From: Ceratodon purpureus
Lineage: Eukaryota; Streptophyta; Bryopsida; Pseudoditrichales; Ditrichaceae
Reading direction: 5' to 3'
Length of the DNA: 64,000 bases
Assembly: GCA_014871385.1 (NCBI GenBank)
Contig: CM026426.1
Location: forward strand, 106,498,030-106,562,029
How positions within the stretch are numbered: position 1 is the first letter of the stretch; each line of letters starts with the position of its first letter. Under the pieces are notes generated by a model. That model was not told the origin of the DNA. It searched no databases and was given only the letters and a program-made list of their open reading frames with translations. Shown here piece after piece: positions 1 to 64,000 of this stretch. The position numbers were made by a program, and so were the translations under genes.

Positions 1-166
1 GGCCGCATGCTTTAGCAAATGAAGAAAAAGCAAATACAAGCAAAATGGCTTGAGCAAGCTGAAAGACTCTTGACACAAACTGGACCGCTTGGGCATGTCC
101 AATTCAAACTGAAACAGTGGACTTATGGAATAAAAAAAAAGCCAACCTGCAAATGAAACAAGTCTT

Positions 167-234
167 GAAACAAGCTGGACCAAACAAGGATCGAAACAAG
201 CTGGACCAAACAAGGATCGAAACAAGCTGGACCG
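167..234. repeat. 26-bp minisatellite
   Basis: Two perfect copies of a 26-bp unit (gaaacaagctggaccaaaca followed by aggatc) and a third partial copy. The word 'agctgga/agctgaa' recurs in the flanks between 50 and 380. Confidence 0.85.
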
Positions 235-429
235 CAAGCTTCGGCATACAAAGTAAAATCAAATTCAAAAAAACTTGGAGAGCAAGCTGAAAAAGACTTC
301 AAACAGAATGTCATGCAAGCTTCAACTATCAATTTCGGTACAACTCAAATTCAAACAAACTCATGCGGCAAGCTGAAAAAGACTTCAAATAGACTAATAG
401 GAAGCTACAGCAAGTGAGGTAACATCAAA

Positions 430-741
430 TCAATTACCAACCTTCTCACTGAAGAATTCCGCATCGTACTCAGCTTCGCGGCCAACAATCGCTGGAGCCA
501 CCTTTACCATAGATGCTCGCAATGGTTCCGGGATTCCCGTGAGATCCAGTGGAACATCCCACTCATAGTTTCCCACGTCAAATGCTTGAGCGATGCTTTC
601 CAAATCTGCTTCGGCATGTGACATTGCTGCCCCGGATCCTTCGCCTTCGTCACTGTAGTCGGAGTCGATCACCACATTGCGGCTGAATCTCCTGGTTGGT
701 GTGGTAGCGGCCCGGGATTTCCGTTTCTTCTCTTGCACCAT
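430..741 (-). pseudogene. 5' exon fragment of a gene related to the 704-residue gene at 11.7 kb
   Basis: Reading leftward from an ATG at 741 (context cgccATGG) this exon begins MVQEKKRKSRAATT, passes through an acidic Ser/Glu-rich stretch and reaches a segment of about 35 residues (DLTGIPEPLRASM then VAPAIVGREAEYDAEFF). That segment aligns by eye with residues ~45-80 of the 704-residue protein (DLRGVGENMRKHL then VAPFLLGDAACYSSDFF). The exon ends near 445 at a weak donor (AAG|gttggt). No continuation is visible between 430 and the left edge, so the gene is truncated or its next exon lies outside. Function is unknown. Its value is to show that the 11.7-kb gene belongs to a multi-copy family. 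Confidence 0.5.
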
Positions 742-1510
742 GGCGACACTCTCAAGCTGAGAAGCAAACATGTTAGCCACTGTGATTTCACAAGAAGAAG
801 GAGCTTAATAAAAAATCAAGAGCTTAGTACAGCAAATTGAAAATGGAATTAGAGTCAACCTTTGCAGTGGGCGGGAGGGAGGTGCGTGCTGTAGGAGATC
901 CACAGTTTTGCGTGGCGGAGGTGACGATTGTCGGGCGCATGGGAGCACTCTGCCACTGCATTGGCTTCTCGTCTTCAAAAATCCAGCGTCCTTTGTCTCC
1001 CATCATTGTGCAAAATTTAATGAGAAAGCGATTCCTTGGAGAAGCAGCCGTTCTAAAATGGATTGATGGGGAGTACATGCAATTGCTTAAGCATCCCATT
1101 AAATGCTACGATGGAACTCTTGGGTCAGCTCAATGAAGATGCTGGTTCCATGTTGTCTAATCTGAGTACGTGTAACGTCCCATAACTTGGAAAAAAGGCT
1201 GCTGACCATTCGTCCACCTTCATTCGTCGAATGTGAGGAAATACAAAGAGGATAACCGGCGCTGGATGAAAGGGAGTGGACAGTGTTACGTGGAAACTTC
1301 ATCCCTGCAAACAGTTGTAACCATTCGTAACAGAAAATCAAACCATGTTTTCTTGGCGGAGCTTCCTTATTGATTAATCACTGAAACTACATTTTTCATC
1401 CATATTGTTCTTCATCCACCCACGGAAGATTGGTTCACTTTAATATTTCTTTCAGCCCTTGCCATGCTGCACGGTTTTTTTGGGGGATGCTCTCTAGATT
1501 CCTTGTTCCT
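742..1510. other. No supported gene; upstream flank of the fragment
   Basis: Short antisense and sense frames of up to 99 codons exist here. One on the minus strand (1099-850) could be an upstream exon, because an acceptor-like tttcttgtgaaatcacag precedes the ATG-containing exon. The matching donor is poor, so I do not call a gene. Confidence 0.4.
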
Positions 1511-1600
1511 CAATATCTTAAGATATATTGAGTCGCATTTGCATAACTAATTAGCATTTTGATATTCGAAAATCGAATCATCAACTTACACCATTCCAAG
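1511..1600. repeat. Dispersed repeat, copy 1 (copy 2 at 3394-3485)
   Basis: About 90 bp beginning caatatcttaagatatatt and containing gcatttgcataactaattag. The same sequence, with a few changes, occurs at 3394-3485, again followed by a 'gtgggcacc/gtggacacc' stretch. Both copies lie in AT-rich noncoding DNA. The family is unknown. Confidence 0.75.
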
Positions 1601-2640
1601 GAAAACAGTGGGCACCAAATTAAGCACATCAGATTCCAAATAAACCATGCTTTAAGCGAGCTCTTGCATAAGCATCACTAACATGCATAAAAGGAATAAA
1701 GAAAGGTGAGGGGATTAAAACAAAATTAATTAAAAAAAGGCACGACGAAGGTATTGAAGAAAGATGAAGGGAATTCAAAAAAAATAAAAAATAAACAAAC
1801 AAATAAGAATGATGACATGGCTCAAAGAAAGATGAAGGGAATAAAATTAAAAAATAAATAAAGAATGATGAAAAGCATTAAAGAAATATGAGGGGAATAA
1901 ATAAATTAAAAATAATATAAGGGATGATGAAGAGGATAAAGAAAGATGAAGTGGGTAAAGAAAAAAGAATGAAATAAAGAAAGATGAAGGGGGGTGGAAG
2001 TAGAAGAAGGGAATATTAAAAAATGGAACAAAAAAAAAAGAATATTAAATTTCAAATTAAACAAGGAATTAGTCAACAATGAACTACATTTTATTTTGAA
2101 GGACATTGACTCGGAGGCGCATTCTAAATGTATAATCTTTCTGAATATTTGTTAAAGAAGATGGCGAGTCCAGTAAAAAGAGTCATCGGCGATTAAGACT
2201 CCAAGTTTGGAGTGATACCCAAAGTTGCCAGTTGGTAGTGATTAGGAGATTGATATATTATCCAGGAGGAAGAATCCAAATGTACGGTTAGAGTTCTTTG
2301 TAAAGACATTCAACACTTTTCATATAGATCTAACATTTCTTGTATTAGATTATTTGTATAGGCATCGAATATTCGTGATTGGATCTAAGGTAACCTTGAA
2401 CTGCTTATTTGAGCAATTCCAATTTTTATTGCATAGTATAACAAAATGTTAAAACTTTTTGTCTTGCATGTATGTCATTGCAATTTAATATTTGAGAACC
2501 CACAGTAATATACGAAACACCAATTTTTTGCTAATAAATCTGTAACCTCTTATCCAATCACCATATTTGAATTTCCAATGCACTTCGAAGACTTGCAAGC
2601 AATAAGGAACTTTTTGGATTTTTTAATTTTTTGGATTTTT
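1601..2640. other. AT-rich noncoding DNA with GATGAAGGGAATAAA-type repeats
   Basis: No gene seen. From about 1690 to 2030 the plus strand carries many imperfect copies of a purine-rich word close to aaagatgaagggaataaa. Scattered copies of the same word reappear near 3590-3640, 7380 and 10740. Confidence 0.6.
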
Positions 2641-2847
2641 TGGATCTCAGTCTTGATATAAATATGCTCAGAACACACTCCCTCTCGTCAAAGCCTTGGT
2701 GGCTTGGTGTTCCGAGGCTACGGATTTGAACTGACGTGGCGGCCTCAGGGTGCTGGTGCCGGGTTCGAATCCACCCTCCGACACCCACCCCACCACGCGT
2801 ACACGCCCGCACAGATCGAGTGCTTCTTTTTTTTTTTTTTTTTTTTT
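2641..2847 (+). repeat. tRNA-like SINE, copy 1
   Basis: An A-box-like tggcttggtg and a good pol III B box (gggttcgaatcc) lie about 70 bp apart, followed by a T tract of about 22. A TATA-like gatataaatatgct precedes it. The body is almost identical to copies at 15081 and 15295. It does not fold as a normal tRNA, so it is read as a tRNA-derived short interspersed element rather than a tRNA gene. A second B-box-like word (cagttcaaatcc) lies on the opposite strand inside the body. Confidence 0.6.
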
Positions 2848-3253
2848 AATTATTTTCACTGAAGTGTTCTTTTACCAGATATGAAGATTTTGATGTAAAT
2901 TGTTTTGTAGGAACTTCTTTACTATCACCGTTTTTTCAATACTTAGAATTTTGTTCAACCATTAACAGAGTCTTGTATAATTCTAAAACCAATATAAGCA
3001 ACTGAGTATCCAAGGTTCTTTCCAGACGTATCTTTATATTCCAAAGTCTAATGTCTTTCTTTTTCAAAGAACACAAGTATGTTTCAGCAGTTTATTATCT
3101 TCAGATACCATTCAATCTGCTACAGATTTCTAAATTCATTATACTTGTGAATTAAATCTTGCTACTTTGTTACTTCTTCATTCACAATTAATCATTTTTT
3201 GCCCAGTTTCTAGCCCATTTAGCCTGGTAATCTTTTTTCAAGGCGCAGAACTC
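2641..3253 (+). repeat. Large near-identical repeat, copy 1 (copy 2 at 15295-15907)
   Basis: The SINE body plus about 400 bp of downstream AT-rich DNA is repeated with only a handful of differences at 15295-15907. Homology stops abruptly in both copies just after 'aaggcg.agaactc'. The near-identity outside the SINE shows that a larger unit than the SINE was duplicated, recently compared with the other repeats here. Confidence 0.85.
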
Positions 3254-5131
3254 CATTTTCAACCATCTACAAAAGAATCATTGGGACAAGTTCATGTTTC
3301 TTTCAAATTTCAATAGATATAGACATTGTTATTGAGCTTCCCTTGCCTCATTGAAACTTTATTTTGCATTCATGTTGTATTTCATCCATCCACCAATATC
3401 TTAAAATATATCGAGTCGCATTTGCATAACTAATTAGCATTTCAATATTTGAAAACTGAGTCATCAACTTACAATGATTGCAAGGTAAATGAGGCTTCAA
3501 GCTAAAACAAAGTGGACACCAGGCTTAAGCAACTAAGCTTGGATCGAATTCAAATTACACATCCAATTGAAGGTCTAGAAACATAGAACGATGAAGGGAA
3601 TAAAGAAAGATGAGGGGATTTTTAAAAAATAAATTATGCAAGCAATAGAATTTTCAAGATCAAATTTTGTGGTTTTACATAATTTTTTATTTCAAACAAT
3701 TGGTGATGAATTTTTTTATTTAAATATAGGAAATATTCATTTACACATCCTTCATATTAAAAAATACCTCATTAAAAAATAAAAATGAGCTGATCTAGGA
3801 AGACCTCAACATGAGGTGTTAGTATGATCAAATTTTGTGAAATAAGTATCTTTATATTTTAATCAGATCTTAATAAAGTATAGTATATCGTCATGCTCAA
3901 GTGTATAAACTTAGTTACGATATGGAGGGAAACAAAAATTCGGGTTATAATAAAGAATCAAAACATATCTATTGTTATAACAATTGGGCTTTGTTTAGTC
4001 CATATTAAATTCCTTCAAAGTATATATTGAACTTTTTGTAGACACTTGCAAAAAGAAAGATGTGCATACATACAAAATATAACCTACATACATTCAAAAT
4101 ATAACCTTGGATGTTCCCTACATACATTCAAAATATAACCTTGAAAAACGCCAAACCTTAATTTTTTGCAAAAAAAAGAGGTGCAAAATCATAAAAAGTG
4201 ACTTAAAAAATCATCAAGAATGGATTATTATTTTCCTTAAACTAAGATTTGGTAGACATTGACTCAGTTGTTCCTCGTGTCCTTACTACAGTAGTGGATT
4301 GGATGTGGAGCCTGATGTAGAGCCTCAGCGCCCAGATAGGCAGACTTTTTGGTGCCATGTTTAGAAATGATAAATTTATTATTTATTAGAATAGTTTTGC
4401 AGAAAATATAGTGAATAGTGAAAACATAGTGAACAATAACAGAGAATAGGGATTTCAAGAGTAGAGAAATTAAGGATTTAACATTGGTTTTAAAAGCAAT
4501 ATTTCAAACAATTTCAAAGTATTTCTATTTTCTTTGAATTAGTTCCCCAAAAAATCAATTTTGCAAATTTAAATTGAAAGACAACCTATACCTCATTTAA
4601 CGGTATAGGGATCCAACACTTCAAAACTTTAAATATCCAAAAAACTTCATTGTCAATTTTGGATTTTGATATTGACTTTGAATAACCCTGTTTAGAAGTT
4701 TGAGCTTTTTCATCTCTTCGTGTTTTGTTCTTTTCATCTCTTTTTCTATTGTGTTTTCCTCTTGGGTTTAATCTTTAATTGAATTTGATTTTAGATTATG
4801 TTTCCTTTGACCACATTTTTAATGTTTTATATTACCCTTGTTTTTCAATTTCTGATTTTTGGTTTTTCGATTCTACTGTGTTCCTTGTTTCAGTGCATAT
4901 TAAAGGCTCCAAAATGCAAAGTTACTTAATTCAGATCCCATCAATCACTGCCATGCAATGAAGCACCGAAACCTGTGTTGATACTTGGATATCATCTCAT
5001 TAAAGTGCTGTAGCACATTCTGTTACTGTTCAAAAATTGGGCTTCACAACAAAAGCACCTGCTACATCAAAATTTGATTGTCAATCTTTAGTGCACCTAA
5101 TTGCCTACTGCATTGCTATAGCAATGCTCCT
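3254..5131. other. AT-rich noncoding DNA
   Basis: No gene seen. It contains the second copy of the dispersed repeat (3394-3485) and three tandem copies of 'cctacatacattcaaaatat' between about 4060 and 4142. Confidence 0.55.
3394..3485. repeat. Dispersed repeat, copy 2 (copy 1 at 1511-1600)
   Basis: Same unit as 1511-1600, including gcatttgcataactaattag and catcaacttaca. Confidence 0.75.
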
Positions 5132-6358
5132 TTACGATTGGACAATTTTGAATCTACTTGAATTCTGTGCTACAAGCGCTCCAATCTCTGTGCTTCGCTC
5201 CGACCGAGCATTGATCTTGAAATCGGGGAAACCAGGGCGCTTCACGACAAGGTCGTAGTAGTCAGGTATGGCTTCTCGCGGAAGCAAGATCGATATCTCT
5301 TCGCGGATGTGCGACACCGGCCAAAGCGAACCAACTTCAATACCAGGTAACTCTTTACCTTGGAACTCAACTGTGACACAAATCATGTGCTGCACCACGG
5401 CCTGATCGATGGGTATCCATAGAAGGCCCTCTTTCCTGTATCGCACATACTGGAAATTGAGGTATAAAACTTGACGTGCTAGATGATAGCGGAAGATCAT
5501 GCTAGGCTTGGAGACAACACACTTCAATACATCTTGGCCCGCTTGAAACTTCTCGTCCCATCCGACATCCATAAGACTACTCAGAATTGCTTCAGCTGGC
5601 GATTTGAAGACGTACATGGTGGCTGTGCGACGCGGGTTCTCTGCTACAGCAAACAAGTCAACCATGACATGCACAGGCATGAACCATTTCACGTGTGCTG
5701 ATTTACTCCCGGTTCCACCTTTCATTGCTTCAGAGATGTCGGTGGCCAACTTCAATCTAAATGCCTCGGACGTGTGCATGTCAGGGAGGGGCCAGTAGGG
5801 GTCATCAAGGGCGGGCAATGGCAACTCCTCTAAGCTGCCATACAAAGAAGAGCCAGACTGTGGAACGTACACTGCTTTCAGGAAAAAGGTGCCATTCTCC
5901 AGCAAAGTCTTATGACTGCGGCCATTGCGCACCGCTGCCTCTCCGACTTCATGGTGAAGCACGAGGATGACATCCATGACCGCCGTTGGATCAACCCAGT
6001 CGTCCCAATACGACTGATAAAGCAAGTTACATCCGCGGGGCTCCCTCGCAGCAGTGGCCGGATCCAAGAGCAACTGCCGGCGTTGATAAGCATGCCGAAC
6101 TTTGATGGCGTCTAGCTTCAGCACATCCCTACCACGCCTCGCCATTGCTTTGAAACGAAATCCAAGGATCTGAGCCTTCCATGCCCCAGCGAATGACTCT
6201 GGACCATGAATCCTCGCGTCTCGGGACCAGGGACCTCTCACGGCCGCTCTCAATGTCACCCAACTGCCTATTTCTACCCGAAGGGGAACGTAATTACCAT
6301 GATCGTCCAAGTTGTTATAAAGCACGACAGCATGCACCTCTTCAACTGGCTTATCCAT
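5132..6358 (-). CDS. Orphan protein, 408 residues, intact
   Basis: An uninterrupted frame. I choose the ATG at 6358 (MDKPVEEVHAVV) rather than the one 14 codons upstream. The intervening DNA looks like a short intron: a gtgagt donor at 6430 and a tttgctag acceptor at 6366, about 65 nt, which makes the upstream exon a 5' leader. Residues ~30-70 (IGSWVTL, then ESFAGAWKAQILGF) could be a small beta-rich module reminiscent of BAH or Tudor folds. Residues ~325-390 (VTVEFQGKELPGIEVG, then VSHIREEISILLP) look like a beta-grasp/ubiquitin-like fold. Both are eye-level guesses. No signal peptide or membrane segment is seen. Codon use is GC-richer than the AT-rich surroundings. It may be a host gene or transposon cargo; nothing nearby decides this. 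Confidence 0.7.
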   Translation of the reverse strand: MDKPVEEVHAVVLYNNLDDHGNYVPLRVEIGSWVTLRAAVRGPWSRDARIHGPESFAGAWKAQILGFRFKAMARRGRDVLKLDAIKVRHAYQRRQLLLDPATAAREPRGCNLLYQSYWDDWVDPTAVMDVILVLHHEVGEAAVRNGRSHKTLLENGTFFLKAVYVPQSGSSLYGSLEELPLPALDDPYWPLPDMHTSEAFRLKLATDISEAMKGGTGSKSAHVKWFMPVHVMVDLFAVAENPRRTATMYVFKSPAEAILSSLMDVGWDEKFQAGQDVLKCVVSKPSMIFRYHLARQVLYLNFQYVRYRKEGLLWIPIDQAVVQHMICVTVEFQGKELPGIEVGSLWPVSHIREEISILLPREAIPDYYDLVVKRPGFPDFKINARSERSTEIGALVAQNSSRFKIVQS

Positions 6359-6430
6359 CCTCGCTCTAGCAAAGATCACAAGAAACCTAAGATGTAGCAA
6401 AGATCACTAAAGAACTTGCGAAGTACTCAC

Positions 6431-9400
6431 TGACGAGCTCCAAAGAGGAGAACAGATTCAGATGGCAATGGTTTCACGAAGGTCTACAGAACTTGAGCAT
6501 GGCAGCGATGGAAGGGCTCTGGTTTTAGAAGGTGCTACAGCAGACTAGGAGGGCATCTTCGAAGTGCATGGAATGTTAGAAGGAGATCGATGAATTTCTG
6601 TATCTGTGTGAGCCAACCCACGAGGGAAAGCATTTCCCCATATCTAGTAAGTGGTGTATGAGTACTGTGTCAGTCCAGTTTGGTAAGGACATTATGCGAG
6701 CATTTTGTTTTCTATGAAAAGTCGTTGCACATGTAAACTGATCTCAGTGTCACAGTAGAGCAGCGCCAAATCATGCCGTGCATGGTACCTATAATCCTGG
6801 GCTTGGATATATCTGATTGGCAGGCAATGTACATCAGAATAGTACGTGGATTTAGACAATGTTAACCTATCGTCGAATATTGATTAATAACAAGGTGGTG
6901 CAGCTTGCCAAATGCTTGGATCGTTGCACCCGTATATTATAACTTTTCATAAGACGTTGTCGGAAGAGCACTGATGTTGAAATCAACCACGACAGGAGTT
7001 TGTGTACAATGTCGTAACTCGCTAATCCCGGCGTTGGTCCGTGACCTTCATCATCAATGTGAGCCCCTACATTGCAGCTAGGTGCCTACTGCCGCCCACA
7101 CTCCCACCCCTACATGTGTTTTCAAGTGAAATTTGCTCTTTGAAGTAATAAACAACATTGTAATGGTGTCACTTGTACTGCTGCCAAATGTATTGTTGCC
7201 AATTGAAATGTTGCAAATTGTAAACAAAATTGTGAAAAAATAGTTGCGGCCATGGAACCGAAGGCCATGGCCATGGGACCCAATGCGGCGGTCATGGGGC
7301 CAAAACCGGCGGTCTTGGGCTCAGTGGAACGGTCATGGGTAGGCAGCAGTGGCCATGGGTAGTTTTTTTAATAAAAGAGTAAAAGAAAGATGAAAGAAAA
7401 CGGGGAAGAAGAAGATTTTTTTTTAAAAAAAAACCCAAAAAAATAAAAGATGAAAAAACTATATATCTCTCTTTTATTTGTGAATTTGCGAAATAGCATT
7501 TGAGAAACTTGAGGAAACAGGTTCTGAAGCGCACGAGGACCTTGCCGAGGTTACCAATTATAATTTACATCCTTCTTGTCATCAAATTGTTGCTTAAACA
7601 GTAGTACTTGAGCTACATTGTAAAATGACCTGCCCATATCATAATAGCGCATTGAAAAATGGAACAATCAATTATATATTTATTAAGAGGGTTAAATAAA
7701 TAATGGAGCATCTTTAGGAAGAAACATAATGCATGAAGAATAAAATCGAGATGAGTAAATCTTCTTCAACGCATCTTCAAGAAGAAGCATTAGACATAAA
7801 AATACAGAAATCAAGAAAAATAAATAAACCAAGGTAAATAAATAAATAAATAACGTTGCATCTCCATGAAGACGCATACTAAAAAAAAACATCGCATCTT
7901 CTGGAAGAAGAATTATGAATCAAATAAATAAATATTAGTAACTTGGCCTCACGAATTACAAGCTCAGCCACCTTGCTATAAAATAAATGATTATAGACTA
8001 CTGAAATATAAAGTAATCAGAGCATAGGGCAATAAATATTTATATATACATTATAATGAATAAGAATATATACTTTCTTTATATAATACAGTTACTTAAG
8101 CTAGCTTTTACTTTACCTTTAAAAATAAAAGTAACTTCAAAAGTAAAGAAAAATGTAAAAGTGTGTACTAAATATAAAAAATATAAAGAGTCAGTATTAC
8201 ATTAACAAGATGTGTGGGACCTCAAGGTTCGCGTATAAATACTAAATTTGGAGAAATAAAGTTGAAACTAAAGTGTAGGGTTGAAGTGTAGGAGTATATG
8301 AAGATATACAAGTAGAAAAAGAAGTAAATGAAGCTTACAACTTACGTTTTTGCATTTCTGGAGTTTCATGGTCCCAAAATTTTGTGATAATTTTGCAATA
8401 TAAATACAAGTTTCATCATTGATGTATATTGTGATACCTTATCAATATTATTTGTTCAGTTGTAAATCTATACTATATAGTAGTATGCATTTTAACAATT
8501 TTGTCGTTGTTAAATCATTTTTTTAACAAGTTTGTGAAGATAGATATTCTAGTAAACCGTTCTCAGTAACCCAAAGTTCTAGATACATTACTTTTCCTTC
8601 TTTTAGATATAGTTATTGAATTTACGATATCAAGGAATGAAATTGATGTTGGAACTTGTTAGAAGCTTGATGTTAGAAGCTTGTTCCGATAGCAAGAAAT
8701 GATACAATGACATACGGAACTCAATGTGGAAGTCCACGTCAGACAAAGGAACACTAATTTATAGGACCATACGTGATTTATTTTTTATTTTTTTAGATTC
8801 GTATTTACTTTTATTTATATATTTTTGAACATTTATACTCACTCTCAATAAAATTTAATCTTTAAAGTATTCAAGTTGATAAAATAATAGAATTTTCTTC
8901 ATCATCTTGAATATTGGGCTTTTAGATGAAGATATAAGAATATAATATAGTATAGAATTTATAGCATACATATTATGACAAAAACATTACTCTCATCCTT
9001 TAAAACATCAAAGTGACTCCAAATATTTACTATATATACTAAAGTCAATTCATGTATCCATGGTTCAACATGAGAATTTTGAGACTGGACTACAAACAAT
9101 CAAAATATTTAAATACGATAATTTTAAAATTAACAATTGTATTTACTTTTACAGATACTATAATTTTTATAGTGATTTTTACTTTGTATGTAAGAGATTC
9201 TTTTACTTTTACTTGACTTTTGTATCATATGCATAATGCACGGGAGCATTATTCAGTGTTACCTGCAAGTGTAAGGTACGAGTCAAAGCTACGGTGATTA
9301 TACATTCAAAACAACACGAATTATCCAAAGCAACAAAACTTATAGTGTTCTATAATGTAACATTATAATATTTGGAAGTCTCATTTTAAGCTTGTTTTTC

Positions 9401-9564
9401 ATTAGTCTTTTGAAAAATTTCCTTCAAACTAGACTAAACACTTAATATACAGCATGTGCAACCAATGAAACTTATCTTAATGATAGTCTAATTATCGTGT
9501 TATTTGTCCATAAAAAGTAAGAACTATGTATTAAAACAAAGTCGAAAGGTATGTTCTAAGATTG
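6431..9564. other. AT-rich noncoding DNA
   Basis: No supported gene. It contains a short GC-rich imperfect repeat at 7249-7365 (variants of 'ggcggtcatgggg') and imperfect repeats of 'gcatcttcaagaagaagca' with AAATAAATAAA spacers at about 7700-7930. The rest is low-complexity AT-rich sequence. Confidence 0.5.
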
Positions 9565-9811
9565 CAGTTGGGGCCCCCAACTAGTGCAGTCACGGGCCCC
9601 CAACTAGTGCAGCTGGGACCCCCAACTAGTGCAGCTGGGACCCCCAACTAGTGCAGCTGGGACCTCCAACTAGATACAGCTGGGCCCCCCAACTAGTGCA
9701 GCTGGGACCCCCAACTAGTTGCAGCTGGGGCCCCAACCAGTGCGATCGGGGCCCCCAACTAGTGTGGCCGGGGCCCCCAACTAGTGCGACTGGGGGCCGT
9801 ATCTAGTGCAA
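9565..9811. repeat. ACTAGT/CAGCTG minisatellite, about 11 units of ~22 bp
   Basis: Roughly eleven head-to-tail units of about 22 bp built on 'gggacccccaactagtgcag'. Most units hold two six-base palindromes, ACTAGT and CAGCTG. Units in the middle are nearly identical and those at both ends are more diverged. The surrounding DNA is AT-rich, so the array stands out by composition. Confidence 0.9.
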
Positions 9812-11744
9812 CCGAACCCTTCAATTCAACATTGTATTCATTAAATTGGCAAATCTTGTTTATACTATGGCGTGGTAGCTGTGCAGATTGTGATTGGCTC
9901 AAAATGAATGAAGACAAACTTGTGGAAAAGAAGATCCAGGTCTATTGAAACATACAAAACAAATCCAAAACAAAAGAAAGAGGGTGGAAGCACACTAGGG
10001 TGGACTGCTTTTGACATGTAATTGTACCCAAGAAAGCACTAAAAGCCAACGCCCAATTTTGATGGGTATTTAAGGTACTAGAAAACTTAAATTGTAAATA
10101 AACAAGGTTTAGAAGGAGCATTGGAAGAATATGGTTCAATACTTCAAAAATCCACCTGAAAATTCTAATTTTTTACTAAACTAAATAATGTCAAAATTTT
10201 TGCCCTTTGATCGCTAAGAATTGTAAGGAAAGGATGAGTGCTTCGGAAATAATGATACAACATGTGTTACCGTAGAAGGTGCTCTTTTTAACCATATAAT
10301 TTTTTATGTACTTTGCAACTTAATTTTTATCAATATTGATTACTTTGTGACATTTTTTTACTGCTGTAAGGTACTTTTTCTGAAAAGCAAGAAGTGCAAT
10401 TTTCAGTATGTTTCTAATGTTTTTCAAAAATTGGTGAAGTGATTGCACACTCCATTACTCCTTTCACCCAAATCCACAAAAACTTGAGTGCTGTAGGATG
10501 TAGAGGGGTCCAAGAAAGGCCATTGAAGAAGAAATTTTACAGGATTTAGAGGGTGTAACGTACTTTTGGATCCACCCTGGTGTCCTTCCATCCAAGAACA
10601 ATGGAAAAAATAACGAGGGAGTCGAAATATTAATCAAAACATAAAACAAAGGCTACGAAATTGGGAATAACGGGGAAATGAAACTGGGTAAAATAAAGAT
10701 GAAAAATAACAAGCAACAATACATTTTCACAATTTTTTTATAAAAAGGACTATGAATGGAAGATAGAATGGAAGAAGGATGAAAAAACATTGACATGGAC
10801 AAAAGGAAAGAAAAAATGACGTGGAGAAGAAGAATGAAAAAGTTACACAAAAAAGAAAAATAGAAAAATGCGTTGGACTTCTCGTTGGTTTTAGAAATGA
10901 AGAAGAAATTTCAATAAAACTGAAATCTAGTAACTTGAAGAAGATGACATAGGATTATAAAAGTTGACGAAATTGAATTGAGTTTTACATGCAGCTTTTA
11001 TTCAAATAGGAGTATGAGCGTCTTCAAAAGCTTTTCCCTTATTGTACATCTAATTTAAAATACATCGTGCAAAGAGGCTCAGAAAACAATTTAGTGACCT
11101 CAATTACAGGACACCATATTACTGACCCCCCGAGTTCATCTCCATTTCTAGTACCACTAGAGAGTATGTACACTAAAAATTATCCACTATTGTTCATTGA
11201 GTAAACTCTCTTTGTCATATGTACTTGCGTTGACTTCTCTAATATTAAGCATTAATCAAATATTAGAAGCGGAGAGCTTATTCTAAAGAGATTCACAGAA
11301 TGGACTGATGTATCCTGAAAAGTTTAATAATGCCCAAGCCAAACAAGCAAGGTCTCAGGTTACATCTGCAGTACAGATTCTAAGCCCCACTAACGTGTAC
11401 ACACTGTTGTATATCCGCATGGAATAGTGTTTCTAATCCCACAATATCATGATAAGCCTTGATGCGTACGCAGAATACTAAACGGGCGGGAGAGGTTCAG
11501 AAATAATCCACCCGTTTCATTGATTTAACAGACCACATCACGAGTACGTAAGTTGACTTTTTCCAAATCATGTCCATGCAATGATGATACGTTTAACTAA
11601 GAAGGACATGGACTTCAGGATATTAGACTCACACCTCCAGGAAGATGTTCTCTCATTCTCTACGCCCTGCAACCAACTTTCTCATTCAACCCCGCATCTT
11701 CTCTCCCAAACTCCTCCTTAATTCTACTGTAGCAACCTAGCTCG
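9812..11744. other. Noncoding flank and promoter region of the 11.7-kb gene
   Basis: No gene seen. AT-rich, with purine-rich GATGAA-type simple repeats near 10680-10860. The last ~250 bp before 11745 become less AT-rich and pyrimidine-rich, as expected for a 5' leader, but I could not fix a TATA box. Confidence 0.45.
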
Positions 11745-13946
11745 ATGGGGAAAAGCAAGAAGCCACAACGAGTGGTTGTGCCAGCAGCTCAGGCAAGTTC
11801 TAGTGAGACTAGCTCCTTTGAAGCACCTTTGAGTTCTGATTTCATCAATCCTTCGATTTGGGCTGAGGCATTCGACTTGAGAGGAGTGGGTGAGAATATG
11901 CGGAAGCACCTCACAAGCGTGGCTCCATTTCTGCTTGGAGACGCCGCATGCTATAGCTCTGATTTTTTTGTTGACGTGGGAGGACTATGTGGTAGCGGCG
12001 TCCCATTCAAGCGACTCAAGGAAGAGCACAACCTGCCACTTGAAGCAATTGTGGGCACCTATCTGCTCAACAAGAATGAAAATCGCCATCCATTGCGGCA
12101 TATGACAGAGGATGTTGCAGCGAGGGCACTTAGGATGTACCAGCGCGTTTATGGGGGGACAGCTCCAGACAATGGCGAGTTTGGCACGGCATTTGTCAGG
12201 GGCTTAATGCTTGCTGCCAAACGCTGGAAAATCAACTGGGCCGAAGGTGCTGCTGAGATAGCGAAAGTAAGTCTCCTTAATTTTGATGTATGTCTTCTCC
12301 TCGTTGATTTGGATCATATCATCATAGACTAACTGTTGCTTCTGTGTACGCAGAGCCGCCTCAAAAGTCCAGTGCTAAATCCAGCAAAGCTCACACCGCC
12401 GTGCTTGCGTGAGCAGATCCAGGGGATGCTGAAAGTGTTCAGAGCAGTAGTCGATAAGGTGGTACGCGAGAAGAATGCGGCAGCAAAAACCATCTCTGAG
12501 GGAGGTGTGCCGCGTCCAGGAGGTATTGTGCGACAACTACGTGCTCCAGAGCCTGAAGTCGAAGTGCCGATCCGGAAGTCACCTGTGAGGCGTCGAAGTG
12601 TGGTGGTCAAGGGTCCTGCTCCAGCTCCGAACCTGCTTCCGCCCACTCCTGCAACAGCCTCGGCAAGCAGTAAGAAGAAACCCCTTGAGGTTACTTCAGA
12701 CACTGGACGCCAGAAGCTCGCCACCGTAGAGGGATCCGCATCTCTGCTGAAGCAACGGGACTTCAAAGAAGGATTACTCATCAAGATGAAGGATGAACTG
12801 GAGCGCGCTGAAATAGCGCTTGCAATGCGGGAATCTAGGCGACAGGAGTTGCAGCGGTTGGAGCAGACCAAGTGGGACGAGTTCGCTGGTATCCAACATT
12901 CCAAGCAAGCAATGACTTCGATGGATGACGCCGCTAAGAAGGTGATTGATGCGCGCCTGAGATCACTCATGGAGGATGCAGTTGCCGTGTCTACCAACCT
13001 CGCGACCCTAAACCCTGAGATTAAGCACTGGACCGAAGCTGCCGCCAATTTACGTTCTCAGCTGCTGCAGCTTCAGGAGTCCATTAAGATACTTGAAGCA
13101 AAAATTGATGTTCTCATAGTTCAAGAGAGTTGTATACGCCCACAGCATCTTTATACAGCATTTCCTGTGAACCTTGGAGATGTGGTGCCGCTGAAGACGC
13201 ACCTCCCCTGTGTGGGGTGCGGACGCTACTGGGCTGACATGGCTTTAGCAAACCTCCCTTGCGGATGTCTTCTCCACCCAATATGTTTGTTCCAGGTCGC
13301 CCTCAATGCTTCACCATGCTGTCCTGGCTGCAATGCCAAGCCATGTGCTGGCTGGATGGGACAATGGGGCTTCAAGTCTGACTTTGCTACCGCACGCACT
13401 GCTGCAGCAGCGGTGAAGAGAGAAGGTTGGGCACCTCCGCTGAGTCGCTCTGAAGCAAAGACACAATTCACAAAGCGGAAGACCACTGATGAACCGTCAC
13501 CCCTGATCTCCTCCCCCAAGCGAGCTTGTCTTCCAGCACTGCTGGAAAATGGGCCCGATGACGAAGTGCTTGAGCACATGTCTGTGGAGCCTGCTTTTCC
13601 ACCACGTGTCGATGCACCTGGTGTCACCACTAAAGCACCCTCTTGTGAAGAAGTAACTGTTCACAAGAACAAGGTCGTCGAAGTAGGAAGCGGCGCCACA
13701 ACAGCAACGACGTGCGGAAAGCCAAGAGAGGCTGCTGCAAGTGATACCCTGAAGAAGTTAGTTTCCAAAGTCGACGATGCAGGCCACGACACGGCATCAT
13801 CCCGCTGCAGCCCACTCGTAGATGCAAAACTTGAGCTGATCGTTGGAACTCCTCCTGGAACCGTGGATCCCGCCGAGTTAAGAGACATTGTGAACATTGC
13901 ATGTGCAGCCGCAGCAGAAGCAAAATTTCCTACTACTCCAACATGA
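11745..13946 (+). CDS. Coiled-coil protein with C-terminal RING-like zinc finger, 704 residues, two exons
   Basis: Exon 1 is 11745-12266 and exon 2 is 12354-13946. The 87-nt intron starts gtaagt and ends gtgtacgcag, has a gactaac branch site, and falls exactly between codons, so the joined frame is 704 codons with no stop. Residues 1-174 start MGKSKKPQRVVV and include the family segment DLRGVGENMRKHL. Residues ~205-290 are basic and proline-rich. Residues ~306-435 form a long Glu/Arg/Leu coiled coil. At ~459-500 a zinc finger reads CVGC, then CGCLLHPIC, then CPGC, close to RING spacing. The tail is Ser/Thr/Ala-rich and disordered. RING fingers often confer E3 ubiquitin ligase activity; that is inference here. 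A decayed gene at 31.7-34.2 kb has the same order, coiled coil then RING-like finger, and an N-terminal relative lies at 430-741. It could therefore be a transposon-borne family rather than a host gene. Confidence 0.8.
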
Positions 13947-15080
13947 AGGACCACGAAGGAAGTTTTAGCTACCTCTGAAAGATAGCATACATACACTTTT
14001 AGAAGACTAGCTGCAGATAGAAGTTCGATCTTCACTAGACCCTTCCGTTTCTTAGCACAACAGCATGTCACATGTGCACGTAATGTATTATCTTTTTTGC
14101 AATGGAATCTGAAAATGTGCCCTTTTTTTCCCACAATTCTGAACTCTCTGAATTGCTAATATCTGTCCACTTCGTAAGTATGAAGGGCTGAAATTCTATC
14201 CTTGATTTGTGGCCGTGCAGGTATACTCATGGTCGTCAGTGCTGGTGTGCGATGCATTGCTTAGCAACCATTAATTCTTCTTCGATGCTTCAGTGTAAAT
14301 ATCTATGCACATCGATAAGAATCTGAAGCACTCGCGTCTTGATCAAGTTCGACTCTACTCTTTGGAATACACCAGCATGTCCTTCTTCCTATCATATACA
14401 AATTGAAAGAGTTTTGTTATCGAGTGGTTGATCATTGGCTATAATTATGTATTACAATGAATGATGTGAATTGAGTAGTGGGCATGTAAGGGAATGCCTT
14501 CTGGTCATGTAAGGCAGTGCCTTGATGTTATGGTTCTGAAGCTCATCTGTACAGAGCTGATTACTTAATGTTCTTGAAATTACCAACAATTAGAAAAAAA
14601 TTTATGTGTTGATAGACTTCAATGTTTATGTGATGATAAACAATTTCTGTGTTAATAGACTTCGATTTTTACAGACTTACATATGCATATGTGATCCACA
14701 ATTTGACTTGTTTCAGTTACATACGCTTGGTGTCCACTTTGTTGAAGCTTCAACACTGCTTTGCGTGTATTTGTTAATTGCTTGCTTTGCTCAAATTCGG
14801 GTGGACATTCCTTTTCTTTAGAATGAAGTACCTTTTGCAATTCCAGATTTGGATTAGTGAAAAGCTTGTTAGATATGCAAACACAAGATTATTAAGCATA
14901 AAATCTGATTTGCAAGGACTCTATGTTCAATTTAGTGTCCACTACTTAATTTAAAATCGAATTTTTTATGCAATCCCGAGTTTGGAACAAGGAGATGCTT
15001 ATTAGTTATGCATAAATCAGAATACGAGATTTAAAGTTCTAATGTAGAATTTTTTAATTTTTTAATTTTTAGGATTTTTT
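13947..15080. other. 3' flank and AT-rich noncoding DNA
   Basis: The first few hundred bases are probably the 3' UTR of the preceding gene. After that no gene is seen. Confidence 0.45.
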
Positions 15081-15238
15081 GGATCTCAGTTTTGATATAA
15101 ATATGCTTAGAACACACTCTCTCTCGACAAATCCTTGGTGGCTTGGCGTTCCGAGGCTTCGGATACGAACTGACGTGGCGGCCTCAGGGTGCTGGTGCCG
15201 GGTTTGAATCCACCCTTCGACACCCACCCCACCACGTT
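15081..15238 (+). repeat. tRNA-like SINE, copy 2
   Basis: Same body as 2641-2847: the gatataaatatgct element, A-box-like tggcttggcg and B box gggtttgaatcc (one change). It lacks the downstream block that accompanies copies 1 and 3, and sits directly before copy 3 in the same orientation. Confidence 0.6.
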
Positions 15239-15294
15239 TCGATGCGCAGTTGATGGCGCAAAACTTTTTTAATTTTTAATTTTTTTGATTTTTA

Positions 15295-15500
15295 GGATCT
15301 CAGGTCTGTTATAAATATGCTCAAAACAAGCACCCTATCGTCAAAGCCTTGGTGGCTTGGTGTTCCGAGGCTACGGATTTGAACTGACGTGGCGGCCTCA
15401 GGGTGCTGGTGCCGGGTTCGAATCCACCCTCCGACACCCACTCCACCACGCTTACACGCCCGCAGAGATCGAGTGCTTTTTTTAATTTTTTTTTTCTTTT
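15295..15500 (+). repeat. tRNA-like SINE, copy 3
   Basis: Nearly identical to copy 1, with B box gggttcgaatcc and a T-rich tail. It is the first part of the 15295-15907 duplicate block. Confidence 0.6.
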
Positions 15501-15907
15501 ATTAATTATTTTCACTGAAGTGTTCATTTACCAGATATGAAGATTTTGATGTAAATTGTTCTGTAGGAACTTCTTTACTATCACCGTTTTTTCAATACTT
15601 AGAATTTTGTTCAACCATTAACAGAGTCTTGTATAATTCTAAAACCAATATAAGCAACTGAGTATCCAAGGTTCTTTCCAGACGTATCTTTATATTCCAA
15701 AGTCTAATGTCTTTCTTTTTCAAAGAACACAAGTATGTTTCAGCAGTTTATTATCTTCAGATACCATTCAATCTGCTACAGATTTCTAAATTCATTATAC
15801 TTGTGAATTAAATCGTGCTACTTTGTTACTTCTTCATTCACAATTAATCATTTTTTGCCCAGTTTCTAGCCCATTTAGAGGTAATCTTTTTTCAAGGCGT
15901 AGAACTC
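15295..15907 (+). repeat. Large near-identical repeat, copy 2 (copy 1 at 2641-3253)
   Basis: See 2641-3253. This copy is directly followed by a tandem array of about four units whose first unit begins with the word at the repeat's end (agaactcaatccaattagaa). Confidence 0.85.
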
Positions 15908-16665
15908 AATCCAATTAGAACAACTAAAAAAAAAAAAAAAAACACTGAAGCACTTCAAGGGTCAAAATAGTTTTCGTAATTGCTGAAATTTGAAGGAAAC
16001 ATTGAAGTGCACGTGCATCATTTGTGGATGGATGAAAACTAGATGACTGAAAATTGAAGTTTCAATGAAACATGAATGAGAACTAATTCTTCCTTAATCG
16101 GCTTGCACAGAACTCAATCCAATTTGAAGCATCTAAACCATAGAACGCTGAAGCATGGCAAGGATGAAGAAACATTAAAGAGACCCTAACTTTTGTGAAC
16201 GATAAACGAATGAATGAAGAAGCCAGATTCGGTGAAACATGAATAAGAAAGAACACACCTCCAATCAGTGATCACAGAACTGAACCCAATTAGAACCAAA
16301 TAAAAATAACAAATAAAGCACTGAAGCATGGAGGCTCGATCAAAACAGTTTTCGTAATTACTGAAATTTGAAGGAAACATTCATATGTTATCTTTTAAGG
16401 GTGGATGAAAAATAGATGAATGAAAATTGGAGTTTCAGTTGAACATGAATGTGAACTAATTCCACCTTAATCACTGTGCGAGATATAGCTCCCCAAGTAG
16501 AACCAAATAAAAAAAAAAAGGCACTGAAGCATGGCAAGGGTGAAAACGGTATCCGTTATTATGAAACTTGTAAGAAACATAACGGTGACCTTTTCTTTTA
16601 TGGGTGGAGGTAAAACGAAAGATTGAAAAATGAAGTTATGTGAAACATGAATCAGAACTAATCCA
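15900..16665. repeat. Tandem satellite-like array, four units of about 165-230 bp
   Basis: Four diverged head-to-tail units start near 15901, 16110, 16270 and 16490. Each has an 'aactcaatccaattagaac'-like start, a 'cactgaagcatggcaaggg' word, a 'tggatgaaaa.tagatga' word and an 'aacatgaat.agaactaat' end. The units have different indels, so the array is old. Confidence 0.7.
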
Positions 16666-16970
16666 GAATGAATCAAGTTTCAGGTTCTCATAAAGGTGAA
16701 TTATTCTTGCTCTGATTACTAGTGATTTGGGTACTTCGTTTCCACACAATCAAAGTCTTCTCGAGTTGCTTAGGTGGGCATTCCGCTACACATAAAAAGC
16801 GGAATTGAAACATGACAGCCGAATACATACATCCACTTCCACAAAGTGACATCGGATATGGGACTTCACAAAATTTTACCTCCACAGATAGACTAAAAAG
16901 AAAATATTTTGTGTAAAACTTCTCATTTCGAATGGCTTAGCAGTTTCTAACATCAAAGTTCTCAGTAAAA

Positions 16971-19900
16971 TCAAGTGATATCAGTCACATCTTCTACACT
17001 AGTCTGAGATTCACTAGCACCCGCTTCTGTGCCCCTACTTGTCTCTTCGATATCTGCTGCCTCAGGAGACACATATCTACTGCCCTGGCGGGTGCGACTC
17101 TCACGCCAGGCCTCACTAGCCGCCCCTGCCCCAGATGCATGCCATGCTTCACGCCTCCTAGCCATACATTCAAGGGTTGCTGGATCTGGCAACACCTGCT
17201 CGGATGCCGAAGTCCTCATTTGCAACTTTGCAGCATACCTGTGCTGTATATTTCTATACTAGAACTCATACTGCTGAACGATAACACTCGTCCTAGCTAC
17301 TGTCCCACCATGCTGTCCATGGTATTGGCTAGATGCTTTAGCAGCATGGTGCGATTTCTCCATTCCTTGGCAGTTCCATACAGACAAACTCCCATACTGT
17401 TCAATAAACCAGGGTCCGTGCTTCACCAACACGTGCTGCCAACAAAAGATCAGGGTCAATTCAAAACTTGTAAACATAGTATAAAAAGCAAACATGGTTG
17501 TTGAAGCATCAATTACATGGAGGCAATAGCGAGCCTAAACCACGAACAAGCTAAAACGCTCACAACACAAGCCAGTTAACACTTTGAAATACTCACGATA
17601 TAGTGCGTCACGATATATACCCTCCCCATGTGCCGCAACAAATGCTCTCCCGAAACTCTCAATGACAGATTTACAGTTCCTCCTCTGATCGTCAGTCAGA
17701 ACCAAGCCAGTGAAGTATGGCTGCAATGCCTCGAGAGTCTCCCATACTCGCCTGCGCTTCACCCTTGCTTGCCCACTTTCCAGGTTATTTGATTCTGAAG
17801 CGAGTACGTCCTTCCAAACCCGATCATTTCCGGACCACGAACTTGGTCCAAACAGTTTGCTTGCACAGACTCCGCCAAGGCTCGGCTTCTGAACAACATT
17901 CCCTGTTTTCCCAGAGAGTTGCGGGTCTTGCTTTAGCACACAGTTCGACCCTTCTACACCAATAGCAGACATTGTTTTCTCCATAGCGTCAATTGCAGCG
18001 GATTTCCTCTCCCCCTCTTGCATGTTCCAGACGAACATGAAGTGCAGATGTAACACTTTCTCAACAATTCGAACCAGTGCATGCAAAGTGCATATGTGTG
18101 TCCTGCTCAAAGGAATTGGCAGAATAGGTTTCCATCTCGGATGTGTGTCGATGTCGCATGGTGCACCTTGAATCCTTGTAGCAAACAAACCTCCCTGCCA
18201 GGTTCCTTTCCCACGTGCTGAAGTAGTCTGCTCTGCTTCAGCACTTGTGCACGTCCTCAAACGTTCGTGCTTCTGCTCACAGTATATGCAATTCATCTTG
18301 CATGCCGGCCCATGCTGTAGCCCATACATACACTTGATGGTCTTCATATCAGCACTTAAATGCCACTCAACTGGATAACTTCCGTAACCTGCTACATCAA
18401 GTTGTTCCCCGCTTGACTGCGCTTTAATGATATCCGGAAAGCTTGTTTGTTCAAATACCCACTGCAAGATATCATGTGATTCCTTCTCCACCTGAAAGCA
18501 GCCTATTGGCCAAATCTCTTGCTCAGACTGGACAGAGAAATATTTATCATTGTTTCTCTGTATCTCTGGATCTAGGGCTCGATTCATCAGTGTCAGGCTC
18601 ACTCGCTCAAACTTCTTCCCGTGCAGCACTTCCGCCTCATCAAGCTTCAGCACGAATATCAATGGCCCGCCCCTCAACTCTGATTTAAACCAAGGTAATA
18701 AACAGCACTTAGCATCGAATACATTAACAAGAGCCCGCTACCTTCCGATAAATGACAAAACAGAGATTTCGATTTTGGAACTCACCTTCAACCGTGATGT
18801 CATAGAACAACACCATTGATTTTTGAACTACTCTAATGTCTGCAAAGAGGTTGTTTTTTTCATTTAGAATAACCTCCCTTGACTGTCTCACCACATTCTT
18901 ACCGACCCTCGCCTCTGAAATCACTCTGCGCCCGTTTATGTGACGATACTCTCCAATGAATTGTGGCAGCTTGCTATTCATGCTCCTTCGCAACTCCGCC
19001 ACCTTATTACTAGACGGCAACAGACCTCGCTTCAGCTCAGGCGCTACAGACATCACTCAGTGCTTGATGACCTTGCAGAGTGCATGGTATCCTCTATGTG
19101 TTACGTTGTTACCATCGCACACTCCCAGCATGACTTCTTGACTCAACTCCCCTTGAATCTTTTTGAATACATTCTTGGTTGCGGCCGCATTTGCTTGGCT
19201 CATCTTGGGCTGCTCTCCTAACCTCAAAGCCTCACCTGCAGACAAAACGCTTGCAATAGCGCGTGCTGTAGCAGTTTGTGAATCTCTTGCCCCGTTCAGC
19301 CTTTTCCTCTCCCCCCGTGCCTTGTTTGATCGCTGCAGTTGACTGACCGGTCGAGGTTGAATCTGAGCCCGCAATATAGTCCTTCGACGCTTAGCATTCC
19401 CTGATCCTGCCATGCATCCATCTGGTATCAATGACCTTACACCCTGTTTAAATAAACTCCTTCAAAGAAGATATTAAATACTTACTGCACTACTTGGTTA
19501 ATGTCCTCCACATTGACTTGCTGCAATGCAGCAAGCAAGTTGGTTCGCTTGTTTAGAGCAAAATAAGAAAACCATGAATTCGCAACAGCCTGCTTCCATA
19601 TTACACTCACAGATAAGTAAATAGCCGCAACAGCACTATAAAACGTAACTGCCGAAGCATTTCACAAACGTCTAAGAACCTGGAGCGAGCTCGTCTACAT
19701 TCTTCATGCTTGACGTGTGTACGCGCTTGCGGAGACCCCTCGGGGTCTCAACCATGTATTTCATTTTTGCTTGTAGATCTTCACGCGCTGTTTTTGATTT
19801 CGATAACTCTGCCTGCAATGAAACTACCGTTGCTCTAAATCCCTCCGCTGCAGCAAGAAGTGACGTCCTCAACTCTGTACATGTGGCTTCTGAATTGACC

Positions 19901-20343
19901 AGTTCGCTCACTAATCTTTCACGCTCTTCCCCAAGCAAGGACACGGTGCTCTTCAAATTGTCAATATGGCGTCTACATTCTTCATGTTGCTGACGAAGAC
20001 AATGTATGTCAAATTCATAACCACGGACCGTCGATTGCAAGCTCGTGACTGCACTGCCCAAGCGTTTTGTGTATCCCAGCATACCTCCTTCGCCGTGGCA
20101 TAGGAATTCCAAGTACTCTTTCAACGTCCTAAAGCATGGATGCAAACTTGTTGCAGGATCGACTGGATATAAGCTCCCGTCCACCCACAGGTCGATGTTC
20201 TTCTCCCCATTAGCCCTCCTTGCAGCAAATCCTGCACGTGAACTGCGTTCGTCTAACAAATGACCTCGCTTAAGCACTGGAGCGTAGATCGATGCCAAAC
20301 GCACAGAAGGCACGTACGTGTTGGTCACATCTCGAAGCGCCAT
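16971..20343 (-). pseudogene. Multi-exon transposase-like gene with N-terminal coiled coil
   Basis: Exon 1 (from ATG 20343 to ~19675) encodes a Cys/Arg-containing head and a coiled coil of about 110 residues. A small exon (~19590-19488) encodes an ANSWFSYFALNKRTNLL segment and ends at a gtaagt donor. A third (19435-18786) starts after a ~52-nt intron and ends at gtgagt. After a clean 106-nt intron (18785-18680) comes the core exon (18679 to ~17590), holding FVLKLDEAEV, GSYPVEWHL, a Cys cluster (CKMNCIYC) and HICTLHALVRIVEKVLH. A last exon (~17440-16971) carries YGSLSVWNCQGMEKSH and QHGG, then a disordered tail. I read this as an RNase-H-like DNA transposase, from resemblance to uncharacterised eukaryotic proteins with an Asp strand, CxxC and IxxLH pattern; the family is not assigned. 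Decay: TGA at 19057-19059 and TAG at 17259-17261, both one transition from a sense codon. Confidence 0.6.
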
Positions 20344-21057
20344 CTTCTAATCCGACAAAAAAAGCAATAACACATATAGTTGAATCTCACAACACTGTAC
20401 AAATGTGAACAACGATAAAATTAACAGCACTTTCCATTCCTAAATTGGGCAGATACGACACACACGGTGCATGAATAGAACTGACAGCATACTTCAAGTA
20501 GAATGCTGTAGCAAATTTTCATAACTGTAGACAGCTCTCAATTTGGCGCGCCACTGCCACGGGACATGCCATGCTTGCACCTCCCGCCTTTTTAGTGGAG
20601 GTATTTCCCGCCCCCAGTTTGCCCACGGGGCTTATTTAATTCCCATCAAATATATCAAATAGGGGATGTTCGAATATTATAACCCAAGATTACACTGACC
20701 CATGGGTACAATGGATTGACTTTGCAGAATGCTAATAGTTATTTTATCCGGGTTTCAACGACTGTTGGTTGGTACTGGTCACTATTCTACTTTGTTTTAT
20801 TGGAGTGCTATGGACTGCTCCTAGGATAGAATGATTACTTCGACCCTGCCCAAGCACTGTTGGCCGGTTGCCCCCAACGAAAAAAGGACTACCTTTCAAC
20901 TGCCCGGGACTCCCTTGGAGGGCCTCTTGGAGACTCGAAAACTTTTCTAATGGCAGTTTCTAGGTAAGATATGTCACGCTCATGTTTCCTCATGTGCATG
21001 GCTAAGGCTGGTCTCTGTAGCACACTTGAATGTGGTTTTAAAAAAATGTAATACCCT
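20344..21057. other. Divergent intergenic region
   Basis: Lies between the minus-strand transposase-like gene and the plus-strand CACTA relic. It holds the E2F-like sites. No gene is seen. Confidence 0.5.
20542..20611. promoter_or_regulatory. Two E2F-consensus sites upstream of the transposase-like gene
   Basis: TTTGGCGC (20542-20549, within palindrome TGGCGCGCCA) and TTTCCCGC (20604-20611) both match the E2F consensus TTTSSCGC. They lie 200-270 bp upstream of the minus-strand start at 20343, in a GC-rich patch inside AT-rich DNA. Binding is inferred from the motif only. Confidence 0.45.
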
Positions 21058-23071
21058 GTTTTGCTGTGCACGCTCTTCAACCCTCAATGTTTGCCCTCCT
21101 TTAGAGCTCCCCATACTAAACGCCTTGTTGAGCCAGTAATAAAAACGTATCATGTTCATGACGTGCAGGCTTTGCTACTCCGCAACACCGTGGACGTAAT
21201 GCATGTTGAGCGAAACATCTCAGACAATATCATGCGTCATCTATTAGGAGAGAAAGACTGGACAGCTCTACGTCGCGACTTAGAGGGAAGAGGTTCATCA
21301 TGGGCAACATAATCCTTGGGCATCATTATGGTTGCAAGAAACATGTAGCAGATACTCTAAACCAAAGGCTCCCTTTGTTTTTAGCGATTCAGAGAAAGTG
21401 TCATTCATGCAGATTGTTCCAAGTACTAAAGTGCTGTCGGGTTATAGCTCCACGCTTATCAATCACTTAGGGGAAAAGAAACTTGCGGGAATGAAGAGCC
21501 ATGACCTCCATGTGCTTCTTCAACAGATTCTACCATGTGCCTTAAGACATTCTCTAAAGAAGGGCCCTAGGAACGCAAATATCCGACTTGGGAATTGTTT
21601 TCAGAGAATCTGCTCCAAGGTAATTAAGACAACAGACATTCCTTCAATGCAGGAGTACGTGGCTGAGACATGTTGTCAACTAGAAATTTGGTTTCCTCCC
21701 GGGTTTTGGAACATCATGCTACATTTGTTACTGCACCTCGTAGATGAGATTGAATTATGCGAGAAAGTTCACTATTGTTGGTGTTACTCCATGGAGAGAT
21801 ATTTGGAGACATTGGTGAGGTACGTCCATGACAAGTCACGCCCCAAAGCAGGTATGGCATCTGGTTACGCAGTGGATGAAGCCTTTGGATTCTACACGGA
21901 ATAGTTTTCTCTTTATCTGCACAGGGAATGACGAGTATGGGATCCAGAAGAGGAAATGCGTGATTCAACAGAGTTGTTGCTTGGAAAAGGGAGGTTCAAG
22001 AGGCTATTGCAAGAAGAGAAAGAACAAACATACTGCTACATCATCAAGAGTTCTGTATACACGGAAGATCTTCTAAGGTATCATTTTCAGTAATTTCCTT
22101 TCTCCTACTGTAACGATCATTTTGCATTCTCTATGACGCATGGCTCTTGGCCTTCCCCTAACGTTCCTCCATTGCCCATTGAGAATGGGAGGTTCAACAG
22201 GATCAGTACCGCATTTAGCAACAGCAGTACCGGGAGGAAGCATGTGCTCAGTGGACGAGTGATGTACGCCAGGAGGCCTTCCGCTATGTGTACCGAGAAC
22301 ACCTATACTACACCTTTCCAGATTCTCTGCATGGTTGAACCAGCATGCGAGGAGGTTAAAAGAGGAGCGGTTCCCCTTCGACCCAATGTTAGACGCCTTG
22401 CATTGTGTGCCCTCTACCCATTTCCTTGAGTACGACGGCATGAGGGCCTACGGCAGCCATTACAGGTGTTGCACTAACAAGGATGGACCAACACTCGTCG
22501 CTTTTGATTGTGTTATAGCAACATTAACCCCGGAATCTGTGACAACTTCCATCGATGTTGGCATTCTAAAAAGTATAATATTATTCTCGTACGGGACCTT
22601 GAAGTGTGTGGTTATGAAAGCAGACTGGATTCCGCCGGAACATGAGGGGAGGCGATCAGTCAAAAGAGACGCGTATGGTTTTTGGACAGTCAAGTACAGA
22701 GCTAGGTACGGGGCACAACACAACCCGTATGTCTTTCCACTAAGTGTGACACAAATTTTTTCATGCAAGACGCAATGAACTCGGACTGGAAAGTAGTCTT
22801 GCGAGCAGATGCTTATAGCAAGCGCACCGTCGGTGACCGTGACATCGTCAACTTTGGGGCTGCCGGAACTCAAGGAAACGGACATTGTGATAGGAGCACC
22901 ACTGCTGGATCGTCGATGATCTAAAATCCTTCTCCAGAAGAACCAGAGGTGCAGTCCATTCCCCTTCCTGAGGTACACGTCCTGGATGCAATGGCCGAAC
23001 GAGAAGAGGACGACAGTCATTTCGATGATGACCAGCACGTAGACGAGTTTGTTGTAGAATGGATGGAGTAG
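21058..23071 (+). pseudogene. CACTA (En/Spm-type) transposase relic, C-terminal half
   Basis: The plus strand reads a decayed TNP2-type protein in several frames. Signatures in order: DVMHVERNISDNIMRHLLG (21190-21250); the DUF4218 region with GMKSHDLHVLLQQILPCALR (about 21490-21550), CQLEIWFPPGFWNIMLHLLL and a WCYSMERYLETLVRYV block ending VDEAFGFYTE (21900); then the DUF4216 region (22335-22778) with ADWIPPEHEGRRSVKRDAYG and a PYVFPLSVTQIF motif; and an acidic tail ending EFVVEWME at 23071. In CACTA elements this protein cuts DNA at subterminal repeats. The catalytic N-terminal half is absent, and frameshifts and stops break what remains. I did not find CACTA termini. Confidence 0.8.
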
Positions 23072-23652
23072 AGTATCATGAACAATCACCAACCGTTCTG
23101 AATTCTTGGCAATTCCAAACACTGGTATGAATCAAGATTCCGTTTTAAGCTGTAGAAGAAAAGGTTTCCTGGACATACGCCGACCTTGTTTTCTGTTTTT
23201 CCGTATTGGTTTCTCAGTAGTGCCTTGAGCAAGGTCCCAGAATTCCCAATTCCATTCGTCACTGTATATTCAATTGTTTCCTTTAAAGATGCATGGTGTT
23301 TTCTCGAACTGACCATCTTCGTGAACCTAGCCATGTCCGGAGGTCCTTGTTTAAGAACTTCTGTATTCTGTTACGAGTGAGGGAAATTGAAGAGGGCGGC
23401 TCTGTTATGGGTAAGGTTTATCCTACTGGTTTTGTTTTACAACCTTGGAAGCTGTATATGTATGCACTACCATTCAACTCCAGTAATTGCTGTTGCTCGA
23501 TTCCATGGATTCCACATCACTACAATTTTTTATTTTTTCTTGGAGCAAATGAAGAGATTTCATTGCAAAGAAAAGGATAACAACCCTCATTAGGCCGGGG
23601 CCCAGGGCGAAAGAGACACGGACTTCTGGACTAAAAATGAAAGACTAACAGT

Positions 23653-24960
23653 TTACAGCCGATTGAGCATCACTCTCTTGGGGGTAATGAGGTTCCATTT
23701 AACCTGAAGTTCTACTCTATGACCAAGGATACTCCTACACATCCAAACTGAGTCAAAGCCTTTAAGTATGCTGAGGGCCATTTCATGGTTGCTAGCCCTC
23801 TTGACCTCTATTAGCGTCTTCTTCCATGCGATTCTCCCATACTCCAGTAAGGCTTCCCAAAGGAAATTCCTACTCTTTTGGGCGGGCCAGCATGCTCCTT
23901 TGAAGACCTTGGCGTTACGACTCAGCCAGATGCACCTCAGACAGATTCCCCTTAAGAGGGACCAGATTTTGATATGCCCTTTCTTCCTCAGCCTCATTGG
24001 TTGTCCGAACATGCATAGGTGAAAGGAAAAACACTGCGGTGGATTAAGATTCCTACGACCTTTCTGCAAAATGTGGATCAAATAGAAGCAGTAGTGCCAA
24101 ATAACCTTTGCATGGTTACACTTGTAAAAGCAATGCGTGTAAGATTCTACATAGTGTGAATCGCAAAGCTTACATTCTTGATCAATCTCAGGATTGAACT
24201 TGCTTCTCCAAGCATTTATAGCGACAGCCTGATGCCATAACGACCACATGAAGGCGACTTCCTTCTTGGATCTGGTAGATTCCAGATCTCCTTCCAGTTG
24301 AGAGAAAAATTCAAGCTCCCTTCGTGTCTCCATTTGTGAGCAATAGGCTTTTGGACGGTTGTATGTTTGTCAAGCAGTTCCCTACCCTTTTTAAATGAGT
24401 ACATCATGAATGGGGCTCCGCACCTCCATTTCCATCTGTCAGGGTTGATGCCTGAGATAGAGCCTGGGATTCCAAAGTAGTAGAAGTGCTCTTCTTTGGC
24501 TGCTTTGTGTTTATCAATTTAGGCAACACGGACTTGCCGAAAAACTCCCTCTCCAGACGTGAAACGGATGATTGCATTAAAGGTTTCGGCAGGGTGCAGC
24601 AACCTAGACCTGCTGCCAACAGCGTAAACTAGTACGTGGATGGGGAGGTTCCTAAGATGAGGCTCATTGCTGATCGCGCCAAAGTCTCAGTCCCCTACAG
24701 TCTGGAGGACAAAGGTCGGCTCTTGAGATTCGCATGTGTCAAAGAACCCCACCCAAGCTCGCAAGGGGAGGGAGTCGCTCGGAGATCTCAGAACAGCACC
24801 TAACGATTGGTCAAAGGCTTTGATTAGGGGAGCTAAACGGCCAGCCTTTTGCAAAGTGAGATCAAATTTGGTCTCCAGCTCCGGTTGGGTTTTGAATCGC
24901 AGCTGGTCACTGATCCAAATATCTTTAATCTCTTTGACTTCCTCTCTCTTTAGCATTGTT
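23653..24960 (-). pseudogene. LINE (L1-type) 3' fragment with zf-RVT domain
   Basis: The minus strand reads the end of a plant L1 ORF2. The first part (24960-24690) has EEVKEIKDIWISDQLRF, then a frame with HKWRHEGSLNFSLNWKEIW, then after a frameshift near 24290 the reverse-transcriptase zinc-binding module: FMWSLWHQAVAINAWRSK, CKLCDS, ESYTHCFYKCNHAKVIWHY. The zf-RVT cysteines and histidine (CxxC, HCFxxC) are intact. The frame ends at 23653. The reverse transcriptase and endonuclease are missing, as in a 5'-truncated insertion. Confidence 0.8.
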
Positions 24961-26229
24961 TAGTTTTGTGCGGTGTGCCGGAATTAGGAGAGCCGAGGCT
25001 TGAATCAGACTTTGTGTATTATGTGAGCAGAATTTGAATACAAAATTTAATGAAGTTAAACAAGATTAGGATACGCTTCTTTTTGCGTTGATTTCACTTG
25101 ATTTGAAGCTTTTATGAGTATTTTTGTGAGCATTTCAGTAAGGAATAGTCTGATGTTACTCATAGTGAGAATCAGAGATTTTGTACCTCTCCTATAGTCG
25201 CAAATCTTATTGAAGCAAAGTGAAATTCAAAAGGAGTGAAGGTATTTTTGTTTGATTTTCATAGAGTTATCACTCTTATAGATAGCATCTGTAAATCTTG
25301 AGTTATGAGCAAATAGTTGGAGTAGTATACATTGCCGCTCAAAATTTTGATAGTAAAGTTTGAAAACTCATATCATATAGACAATAGCTTAGTAACAAAT
25401 GAAAATTTGATACATTGTAGCAAACTGTTTTAGCTTTCAGAAGAGCTATTAATATTCTAAATTAAAGCTCTATAACGTTTTTGGTGACTGTTTTAGTACT
25501 GCTAGTTCAAAAGAGGTCCGAATTGAAGAATTGAAGATTTGAAGATTTGAAGACTTGAAGAATTGAAGACTTGATGAATTGAAGACTTGATGATTTGAAG
25601 AGTCAAGTGAAGATTTACATTGCGAGGACCTATCCTATGTTGTGGGCATGTGGCTTTGTTATACCTAGCCTGATTTGGAGGCTTGTTGTAAATTTTGCAA
25701 TGTGAACCTTGTTGCATGTGTGGTTTTGGATTCAGACAGTGGATCTGTGATTTCACCTCATTTTGTGTTGTCATTTTAAGCATTGTAAACTTTGTTGCGG
25801 GTTTGGCTTGAGGTAACAATCATGGCTCTACCTCATTGATTTTTGTGAGCAACAAAGTGGGGTTAATAGCCCACATGGTTGAATCTTATGTCGTTTTCAC
25901 ACTAAGACTGGTTGATGACCATTAGACTATGAATTTGAAAGTTTAGAATCCATATTCAAGGACGATTCAGCTCATGGTCTGCCGTCCGTTCTGCCCGTTC
26001 CGTAAGCTGTGGTTTCTTACCCCCTCTTTGATTCTTGAGCCCCTAGAGCCATAATAGGATAGGCCAACAAGAGTTAATTCAAGAGTTGTTGAAGATTCAA
26101 GAATTGAGAGGACATCAAGCAAGAAACCCTACTTGCCAAGTGAATTTCAACTGCAGCTAGAATCTGTGTGATTTCCCAAAGCAAACCCTTCTTTATTCGA
26201 TAGTGTTTGGGTGGAGATATAACTCTCTT
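24961..26229. other. Noncoding, with a TTGAAGA minisatellite
   Basis: No gene seen. 25521-25600 is a run of 7-10-bp units of the type 'ttgaagattt / gaagacttga'. The rest is AT-rich. Confidence 0.5.
25521..25600. repeat. TTGAAGA-type short tandem repeat
   Basis: About ten degenerate copies of aattgaagacttgatgaatt-type words, head to tail. Confidence 0.85.
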
Positions 26230-26667
26230 CTACTCTGGATCCCCTCTCGGCATTGGAGAGTATTCCCTCCGTAGACTCGTAGAGATGTCGATCACTGGAT
26301 CCGGGGTGGTTTGCTGAAGTACAATCATTTCTAGGACTAGGATTCGGGTAGGTGCGGGTGATGGAAGCCGGATCACTTCCGAGGATCGTGCACGAGAGGT
26401 CTCAGGAGACCGAGCGTGACTCACCCTATGTGATCGAATACGAACCGCCTTTGACGACCCAGGCTTTGCAATCTCTAGCTGGCAAGGAGTTGCATTGGAT
26501 TCCACCACCTTCTCAAATATGATTGCGGGGGATCTGGAAGTAGCCGGAACTACCATATGAATCAGGGTTGTCATAGTAGACAAACGAGGCTTGGAATTTT
26601 CGGCTTGTCGCATGACGGACGTGACGGACACGTTTTTATCTAACAATCGGACATCTTTATTGGACAA
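26230..26667 (-). CDS. Hypothetical Ser/Arg-rich frame, 145 codons
   Basis: An open frame with Ser/Pro/Arg-rich composition (HARSPETSRARSSEVIRLPSP) and no domain I recognise. It may be a fragment of a retroelement ORF; it could also be a chance frame. It lies just left of a GCGCCCG-type array. Confidence 0.25.
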   Translation of the reverse strand: MSNKDVRLLDKNVSVTSVMRQAENSKPRLSTMTTLIHMVVPATSRSPAIIFEKVVESNATPCQLEIAKPGSSKAVRIRSHRVSHARSPETSRARSSEVIRLPSPAPTRILVLEMIVLQQTTPDPVIDISTSLRREYSPMPRGDPE

Positions 26668-26729
26668 GCTCCGGCGTGCAAGTTAAATTACACACCTCAC
26701 AGTTTACTGCTGTTTACAATGGGATGGCG

Positions 26730-26925
26730 CCCGTCGGCGCCGGCGCGCGTATCTGTGCCTGCTTGCACCCGTCTTCGGGTTGATCGTGTCCGTCGTGTAT
26801 AATTGCTCATGCCCGTCATGTAGAATGATCGCGCCTGTATGATCTCCTCCAATCAAAGTTGATAGCGCCATAACAAAGCGCTCGCACCCGAAACTTGCCA
26901 GCCGAGACCCGAACGTGCCCGTAGG
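26730..26925 (+). repeat. GCGCCCG-rich array, left part (continues at 30442)
   Basis: Short words such as gcgcccgt, gcacccgt, atcgcgcctg and gtgcccgt recur every 15-30 bp on the plus strand. The array is split by the LTR-like unit at 26931-30436 and resumes to its right. Confidence 0.6.
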
Positions 26926-27951
26926 TATACTGTAGCACGACGTGGTGCCCGTATTCCTCTGGTAAGCACTTAATTAGCACTAAGTACCCTCCAAAGTTAA
27001 CCACTATGTGTTCGTTCCCACGAAGACCTATGGTTTCCTCCTTTTAGACCGTAACGGTAATCACCACCTGATTTCAACCATCTTCCGTCCTACTGCCGGT
27101 TATCCAAAACCGCCAGCTTTTGCCTCGTTCCTATTTTCCGGATTTTTAGACTAGTGGCCGGTTCCCACTGATCCGTCTATACTTTCAAGTGGCTGGATAC
27201 TCTACCGTCCCGAGACTTCAAGTGGCTGGATGCCCCACTGATCCTATCTAACACCCGGAGAGGATTGTAATAATCCTTCCGTGTGACTTGAGGCCGGTCC
27301 AAATAGCTACTCAATACCGATACCGGGACGAAATTCATACTACAACGACATCAATTAACGTTTGCATAGTATCCTAACTATATCATCCCCCTTCGGGACT
27401 GGTTCAAAGTAGGTAATCCGGCTTTTATCCTATCGACAGGATGCGACCAGTCCAATCCCAGATTCCGGTGTACACACGACCCTGCGTGTCCTTAAGACTA
27501 CCAGCCCCCGGTGCAATACATCTTCCTTCCCTTCAGGCTCCTTCCGGACATCAAAAACCGTCAACACTCGGCGCTTGACACCTTTCCAATTTCTCCGGAC
27601 GCTCTCCAAACTACCACTCTATTCAACACTCTTCTGGAACAATATAAGAGACAACAGTACCAACAAACCGTTACAGCAACGGGCCCGTAAGACAGCCGAT
27701 CGAGACAACAAATCCAAAATTATATTCTCAATTCCAACAACAAAATAGCTTACAAAAAGAAGGCCCCGGCCTTGGGAAAACGTCTAGCTTAAGTAGTAAC
27801 CCTAATGAGCCTATAGCAAACAAGTGGCTAACAAAGATCCACAAATTCTGGATCTTGGACCCTGGGAATCCCGGACCGGTGGCCGCCTTCTATTCCTAGT
27901 TACTGCCGCTATCTATCCGGACTGACAGCCGGGTGCAAGTGAGTCCCATCA

Positions 27952-29851
27952 TTAATCGCTGCCATTTTCTCCGGACCTTATCCTAACCCTACTCCTTCTC
28001 CTTCTCGAATCTTGGGTTGTGCCGATTCCGTCCAGCCGTCCCTTCTTCTGTGGCCCCTTCTTCACCCGTTTACGTGAGGAGCCGGCTCCTGGAGTATCTG
28101 GTATCGGTTGGTCGGCCACCTTCCAGACTTGTCCTGTCTGTACCGCGGGGGAGGGAGACCGTGTAGCCACCGGTGTTACAAAGAGGTCCGTCCGCCTCCG
28201 TTCCGGGGATGGAGTTCCTTGCACCGGAGCAAAGGTTGCTTCTGCCTGTGGTCCCAGGCTTCCGGTGAACGGCCTCCACTCCTTCCGGTATGACCAAATT
28301 GTGAAGACTGTCCAAGGTATCCGGAAGAGGGTCCGCTAACGGTTGTCCAAGCTCCGACTTAACTGATCGGATGGTCGACTGAACTGGAGAAGGCACGATT
28401 GGCACCTGTTTCGATCCTATGGTCGGAGCCGGTGGCTCAGGTGTCCTGTGCTCCTCTTCATCTACCGGTGGACCTGGTAGGTTTAACGGACTAGCCTTAT
28501 CATCGTGGAGACTGTCCACTAGGGCTCTCATCTTCAACCAGGTGTCTTCCATCTCCTGCGTTCGGTCGTGCATGACGTTTATAATTAACTTCCTGGCCGG
28601 ATCCGGTAGACGTGTCAAGAACTCCTTGTAGACGGCGCACTGGTTGGCCACATCCACCGGAAGGGCTAAGGTGGCCTTGACCCCCGCTATGCTCTGGATG
28701 GCCTTGGCTGCCCGGTCACGGGCCTCTTGAAAGTCCAACTGTGCATCATTCACATCCCGCTGGAGTTTGATGATCGTCCCCCGGTTCTCCTTCAATTGTT
28801 GGACATAGGTGGCTTGTAGGCGTGCCAGGTCCCGGTGGTTACGAAGAATGGTAATGCATTCTTCCAACCGGTCTGTGCCCGTAATGCCCATTACCTCCTT
28901 CGTCAACCGTCTTTCGAGCTGGGTGTTTTCCTGCAGGTACCGAACATATGCAGTCATCTGCTCAGACAGGTTGGCCAAATCTTGACGCGGATCTCCGGCA
29001 TGGTCCGGTGGCCCGGTAGGTTTGAGGACTTCCGTGCTCAGGTTACGTCTAGCCGGTGTGGGAGTCCGGGGGGAACCGGATGGCTGCCCCTTCTCCGGAC
29101 TGGGCCGTGGTTTCTTCGTCGAGGTGGGCAAAACTTCCACCACACTGTCATTGTCCTCAGAAAAGTCCGCCTCCAGTTCTGCGTACAGTTGGAGGCTCTT
29201 CAGCCACTCGTATTCCACAATCTCTTTGGGATTCAACAGGCCCTTGTGCCGGTAGAGGTGGACGAGGTAAGTCGGAAGGCAGGTGGACTGTTTCTTGGTC
29301 TTCCTCAGGTTGGCCACCTCACGGTCAATGATCGTCTTAATCATAATACCCCAGTCCACTTGGATTATTCCGTCCATGGCTATAATGAAGGTGGATGCCC
29401 ACTTGATGGTGACTTGTTTGGGCTTTTCCGGATGGGAAATTGGGTTCATAAACCCTACCACCATCCGGGCTCTCGGGTTCTTAATGTCGTCCAAATCCCA
29501 ACCTTCCTTCGGATCTCCGTACGTCTTAAGGTAATCGTAGACGAACTTCCGGGACTCCGGCGTCGAAACGTCGCCATCCGGTCGGAAGCCATACGTGTCC
29601 CTCCAAACCTGCGCCATCCACTGATCCGGCTCCCCACGGATGGTGTTTCGATTGCTAGGGTTTTTGACCAGAATCTCCTGCGCCGGAAGTGACTCCTTCC
29701 AATCTCATGCTTTGTCAAGGAGCAGCGGACAGCCCATAATCTCTAAGGCATCTCGGAGAAGCTCCCGATGCTCATCCATTGGTATCAACGGCATAACCCG
29801 TTGTACCTTCAGCAACGGTCCTTCCTCTGGTTCCTTCTCCTTCCTAGCCAT
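27952..29851 (-). pseudogene. Gag-like protein of LTR-like unit A
   Basis: Starts at ATG 29851 (MARKEKEPEEGP) and matches the protein of unit B along its length: the HPEKPKQVTIKWAST segment, the VDWGIMIKTIIDREVANLRK helix, CLPTYLVHLYRHKGLL, a basic Ser/Pro linker, a coiled coil, and ATLALPVDVANQCAVY. Two lesions: a TGA right after LLDKA (29705-29707, where unit B has TGG) and a frameshift near 28200 that moves the C-terminus to another frame ending at 27952. The middle helix block resembles the 'putative plant transposon protein' domain of plant retroelement ORFs, a family-level guess. Function would be structural (capsid-like) if it is a gag; that is inference. Confidence 0.7.
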
Positions 29852-30051
29852 CGTGCTAAGCGTCCGCACAGTCACTCCGGTAACTCCTGTACGCACAAGT
29901 CCTCACACAATCCCTCGACTAACGGAAACACTTCCCTCTCACCGTCTCTCTCCTATCGGCCTAACACGTAATGCGAACTACATCGAGGAGCACAAGGTCC
30001 TGACGCTCACAAAACGACAAAAGAAAGAAGGAGCACGGTTGGCCTTCTGCC

Positions 30052-30059
30052 TTTTATAC
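30052..30059 (-). promoter_or_regulatory. TATA box of LTR-like unit A
   Basis: TATAAAAG on the minus strand, about 380 bp inside the unit and about 200 bp before the gag-like ATG; the same position and sequence as in unit B. Confidence 0.6.
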
Positions 30060-30441
30060 CCTGTTCCAGCTTCAACCGTTCGTATCTCCTCATGATGGAC
30101 GGTCGTAGCCCTTCATCATTGGACGGTCGCGACCGGCGGCGCTTTAACTGCCGCCCCCGTGTCTCCTGTGTGAACTACACCCTCCAGCTGTAGCTTTAAA
30201 TCTGCTCGTGTCAGGATTCCGTGCCGCAGACTGTTCTCGATTTAACCAATTCCGTTCGACCGGATCAGCCCCGGTAGCCCGTCCGGTTCAATATTGATTC
30301 AACTAACCGTCTTAATCGGTTGTTACCTAGATCTAGTTAATATTTCCGTATTTCTACAACGAAATTTCTATTTTTTATCATTTTTTTCACCGGATTTAGT
30401 ATTCTGTTGTGCCAACCGTGGAAATCACTTTCCACATATAC

Positions 30442-30545
30442 CCGCTAGGTATCCTGGCTACTCTACCTGCGTACGTGCGTAGTGTAGCCACACGCGCTCG
30501 TTTTAGGCTGCACGCGCGAACACAATCGCACCCGTGCATATAAAA
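30442..30545 (+). repeat. GCGCCCG-rich array, right part, ending in a TATA-like promoter
   Basis: Continuation of the array at 26730-26925: cacgcgctcg, cacgcgcgaa, atcgcacccgtg. It ends in gcatataaaatgcc (about 30536-30548). The next ~90 bp (cacccctcccctcatttagc, then gagcattttgccttcaacag) are a diverged copy of 31610-31740. This marks two tandem copies of the same promoter/leader. Confidence 0.6.
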
Positions 30546-30771
30546 TGCCACCCCTCCCCTCATTTAGCACCTCCTCTCTTTGAGCATTTTGCCTTCAACA
30601 GCCCCAGGGTAGCTGATTGCTTTGTGTTTGGGTGGATTCTATTATAATTGCGCTAACCTCTTACATGAATACCCATGCATGCAATTGTAAACAAATCAAG
30701 TCGTACATAAATTCAACAAATGGTGCCAGTCCACCCGACACCGCAAAGCGTATGGACACAATTATTTGGTC

Positions 30772-31044
30772 AATGTTGGAGCATCTTCGGAAATTGATCG
30801 AGCAGTTCGAGGACTGAATTTCTCTTTGAGAGAAATTAGTGGCATTGAAGAGAATGGACAACCTCTGCCTCCAACCATTGACGAGTAGTTGGCAACCCAA
30901 GCAACTATTGAAGAACTTGAATATGAGGTTGGCGCTTTCATCAAAGATCTCAAGAAGGAGATGGCAATACTTTATGTCTCCAATATTGTCTCCACTGCTC
31001 AAACGAAACATTTCAAGAGGCATTTGAAAGTTTTAGAGGATTGA
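30772..31044 (+). pseudogene. Coiled-coil ORF fragment downstream of the first promoter copy
   Basis: Plus-strand frame NVGASSEIDRAVRGLNFS... continuing to EELEYEVGAFIKDLKKEM and ending at TGA 31042, broken only by TAG at 30886 (CAG to TAG). It is short and probably the remnant of a larger gene. No domain is recognised. Confidence 0.35.
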
Positions 31045-31149
31045 TATCTAGACTGCATGGCACTGTAATATGTTACAATGAAGTGATATATCTACAAAAT
31101 AAATAATTTTTTTTTTTGTTCTCTCAATTCGCAAGTCCCGCCTTTTAAT

Positions 31150-31650
31150 GGTGTACCATGTATAGGTGGCGGCCGTTTCCGCTAGCAATCGTGCCCGTCC
31201 ATCTAGCGATCGCGCCCAATGATAATGACTGCGTTCGTATGGCTTGCAAGACAGTGGTGATCGCGCCCATTCGATAACTGCCTGCGTGCGCTCGTCCATC
31301 CAGCAATCGCGCCCGACGGCGGTGGCTGCGCCCATATGCACTCGCCCGGCAGTGGTGATTGTGCCCATTCGATAACCGCTTGCGCGCGACAATATCTGCG
31401 TGCGTCCATCACATACCCTCCAAGATCCGCTCTCATCTGACTATAACCGAGTCGATATCCACCCGCGCCCGTAATATACCCGCCTTGACATCCGCTCTCG
31501 CCCATTGCTACCCGCGCGAGCGCGCAGGTATACACAACCGAGACCCTAGCTACTCTACCCGCGTAGAGTAGTTGCTCGCTCTCGTCCCCTTGCGCCCGTA
31601 AGTACAAAAGGCCGCTCCGCCTCCCCTCCCCCCCCCCCCCCCCCCCCCCT
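31150..31650 (+). repeat. GCGCCCG-rich array plus poly-C tract
   Basis: Dense variants of 'gatcgcgcccattcgataac', with alternating gcgcccg, gtgcccg and gcgtgcg words on the plus strand. It ends in a run of about 23 C (31627-31649) and a leader (cttcaacagcctctaggtag). This sits immediately before the RING-like relic. Confidence 0.7.
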
Positions 31651-31706
31651 CATTTCGCACCACCCTCCTTCGAGCATCTTGCCTTCAACAGCCTCTAGGT
31701 AGCTCA

Positions 31707-34239
31707 TTGCTTGGTACTCTGGTGGGACCTAGCACACTCACACAGAATCTGCCTTCGGTAGGGGAGATCAGGGAGCGGGAAAGAGATGCAGAGCGGGAAT
31801 GGCACTGGAACATACATTGTAAGAGAGTTCACGTCCTTACCAATCCTGCAATGCTTGCATTTCCTAGGTGGGAAGCCGCACCAGAACCTTGGACTTTAGC
31901 TACATGTGAGGAGTCCATTGAATGGTGCCACATTGACAAGAAATTCCTGTTGCATTGCCATAAATCGAATCGTGTTACAAAGAAGGCAACCATGAGGTGG
32001 TGCTTGAGCCCTGAGTTTGGTGAATGGTGTTTGGAGGTGTACCTGTCTCTATACAAGGAAGCAATCAACAAGAGAAACGAGATTCTACTCTTCATTTGCA
32101 AAATGATATATGCCGAGCTCGTACTACATAAGGCGGTGGATTGGAGGACGATAAGGTTGACGAGGGACATTAAGGAACGCCCTAGGGAGGCATCTATACC
32201 TAGAGGTGTTTTAACATTCCTAGGCATCAGCTGGCCATATTGGAATGATCCCAAAGAGCGAGGCTCGCGTTGGGCACTTATGTGGAGCAACTTTAAAGAA
32301 GATAATGATTCTGACGGTACGCCAATATGTGCTAGTCAGTCAAAGACAAAAGTAGCAAAGGCAGCTAGAATGGCACGGCTTTGTAAGAAGGATCCTGCTG
32401 TGGCTGCGTGCTTGGCGGCAAGAAATCGTGTTTGGCCAGCAAATCCTAGCGTTCCGGATATTGCTGATCAGGCTTTTCCGGCAATTGTTGGGGGCCTGAG
32501 AAATGCGGATGTAGCTCCTCCTGCAGATATTGGGGGTCCAAGCAATGCAGGTGAAGATGAGGACGCTAGGTATGCAAATGAGTTGGAGGTTACAATAAAT
32601 GATGTTGATGCTCAACCGCAGCAGGGCGATGCATTGCTTATTCAGCTCAATAATAAAAATGCAATAATTGCGTAGCTGGAGAGCACAATTGTAAACATGG
32701 TGCTTGAAGCAAAGATGCTAAATGAGATTGTTTAGAAGTAGAGGGAAGAGATTGAGCAACTTACGAGTGAGAGAAATGCAAATACGGTTCCAAATGATAG
32801 CCAAGTTCCTCTCCCTAGTAGCTTTGGAATTAATGAGGCTGAAGTGGATGCCATCATTGATACGGTCACACACGCTGTCTTAGAAGTTATCCCCGCTTGA
32901 GCTACTTGTAGGCCAATTATTCCATTTGCATCAACAAGCCAAGTGATGGATTCTCAAGAAACGCAGGATTCATTGTTGTTTCCAGTGTCAACGATGCCTC
33001 CATTGGTCCCTTCACTAGGTAATGCCTCTGAATTGCAAGCTACGAATGAGATGCTCAAGACGTACCTTGTCGAAATGAGCAAACGATACTACCAAAAGGA
33101 AGATTGCATGCATTATGTCCGTGGACCGTCACAGACAAATGTACAGTGAAATCCAAAAGATTGAAAATGACTACTTCAAAACAAATCAGAAGAAGGACTT
33201 TAGACTTTCTTCGTGGGCACATATCGATAACATGTTTCCCGACTCCTTACAGATGCATGACAAGAAGATAGATTAGATGAACGCAGGGTGGGAGTACAAG
33301 ACCGCAACATCCTGCAAGAAAGTCGAAGAGGGGGAGGATAAGAGAATCCTCTGGCAAACTCGTGCGCCCTATGTGTTGGATGGAACTTAGTGTCCCATTT
33401 GTTCGAATGGATTTGGGCCAGAGGGAGTTTGGTCACTGGGGTCAAGTCAATGCATGTATCATCCATTGTGCTTGATTTCCCATGCCATGATATATCGATT
33501 CTGTGCAATATGCAAGTCCCCCTTCCACCAACGTCTTTACGAGCAGTTTGGATTGGAGACCAGGATGCTGCCATCTTGAGAGCCAAATAAGAAAAATACT
33601 CTTGAATTCCTGGACAAGTGGGGTACCGACTTGGTTTGGAATTGGAAAATGGGAATGCACTCGACCTACAAGAACAATATGAATACGCAATTTGGATGGG
33701 ACACCGACCATGAGGAAATTGTAAGGTTGTGCCACAGGGTTTGTAGGGGCGGGACTGATGAAGAAGTGCAAGGAAAGAGGAATTTCTTTTTCCAAACAAT
33801 GAGTGGGCACTAAGATGAAGAAAACAATGAATTCCAATTTGGGCCTCATCCTCAAGGAATTCTGTGGGATTCCAATGGGAACTTGATTGCGGATCAGAAC
33901 ATCCAGCTCCATCAAATGACCGACGTGGATCTCACTATCCGCAATGCCTTGAACATGGCAAAATCGGAATGGATAAACCTGTTCAAGAGGAAGGCAGTGG
34001 ATTTCCTACTCGAAGAATATAGTCCAGAGACCCTTCGTGTGCTCTGTCAAATGCAAGACGCTTGCTTCATGGAAGTAGTTTTTGGAGCAGACGGCCTAGC
34101 TAGGAGAATACGGTATGCCAAGCGTAAACTCATCGTTGATAATGGGGCAGAAAGTAGCGCATCGGGTAGTTCTCGTGCACAAAGAGATGAAGGTGGATCG
34201 AGCAACTCAACACGCGATGTCATGGAGATCATCGAGTGA
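31707..34239 (+). pseudogene. Decayed gene for coiled-coil + RING-like zinc finger protein
   Basis: One frame runs from about 31707 to 33115 and continues, after a one-base shift near 33110, from 33118 to 34239. The N-terminal ~200 residues contain a Trp-rich region (WRTIRLTRDIKERPREASIP, GISWPYWNDP). Then come a coiled coil around 32670-32770, a linker, and a zinc finger near 33375-33500 (CPIC, QCMYHPLCL, CAIC) followed by YEQFGLETRM. The C-terminal part includes IRNALNMAKSEWINLFKRKA and a Ser-rich tail. In-frame stops (TAG, TAG, TAG, TGA, and further TAG/TGA after the shift) each sit one transition from Gln or Arg. The coiled coil then CxxC...HPxC...CxxC order is shared with the 704-residue gene at 11.7 kb. 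The first ATG is uncertain. It is flanked on both sides by GCGCCCG-rich arrays. Confidence 0.6.
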
Positions 34240-34689
34240 GGGAAACATTTTTGTAATAAGATATCAGAATATAGGTAGTTGCAAAAGGCTTAGGGAATTA
34301 GATTGGAAAGAGTTTTAGGATTAAGTTTAATTTTTGTTAAACTCGAACAATTGATGTTAGTTTCCATTTTGAATTTGTTCATCAAGTCCATGCCTTTGTT
34401 AATGTCTTTATATATAATTGAGATGCACTAAGATGTTTTTCACATTGATATTCCACTGCATTCTAGACTATTTTTATCCTCACTTTATTTTCCACTTCAA
34501 TTAATTCTTATACCATTTTATTCTGTTACTATTTGTTATATGAATATGAAATTAAATGTTTTCATTAACCTTGAGAGTTATTCCTTCGTTCCCCCTTTTG
34601 TTCCGTTCTCATTCAATAATATGATGAATCAAATTTTTCCAAATACTTTTTGTGGCTCCATGAATTTTATGGATAAGGATCACGACAGT
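34240..34689. other. 3' flank of the RING-like relic
   Basis: AT-rich; no gene seen. Confidence 0.5.
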
Positions 34690-35395
34690 GTGCGCGCTTG
34701 TATCCATGCGCCCGTATCCACGCGCCCGCATACACGCCTCCAAGCTCTAGTGGCCGATTTTATGAGAATTTTATAAAATTACTTGCGCGCATGTGCACGC
34801 GCTCGAATTGATCCTACGCACGCGAGCAATGACGCAAATCCTTCCACTCTCTTATTTTCACATGAAGTATGATTCCACGGTGTTGCGCGCGTGTGTGAGT
34901 TCACGCGCCCGATTGCTCGCGCTCGCATGCACACGCCCGTGATCCTTCGCTCGAGTTCTACTTCTTGGTTTTAAAAGAACTTCGTAAAATTCCTCGCGCG
35001 CGTGTGCACGCGCCGAATTGATTGCGCCCGTGATCCTACGCGCGCGAGCAATGCCACGAGTCCTCCCCCTCTCTCATTTTCACATGAAGTATGATTCCAT
35101 GGCATTGCGCGCGCGCGCGAGTTCACGCGTTCAATTGCTAGCGCCCGTTTTCATCCGCGCGTGTACACTCGTCTGATTCACAAAACGCTTGTAAACTCTC
35201 ATTTTCAACTTCTCCCCTTAGCATTGCGGCCGCCCGTATTCGTGCGCCAGTATGCACTCGCCCGTAGCCACTCGCCCGTATGTCCCCTCTCCTTCTTCTA
35301 AACCAAGAGTGTTCTTTTCAGAACTTTGTAAATTACTCTCGCCCGTGTGTACGCGCCCATTTGATCTCGCTTGTGTGCATCCGCTTACCTTGTTT
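34690..35395 (+). repeat. GCGCCCG-rich array with a ~222-bp tandem duplication
   Basis: Words gcgcccg, gcgcgcgtgtg and acgcgctcg recur throughout. A unit of about 222 bp containing ctcgcgcgcgtgtgcacgcg and cattttcacatgaagtatga occurs twice in tandem (about 34776-34990 and 34991-35210). Confidence 0.7.
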
Positions 35396-35449
35396 TAAAA
35401 AAAAATAAAATCTAGAGCTCAATCATCCTATTCCGGTCAGTTTTTTCCT

Positions 35450-35950
35450 CTTCCAACTACTCTTTTATTCTATCCTCTCATATCTTATCACTCCACCATT
35501 ATTTGTTTCACCCTTCAATTGTTTTGTTTATGTTTATTCTACCACTATCCCATCCTAATCCTATCCTTCTTTTTTTCTTCCCAATAGTCTTTAATTTCAT
35601 CATCTTATATTTTATCATTCCACCATTCCTTGATTCTCTCTTTCATTGTTTTTTTTTTTTTTTTTTTGCGTCTAATTCCACCACTCTCCCATCATATCCC
35701 TCTTATTTTAATTTTCTTTCCAATACTCTTTAATTCAATCCTCTTGCTTTTTTCAACTTTCTATCATTTGATTCTCATTCATTGTTATTTTTTTCTAGTT
35801 CTAATTCCACCACTCTCCCATCCTATCCCTCTTATTTTACATTTCTTTCCACTACTCTTTAAATCTATTTTCATATATTTGATCATTCCAATTTTACTTT
35901 AATCTCTCTTTCATGGTTTATCTCCTGCTTTTTTTAAACAAACACTTTCC
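35450..35950. repeat. Pyrimidine-rich tandem repeat, ~120-bp units
   Basis: About four diverged units, each with 'ctaattccaccactctccca', 'tatccctcttatttta' and 'ctttccaatactctttaatt' words. A further partial unit lies at 40325-40445. LTR-like unit B is inserted just after the array. Confidence 0.7.
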
Positions 35951-35961
35951 CTTTGTACCCT

Positions 35962-35979
35962 GTGGAAAGTGATTTCCAC
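35962..35979. promoter_or_regulatory. Terminal hairpin of LTR-like unit B
   Basis: GTGGAAAGTGATTTCCAC: 7-bp perfect arms with a GTGA loop, one base inside the unit's 5' end. The same 18 bases are perfectly conserved in unit A (30418-30435, other strand) although the neighbouring sequence has diverged, which suggests function in integration or packaging. Confidence 0.6.
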
Positions 35980-36341
35980 GGTTGACACACCGGAATACTA
36001 ATTCCGGTAGGAAAATGATAAAAATTTAAAAAAAATTTATGTTAAGAATACGGAAGTACTAAGTTGATAAGTGAAACAACCGGTTAAGACGGTTGGCCGA
36101 ATAAGTAAGAGAACCGGAAGGTCAGCCGGGTGCGATCCGGTCGTCTGCAGACGAGGAGTGGGAGCACAGACCGTATGACAGAACCCTGACACTGCAGACT
36201 TAAGGATAACCACCGAAAGGTACGACGCACACGGGGAGAATGGCTGCCACCATTAAAACGCCGCCGGTCACGACCGTCCAATGATGAAAGGCTACGACCG
36301 TCCGTCATGATGAGCTACGAACGGGTGGGCGTGAGGGCAGG

Positions 36342-36349
36342 TATAAAAG
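36342..36349 (+). promoter_or_regulatory. TATA box of LTR-like unit B
   Basis: TATAAAAG about 380 bp from the unit's 5' end and 200 bp before the gag-like ATG. Conserved with unit A. Confidence 0.65.
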
Positions 36350-36550
36350 GAGGAAGAACAGCCGTGCTCCTCCTTTCTTTTTGTCATTTTGTGGCACGCT
36401 GGGTCCTTGTGTCTCACGACGGAGGGCGCAGTTAGGGTTGGACGGTAGGAGAGAGACGGTGAGACGGAAGTGTTTCCGTTAGGCGAGAGATTGTGGTGAG
36501 GATCGTGCGTGCAGGTGTTTCCGGAGTGACGGAGAGGAGGACTTAGCAGA

Positions 36551-38416
36551 ATGGGTAGAAAGGGGAAGGAACCGGCGGAGGAAGGACAGTTGTTCAGGGT
36601 ACAACGGGTAATGCCGTTGATGCCGGCAGACGAGAGGGAGAGGGAGCTCCTCCGGACCGCCTTAGAATCTATGGGTTGTGAGGTCCTACTGGACAAGGCA
36701 TGGGGTTGGAAGCATGCCCTTCCGGCCCAGGAGATCCTCGTCAAGAATCCTGAGAATCGAGGAACCATCCGGGGAGAGCCGGATAAGTGGACGGCACAAC
36801 TCTGGAGGGAGACGTATGGGTTCAAGAACACTGGAGAGGTCTCGACACCGGAGACCCGGGACTTTGTATGGGGGTATATCGAGGGGTCCGGAGACCCGAG
36901 AGAAGGATGGGAGCTGAAGGATATCACGAATCCGGAGGCCCGAAGAGTCGTAGGGTTTATGAGCCCTATTTTCCATCCGGAAAAGCCCAAACGGATAACC
37001 ATCAAGTGGGCGTCCGTTTTCATTGGGGCCATGATCGGTGAATTCACGGTAGACTGGGGCGTCATGATGAAGACGATAGTCGATCGGCAGGTAGCCAATC
37101 TCCGGAAGACCAAGAAACAGACCACCTGCCTTCCGTCTTTCCTCATTCACCTCTACCGTCACAAGGGGCTGTTGAGTCCTAAGGAGATCCGGGAGTACGA
37201 TGAGATCACAAGCTATCAGCAGTTCGCTGAACCGGAAGAAGTGTCCGATCAAGACGATGATGATGATGTTATCGAGGTCTCCCCCACGCCAGCTAAGAGA
37301 CCCCGTCCCAGCCCGGAGAAGGGACAGCCATCCGGATCACCTCGGACTCCCACACCGGCCAAGCGAACCTTGAACACGGAAGTCCAAAAACCCACCGGAC
37401 CACCGGAGCACACCGGGGACCCGTACCAGGACTTAGTTAACCTATCTGAGCAGGCGTCGACGTATGCTCGGTTCCTACAGTCGACTAGGCAGGCGGAGGG
37501 CCGGTTGGCTAGGGAGGTAATGTCCATTACGGAAACGGACCGGTTGGAGGAATGCCTGAGTATTCTTCGCAAGCACCGGGACTTGGCCAGTCTCCAGAAC
37601 AAGCACATGGACCGGCTAGAGAAGTAATGGGAGAGGAATCAGAAGCTCGAGCAGGAGGTGCTTGATGCCCGGAAGGATAACAGTGACGCCCGTGACCGGG
37701 CAGTCGAGGCCATCCGGTCGGTCGCCGAGATCAAGGCCACTTTAGCTCTTCCGGTAGATGTGGCCAATCAGTGCGCCGTTTACCAAGCCTTCTTGACCCG
37801 TCAACCGGATCCGACTGTCAAGAAGATTATAAAGTTCATGCACAACCGGACGCAGGTGATGAAGGACACTTGGACGCAGATGAAGAACCTGGTGGAGATC
37901 CTCGGTTCCGCAGAGGCCGGTCCGTCATCAGAGCCACCGGCAGATCGGGAGGAGCCCAGACCACCGTCCCCACCCAGGGAATCGGCGCCGGTGCCACCTC
38001 CAGCCTCTCCGATACGGTCGGCCATCCGGTCAGCCCAACAGGAGGTAGGACACCCGCTGGAGGATCCTATCCCGGATACCTTGAGCAGTCTGCACACTCT
38101 ACCCAATTTGGCTGGAGTCGAGACTGTTAACCCCGGAAACATCCCTTTGGGACCGGACCAAAGACCACCACCGGAAGGCTTTATGCCGATACAGGGATCT
38201 CCGGAACATCTCCAGGTGGATCTCAGCGCAGTTCCGGTGGCGGCACGCTCTCCATCCCCGGCGGTTCAAGCAGAACGATCCCGGAAGTCCAGCGAACCGT
38301 CAGCATCTGAGGCTCCGGAAGAAGGCCCCTCGTTGAAGAAACTGAAGAGGGCACAGAAGAAGGAACGGATGGATGGAACCCGGCACAGTCCCCGGTTCGA
38401 TAAGCACAAGGAGTAG
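36551..38416 (+). pseudogene. Gag-like protein of LTR-like unit B, 621 codons with one stop
   Basis: ATG 36551 (MGRKGKEPAEEGQ) to TAG 38414. The single lesion is TAA at 37625-37627 within an otherwise open frame. Residues ~1-210 form a globular part with EKPKRITIKWASVF, VDWGVMMKTIVDRQVANLRK and CLPSFLIHLYRHKGLL, related by eye to plant retroelement 'transposon protein' domains. Residues ~233-290 are an acidic run plus a basic Ser/Pro/Arg linker. Residues ~290-430 form a coiled coil, then ATLALPVDVANQCAVY. The tail is proline-rich and ends in a Lys/Arg cluster (LKKLKRAQKKERMD). No zinc knuckle, protease or polymerase follows. The distant relic at 46985-48070 shares the globular part. A role as capsid/nucleic-acid binding protein is inference. 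Confidence 0.75.
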
Positions 38417-39479
38417 AAGTTAGGATAGGGACCGGATAAAATGGCAGCGACTAACGATGGGGCTCCAGTGCACCCGGCTGCCAATCCGGATAGATAACGG
38501 CAGTAACTAGGAATAGAAGGCGGCCACCGGTCCGGAATTCCCGGATCCAAGATCCGGAATTTCTGGATCTCGGTGGGCCACTTGGTCGCTTTAGGAATCG
38601 ATAGGTTTTAGTATTTAAGTTGGACGTTTTTCCAAGGCCGGGGCCTTGTTTTTGTACGCCGTTTTGTTGTTGCAATTGAGAATATACTTTTGGATTTGTT
38701 GTGTCAACCGGCTGCTGACGGGTCCGTTGCCGTATGGTTTGTTAGTACTATTGTCTTCAGTAGTATTCCGGAGGAGTGTTGAACAGTAGGATGGTCTGGA
38801 GAGCGCCCGGAGAGACTGGGGAGGTGTCAAGCGTCGAGTGTTGACGGTTTCCAGTCCCGGAAGGAGTCCGTAGGGAAGGAGAGACGTATTGCAGCAGGGT
38901 TGGTAGTCTCAAGGACACGGAGAGCCGTGTGTACACCGAGATCCGGAAACGGACCGGTCGCCTCCTGTAGATGGAATAAAAGCCGGATATCCTACTGCGA
39001 ACCAATTCAGAAGGGAGATAGTATAGTAGAATACCGTGCAACCGTAAGGTGATGTCATTGTAGTATGATTTCCGTATCCATAACCGGCACTGAGTAGTTA
39101 TCCGGACCGGTCCCTAGCCATACGGAAGGATTATTACTCCACTTCTCGGGTGGTAGATAGGAACAGTGGGGTGTCCAGCCACTTTAAGTCACGGGACGGT
39201 GGAAAATCCCGCCACTTGAAAGGATAGACGGATCAGTGGGAACCGGCCACTAGTCTAAAAAGCCGGAAAATAGGAACGAGGCAAAAACTACCGGATTCGG
39301 CCAACCGGTTGTAAGACGGAATACGGTTGGACACCGGTGGTGATCTCCGTTAAAATCTAAAAGGAAGAAAACTATAGGTCTTCGTGGGAACGAACACGGA
39401 GTGGTTCACTTTGGAGGGTATTTAGTGTCAAATAAGTGCCTTCCGGAGGAATACGGATACCACGTCGTGCTACATACCC

Positions 39480-40324
39480 CATCTTAACCTCTAAACGGCC
39501 AAGGGTGTTTTTGCTCAAAACTGCCTCCAAATAGTCTCTTTTACAAGCAAGTTGGATAGTGCAAAATTGGAACCAATTTTGGTATTTTAAACCATAAGAT
39601 CTTGTATATAACTCCTATTTCTATGTACCTACCAAATGTCACACTCTCATTATTTACCATTTGAGAGATCATAACATTCAAAGTTGAAAACAAAGTTTGT
39701 TTTACCTTGCAAAAAGGAGACAGCAGTATTTTGGGGTCCAAAAAAACCAATTTTTTGAGTAGATTTGGAAATTGCCTCTTTACACTCTTGTTCTTGGGTG
39801 AGTTAGGTACATGTCCACAAAATCTCATGCCCATGCAAGGTGTAGAACCTTAAGAAAATCATCAATTTCCACAAGGGGGTATGCTGAAATTCACATACGA
39901 AGGCCATTTTTTTACAATTAAAATAGCGTATGAAACATTCTTGGATTGAAAATCCAAACGGTGGAAACATGCTCTCCTGCCTTTTCTGAATATGGAAATA
40001 TTTATTATTGAAAAAAAACTAAAATCTTGATTTTTGGTGGAATTTCAAAGTTTTGTCAGTGGGTAGTTTTGGGCTGTTTTGGGCAAAAATTGCTGCATTG
40101 ACAATTGCTGAGAGCTTGCCTATGGAAGAACGTTTTATGCTCAGAGGAGCATCAAATTTTCTCACTTCATCCAAAAAATAAATAAAAAAAATATCCCCAT
40201 AAACCTCTTAAAAAAACGTTTTTTCACAAAAAGATTCAAAAAGTTTCAAGTAAATTTAAATTTTTAGGAACCTGCCCCAAAGTCCAAAAACGACCATTCT
40301 AAGACTTTGGCTGTTTAGGGGTTA
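39480..40324. other. No gene seen
   Basis: AT-rich sequence between unit B and the next pyrimidine repeat. Short frames on the minus strand (39541-39834) show no recognisable similarity. Confidence 0.5.
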
Positions 40325-40445
40325 ATTTATTTTTTCCTTCCCAACACTCTATAATGCAATCATCTTCTATCTATCATTCCAACAATCCTTGATTCTCTCT
40401 TTTGTTTATTTTTGTCTCTTATTTATTTTTTATCCGTTCCATAAG
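40325..40445. repeat. Pyrimidine-rich repeat unit, copy of the 35450-35950 array
   Basis: Contains 'ccttcccaacactctataat' and 'ttccaacaatccttgattct', matching units of the array left of unit B. Confidence 0.55.
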
Positions 40446-40559
40446 CTTTTTTATTCATGAATTTGTTCTGTATTGTACTTGCCGCTAGGGTGGGCCCAAA
40501 TAGATCTCGCCTAAATGCGCTTGCTCAAACTAGGTCCCAGGAATGAGCCAATCTATTAT

Positions 40560-41000
40560 TTGGCATCGTAATTCGGCATCCCCGACGTATGCGCTCGTTT
40601 GTTTGCACTCGGCGGAATGCACACACCCGTTCGAACTCGCCTGAGTGCACGCACCCAACCATGTGCGTGCGCGTGGAATCTAGATACGCGCGGACTCCTC
40701 CAAATTGACCCTGCACCCGCGCCCCTTTTCACGCGCTCGCATTGACTAGCCCGACTACGCCCACTTCTGTGCGCCCGAATGCACGAGCCCGTGTGCGCGC
40801 ACAAATGGATTGCGCCCGCGAACATGCTGGTGATCACGCCCGCGAACATGCTGGTGATCGCGATCGCAAACATGCACGTGATCGCGCCCGTGACCACGCG
40901 CTTGCGCGCGCGCACTTGACTGCTCGCGACCAAGTGATCGCGCACGCCCACTCTCGCGCGTCCCATCCGCACGCGCGTGATCGAAGGCATCTGTATAGAA
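40560..41000 (+). repeat. GCGCCCG-rich array 5' of the hAT relic
   Basis: Plus-strand words gcgcccg and acgcccgcg recur, including two direct copies of 'gcccgcgaacatgctggtga' (about 40815-40860). The array is oppositely oriented to the one at 44540-44830, downstream of the same gene. Confidence 0.7.
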
Positions 41001-41244
41001 ACTGCCCCCTTGATTAGACAGCCATCTTACCTCCTTTGCGTGTTTCATGTCCTAGGTCTCCTTGAGGGCTCCTTGCTTGAGTCTGTGAGCTTGGGGACAC
41101 ATTTGGTTTTTGTTAGGAGAATGTAAAAACTCTTCCTTCCATGAATCAAGTTGTCAGGCATTTTATTAGACACACTAAATTTTATTTGATAATAATTTTC
41201 AGTTACTAGTAGTCCAATATTTGGATTGTAGTTCCTAATCCTTT

Positions 41245-44133
41245 AACATGGAATCGGTCGAACTGGTCAGACCGGTCCCGAGACTCAGTACGAGAGAGTG
41301 GGCACCATGGTTCAAAATCAAGATCAAAGTAGGCACACTGACTTAGAAGACTACAAAATGTGTGTATTGCAAGAAGATCATTTCCTATGTCAAGTCTAGG
41401 TGCCTCGAGCATTACGGTTGGGAGTAGAGATTTTCCGCGAAGCCTTGCTAGATGGCACCTATCGCAATGAAAAGGAAGTTTCAGTTCTGTGGTGGAATGG
41501 TCCTTGTCCCATTGACACAAGAGGAGATGATTGGTAGTAGGCCAACATCCTCGGCACCAGTTCAACGTCCATAAACTAGTGCTTCCACACACGGTACTAT
41601 GTAGGGTGGATCTGTACCCGATACCAATGATCCTAAAGAGGACCTAATTGATTGTAGTGCGGCGCCTAGTAGGACCGGTTCAAATACCACAAGGAGCATG
41701 CATCAAAAGGATATGAATGAAACATATTAGATCTCCAAGCGAAAGGAATTGGACATGTTGTAGGCATTGTTCTTTTACAAAGGGAACGTGGCGTTCAACG
41801 TGATCAGACACCCAACATAGAGGACTGGGCAAAGGAAAGAAATGGTGAAGGATCTAGTCGTTAAAGCAAAACACGTGTGTCATTATATAAGGAGACATCA
41901 TGTACCGATGGCACTTTTCCGCCAGTATTCACCGAAGTTGTCTTTGAGGGTTCCCGTTGAAACCAAATTTGCTTGTAACTACCTGATGATAGACTGCCTC
42001 TTGGACGTAAAACGAGCCTTGGAGCAACTAGTCATGGCACCGGAGTGGTATGAGTATGTCAATGGTCTATTCAACTAGTCTGAAGAGGCGCGCACCCACA
42101 CACGCGCAAGCCAAGTATGAGCCACAATCCGTGACGATTCATTTTGGATTCAGTGTGACAACTTTGTACACATGGTAAAACCTGTCCTTGTAGCTTTGAG
42201 AATGTTTGATGGAAACCATCATGCAATGAGAAAGGCATGGATTACAATGAGCAACCTTAAGCAACTCATGTACAATCTCCCGGGTGCACCTTTCCATCTT
42301 GAGCTGGCAATGGCAACAAGGCTAGAAAGGCAATTTGACTGTAGATGGGACATGATGCACACTGATCTTCATTACGCAGCGGCGCTCCTGAACCCTTCGT
42401 GTAAAACCCTTCCTACTATTGGACGCATAGGAGAAGGGAAGGCTGCACTAAATCGATTTTTGCATCATGTGGATGGCCAATTGGAAATTCCATTTGCCAA
42501 ACTTGTGGCACAGATTACCCTGTATGATGAAGAACGTGGCCCCTACAGCCCAGAAGTGACCATTGATATTGCAGCAGCAAACCTAGAACCCCATCAATGG
42601 TGGCAACGGATTGGGGGTGGAGGCTTGGCAATCATTGCTAAGTGTGTTTTATCTCTAGTTTGCTCCGCTTCATTATGTGAAAGAAATTGGAGCATGTATT
42701 TGTTTGTCTACAATACATGTTTCTTTGGGCGTGGAGAAGTCAGAGGTTTTGGTGTACATTTATACAAACAGCAGACTCCTCCGTGAACGACCAAGGGCCA
42801 ACCCTCTCCGATGGTACGAGAACAATGACTGGTCAGAGGATTCTGATCCTGAGGGAGGGGATACAATCAAAGAGGACAATGATGACGACCAGTACAACAT
42901 GCCGGATGGCCACGCATATGATGATGGTGATGTTTAGAGACATGGAGCCGATGATGGTGACATGAATGGGGCCAATGATGGCCGCGGCAATGGAGGTGAC
43001 GACGCTAATCGTGATGGTCCCCACCATCGCAACAACGATGGTGATAATGGTGATGCGTTTGACTTCAACAATGAACCAGAGTATAACCATGAGGACCTTG
43101 ACATGAACATCTATGAGATGAAGTTCTTGCATTCCCGGATTCTGATGAAGCAGCTAATGCAAAAGGAGGAGAAACACGTGACGTTCCAAATGCTACTCCA
43201 GTCCATATTAATCCTAATAACAATGACACAAATGTTGTTGGCTCCTCTAGTGAGGACCATGACGGGAATGATGACGGTATTGGCAATGATGACGATGATA
43301 ACGATGACGGAGGTGATGGAAGTGATGGACACGGTGTAGGCAAACGTCACTGGACCGGACTAGCCACTGGTGAGGGCAAGTGGGGAGCGGGATCAAGCAA
43401 AGCAGATTTAGGCTTGCGCGAATAGATTTCTCCTTGTCAAGAAAGAAGGGCCGTTCTAGCAATTCCCCCTAGAATTACTCCCCCGTCACAGCCAACACGA
43501 TCGGCCGGTAACACGGCAAAAACAAATATGGATGAAGGATTGGTGCAGAGGAGTACAATCTCAATGGGTGCTACAATTGCTGGTCTCCATAGAGCATCTG
43601 GCCCGGCGAGGCCTCCCCTCCCTCAAGCTAGTGGTAGTCAACGCAGCGCCTCCACTATCAACAAGGTCTTCGTAGTGCCACCTATGGACAATGCCATACA
43701 GAGTGAGGACCGACGTGGTGCGAAGGAATATCGGGTGCAGGTTACTAGGACACCACCATCACAGGAACATAGAGGGAAGAAACAGAACCCTAGCAAAACA
43801 ACAGTAAGTGACATACTTCCATTCTACAGAGGATACACTGAAGGTCGGCCATCTACCGGAACTCCAGTAGTTGGCTCACGTGGAATCAGTGTGGATGGCA
43901 TCTAAGCCATCCGTAATGGAGGGAAGAAGAGGCCAATGAAGCTCCTGGTAAGTGCCAGAGATGGCTCCACAGGTGAAATGTCAACTCAAGTGCGGGATAC
44001 TACATCAGAGGTGGAAGGAGAGGTACGAGCTCCACTAGGAGATGAGGACTCTGATGAAGGTGACAACAAGCGCTCAAAGGACAGAGAACCGGATTGCGAT
44101 GAAGCGCCATCACAAGCAGATGTGATAATTTGA
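41245..44133 (+). pseudogene. BED-finger hAT transposase relic
   Basis: Three decayed parts in order. A BED-type zinc finger lies at about 41340-41410 (TKCVYCKKI, then CLEHY) with an in-frame TAG just before it. The middle runs 41760-42130 (FYKGNVAFNVIRHP, then VETKFACNYLMIDCLLDVKR), apparently missing part of the catalytic region. The C-terminal hAT dimerisation block spans 42172-42725, with a Trp pair (HQWWQRIGG), LAIIAKCVLSLVCSASLCER and NWSMYLFVYN, the classic hAT 'A-s-x-x-E-R-x-w-S' ending. Downstream to 44133 the frame continues, with shifts, into an Asp/Gly/Asn-rich and then Ser/Arg-rich tail (GVGKRHWTGLATGEGKWG; RRGAKEYRVQVTRTPPSQ). hAT transposases excise and reinsert DNA and bind subterminal repeats. 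Many TAG/TGA stops sit at former Gln/Arg/Trp codons. Confidence 0.75.
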
Positions 44134-44539
44134 TAAGAATTGGGATGCCTTACGGCTTGGAAAAAACAACTTGCTCGCAACAAAAAAGCCAGCTCTACAC
44201 CGGAAGAATAGACCGTAGCCACTTTATTTTACGCTTGATATAATAGTAATCCTAACTTTAAGATGTAACAGGAAAAACAAAAACAAAGTAGTACGTTAGT
44301 ATTCATGACTGGATATTTTTTTTGTGTACGTTCTAATTACATAGACCTATACTTGTACTTAGACACAACCAAGTTTAGTATCTTCGCCTCCAAAAAGTTG
44401 TATGGTTGTGCTCCGTATTGGTTCATGTGCATAAATGCGGTTAATATAATTCCATTTACCATTGAAATATTTTTGTAATGTGTGCATCATATGAGTGTCT
44501 ACCAGTCCAAAGTGTTTGACCAATTGCATTTTCTAGGCG
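44134..44539. other. 3' flank of the hAT relic
   Basis: AT-rich; no gene seen. Confidence 0.5.
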
Positions 44540-44830
44540 CGTGCAGCGGGGGATGGGCTCGCACGAGCGAGCACAGGAGCATTATACATGGATCGGGCGC
44601 GCATAAATGGCACGAGCAAGCATACGCGACTACGGGCGCGTGCACTCACAATGGTCAGCCCGTCGGGCGCGTGCACTCACAATGGTCAGCCCGTCGGGCG
44701 CGTGCACTCACAATGGTCAGCCCGTCGGGCGCGTGCACACACAGCTGACGGGCGCATGCAGACTCTGTGTTCGGGTGCGTGAACAGGCGCTGGACGGGCG
44801 CGTGTACGCGGTTACGAGCCCGAGCATATG
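44540..44830 (-). repeat. CGGGCGCG array (GCGCCCG on minus strand)
   Basis: The word cgggcgcg recurs on the plus strand, so the motif is inverted relative to the array upstream of the hAT gene. It includes the exact 31-bp tandem repeat at 44633-44737 and ends just before a TATA-like gcataaaaggc (44838-44848). Confidence 0.75.
44633..44737. repeat. 31-bp tandem repeat, three exact units plus a partial
   Basis: Units starting at 44633, 44664 and 44695 begin cgggcgcgtgcactcacaat and end ggtcagcccgt. A fourth, partial unit begins at 44726. Exact identity indicates recent amplification. Confidence 0.95.
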
Positions 44831-45014
44831 CCGAGGGAGCATAAAAGGCTCCTTCTATCCCTTATTTTCCTACTTTGCAAAGTCTCCTCTTCCACGTGGC
44901 TCCTTGTTCTAGCTTGTGACTGCACGTGCTCTGCTTGGAACTGCAGAAAGTGGGAGCAATCAGCTTGGATTGGTGGGAAATTTTCTTTTTTTGTGTAAGA
45001 TTAAGCAATCAATT

Positions 45015-46602
45015 ATGTTGTTCTGTCGTGGCTCAGTGAAAAGTCCCGCTTATGTAGACCTTGATGCCCCAGCAAAGGCGGTGGCAGCAACTTCCACAAC
45101 CCCATCTCAGATAGGCTCAAACCCATCATTGAGCTCATCGGGGAAGAAGAGCCGGAAGCCAGCGAGTGAACGAGATGTTGACTATCGGCATATCGCGTAC
45201 TCAAACTTCATAAGGGAGTGTGCTTTGGAGTATTACCAAAATTGTTCATGCGAGATGTTGACACGAGTTTTTTTTCCCAGTGGATCAAAGGGAGTTACAA
45301 AATTACAAAATGATTTGGCCCTACATTTTAATTACGCACTAGCGAGTTCTCAGAGTTATAATAATTGTAATGCTACCTACTTCCATTATGACAAGTAGCT
45401 GGACCAGCAAGTTACGACAAACACTACAAACGTGGTGCATTTGTTTGAGTGTGTCCACAAGAAGCCAAAGGACGGCTATTCGAGGGAGCAAGTAGTCGAA
45501 TTGGAAAACCTAAAGTTTGTCCAAAAGCAGTGTAGCAAATTCTCAAATAATAAGACGAGGGTTAGGCCATGGCATGAAGTCGGACTGAAGAGTGCTATGG
45601 AAAAATACTTGTGGGGAGCAGTCCTTTCAGTTCCCAAAGCGGTTAAGGTGGTTCCACTATCTAGCTCTACACAAGCCGGATTCGGTATGGTACGGAAACT
45701 ACGTATTGTTGGGATGCCGACCATACCTAAGACTTGTATCTTTGCAAAGAAGATGTTAAAGTTGGAAGACAACACCAAGAAGCGACACGAGGCTTTGATT
45801 GAAGCCATGGTTTATAGGATTGAGCATCCCGACATTATTAGATTCTTTGCTGTCAATAATCGGACCATGGAAGCATACACACTTTTGTGGAATGGGTATT
45901 GTAGTAAGAAATATCTTCAGAAGGAGAATACTAAAGTCTCGGAGGCTATTGAAAACCATAATATCTTGAAGCCTCCTATCAATCAACCTATTGCAATACT
46001 TCAGCGTGTTCATGCCTTCCACACCCATAGGGCCAAGCTAGTTTGGGCATTGATCTGTATTATGGACGGGGTCCATAAGGGGTATTTGATGCATAATGAC
46101 ATCTCGACGAGAAATGTCTTGCTTCACTTCCTAGAGGATAAAATGGACCAAGTTTACATTGGAGTATGCGATTGGGGCCTTGCAAGTCGAGTGTGTGAGA
46201 CAACACCTTCAAACTTTGGTTTTCCAAGTAAACAAGAGCTTATGGCTACCTATGACCAACGTGGTTGGTTTGCAGCTCCGGAGCTATGGTACACTTATGG
46301 TAAGCAAATTTGGAGACCTCACTGGAAATTCAGAAGGGAAATATTTATATTTGCAAGCCGGTGACGCATACTTGGTTGGAATGATAGCAAATAGGATTTG
46401 AGATAACGAGGACGACTCAAATCTTTTCAAAGACGAAGTGGGAAAGTCTAGATTTGCAGTGGTATTGAAGGCGCTTGCAAATCCCAATCCCAAGTCCCGC
46501 TCCACCTTGCTCAAGGCCGTCATCGTCTTGACATCTCCTCCCTATAATTTCCAAATTCCAATGTGTTGTTATCGCTACGAGATTTTAGAAGTACGCAAGT
46601 AG
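45015..46602 (+). pseudogene. Protein kinase-like ORF in a transposon setting
   Basis: Frame from ATG 45015 (MLFCRGSVKSPAY). The first ~125 residues are a low-complexity head and a Cys-containing helical region. After TAG 45396 the same frame carries a full kinase N-lobe and catalytic loop. The glycine-rich loop (QAGFGMVRKL) is followed by a candidate ATP-binding lysine in IFAKKML and an alpha-C helix EALIEAMVYRIEHPDI. The catalytic loop is HNDISTRN (Asp at 46098-46100), the metal loop DWG (46170-46178) replaces DFG, and the P+1 motif is AAPELWY. A frameshift between 46300 and 46350 moves the C-lobe (DAYLVGMIANRI; a helix to 46602) into another frame, with TGA at 46399. Protein kinases phosphorylate Ser/Thr/Tyr. 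The key residues survive, so the ancestor was probably catalytic. A promoter-like GC array precedes it, as for the other genes here. Confidence 0.65.
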
Positions 46603-46759
46603 TGACAGAAATGTGATATTCCTTGTTCGTTATATGATGGAAACATTTTTTGTAAGTGGTTTATTGCCATAATGTTGCAATCCTTTTCGATAAACTTTTG
46701 CTCTCTCTAGAAATTTCTCTCCTCTCTTGTGATGTTGCCCAATGTTGCTCTTTCCCCTC

Positions 46760-46975
46760 TCAACCCCAGCGCTCCCGCCCGATTGCACGCACCCGATGCA
46801 GCGAACTCGCCCAAACGCACGCGCCCAAAGCAGCGTTTGTGCGCGATCTGCGCTGGCGCCTACATAATTGCGCCGAATATGCAAGGTCGCGCCTGAGATC
46901 AAGATCGCATCCGCCGCAACGCTCGCTAGAAGAAGCGCTCGCACCTACACCCGCGCACGAAAGTCAACGCTAGGT
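46760..46975 (+). repeat. GCGCCCG-rich array downstream of the kinase-like ORF
   Basis: Plus-strand words cgcccgattgcacgcacccg, cgcccaaacgcacgcgccc and cgctcgcacc recur. Confidence 0.6.
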
Positions 46976-46984
46976 AAATTTGTT

Positions 46985-48070
46985 CTACCCCTACCATGAG
47001 TCAACCGGTCAATCCCTTTTCAGATGGACGAGGGGGTGTGTCATGTCACCATGGCGGACTTATGGACTAACGGATGGTCTGTCTACTATAACAACCCTGA
47101 TCCGGATAGAAGGTTCTAATTCTAGCAGCTTCAGCATATGCCCCACCGTCTTTGTCATTTCCCCATCAAATTTGCACAAGATGGGGATTGTCCAAGCGAC
47201 ATCAGCCTAACCTTCCTTCTTGAAGTTGTTGTCGAACAACCGCGCCTTGTTGACGATGCCACCTGGTTGCCCTACCACGATCCGGAAGTGGTTCACAGTC
47301 TGCTCCTATTTCGCGTTAAAACACGTGACCACTTCACCCTTCACTGCGAGATCCATCGTCAAATCCTTCACCTGGATCTTCAATCGTTCCTTTGAAATCG
47401 GCTTTGAGCTAAGGCTGCGTCGTGAACTCCTTCATTTTGAGGAGCAATTTTCTAGGTTCGCAGGTTTTCATTATGATGCAAACCTTCGGAAGCAACGTCT
47501 CAATTCTCTCATAATCGTTCTCTAAAGTCCCGGATCTCTTCCCGGACTACAAGGAATGGATCGCCTAGAAATCCAGAGGATGAGGTGGCTGTCTTGTGAA
47601 GGACGGAAGTTTGGGCTACGAGCATATTCGCTTGATCTGAGGCGGCATGCTTGGAGCACAACTTTGAATGTGATCTGGCTGGTGTTGGATTCCGCGGCGG
47701 TTCCTAATCCAGATTTTTACTCACGGAATCCATCTCCATTTCCGCTATCTATCTTCCGGCAGTCTCGCTATCCGCTTCTCCGTATTCCAGCAGACACCTT
47801 GCAATCTTGAGCTCTGCCTCTTCCAATTCCTTCAGGCATCCGTTCCTAGCATAGAGATGGAATAGGAAGGGGCAGAGGGGAGAAGGTTTCTTCCCTACAC
47901 CGGCAACCAACTTCAAGACGACATCCTGAATGATCAATCCCTACTTGACTTCCCTCTAACCAGACATCACTCCAAAGATAATGTTCTCAATTGTCACGGT
48001 GATCCGGCTCGGCTTCTCCGGATAGAGAATCAGAACGAGGAACTCTTATACTTGCTTCTTTCTCCGATTA
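46985..48070 (-). pseudogene. Third gag-like relic, distant relative of units A and B
   Basis: Minus-strand frames near 48060-47760 read ILYPEKPSRITVTIENIIFG, two stops, then LIIQDVVLKLVAGVGKK and CPFLFHLYARNGCL. These align by eye with IFHPEKPKRITIKWASVFIG, MMKTIVDRQVANLRKTKK and LPSFLIHLYRHKGLL of unit B. The remainder to 46985 has a few CCGG-rich patches but no continuous frame. No LTR-like ends were found, so it is an older, broken member. Confidence 0.5.
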
Positions 48071-49660
48071 TTGCAGTTTGCTACATGAAATTTGTCCTAA
48101 CTGATCTGGATTGGCCTAACTACTAAATCGGATCATTCTTGGCCTAAATTTACCTACTTAACCAAAAAAATTAAAAGGTGCTATAAAACTAAGTTCCGGT
48201 CTAGTGATATCAGGTTGCTTCTAACTTTTTAGGTTTCCACATCTGATTCTTAAAAGAAGTGAAAATTTATTAGTGAAAAAAGTGGTAAATGTGATAAATT
48301 TAATATTTGAAATTATGAGACATTTCAATAAGGGCCTAAAGCCGTGGAAAACTAGAATACTACCTAGGATCTAATCATTTAGAGACATTCTAGATCCGCA
48401 AATGGACTCTCACTATATTGGAGTTGGGATAATAAATAATTTTAATCAAATGAGCATGTAGTAAACCTTAAAATAAAATTTACTGTATCCATAAGATGAG
48501 GCACATTGTATTAGACATATGATACAATTTACTGTTTTAGTGAATGATTTTTACTTTTTTAATAAACTGAGACTTAGTATATTAGTAATTAAAAATTTAC
48601 CGTCTCAAGTCAAAGACAAACAGTTTTAGTATAATGAGAAAGATACATACTCTAAAAGGGCCAAGCAAATTTGGAATAGTGAACTACATGTGGTGAGTCA
48701 AATATCTTGAAGTGGCCCTTTTAGTCTCACTACATCATGATTATAACAAATCCTCTATGCATATATTTCTCTGAAGAAACAGAAAACTCTAAGAGTGAAG
48801 GTACTTTAGTAAACCACCTTGTAAAACTCGCTACACTTCGTTGAAGCTCAAACGTGCTTCATAAATGAACGTCTCTGATTCTGAGTCCAAACCATATAGT
48901 ATAGTAAAAAAAAAAGGTACAAATGCTTATAGTTGGCCCATTGACGCCGTTTTCCAATAGCTTTAGTAGCAATCTCTTTGAAGTTAGGATAGCTGTATTA
49001 GGGCAGCTGCAAAATTGTCACGTAGTATTGTTGTACCTTTAGGGAAAGTTAGCATGTGAGCGGAGAGCAGAGAATGGAAAGCAGAGATTTGACATTTAGC
49101 CAAATTTTTGAAAGTGAAGTAAACCCTATAACCGTGGAAAAATACTATAAAAAGGCACAATTTTGTTACTTTTTTTAGTAAAGGAGTATAATTCCGTGGA
49201 ATTCAGGGTTATCACTGGTAAAAGTTCTTACATTTGTTTTCTGAGGTACAAATTACGGCTGATGTCATGATGACGTCATGCATACAAATCCTTTAGATTT
49301 GGTCCCTTACAGGATCTAGATATGAGTATATAGATAATTGTAGATCACAACAGTAAATATTGAATAGATAATATAGATAATTATAGGAAAAACAAAAAGA
49401 TAAAAAGATAAAATTAAAGGACTGAAATCTTCGTGGAATATTTTAAAGCTGGTGTACAATAAGGAGCTGCTGAAACCAAGATGTATACCATGTTAGACTG
49501 CTTGTCTTCTCAAAGATTTCTCGGTCTTTAGATAAGACCATTGCTAGCTTAAGTGTCAACCAACGATCTATATAAACCTTAATAGACGTCCTTGACGTTG
49601 TATTAGCTCAATAATTTGTTTAGAACTTAACGTTGTACTTCTTAGCAGTTGTTTGAAAGT
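48071..49660. other. AT-rich noncoding DNA
   Basis: About 1.6 kb without any supported gene or clear repeat. Confidence 0.6.
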
Positions 49661-50173
49661 ATGGGCGATTCCTTTAAGGTTGTTGCTTGTGAAACAATTT
49701 TACAGGATTTGCTTAAGAGGATGGCGGTTGGACCTAACCCCTGGGATCATATAGGTAGTAGTGCAACAGAGGGTTGGACTCCTCCGACGGTAATCACGTT
49801 TGAAGATGTCGAGAACGCTCGTGCTGTGTCGAAGCTGTGGAAGCGTGAGGTTGACAGCAGTCCTGAATATGCATGCCTTCGGCTAGCGAGGTGGGATTAC
49901 TTTATGTTCAGGGGTCGCCATTGGAGTACTAAGGACAAATACGAAGCTAATTGATTCAACATCAACTAGAGTGTTTTTAAGAGTTTTTGGACACTTGCAA
50001 ATATAATTAACAACGAGTGGTTAGAGACAGCGTCCCTTGGAGAACTTAGATGCCTTGAGTTAGATCAGTTGAGGACATTGCTATGGGCAAATGGGAATCA
50101 GGTCTTGGATGTGCCGAAAGGAGAGAAATTTTCTCCAAGTGATGGTATCTGGATCTCTCCCAAAAATAGGTAA
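49661..50173 (+). pseudogene. Small unknown gene relic, ~170 codons
   Basis: From ATG 49661 (MGDSFKVVACETIL) the frame is coding-like (Trp-rich: NPWDHIG, WTPPTVITFEDVENARAV, KLWKREVD). TGA at 49952 and TAG at 49967 interrupt it, and it continues in the same frame (FKSFWTLANIINNEWLE, then GKFSPSDG-like GEKFSPSDGIWISPKN) to TAA 50171. No family recognised. It converges on the methyltransferase-like gene and may be a further ORF of the same element. Confidence 0.35.
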
Positions 50174-50524
50174 CATGGCTATGGCAATTTGAAATGTTGT
50201 TGACTGATAAAGAAAGTAGATAGAGTTTTATGAATAGTTTGAACGTTTCAGATGTTCATGTTAGTGTTGTCTAGTGTTCTGGATATAATTAGCTCACAAA
50301 AACACATTCATAATTAAAGTACTTTTCCCTTTAAACACATGAGAATTGAGAGCCAAAAAGTCTTGCAGTTGTAGACCTTTACATACACAAAAAGAAAATG
50401 GAAATGAGAATCATGAATACTTTAAGTGGTATGCAATAGAGTAGACGAAGGATTATGTAATCCACTCCAATGAAATCAAATCAAATCAGATGAAAACAAT
50501 GATAGACCGAAGCCTCCTTCAGAC
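50174..50524. other. Convergent 3' ends
   Basis: AT-rich; no gene seen. Confidence 0.4.
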
Positions 50525-53500
50525 TCACGACATGCTACAATCGCTACTTCCACTCTCAGAGCTCAAGGACTCTGAATCTCCTTCTAAAGCCTCTATATCG
50601 ACAAATACAAGGGCCTTGGGATCAAAACTAGTTGGCTGACTAGGAACATATCTAAGGGCACGAGATTGAAGCGTTTGTGCTAAGTCCTGTGCATGTTTGG
50701 AAGTATAAAAGGCTGATTCGGGATGGAATGAAGACGCCACGATGGAGTGGACACGGCTCTTGGCCCACGTGGCGGTGTTGCCGCAACTACTCTGCAATAG
50801 GAAACTGATAGTGGTTAGATCGAGTAGGTAGAGTTGCAAACAAAAGCAATGCTAAGATAAATTGCACAAAAGATAGAAAATCTAGAGTAAGACTTAAACC
50901 TCTTAGAGGGTCTTGGTCTCTTTGGAGGTGCTTCTTCAACTGCTGCCGGTCTAGGATGTTTAGAAGGGCCCATGGCGGATGGTGTAGCCATATACGGTTT
51001 GAGAATGGCGTCGAATATGGCTTCGTCATCCTCAAAAGCTGTACTGTGACGACCAATAGCCTGGCAAGCCTTGATGGAGGCCCCTAAAGCTCAGAGAGTA
51101 ACAAAGATGTGAGAAACTGTGGAATAAACGAGAGGAATAATTAAGCAGACACATATAATGAATGGTTACCTGTTTCTGCATTCTAGTCGAGGACTATGTC
51201 ACCGGGCTTCGAAAGCTCTCTAATTATGCTCTGCATCAGCTCATGGGTTTTCTCCCTTGGCCCTCTTCACGAATGTCTCCATTTATTTGTTGTGACTCCA
51301 CATCGGTCCAGTTGAAAATGGCATCACTCTCGGTAATGTTGTGAACCCCATGTATCATCTGGGATTTCTTTGTTTGGAAGGAGAAATTAGATGGCGCGTG
51401 GCCACCACAAACGTAGACGCGAATCCACAACCAAATAGTTTGCAGTCAAGCAAAACTAGTGAGTGCTAATAAGTAGAAGGGTTATTACTTAGCAAAGAGA
51501 AAGAAATGTTACGATGAAATTACCAAGTTGTCGGGGTTCGTAGGAGAAGTCAGGCCGAGTACATTGACACCCCACATGTCCTTGTAAAGCACGAACTCTC
51601 TACCCTCAGCTTCTTCCTCGATATCCTTAGCCAGCTTTTGATCATTGTTGTGGATGATGCAGACGACACCATCTTTCCGCAAGTATTGATCTGCAAAATG
51701 AAAGATGTCGTACACATAATCCTTCTCACGAGAGTTCCAAGGCGGAATACTCGTGGGGGGACCGGAAACAGAAGGGTCGGGAAGATTCTCAGGGATGTCG
51801 GCAATTATCAAGTTGACTCCCAGATGGTACTCTTATTTGCATTGGTCCGGAACTCCATTTTGGCGGCCTGCTCCAAACTTGAGGAAACAAGAAAGCAGAA
51901 TTAGATACTATAGAATGAATAGAAGTGTATGTATCCAAGAAATGTCTAAAGAACAAAACATACCTTGCGAATGAAGTCTTGAACTTTGATCCACTCTAGG
52001 TTGCCGTCCTTGTCTGAGAGCTTCTTATTTCGCCGCAACATCGAATTCACAGATGAGTTGAAGACGGAAACATGTGTGGAGATCGAAGTTCTAGCGGAAG
52101 AAGTGGTTTGTGGATAATGTTTGGCCTTCCTCTGCTCAATGAGACTTCTGGTGATCTCAGAAGCACTAATGGATGAAGGCGCATTTGCAGTGGTCGAAGA
52201 TGGCTTTGGAACGTCTATAGTTGGAGAAGCGTTGGGTGTCTCCTTCCCTGGTGCAGAAGACTCTACACTAGTATCCTGTGAGGCCTGGGACTTCGACCCC
52301 GGAGTTCGCAGTCGCCGCCATCTCCCTCTCTTTGGTGGAGGTGCAAATGATTGATTCTGCAGGCCTTCGGCCTCATCTGAACCGTCTCCAGAATCCTTGA
52401 CAGCCGACAATCCTCCATCAAGCTCAGATTTCAGCTCCGCTTCGGACTCAATCACGAAACCACGAATGCAAGCGAGGTACCAACAACCAGCTTCTAGGTG
52501 CTGCAATTTGAACCTCTTCAACTCCTGAGGAGAATAGATACACTGGTCAGAGCCTCTCTGAATCCACGCAGCGAAGTACTTTGCAAGCTTGTCAAGGTGA
52601 AGTGCGCCTTTTTTAAGTAGCTCTCTCTTGAAGTACCTAATGAAGTTCAGTTGTCATAGATCAGAATCGTACTGGTTAAGTTAAATTAAAGGGAGAAGTA
52701 AATGGAATACAGAGAGGTATATCATAATAATTATAAGAATATGTCACACGCTTGAGAGCATCTGCAGCCCCCCGGAAATTTGGAAAAATCGGACTTCTAA
52801 TCGAAAGCCTTTTCCACGCGGGTACCAAGGAATAAGGGGAATGCGTTCTCCCAAAGGAGAATATGCCAACTCTCCACATATGCGTCGGGCTGTAGCACTC
52901 CCGGGAAAGACTTCCACTTGATGACCACGTTCTCGGTCTTACAGATGTCATCAAAGTCCTGGGTAATTGCTTCCTCGAGCTGCAACACAAAAGTAAAGTT
53001 GTTAAGGTAAAGAAAGATATGCGACAAAGAAAGAGTACAGATAGTGTTCACTATAATGTTTGAAGGTACTATACCCCAGCCCAAAATGCTGCCTTGTTCA
53101 CCCAATGGTCGAGGTCGGCCTCCTCAAATTCTGGGGGCAGAAATCTGTAAGAAAGTCGTGAACTAGGTGAAGAGTTCCACCACCTCAGCTAGCGCGCTTT
53201 GAATTTGGCATCCACAGCTGTAGGAACAATCTTTTGAAGCTTGTCCACTGTCATCTCCGGTTTGGCAAAATCACTGTAATGCCGATTGATCTGGAAATGA
53301 AACAGTACATATAGAATTAGATGAATTTTTCCGAATTGCAATACTTGTGGATCAACTAAAGTAGGAATGTTAACCCACTTACCTCGGCAAGGAAGTCATC
53401 ACCGTTCTTGGGATTGGCAATGGCCAATTACTTGGTGAAGTCCTTCTTCTTAATGGTGTTGACCATGTTGTTTGAAGCCGCAGTCATGGCATCCCAAACA

Positions 53501-56500
53501 CCTGCCGCAATTTGTTCTAGAATGGGTGTTTTCTCCTTATAGATCCTGACAGGTTCGTCAGAAGCAGCCACAATTTCTCGTTGTAAAACAGAGTTATTAA
53601 TTTGTGAGTTTACAGTCTAGCGCAAATCAATTGACGAATGGAAGCGTGATAGAGGGAGGAAAAAGTTCTTACACGATAAAGAAACGCGATGAAGACTTTG
53701 GTTGGCAAGGTAAAGTACAATTTGTGATTCAAAGATATTTGATACTCTTCTGGTGTGGACAGATCCTTGAATTCCTCTAATTTCATAACACCAAAGGAGC
53801 GAATACAAAAAAGTTTTGCTAGAAGAATACTCTTGTCGTGATCATTTTTTGTAGACATGTACGAATAGACGTCAATCAATAAAATGCATAAAAAACAAGT
53901 TTAAGCAACTGTGGTCAAATTATTACCACTTCAATGCAGTGCATGGCATGAAGAAGGTTTCCCACTTGACCGCGTGGGTCAAGAACAATGCAATGCACAA
54001 AGATGTGCCACGCTGGATCTTCGCTGTGATGGTTGTTGATATGTCTCAACCATGCGGCGAGGCGATGGTTACCTTCCCTAACGTAAAACATCTTCCCTGA
54101 GAACTTCTTCCAATCTGATTCAGCCAATAGCTCATCTTTGAAAGCATCGTTTGCTTTTAGCCAACAAGGGCTCAACTAAGCCTTGATCTCTTCAGTGACA
54201 TTGGATGTCTTCTCTTTGTGGTTGTACATGGAAATCTACATAACGCGGTCTCCATCTCTATAGCTTGGGGAGAATTTGGAGGCTGTTGATGACGCCGATG
54301 GAGTCGACCTTGTGCTGTTTCCGCTGATAAATTCACTCTCTACTGCATTCGTCAAATCTGTAGGACAAGATGGCGCTGGCATAAGATCCTGCGTTTGAGT
54401 TACCTGTCAAAAGTCATACATTTTCAGACTTGATTTCAAGACAAGGATCGTAAGAAAACATACAACTATAAAGATGAATATAACAATTTCTTCTCGTAGT
54501 GAAACATCTTTTTTGAAAACCCAATCATTAGCAGCAGTAATAAGTAGTACAGAGGTCACTATCTACGTGGTGCACGCCTATAATACTCCCTAGCCTGTCT
54601 ACAGTTCCAATGACGGCGCCTCTTCTAAAATCGCCTAGTGTGTTGGATAGGGCATAGTAGTATCGCGGGGAGGGCGAAGACAACATGAGCTCGCCTCCTC
54701 ACTCTAATAGCCGAGGAAGGAGAAGGTGGGGACATTGGCGGGGTACCAAGTATTGGAGAAGTAGGCATGTGGCCCGGAGATGTAGGCTCGTAGACAAGAG
54801 ACGTAGGCATGTACTGAGGAGAGTGGACCTTGAGAGGTCCACTATCTAAATCTACAGGGTTTCCTAAAGCACACCTACAATAGGGCTGATCAATTGAATC
54901 CGAGAGGTCTAGAAAATTGATCACTGTGATCGGGGAACTGATGGACAAGGGGGCATCTGAGAATACCTAGAAACAGAGGAACAAAGACAATGTGAGTTTA
55001 CCATAAAATTTAACAAAAGAACATTAAAAAGAAGTAAGTTTGATAAACAATGCTATGCTCAATACAGAAAACAAAATAATGTGAAATACCTCAGTTTTTG
55101 CCGATGTTGGCCCATCAGCTTCACTTGCACTGAATTGCTCTGTAAACTCCTACAAAACAGACAATGAACATCTCGTGAGAGTTGAACAGGAATGACTAAG
55201 CAACTAGTAGAAAGGAACTATTAAAAACATCACAAACAATGGGGGCCTCCTCGGATGGGGTTGCGGCCGCCTCCACTGTCTCCGTAACTGCTGCGCCCAC
55301 AATGACACCCACCACTAGAGTGGGTGTCGGATCCAAAAGCCTCTTGGCTGCCCCCCCTTCCCTCGGCGCCATGGCTCGTGCACCCTCCTCTACTGCTCAT
55401 GCCGCGGCCTCGTGAGCAGCTCATGCCTCCATGGGAGGCGCACCCAGCTCCCTGTCTCCGACAGTGGGGGCCTGCGAATGCTCGCTGCTGCTCGCGGCCA
55501 TGCCCTTCACGCGCATCGAATCCCCCACTACTTCCACCTGTAGTGGCACCTCAATGGTATGTGTCGACACCAAGTGCTTGATGGCGGTCGCCGTGCTGCT
55601 CGCGGTCTTGAACTCTACCGTCGCGGTCCACATAGAATCCTCTTCATTTACCACTTCAATCCCTTCAAAACCATCTACTGCAACTACCTCAAGCAATTCA
55701 CTCCTCTAGGCCGCGGCTGCTTCCCACTTATCCCCTTACCTCTACTTCCCCTTCCCTCTCAGATCGACAAACTCAACATCGAATGCATTCAAATACCTCA
55801 TAACCCAAACCCCACCTACGCAAATCCTTACCTCCTCTGTTGCTGGGGCGTGGTCTGATCCGCCTCCGTCGCTCTCCATCTCGGAGTCGCTGCGGTCCTC
55901 TCCACACCCCTGCATCCTCTTGACAGTCGCCTCTTCCTCCGTAGCCGCAAGTGCTTGCTTGAATGCGGCTTCTGTAGAAGCCCTCCCTCTCCCACCTCGT
56001 CCTTTACCTCTCCCTCGACCCCCTACTTCGGCCCCTCTACCTCGCCCTTGGGCCGATCCTTCATCCATTTCATCATCTCCGGGGCCTACCGTAATACCAA
56101 GCGAATCAACATCCTCCCCACTCGTCTCAGTAGGACTCCCAGGGTCCCCTCTCCCCGCCCCCCTTGCATCGCCCCCCAATGCATTCGCCTCCCCACCTTT
56201 GCCCGCCTCCATAATTTCTCGCCTTGCTCTACAAGCCACGGCTCTCAATGTCTCTGTTTCGGAATCCTCGCCTGTATCCACTATTGCTCTCTTTGCACCT
56301 TTGACCTCTTGCTCAACCCTAAACCAATCTTCTCTCTTTACAAAGAATAAAGAGGTTGACAAGTATAAGTTCTCGAAGGCAATTCACTCTAACATGAACT
56401 ACGGCTATTGCGCCATTACAATCTTAACCGGTAAAAAATAGATCACGCAGCAAAGGCACTGTTCTAAATTTATAATGTTATTCCACAAGAAACAAACATA

Positions 56501-56978
56501 CATGAACAAACTTAGAACAGTAAGGGAGGAAACTTACTACCTCCGAGTTAGAATGGCCTCCTGATTGTGAATCCGTCTCTCTTGTTGACGAGTCCTTAAA
56601 ACCAAAAGAAGGTTGTGGTGTCTCCAGAGTCTAATTTGAATTGAATCCTCGTGCTTCCGTCATCTCTTTTTGTTTCTCAACGCTACTTATTAACTCCTGC
56701 TCCTCAGGCTCTACTGAAGTGTCCTCTAAAATCTCATCTTTTATCTCCACTATGGACTCTAGTATGAGTTTACGAATGCTACAAAATTTTAAAGTCAAAG
56801 GCAGACCTGCTCCTTGAACCTTCAGTGGTGCACTGAGAAGGTTACGTTTTGTATCTACCTTCCTACTTGCTGCTCTCCTCTTCTTCGCTCTCATGTCCGT
56901 AAAATCAGTGGAATATCGTTTCCTTCTTCGATTTTGTGTGACATAAGTGGAGGGAGTAGACCCTCCACTCTCCTTCAT
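50525..56978 (-). pseudogene. Multi-exon gene with ParB-like motif and permuted DNA N4/N6-methyltransferase-like domain
   Basis: Exons read leftward. 56978-~56535 encodes a basic head. About 56410-55260 is Gly/Arg/Glu-rich (RGRGKGRGGRGRAST) with several stops. 55151-55089 is a small clean exon, and 54976-54625 is Pro/Ser-rich with MPTS repeats. 54410-~53930 carries FYVREGNHRLAAW, a ParB/sulfiredoxin-like G-N-H-R signature. Further exons follow (53870-53680, 53590-53390, 53291-53074, 52980-~52750, 52636-51963). 51867-51523 holds LIIADIPENLPDP (motif IV, DPPY-like) then FADQYLRKDGVVCIIHN. After an intron, 51440-51172 ends with a KP..ELMQSII helix and SKPGDIVLD (motif I start), and 51080-50895 continues NAETGASIKACQAIGRHS. 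Motif IV before motif I is the permuted order of N4-cytosine/N6-adenine methylases (PF01555-like). Most splice sites are clean. Stops (TAG, TAA) and one base lost near 51250 break it; motif I Gly reads Glu. Confidence 0.65.
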
Positions 56979-57008
56979 GTGTCTAAGTAACCTAATGACC
57001 CTCCTCAC

Positions 57009-57569
57009 TATAAAGGACTCAATAGATCTTCAACTCTGCTTATATAGTCCTAAATCAACCCGTTCCTCAACTCCTCATGAATAGATAATAGTACCCACTT
57101 ACAAGAATCATCCACCGGCTATACTTAGTGAAACTAAAGATAATTTCATTTTGAATTAAAGTTGATGTAAAAATAAATTTAATTAAAATCAATTAGTACA
57201 TCAATAAAATGAGGACCATAATAGACATGAAGACAATGAATACCCTATCACAGAGGGCCTGGCCAAAGTTCTAGAATGAAAGGCGGCTAAAGCTAATCCT
57301 AGACATTCTCTCCTGAACATAAAATCAAACCACGATCTAAAGTGCTATTGACTTGGGTTAATATAACTACACTTAAATTCTCATTACGGCGCAAGAGATA
57401 ACTAACTCTATTACTTAGACTCTAACAAACTTCCGTTACTCCTGATTCAGATTCATTTACTATGATGCAGCCGGAACTGTATATAATCATTGTACTCGAC
57501 CTCTTTAGTCTCTCATTCTTATACATCGTCACTCGAATAGTGTCATATCCCCGCACTCTACGTTTCACT
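57009..57569. promoter_or_regulatory. Divergent intergenic region, probable bidirectional promoter
   Basis: About 560-590 bp separate the starts of the methyltransferase-like gene (minus) and the MULE transposase gene (plus). AT-rich, no gene. A tatataatc word lies near 57480, about 90 bp before the plus-strand ATG. Confidence 0.4.
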
Positions 57570-60500
57570 ATGGCGTACGCTGCTCCTCAAGAAGTCCAAG
57601 GCACTGTCGTCCTCTACGCTCACGGCTTTGGAATTCCCCTCTCTTTTCATACCACTGCCAATGGTATGGCTAGCGTGTCCTCCCTGCACCTTAGTATGAG
57701 ATTCAGTTTCAAAGAGGATACAATCAGGGTCAAGAGGAGATTTTTGACGAGATAACTACTGAGGTCACTCACACTCTAGGTCAAGTGTCCGAGAGGGCTG
57801 AAGATGGAATTTTATACTGGCACTTGTATCCTGGTACATATAGAGTTTATGGACTTACAGAATCTCAGATGCAGACGTCTACAAAGATTCTTACTCCCCG
57901 TCAATCCTCTACTTGCACTGTTCGGACTCCGCTTCCTCGTGACGTGAAGGTCAAGGTAAAGTCTAGCCTGGATACTCTTCTTCAAACTCCGATCATCTTG
58001 CTCTCTTCAGATGAGGAAACTAGCCTTGCTATGTCGTCCCCTCCTATCACGCTGGACGTTGGAGAGTCTAGGCCCGCAGTCCCCCTCCCAGTAAAGTCTC
58101 CCACTCCCTCTCAAATTTCAAAAGACGGTACTATTAGTATTGTCGATTTACTTCGCAAACTTGCCGAGATACCTAGTATGAAGAACATTCTGAAAAAAAT
58201 GGATTATTCAAAAATCCGACACGAGAGAGTAGGGTACTTGCTTGCTGTTTTCGATGGACCTGTTCTCTTTGAGTTGCCCTTTGCCGCACTTGGAGCATCA
58301 CGGTCGCAAGCAAAGTCCATGCAAGGAATGGACAAACGATACGACGGCCATGTTTGGACCAAGACAATCACCACCAACATCACCAAAGACTTGGGGCTGT
58401 CTTTTTGGTACTCTAGCTGCGTCGGATGGCTGCGCTGCAACAACAAAGATTGCCTATTTCCGGAACGCCGGCCCCGGATTCGTGATGTGAACGAGACCGA
58501 GTTTGACGGCTGCTCACTCCAAGCAATCAGTGTCGACCTGCCACCATGAAAAGATTCCACGGTTGTATGCAAGGTATACAAAGAACCCCCTGTGTGCATT
58601 GCTAGATCTGGGGCGCAAATATATTATGTGTCTGGTACAGTCAACCAAACTAGGGCATGTATCCAAATAGGAACTCACGATCACCTTGTTAAGGTTGGCA
58701 ACTACAGAAATACAAAGGTTGAGATCAATAGTTTGATCTCAGAACAGGTCGAAAACACACCTCGAGCAACGAAGACCTCTGTGGTGCTAAACGCGAGCAA
58801 GGTTCTAATCGGGAAATACTTGCTACAGCAAGGGGATGCACCTCCCAAGAAACTCACTATGGAGGAGCTTGTTCCAGTCCTTGACAGGTGCAAGGACATG
58901 GCATCTCCAAACATTCGCAACAAGGTAATGTCATTCCGTAAATTGAGGAATTTTGGAGTTATGGATGCCATAACAAAGCTGCGTGGAATCAGTGTCTGGG
59001 CATATGTCCAAGCGAACAAGTTCCCTGGTCAAGGGGCCGATCTGGACAAGGTGCTTCTGTTCAAGATGTCGGAAGTGGTGTCGACCTCGTGTCGAGGATG
59101 CAGTGCGGCGGCAATCTCCAGAACGCCTGGGTGATGTTTGACCACGTCAAGCGGGTACGCGATTGGACCACGTTGGCATGCCACGTGTACGACTCCACGT
59201 ACTGCCGGGTCATGACGATTGCTACTTGTGACATGATGACTGAGGACTGCGACGCCCAGATCCTGTTTTGGCGAAACCTAAATGCTGTCATGGAGAGGAA
59301 TGGCGTTGCAGCGCCAAACTTCAAGGGCTTCATGGCGGACAGCGCACAGGCCAACTGGAATGCAGTTTGGATCGTCTACGGCACAGGAAAAAGGAAGACC
59401 GTATGGAGGATCGGGAGAGGACCTGCCTATTTCATTGGACGCAGTCAATGGTCAACAACACCCAAGAGGTACATCTGTGAAGAACTGTGGGAGCACCACA
59501 AGAAAATGTGCCACCAATACCGGAAGCCAAAACCATGTAGGAGGCGGATACTCTCTACCTCGCAATTAAGGGTTGGAAGGTTTCTACTGGAGCTGTCTCA
59601 GAGAAGGCCCTAGCTAGATTGGAGCTCTGGCTTGCTTTTTGGCACTTCAGATATTGCCTGTGGGGGGTTTTCATGGCTTGGGGTACGTTTTTTTTTTCCT
59701 AACCCATTCATTCCTATTTCTACTTCGCTGTTAAACCGACCATTCTAAATGCCTTACCACATCTAACCACTACTGCATTTGAATGTGCAGAACTTACTGA
59801 AGAAGAACTTGCAGAAATGCCTACGTGTAACCTTGCTGAAACCGTTCACAGCAAGTGGCTTCAAGCCTCTGGTAACAAGTGCGGCGACCTCCACGTAGCT
59901 ATAGTGGATGACTATGTTCGGGCATTCCTACAAGTTGTCAACTTCTACCAGTTTCTGAAAGGGAACGTTGGAGGGACGGGTCCATCCAAGAAAGAACTCA
60001 AGTTGAGAGTGGCAGAGTGCAGGGCAAAGTTGACAGGGAGACCGCATGTGCTTGAAGACCCCATGTTAGAGATGCCCGGAGCGGACGAGTTCTGTACACG
60101 TCTGCCACGGATGCCTGGAGAGGAAGTTTTCGGATTCATCAAGCAGAAGCCCGACCTACCCCTTCGAGCTGAGGAAGAATCTCACTGTCCGGACAAGGTA
60201 AACTACTTGTATCCAAAAGCACGTGAACGTAATGTTAGGGCTCGCACCTCCCAGATGCCCATCATTGTTGAGGATGACACCGAAGATGACACGCTGGTCG
60301 ACGAAGGTCAGTCTCCTACAGAGGTTGCCGTGACAATCCATGAAACCCCAAGAAACGAGATTGGAATCCGTCATGTGAATGCAGTTTAGGAGACCAAGGT
60401 TGACGTCAAGGAGTGGCACATCGCAAGATTGTTGAGGACTTCTGCAAAGTGCTGCTGGGCCCAGAGAGTTGTCACTAAGAAGTAATGTACGGAGAAAATT

Positions 60501-61283
60501 GTGAGGAACGTGAACGCTACTGCTACACCAACCTACACTAGAGTTTGGACCAACGTCGGCCGGAACACTTCAGAGAGGACGGAATTCTTCTTTTGTTCTA
60601 ACGACATTGAAAGGTGCGTGAAGGGTTCAAGGCGCTGGTGGGTTGCTAAGTACTCTGCAACCTAGGAGATGCCTCCAATTCTAGACGTTTGGCCTGTAAA
60701 GCTTGGGACAAACCTGAATATCACAGAAATTCGTGCACTAGAGGCGGTTGGCTTCCAGCTCCCGCAGAAGAAGCCGGTCTCCCCACGACGCCTCTTCGCC
60801 TCCGCTCAGCCACCTGCAAATCTAAGTTCTTTGCCAGTTCTTGCAGATGCTGACCGCTACCCACGCAAGAGAGACGGGAAGATGGTGAAGCGCATTGCCA
60901 CTCGCCCTAATCCGCCGCAGCGACTCTCCATGGGCTCCTCCGACACCTTCAGAGCTCGCCTCTGTTCTGTCACCATGATACCTCATCCAGGCCATGGTTG
61001 CATCATAGGGTTGGATTCCGGCATTCCACCTAATGTCACGCACTACCTGATCACCATCAGCTCCAATCCGCGTTGCAGTTGCCCAGCATTTCGGAAGACC
61101 ATGACGAAGTTTCGTGGGCGGGTCCAATTCTTGTATTGTAAGCACGTCTACTTCATCCTATTCAAGGTTTGCAACCACAATCCCGACGGCGACCTTTTCA
61201 TCCACGTGCCTACCTACAGCTTTAACGAGGTCAAGATACTTCTTGAAAGCGGAATCCTGACATACCCTTTAGCAAGAAACTAG
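57570..61283 (+). pseudogene. MULE-type transposase gene with SWIM zinc finger
   Basis: Starts at ATG 57570 (MAYAAPQEVQG). A one-base shift near 57705 leads to EIFDEITTEVTHTLGQ and on to a zinc-binding N-terminal module (GWLRCNNKDC, 58428-58460, with a later Cys). TGA at 58547 interrupts. Next come NIRNKVMSFRKLRNFG and, after a shift near 59090, the MULE catalytic region: MFDHVKRVRDWTTLACHVYD, VMTIATCDMMTEDCDAQ, FKGFMADSAQANW. A 108-nt intron (59683-59790; GTACGT...GTGCAG, CTAAC branch) precedes MPTCNLAETVHSKWLQ. TAG, TAA and TAG interrupt 60390-60660. The end has a SWIM finger, CSC (61074-61082) and CKH (61137-61145). MULE transposases move elements by cut-and-paste; SWIM fingers bind DNA or protein. 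Nearly every break is one transition from a sense codon. Confidence 0.85.
59683..59790 (+). other. Intron of the MULE transposase gene
   Basis: Donor G|GTACGT, poly-T stretch, branch site ctaac at 59763, acceptor gtgcag. Splicing joins TGG G|AA CTT ACT in frame. Confidence 0.75.
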
Positions 61284-63810
61284 GGGGCAAGCTACTTTAA
61301 GTCCATGTTCTTTCACGTGGACGATGGCAACTAGGTTGCACAGTACTTGCTATTTGAATTATTCCTTGTATTGAGTCAGTAATACATATTTGTATTGGTT
61401 TTTCAATATATAGGGTCCCACTATTCACATTGATTGCCACGCCTAGTAATTGGTCCAACTACTAATGCAATGCATGTCACATTACTACATTCGACCACTT
61501 GTACCCTAGACCCCGATAAGCACAAAATTATTATAGTAAGTTATTATTTTAATTCAACCAAGGAACTGTGTTGACCGGAGATTCCCCAATCTCCCTTTTC
61601 CTTTTGTTTCCCTTAGCTCCCTTTCAATTTTCATCCTTGTCCCCGACAGTCATCCAGTCAGCTGGATGAACTCAGCCACAACCGACTTGGATGAACTCTG
61701 TCACAGCCGACTAGATGAATTTTGTCACCAGCCGACTCGATGATTTCTGTCAGTTTCTAGGGGGTTAAAGAAGCATGTTTAGGGTTTTGGAAGATCATTC
61801 TACACTAGAGCAGGTAGAGCCAGAGGGGTTTTGAGAGCTGTTAGGAACTGCTGTACCATGTTTTGGGGCTGTTTTGACCCATTTTATGTAGTTTTGACCT
61901 CTTTTTGCACTTTCATTGTACATTTCCAGCATCCTATGAGGGTTTGAAGCACTTAGTTTAGTTGGGTTTTGTAAGGTTTTGATGGGATTGTGAAGGCTAG
62001 GGTTTAGTTGGTAAATCCTCTCATTACCATTGGCGATCATGCTTTAGTTCGTACCATGTGATCTCCTACTTGTTGTAGGCTGTTCCACACACTTTAGAGT
62101 TCCTGAAGTACTGAAATCGGGTCTGCAGAGGTGCAGCAGTGACTGTCGGGAGTCTTTAGGAGTGCTGAACTGCTGACAATGAAGATTCGAGGTACTGAAC
62201 AGTCCCTAGTTGATTCTGAGTAGTCATTGTAGTGGTCGATCGAGGTCGGCAGTTGCTGTCTAAGCCACCGGTAGGGTTACCGCAACCAATCAGGAGGTGA
62301 TGTGTTGCAGTAGTGAAGGCAAATAAGTTTCAGGTGTTTTCAGGGGTGGAAACACTGGTGCACCGACAGATGCCGTCCAGCACGTGTCCAGGGCGTAGTG
62401 GCAGCAGATCGGCTCTGTTGCTGGCTGGTGGGCGCTGGTAATGTGAAGATTGAAGGACTAGATTTGCATGCAGTTGACCCGTGTGAATAGGGGGCTATCA
62501 CAACTCGAAAAAGGTGATAGGGCGGCTACAGGTCAGATCTGAACTTCTACTGTGAAAATGGGCGAAAGGTAAGTAACTCGAAATTTTAGGATTTCAAATT
62601 TCAAATCTCAAATCCAAAAATTTAGGATCTTAGAAATTTGAATTTTGAATTTGGGGACCTCAATTTGGAACCTCAATTTGGGACCTTGCTTGGCTTAGCG
62701 AACTTCGATTTGAGGATCTCGGTCGGCTGTGGGACGTCGTGTTGGGGACGTCAGTTGACACTTGGGACCTGGACTTGAGGTTGGCACATGTCAGAATAGA
62801 CTGGTAATTTGAGTTGCTGAGTGCATTTGGATTGAAGGAGAACTCTGTTTCTAGTGCTGTCAGCATTGTTACCAACACTGTAAGTCTGTAATTTTTGGAC
62901 TGGATTTCCTAAGAGTTTGTACAGTTTGAAAAAGGGGATAGGAACTAATTAATGGCAATTTTGTAGAATTGCCTTTAATTTATCCTAGTTGTTTAAAAAC
63001 AAAGTGTCTGTAAACACTTATTAGACCACACAGCCAATTGCTGGGTCGATGAATGCTAAAGTGGCATGAACTACAAGAATGTAAGAAAAGGAGCCAAGTA
63101 TTGGTAGCTGACTGATTAGAGTAGGACAAGCAGAGCCGACCACAGTAGACAGAGAGTAACAGCCGCCAAGACTAGGAAGAACACCCTGCCAACTGAACGC
63201 AGCCGATTGAACGCAGCCAACTACACGCAGCTCACTGATTACTTCAACATTGTCAGTTCCAGCCGTTCACACCCATAGAGGAAGGTGACTCAAACGATCT
63301 GCAAGCTGAGAGACAAGCTATGGAGAGGTACAAACGCTGGCTACAGCATGAGGAGCAGACAGCAGAGTCAACTTCACCTGAGGTACGCAGCCGACTGAGC
63401 TCACATGGCAGTGCAGCTCAGCAGGAGGGGGAACTTCTTGACATGTAGGTCGAAAATGCCATTTCATCATCAGATGGGAGGACAAAGGAGAGCCAATTTG
63501 AAGAGGGAAGGCAGTTTGAAAAAGAGGATAGACTGAACAGTCATCCTAATCAAGCCAACTTTCCCTGGAGATATCAGGACAAGGGAAGGACTACGTCATT
63601 CAAAGGGGATTTCTCCACTGCAGTGGATGACTATAGTACCTTCAATGAAGAAGGACGCAGCAAACCTTTGCAGAGCCGACGCAGTGTCCAAGTCAAGCTA
63701 CTGGCAGAGCCGACTCAGGAGCACAGCCGATGTAGTGGCCAAGTCGGGATATTGGCAAAGCCAACTTGGAAGCGGAGCCGACTCGGTTACATAGCCGACC
63801 AAAAGCTTTG
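61284..63810. other. No gene seen; GCCGAC-rich repeats
   Basis: Includes four imperfect tandem copies of a ~27-bp unit with 'cagccgactagatgaa' at 61660-61755, a run of 'ggacctcaatttgg'-type words at 62580-62770, and many scattered 'cagccgac' words at 63120-63800. It may be the leader and 5' region of a retroelement whose gag begins at the right edge; no LTR pair or primer-binding site was recognised. Confidence 0.45.
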
Positions 63811-64000
63811 GTGAGCGTGCCGACAACTCTAGAGACATTGCTAGCTGCATTTCCGAACTTGAGGCAAAAGTTGGAGGAAACGAAGAGTCGATCAGTTCAG
63901 GAGCAGGGCCTTGCTAATTACACCGTGGGTGGCCCTAGTAAGAATGTTCACTTCTTGGACGAGTTAAAACTTCAGGCTGAGTGGGAGCAAGAAGAAGGGG
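63811..64000 (+). CDS. Partial gag-like frame, runs off the right edge
   Basis: Reads VSVPTTLETLLAAFPNLRQK, then RSVQEQGLANYTVGGPS and FLDELKLQAEWEQEEG. The VPTTLETLLAAFPNLRQ pattern recalls plant Ty3-type retroelement ORFs. It is open to the end of the window; its start is upstream or at a splice site, as no ATG is present. Too short for a firm call. Confidence 0.35.
   Translation, partial: MSVPTTLETLLAAFPNLRQKLEETKSRSVQEQGLANYTVGGPSKNVHFLDELKLQAEWEQEEG

Follow-up and report, generated by a model that had tools for sequence, protein, structure and literature searches.

The closest described relatives of the locus analysed here are found among Mutator-like elements (MULEs) and among methyltransferases. 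In the account given in PMC5735166, the VANC protein of VANDAL elements has tandem-repeat targets in introns; the main text of a MULE survey (PMC6446971) does not contain the term "methyl". The bdelloid rotifer methyltransferase N4CMT carries the motif SPPY, and its change to APPA, which alters both Ser and Tyr, abolishes activity (PMC8885841). METTL14 has EPPL in place of such a motif, lacks the aromatic residue and is inactive (PMC5023411). Searches of open-licence literature gave no description of the element presented below, as judged by titles and the beginnings of abstracts.

A two-gene transposon in Ceratodon purpureus

The window, the whole 64-kb stretch of DNA that was analysed, contains a decayed copy of a MULE-like transposon with terminal inverted repeats (TIRs) and two divergently transcribed genes, which is present in high copy number in the genome of the moss Ceratodon purpureus. 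Terminal repeats are not visible from the window alone, and the element ends became resolvable only when genomic copies were added; 24 copies besides the window were read. The full element is 14.4-17.7 kb long in the three fully bounded copies, X222, X225 and X230. These are the copies, among the 24, for which both flanks were fetched, and all three have TIRs and target site duplications (TSDs) of 11, 10 and 10 bp, within the 8-11 bp of Mutator-like elements. Gene 1 encodes a transposase, putatively of SWIM type, and gene 2, antisense to it, a multi-exon protein. The sequence-only reading had suggested a transposon-borne gene, and the TIRs, the target duplications and the transposase-like gene within the same unit bear this out. 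The features of the window copy are listed here.

49042..61283, no strand: MULE-like transposon, decayed copy; block alignment to X222, X225 and X230 spans 49,058-61,278
49042..49065, no strand: right TIR; with 2 mismatches allowed, the TIR core has 1 match in the window against 0.01 expected
57695..61283, plus strand: decayed gene of the putative SWIM-type transposase, transcribed divergently from gene 2 in the same element; SWIM match of 18.5 bits, below the Pfam cut-off of 19.6; X222 has homologous ORFs, one of 665 aa
56541..56978 (3' end approximate), minus strand: first coding exon of gene 2, MKESGGSTPSTYVTQ..., basic; an ORF in the window, interrupted in frame by a stop near 56,631; X225 and X230 have comparable ORFs, and in X222 the counterpart is split over two frames
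54625..54966, minus strand: exon whose heptads resemble those of the RNA polymerase II CTD, YMPTSLV YEPTSPG HMPTSPI at 54,813-54,751
53930..54403, minus strand: GNHR exon, ParB-like by motif only; homologous to P0005-P0016 and P0021; about 36 residues missing in the window
52720..53858, minus strand: exons E2-E5, forming a domain of unknown fold; found in 23 of 24 other copies, in part incompletely
51964..52635, minus strand: exon E6, linker that includes a basic stretch; toward its 3' end is a breakpoint in the identity between subfamilies
51524..51877, minus strand: exon E7, N-terminal half of the methyltransferase, with motif IV DIPE at 51,799-51,788
51170..51439, minus strand: exon E8, motif I and a frameshift; D-stop-NAETG in the window, DWNAGTG in intact copies
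50900..51083, minus strand: exon E9, the rest of motif I and a GRHxxAFE region inside the PF01555 match, then a basic tail
50525..50791, minus strand: exon E10, the C terminus, acidic and rich in serine, with the stop; the window copy has a broken frame here

The window copy is about 67-78% identical to X222, X225 and X230 in blocks longer than 200 bp. Its right end is at 49,042; its left end was not found, and the left 1.7 kb of the intact copies has no match in the window. Three transposase ORFs of another copy, L239, gave neither a transposase nor a SWIM match in Pfam. The DNA of exon 7 has 734 first-look candidates in the 362-Mb genome, of which 40 were scored; the 39 besides the window show 89-92% identity across 313 nt or more, so that the similarity is not due to chance. 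The GNHR exon has 1,862 first-look candidates, 150 of them scored. In X225 (a 224-bp unit, 16 copies) and X230 (a 117-bp unit, 16.5 copies) tandem arrays separate the N-terminal exons from the heptad exon, and L245 has a related array; none of this size is present in the X222 intron or in the window copy.

Structure of gene 2

In the window gene 2 is a spliced gene on the minus strand running from 56,978 to 50,525. The peptides by which such a gene had been recognised earlier are all present at or near the places given for them, and their segments recur in other copies: EGNHR from 54,076 downward, DIPE with LRKDGVVCIIHN, GDIVLD, after which come a TAG stop and NAETG (about 51,191-51,170), and ASIKACQAIGRHS below 51,083, with the terminal stop at 50,525. 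This copy had been thought dead, and it is: stops interrupt its reading frame, exon 8 is frameshifted and the GNHR exon lacks about 36 residues relative to P0005-P0014. Eight of the 24 copies read are free of stops across all eleven segments.

The order of parts is a basic N terminus, CTD-like heptads, the GNHR domain, a conserved domain of unknown fold, the permuted methyltransferase and an acidic tail, and the segments keep this order in the other fetched genomic copies, with not every segment in every copy. Because the pieces recur in order across copies and exon-sized homologues exist among public sequences (four for exon 7, and 17 that match either the GNHR exon or exon 8), we regard the window pieces as exons; the reading frame of exon 8 was set with P0017-P0020. 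Two to five heptads resembling Y-x-P-T-S-P-x occur in 24 of the 25 rows scanned, the remaining one being L220, from which the heptad exon was not recovered. Exons E2-E5 have no Pfam match. A scan of viral and prokaryote genome contigs gave no relatives of E7 or the GNHR exon, and the full-length gene 2 query gave none among 7,354 candidates.

A methyltransferase domain with an altered motif IV

The C-terminal part of gene 2 matches PF01555 above the cut-off of 26.7 bits, whether as a chimera of intact exons (1.7e-10, 41.6 bits), as the joined window exons (29 bits) or as the L230 exons (33.2 bits), and in joined L230 exons E5-E9 it is the only Pfam match. Motif IV precedes motif I, as E7 precedes E8 and E9 and as the alignment to phage enzymes agrees, which confirms the permuted beta-class methyltransferase proposed earlier.

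The motifs themselves depart from that proposal. Motif IV is DIPE in 20 of the 24 copies read, with Asp kept in 22 and Glu at the fourth position in all 24, and the family lacks the canonical [DSN]PP[YFW]. The pattern IIADIPxNL occurs at 476 places in the genome; among the 100 listed, 95 have Glu and none an aromatic residue, and the single genomic ADIP[..]NL place with an aromatic residue has no family exon around it. Motif I reads DWNAGTG in 14 of 20 rows, retaining GxG with Asn in place of the Phe of FxGxG, so that SAM binding is not assured. Motif I is damaged in the window copy, which shares its stop with L219 and its Gly-to-Glu change with L228. Both motifs had been taken as altered in this one copy; that holds for motif I, but DIPE belongs to the whole family and is not a product of decay. 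In the intact copies D-P-P-Y is absent, and of F-x-G-T-G the GTG is kept. Intact relatives do exist, as had been expected; that they are ordinary methylases is improbable, since DIPE is family-wide.

By pattern search, motif I lies downstream in 95 of 120 ORFs with IADIPYN and in none of 53 viral ORFs with IADIPEN. Phage relatives carry DIPY, and Ile is therefore tolerated at the second position of motif IV. Of 773 PF01555 candidates elsewhere in the genome 150 were scored, and 32 of these exceed the cut-off; a nearly full-length one, at C8:9595672, contains a stop.

The GNHR exon

The exon contains EGNHRL, and a ParB-like domain had been read from it. Sequence searches did not confirm it. None of 14 GNHR exon sequences matches ParB in Pfam, nor does a single exon or the consensus; there is no NCBIfam match, no PDB sequence match and nothing in phage records, and in hhalign the exon gives no match to the ParB domain carried by phage ParB-methylases. 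A 96% hhalign match was obtained against proteins selected by [DE]GNHRLAA and fell to 1% when the 8-residue motif was masked; it is circular, because these proteins were chosen by the same motif. Most of the 94 viral ORFs with [DE]GNHRLAA that were read look ParB-like by eye. By sequence comparison ParB is not supported, and the exon is a possible ParB-like domain by its GNHRL motif only.

Selection on gene 2

The dN/dS ratios indicate that purifying selection acts on the gene 2 protein: 0.09 in the GNHR exon, 0.08 in E2-E5, 0.18 in the heptad exon and 0.26-0.31 in E6, E8 and E9, that is 0.08-0.31 in six of eight segments, the other two giving 0.44 and 0.71. The higher value is that of E7, which carries the catalytic motif (median dS 0.026), and older copies of E7 compared with four references give 0.32-0.91; for this catalytic half purifying selection does not appear clear. 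The 3' part toward the TIR has been homogenised across subfamilies whose 5' parts differ at dS >1. Because E7 is under no clear purifying selection, the constancy of DIPE would in part reflect this recent 3'-end homogenisation.

Possible roles of gene 2

The catalytic motif is non-standard in nearly every copy read, and the element therefore probably uses gene 2 for DNA targeting rather than methylation. Our favoured reading, which we hold to have nearly an even chance of being correct, is that gene 2 supplies the transposon with a targeting factor, derived from a methyltransferase but not catalytic, that may act against silencing as VANC does. Its methyltransferase domain has kept a SAM-loop-like GxG and, having lost the motif IV aromatic residue, would not methylate; it may instead serve to bind DNA or chromatin, as METTL14 with its EPPL does for RNA. 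The protein would most likely bind element DNA, with the tandem arrays in its own intron as a candidate target, and would block or reverse host silencing, or use the heptads to recruit transcription, much as VANC serves VANDAL. The more elaborate proposal, that a sequence-targeted epigenetic factor built on a pseudo-methyltransferase, a ParB-like domain and a CTD mimic keeps its own copies expressed, as a second and independently evolved anti-silencing system, is tentative and on balance doubtful.

A role in transposition itself, in integration or complex assembly like that of maize mudrB and without anti-silencing, is rather unlikely, although nothing specific speaks against it and the data do not separate it from the favoured reading. 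MULEs can bear extra ORFs, some of them antisense (PMC6446971), and the homogenisation of the TIR-side 3' part across subfamilies with diverged 5' parts would suit such an accessory factor. Unlikely to a greater degree is an active amino-methyltransferase that marks element DNA with 4mC or 6mA through an unusual motif IV. The Asp of that motif in 22 of 24 copies, the GxG of intact copies, the Ile accepted by phage DIPY enzymes and the precedent of N4CMT as an acquired eukaryotic enzyme (PMC8885841) all favour it; against these stand Glu at the aromatic position in every copy read, the lack of any aromatic residue among the 100 listed genomic places and the viral IADIPEN ORFs, none of which has motif I downstream.

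The 32 further PF01555 matches could supply an active partner, host- or repeat-encoded, for a gene 2 protein that acts in trans on host methylation in a METTL3-METTL14-like pairing, or as a SAM-binding decoy, but a second methyltransferase was not seen in the element, and we consider this explanation quite improbable. Hardly credible is passive cargo, that is, host or bacterial DNA captured by the transposon: MULEs are known to pick up pieces of host genes (PMC6446971), decay is seen in the window copy and E7 is without clear constraint, yet six of eight segments have low dN/dS, eight copies are stop-free, and all four copies picked through the GNHR exon also carry the methyltransferase exons.

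If gene 2 is indeed a non-catalytic targeting factor, transposons can recycle bacterial or phage DNA-modification enzymes as targeting proteins, and gene 2 would offer a testable second case, besides VANC, of transposon-encoded counter-silencing. A eukaryotic PF01555 match is in itself no evidence for 4mC or 6mA.

Comparison with known systems

By profile comparison the gene 2 methyltransferase is nearer to phage DIPY enzymes than to phage ParB-methylases. With the beta-class DIPY methyltransferases of phages and prophages, such as Gordonia phage GMA4 gp54, it shares the motif order, an IIADIPxN strand, an IFN..D segment, Pxx(Q/E)K and an AGSG/AGTG motif I (probability 97.5, score 60.7, 210 columns). 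The phage enzymes have DIPY and mostly DPCAGSG or DPVAGSG, whereas gene 2 has DIPE and DWNAGTG, carries introns and N-terminal domains, and belongs to a transposon. Phage ParB-methyltransferase fusions have the same order, with the permuted methyltransferase after an R-motif domain (ORFs >330 aa were present in 42 of 80 fetched phage ParB loci), but their methyltransferase match to gene 2 is weaker (probability 80.8, score 35.0), gene 2 has about 500 more residues between the two domains, and its GNHR exon does not match their ParB domain.

The N4CMT of bdelloid rotifers is likewise a eukaryotic permuted PF01555 protein with bacterial or phage kin and introns; it is, however, active, with SPPY and a chromodomain, and exists as an allelic pair in Adineta vaga, in contrast to the many transposon copies and DIPE of gene 2 (PMC8885841). 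METTL14 also combines a methyltransferase fold lacking the catalytic aromatic residue with a non-catalytic role (PMC5023411), but it is the partner of an RNA methyltransferase and gene 2 encodes an element protein. MULEs, including VANDAL with VANC, share with the element TSDs (10-11 bp here, within 8-11), TIRs, a transposase (putatively SWIM-type here) and an extra antisense gene (PMC6446971, PMC5735166). Intronic tandem repeats, as in VANDAL (PMC5735166), occur in some element copies. What sets the extra protein of this element apart from those of MULEs is its methyltransferase domain.

Results

The element and its copies

The minus-strand gene studied here (gene 2) starts at ~56,978 of the window (MKESGGSTPSTYVTQ) and ends at a stop codon at 50,525, and the peptides quoted in the sequence-only reading are present on that strand where it placed them. 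Its pieces are predicted to be exons because the same segments recur in the same order across genomic copies, some of which lack some segments. We analyzed 25 rows: the window and 24 copies of ~10 kb, 20 of them from 39 non-window places scored with the DNA of exon 7 (E7, the motif IV exon) and four found with the GNHR exon, named for its motif. The E7 search of the genome gave 734 candidates, of which 40 were scored. The GNHR exon protein search gave 1,862; its top 150, which were scored, are 78-84% identical, and 8/150 contain a stop. Eight copies (L223, L227, L228, L234, L236, L243, L245 and L246) have no stop in eleven segments and are intact by segment under predicted splicing, with coverage of at least 95% per segment except the heptad exon of L223 (88%). 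Groups of identical score spread over several chromosomes point to recent amplification; one such group comprises seven 201-aa open frames, on C1, C5, C7, C8, C9 and C13.

The moss Ceratodon purpureus is described as having a 360 Mb genome with U and V sex chromosomes each above 100 Mb (PMC8000587). The window is 106,498,030-106,562,029 of contig C6 (110,524,308 bases) in the host assembly G000 (362,488,568 bases). Both sizes fit, and we infer that C6 is one of the two sex chromosomes, by its length possibly the V.

In the three copies with both flanks (X222, X225 and X230), homology ends at each side to give elements of 14.35, 17.69 and 15.63 kb, and the duplications on either side measure 11, 10 and 10 bp. 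The termini are inverted repeats (GRGGRAAGYTYGTAYGTGAGCGGAGA...), with a 67-bp pair at 84% in X222. The left half holds opposite-strand ORFs, including a 665-aa ORF in X222, that end by eye in a CxC...CxH SWIM-like motif and are counterparts of plus-strand ORFs at 57.7-61.3 kb of the window. The Pfam SWIM model scored 18.5 bits on the window ORFs, under its cut-off of 19.6, and three transposase-type ORFs of copy L239 matched neither a transposase nor a SWIM model in Pfam. We call the element MULE-like because Mutator-like elements are described as having 8-11 bp target duplications, TIRs, SWIM and additional ORFs that are at times antisense (PMC6446971). The interval from the N-terminal exons to the heptad exon contains minisatellites in X225 (224-bp unit) and X230 (117-bp unit); none of such size was found in that interval of X222. 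The window copy had been judged probably dead, and we found it broken.

Features of the window
49,042 to beyond 61,278: element copy, broken, in blocks ~67-78% identical to X222, X225 and X230
26,931-30,436 and 35,961-39,474: inverted pair of 3.5-kb repeats, 74% identical, from a different repeat family; ORFs gag-like by eye
45,399-46,364: protein-kinase-like ORF by eye, in a repeat-rich stretch

Heptads of the form YMPTSPV/YEPTSPG occur in gene 2 of the window (54,813-54,751) and of 23 other copies, two to five per copy. They resemble the RNA polymerase II CTD repeat; these CTD-like heptads sit in a transposon protein and their number differs from copy to copy.

Selection and mosaic evolution

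Nei-Gojobori dN/dS was calculated for 91 pairs of 14 copies picked as largely intact, four of which carry one or two stops. The ratios were 0.09 for the GNHR exon, 0.08 for E2-E5, 0.18 for the heptad exon, 0.26 for E6, 0.31 for E8, 0.26 for E9, 0.44 for E10 and 0.71 for E7. By these values selection on the protein is clear in the 5' part, where synonymous divergence is often near saturation, moderate in E8-E9 (the motif I exons) and not demonstrable in E7. The E7 ratio mostly reflects recent drift, since median dS is 0.026; older copies gave 0.32-0.91 against four references.

L226 and L227 share an identity of 0.56-0.75 until close to the end of E6, where it climbs to 0.89-0.97; it remains high across introns as far as ~9 kb, and trees of the 5' and 3' parts of the element differ. 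Subfamilies appear to have exchanged the 3' part. Choosing 20 copies by E7 favors similar E7 sequences; in the four chosen by the GNHR exon, E7 is likewise close to the rest. In L226, L227 and L243, the stretch from the E6 end towards the right TIR is homogenized across subfamilies with strongly differing 5' parts, a case of mosaic evolution.

The methyltransferase domain

The proposed PF01555-type methyltransferase is borne out by Pfam scores over the cut-off of 26.7: 29 bits for the joined window exons 7-9, with exon 8 partly in the wrong frame, 33.2 for the exons of copy L230, and 41.6 (1.7e-10) for a chimera of public homologues from two contigs (P0001 exon 7, P0020 exons 8-9). The window exons also matched a PHROG methyltransferase (1.5e-7), and among solved sequences CcrM (E 0.0017) and DpnA (E 0.0055) come closest. 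Among the 40 phage-record matches listed of 456, the top one of those with at least 80% coverage was H13 (4e-6), a contig enzyme carrying ADIPYN, and SfV orf48 matched the motif I half (2e-7). A scan for IADIPYN found at least 120 stretches, with motif I downstream by pattern in 95/120 ORFs; for viral IADIPEN stretches the figure was 0/53.

Motif IV had been taken as altered in the window copy. DIPE instead runs through the family: 20 of the 24 rows read have it (DITE, DISE, NIPE and HIPE occur once each), all 24 have Glu at the fourth position, and the remaining row, L219, showed DIPEN in a separate reading, as did 4/4 public E7 homologues. IIADIP-x-NL, with x any NRN codon, occurs at 476 genomic places; among the 100 listed, x is Glu in 95, Lys in four and Gln in one. 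A search with TWY at the fourth codon gave a single place, and no exon of the family lies near it. Because Glu is constant in the copies read and nearly so in the places listed, comparison of copies indicates that DIPE is typical of the family and not damage to the window copy. Motif I is DWNAGTG in 14/20 rows read; the stop and Glu in the window's motif I are damage, as had been suggested, but L219 shows the stop and L228 the Glu as well.

PF01555 gave 32 matches over the cut-off among 150 scored of 773 genomic candidates, none within the copies fetched (for example C8:9595672-9596436, C12:14530065 and C1:5958254); one is nearly full-length. Further methyltransferase-bearing families are possibly present.

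The GNHR exon

The proposed ParB domain has the GNHR motif in its favor, and [DE]GNHRLAA in viral contigs lies mostly in ORFs that by eye look like ParB (119 stretches, from which 94 ORFs were read); this viral set matched the ParB domain of phage ParB-methylases at 97.8. Against it, the GNHR exon had no ParB match in any sequence library searched, and its match to the [DE]GNHRLAA set falls from 96% to 1% with the motif masked. ParB-like is fairly used as a working label only. The motif is not limited to this element: a second multicopy family, which shares 35% identity with the GNHR exon, carries FDGNHRTRAW (93 places, for example L231:8902-9738). By eye, none of these places is near the listed PF01555 places.

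Discussion

Phage DIPY enzymes have DIPY where gene 2 has DIPE. A profile of 17 copies matched the IADIPYN family (probability 97.5, score 60.7), with DIPE aligned over DIPY, more strongly than phage ParB-methylases (80.8, 35.0), in a comparison of these two profiles only, where choosing the first set by its DIPY motif may favor its score. In the bdelloid enzyme, a change of SPPY to APPA, altering both Ser and Tyr, is reported to abolish activity (PMC8885841), and METTL14, with EPPL and so no stacking aromatic, is described as inactive (PMC5023411). By analogy with these two cases, the DIPE form is likely to be catalytically inactive.

We favor a non-catalytic targeting or anti-silencing factor, which would target DNA without catalysis or counter silencing; a transposition accessory factor comes next. 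The targeting or anti-silencing role is favored because the layout resembles that of VANC in VANDAL MULEs. VANC proteins are described as additional proteins of these elements; they bind short motifs, in many cases tandem repeats of non-coding regions, introns among them, and induce loss of methylation (PMC5735166). The element of gene 2 has a similar layout to VANDAL.
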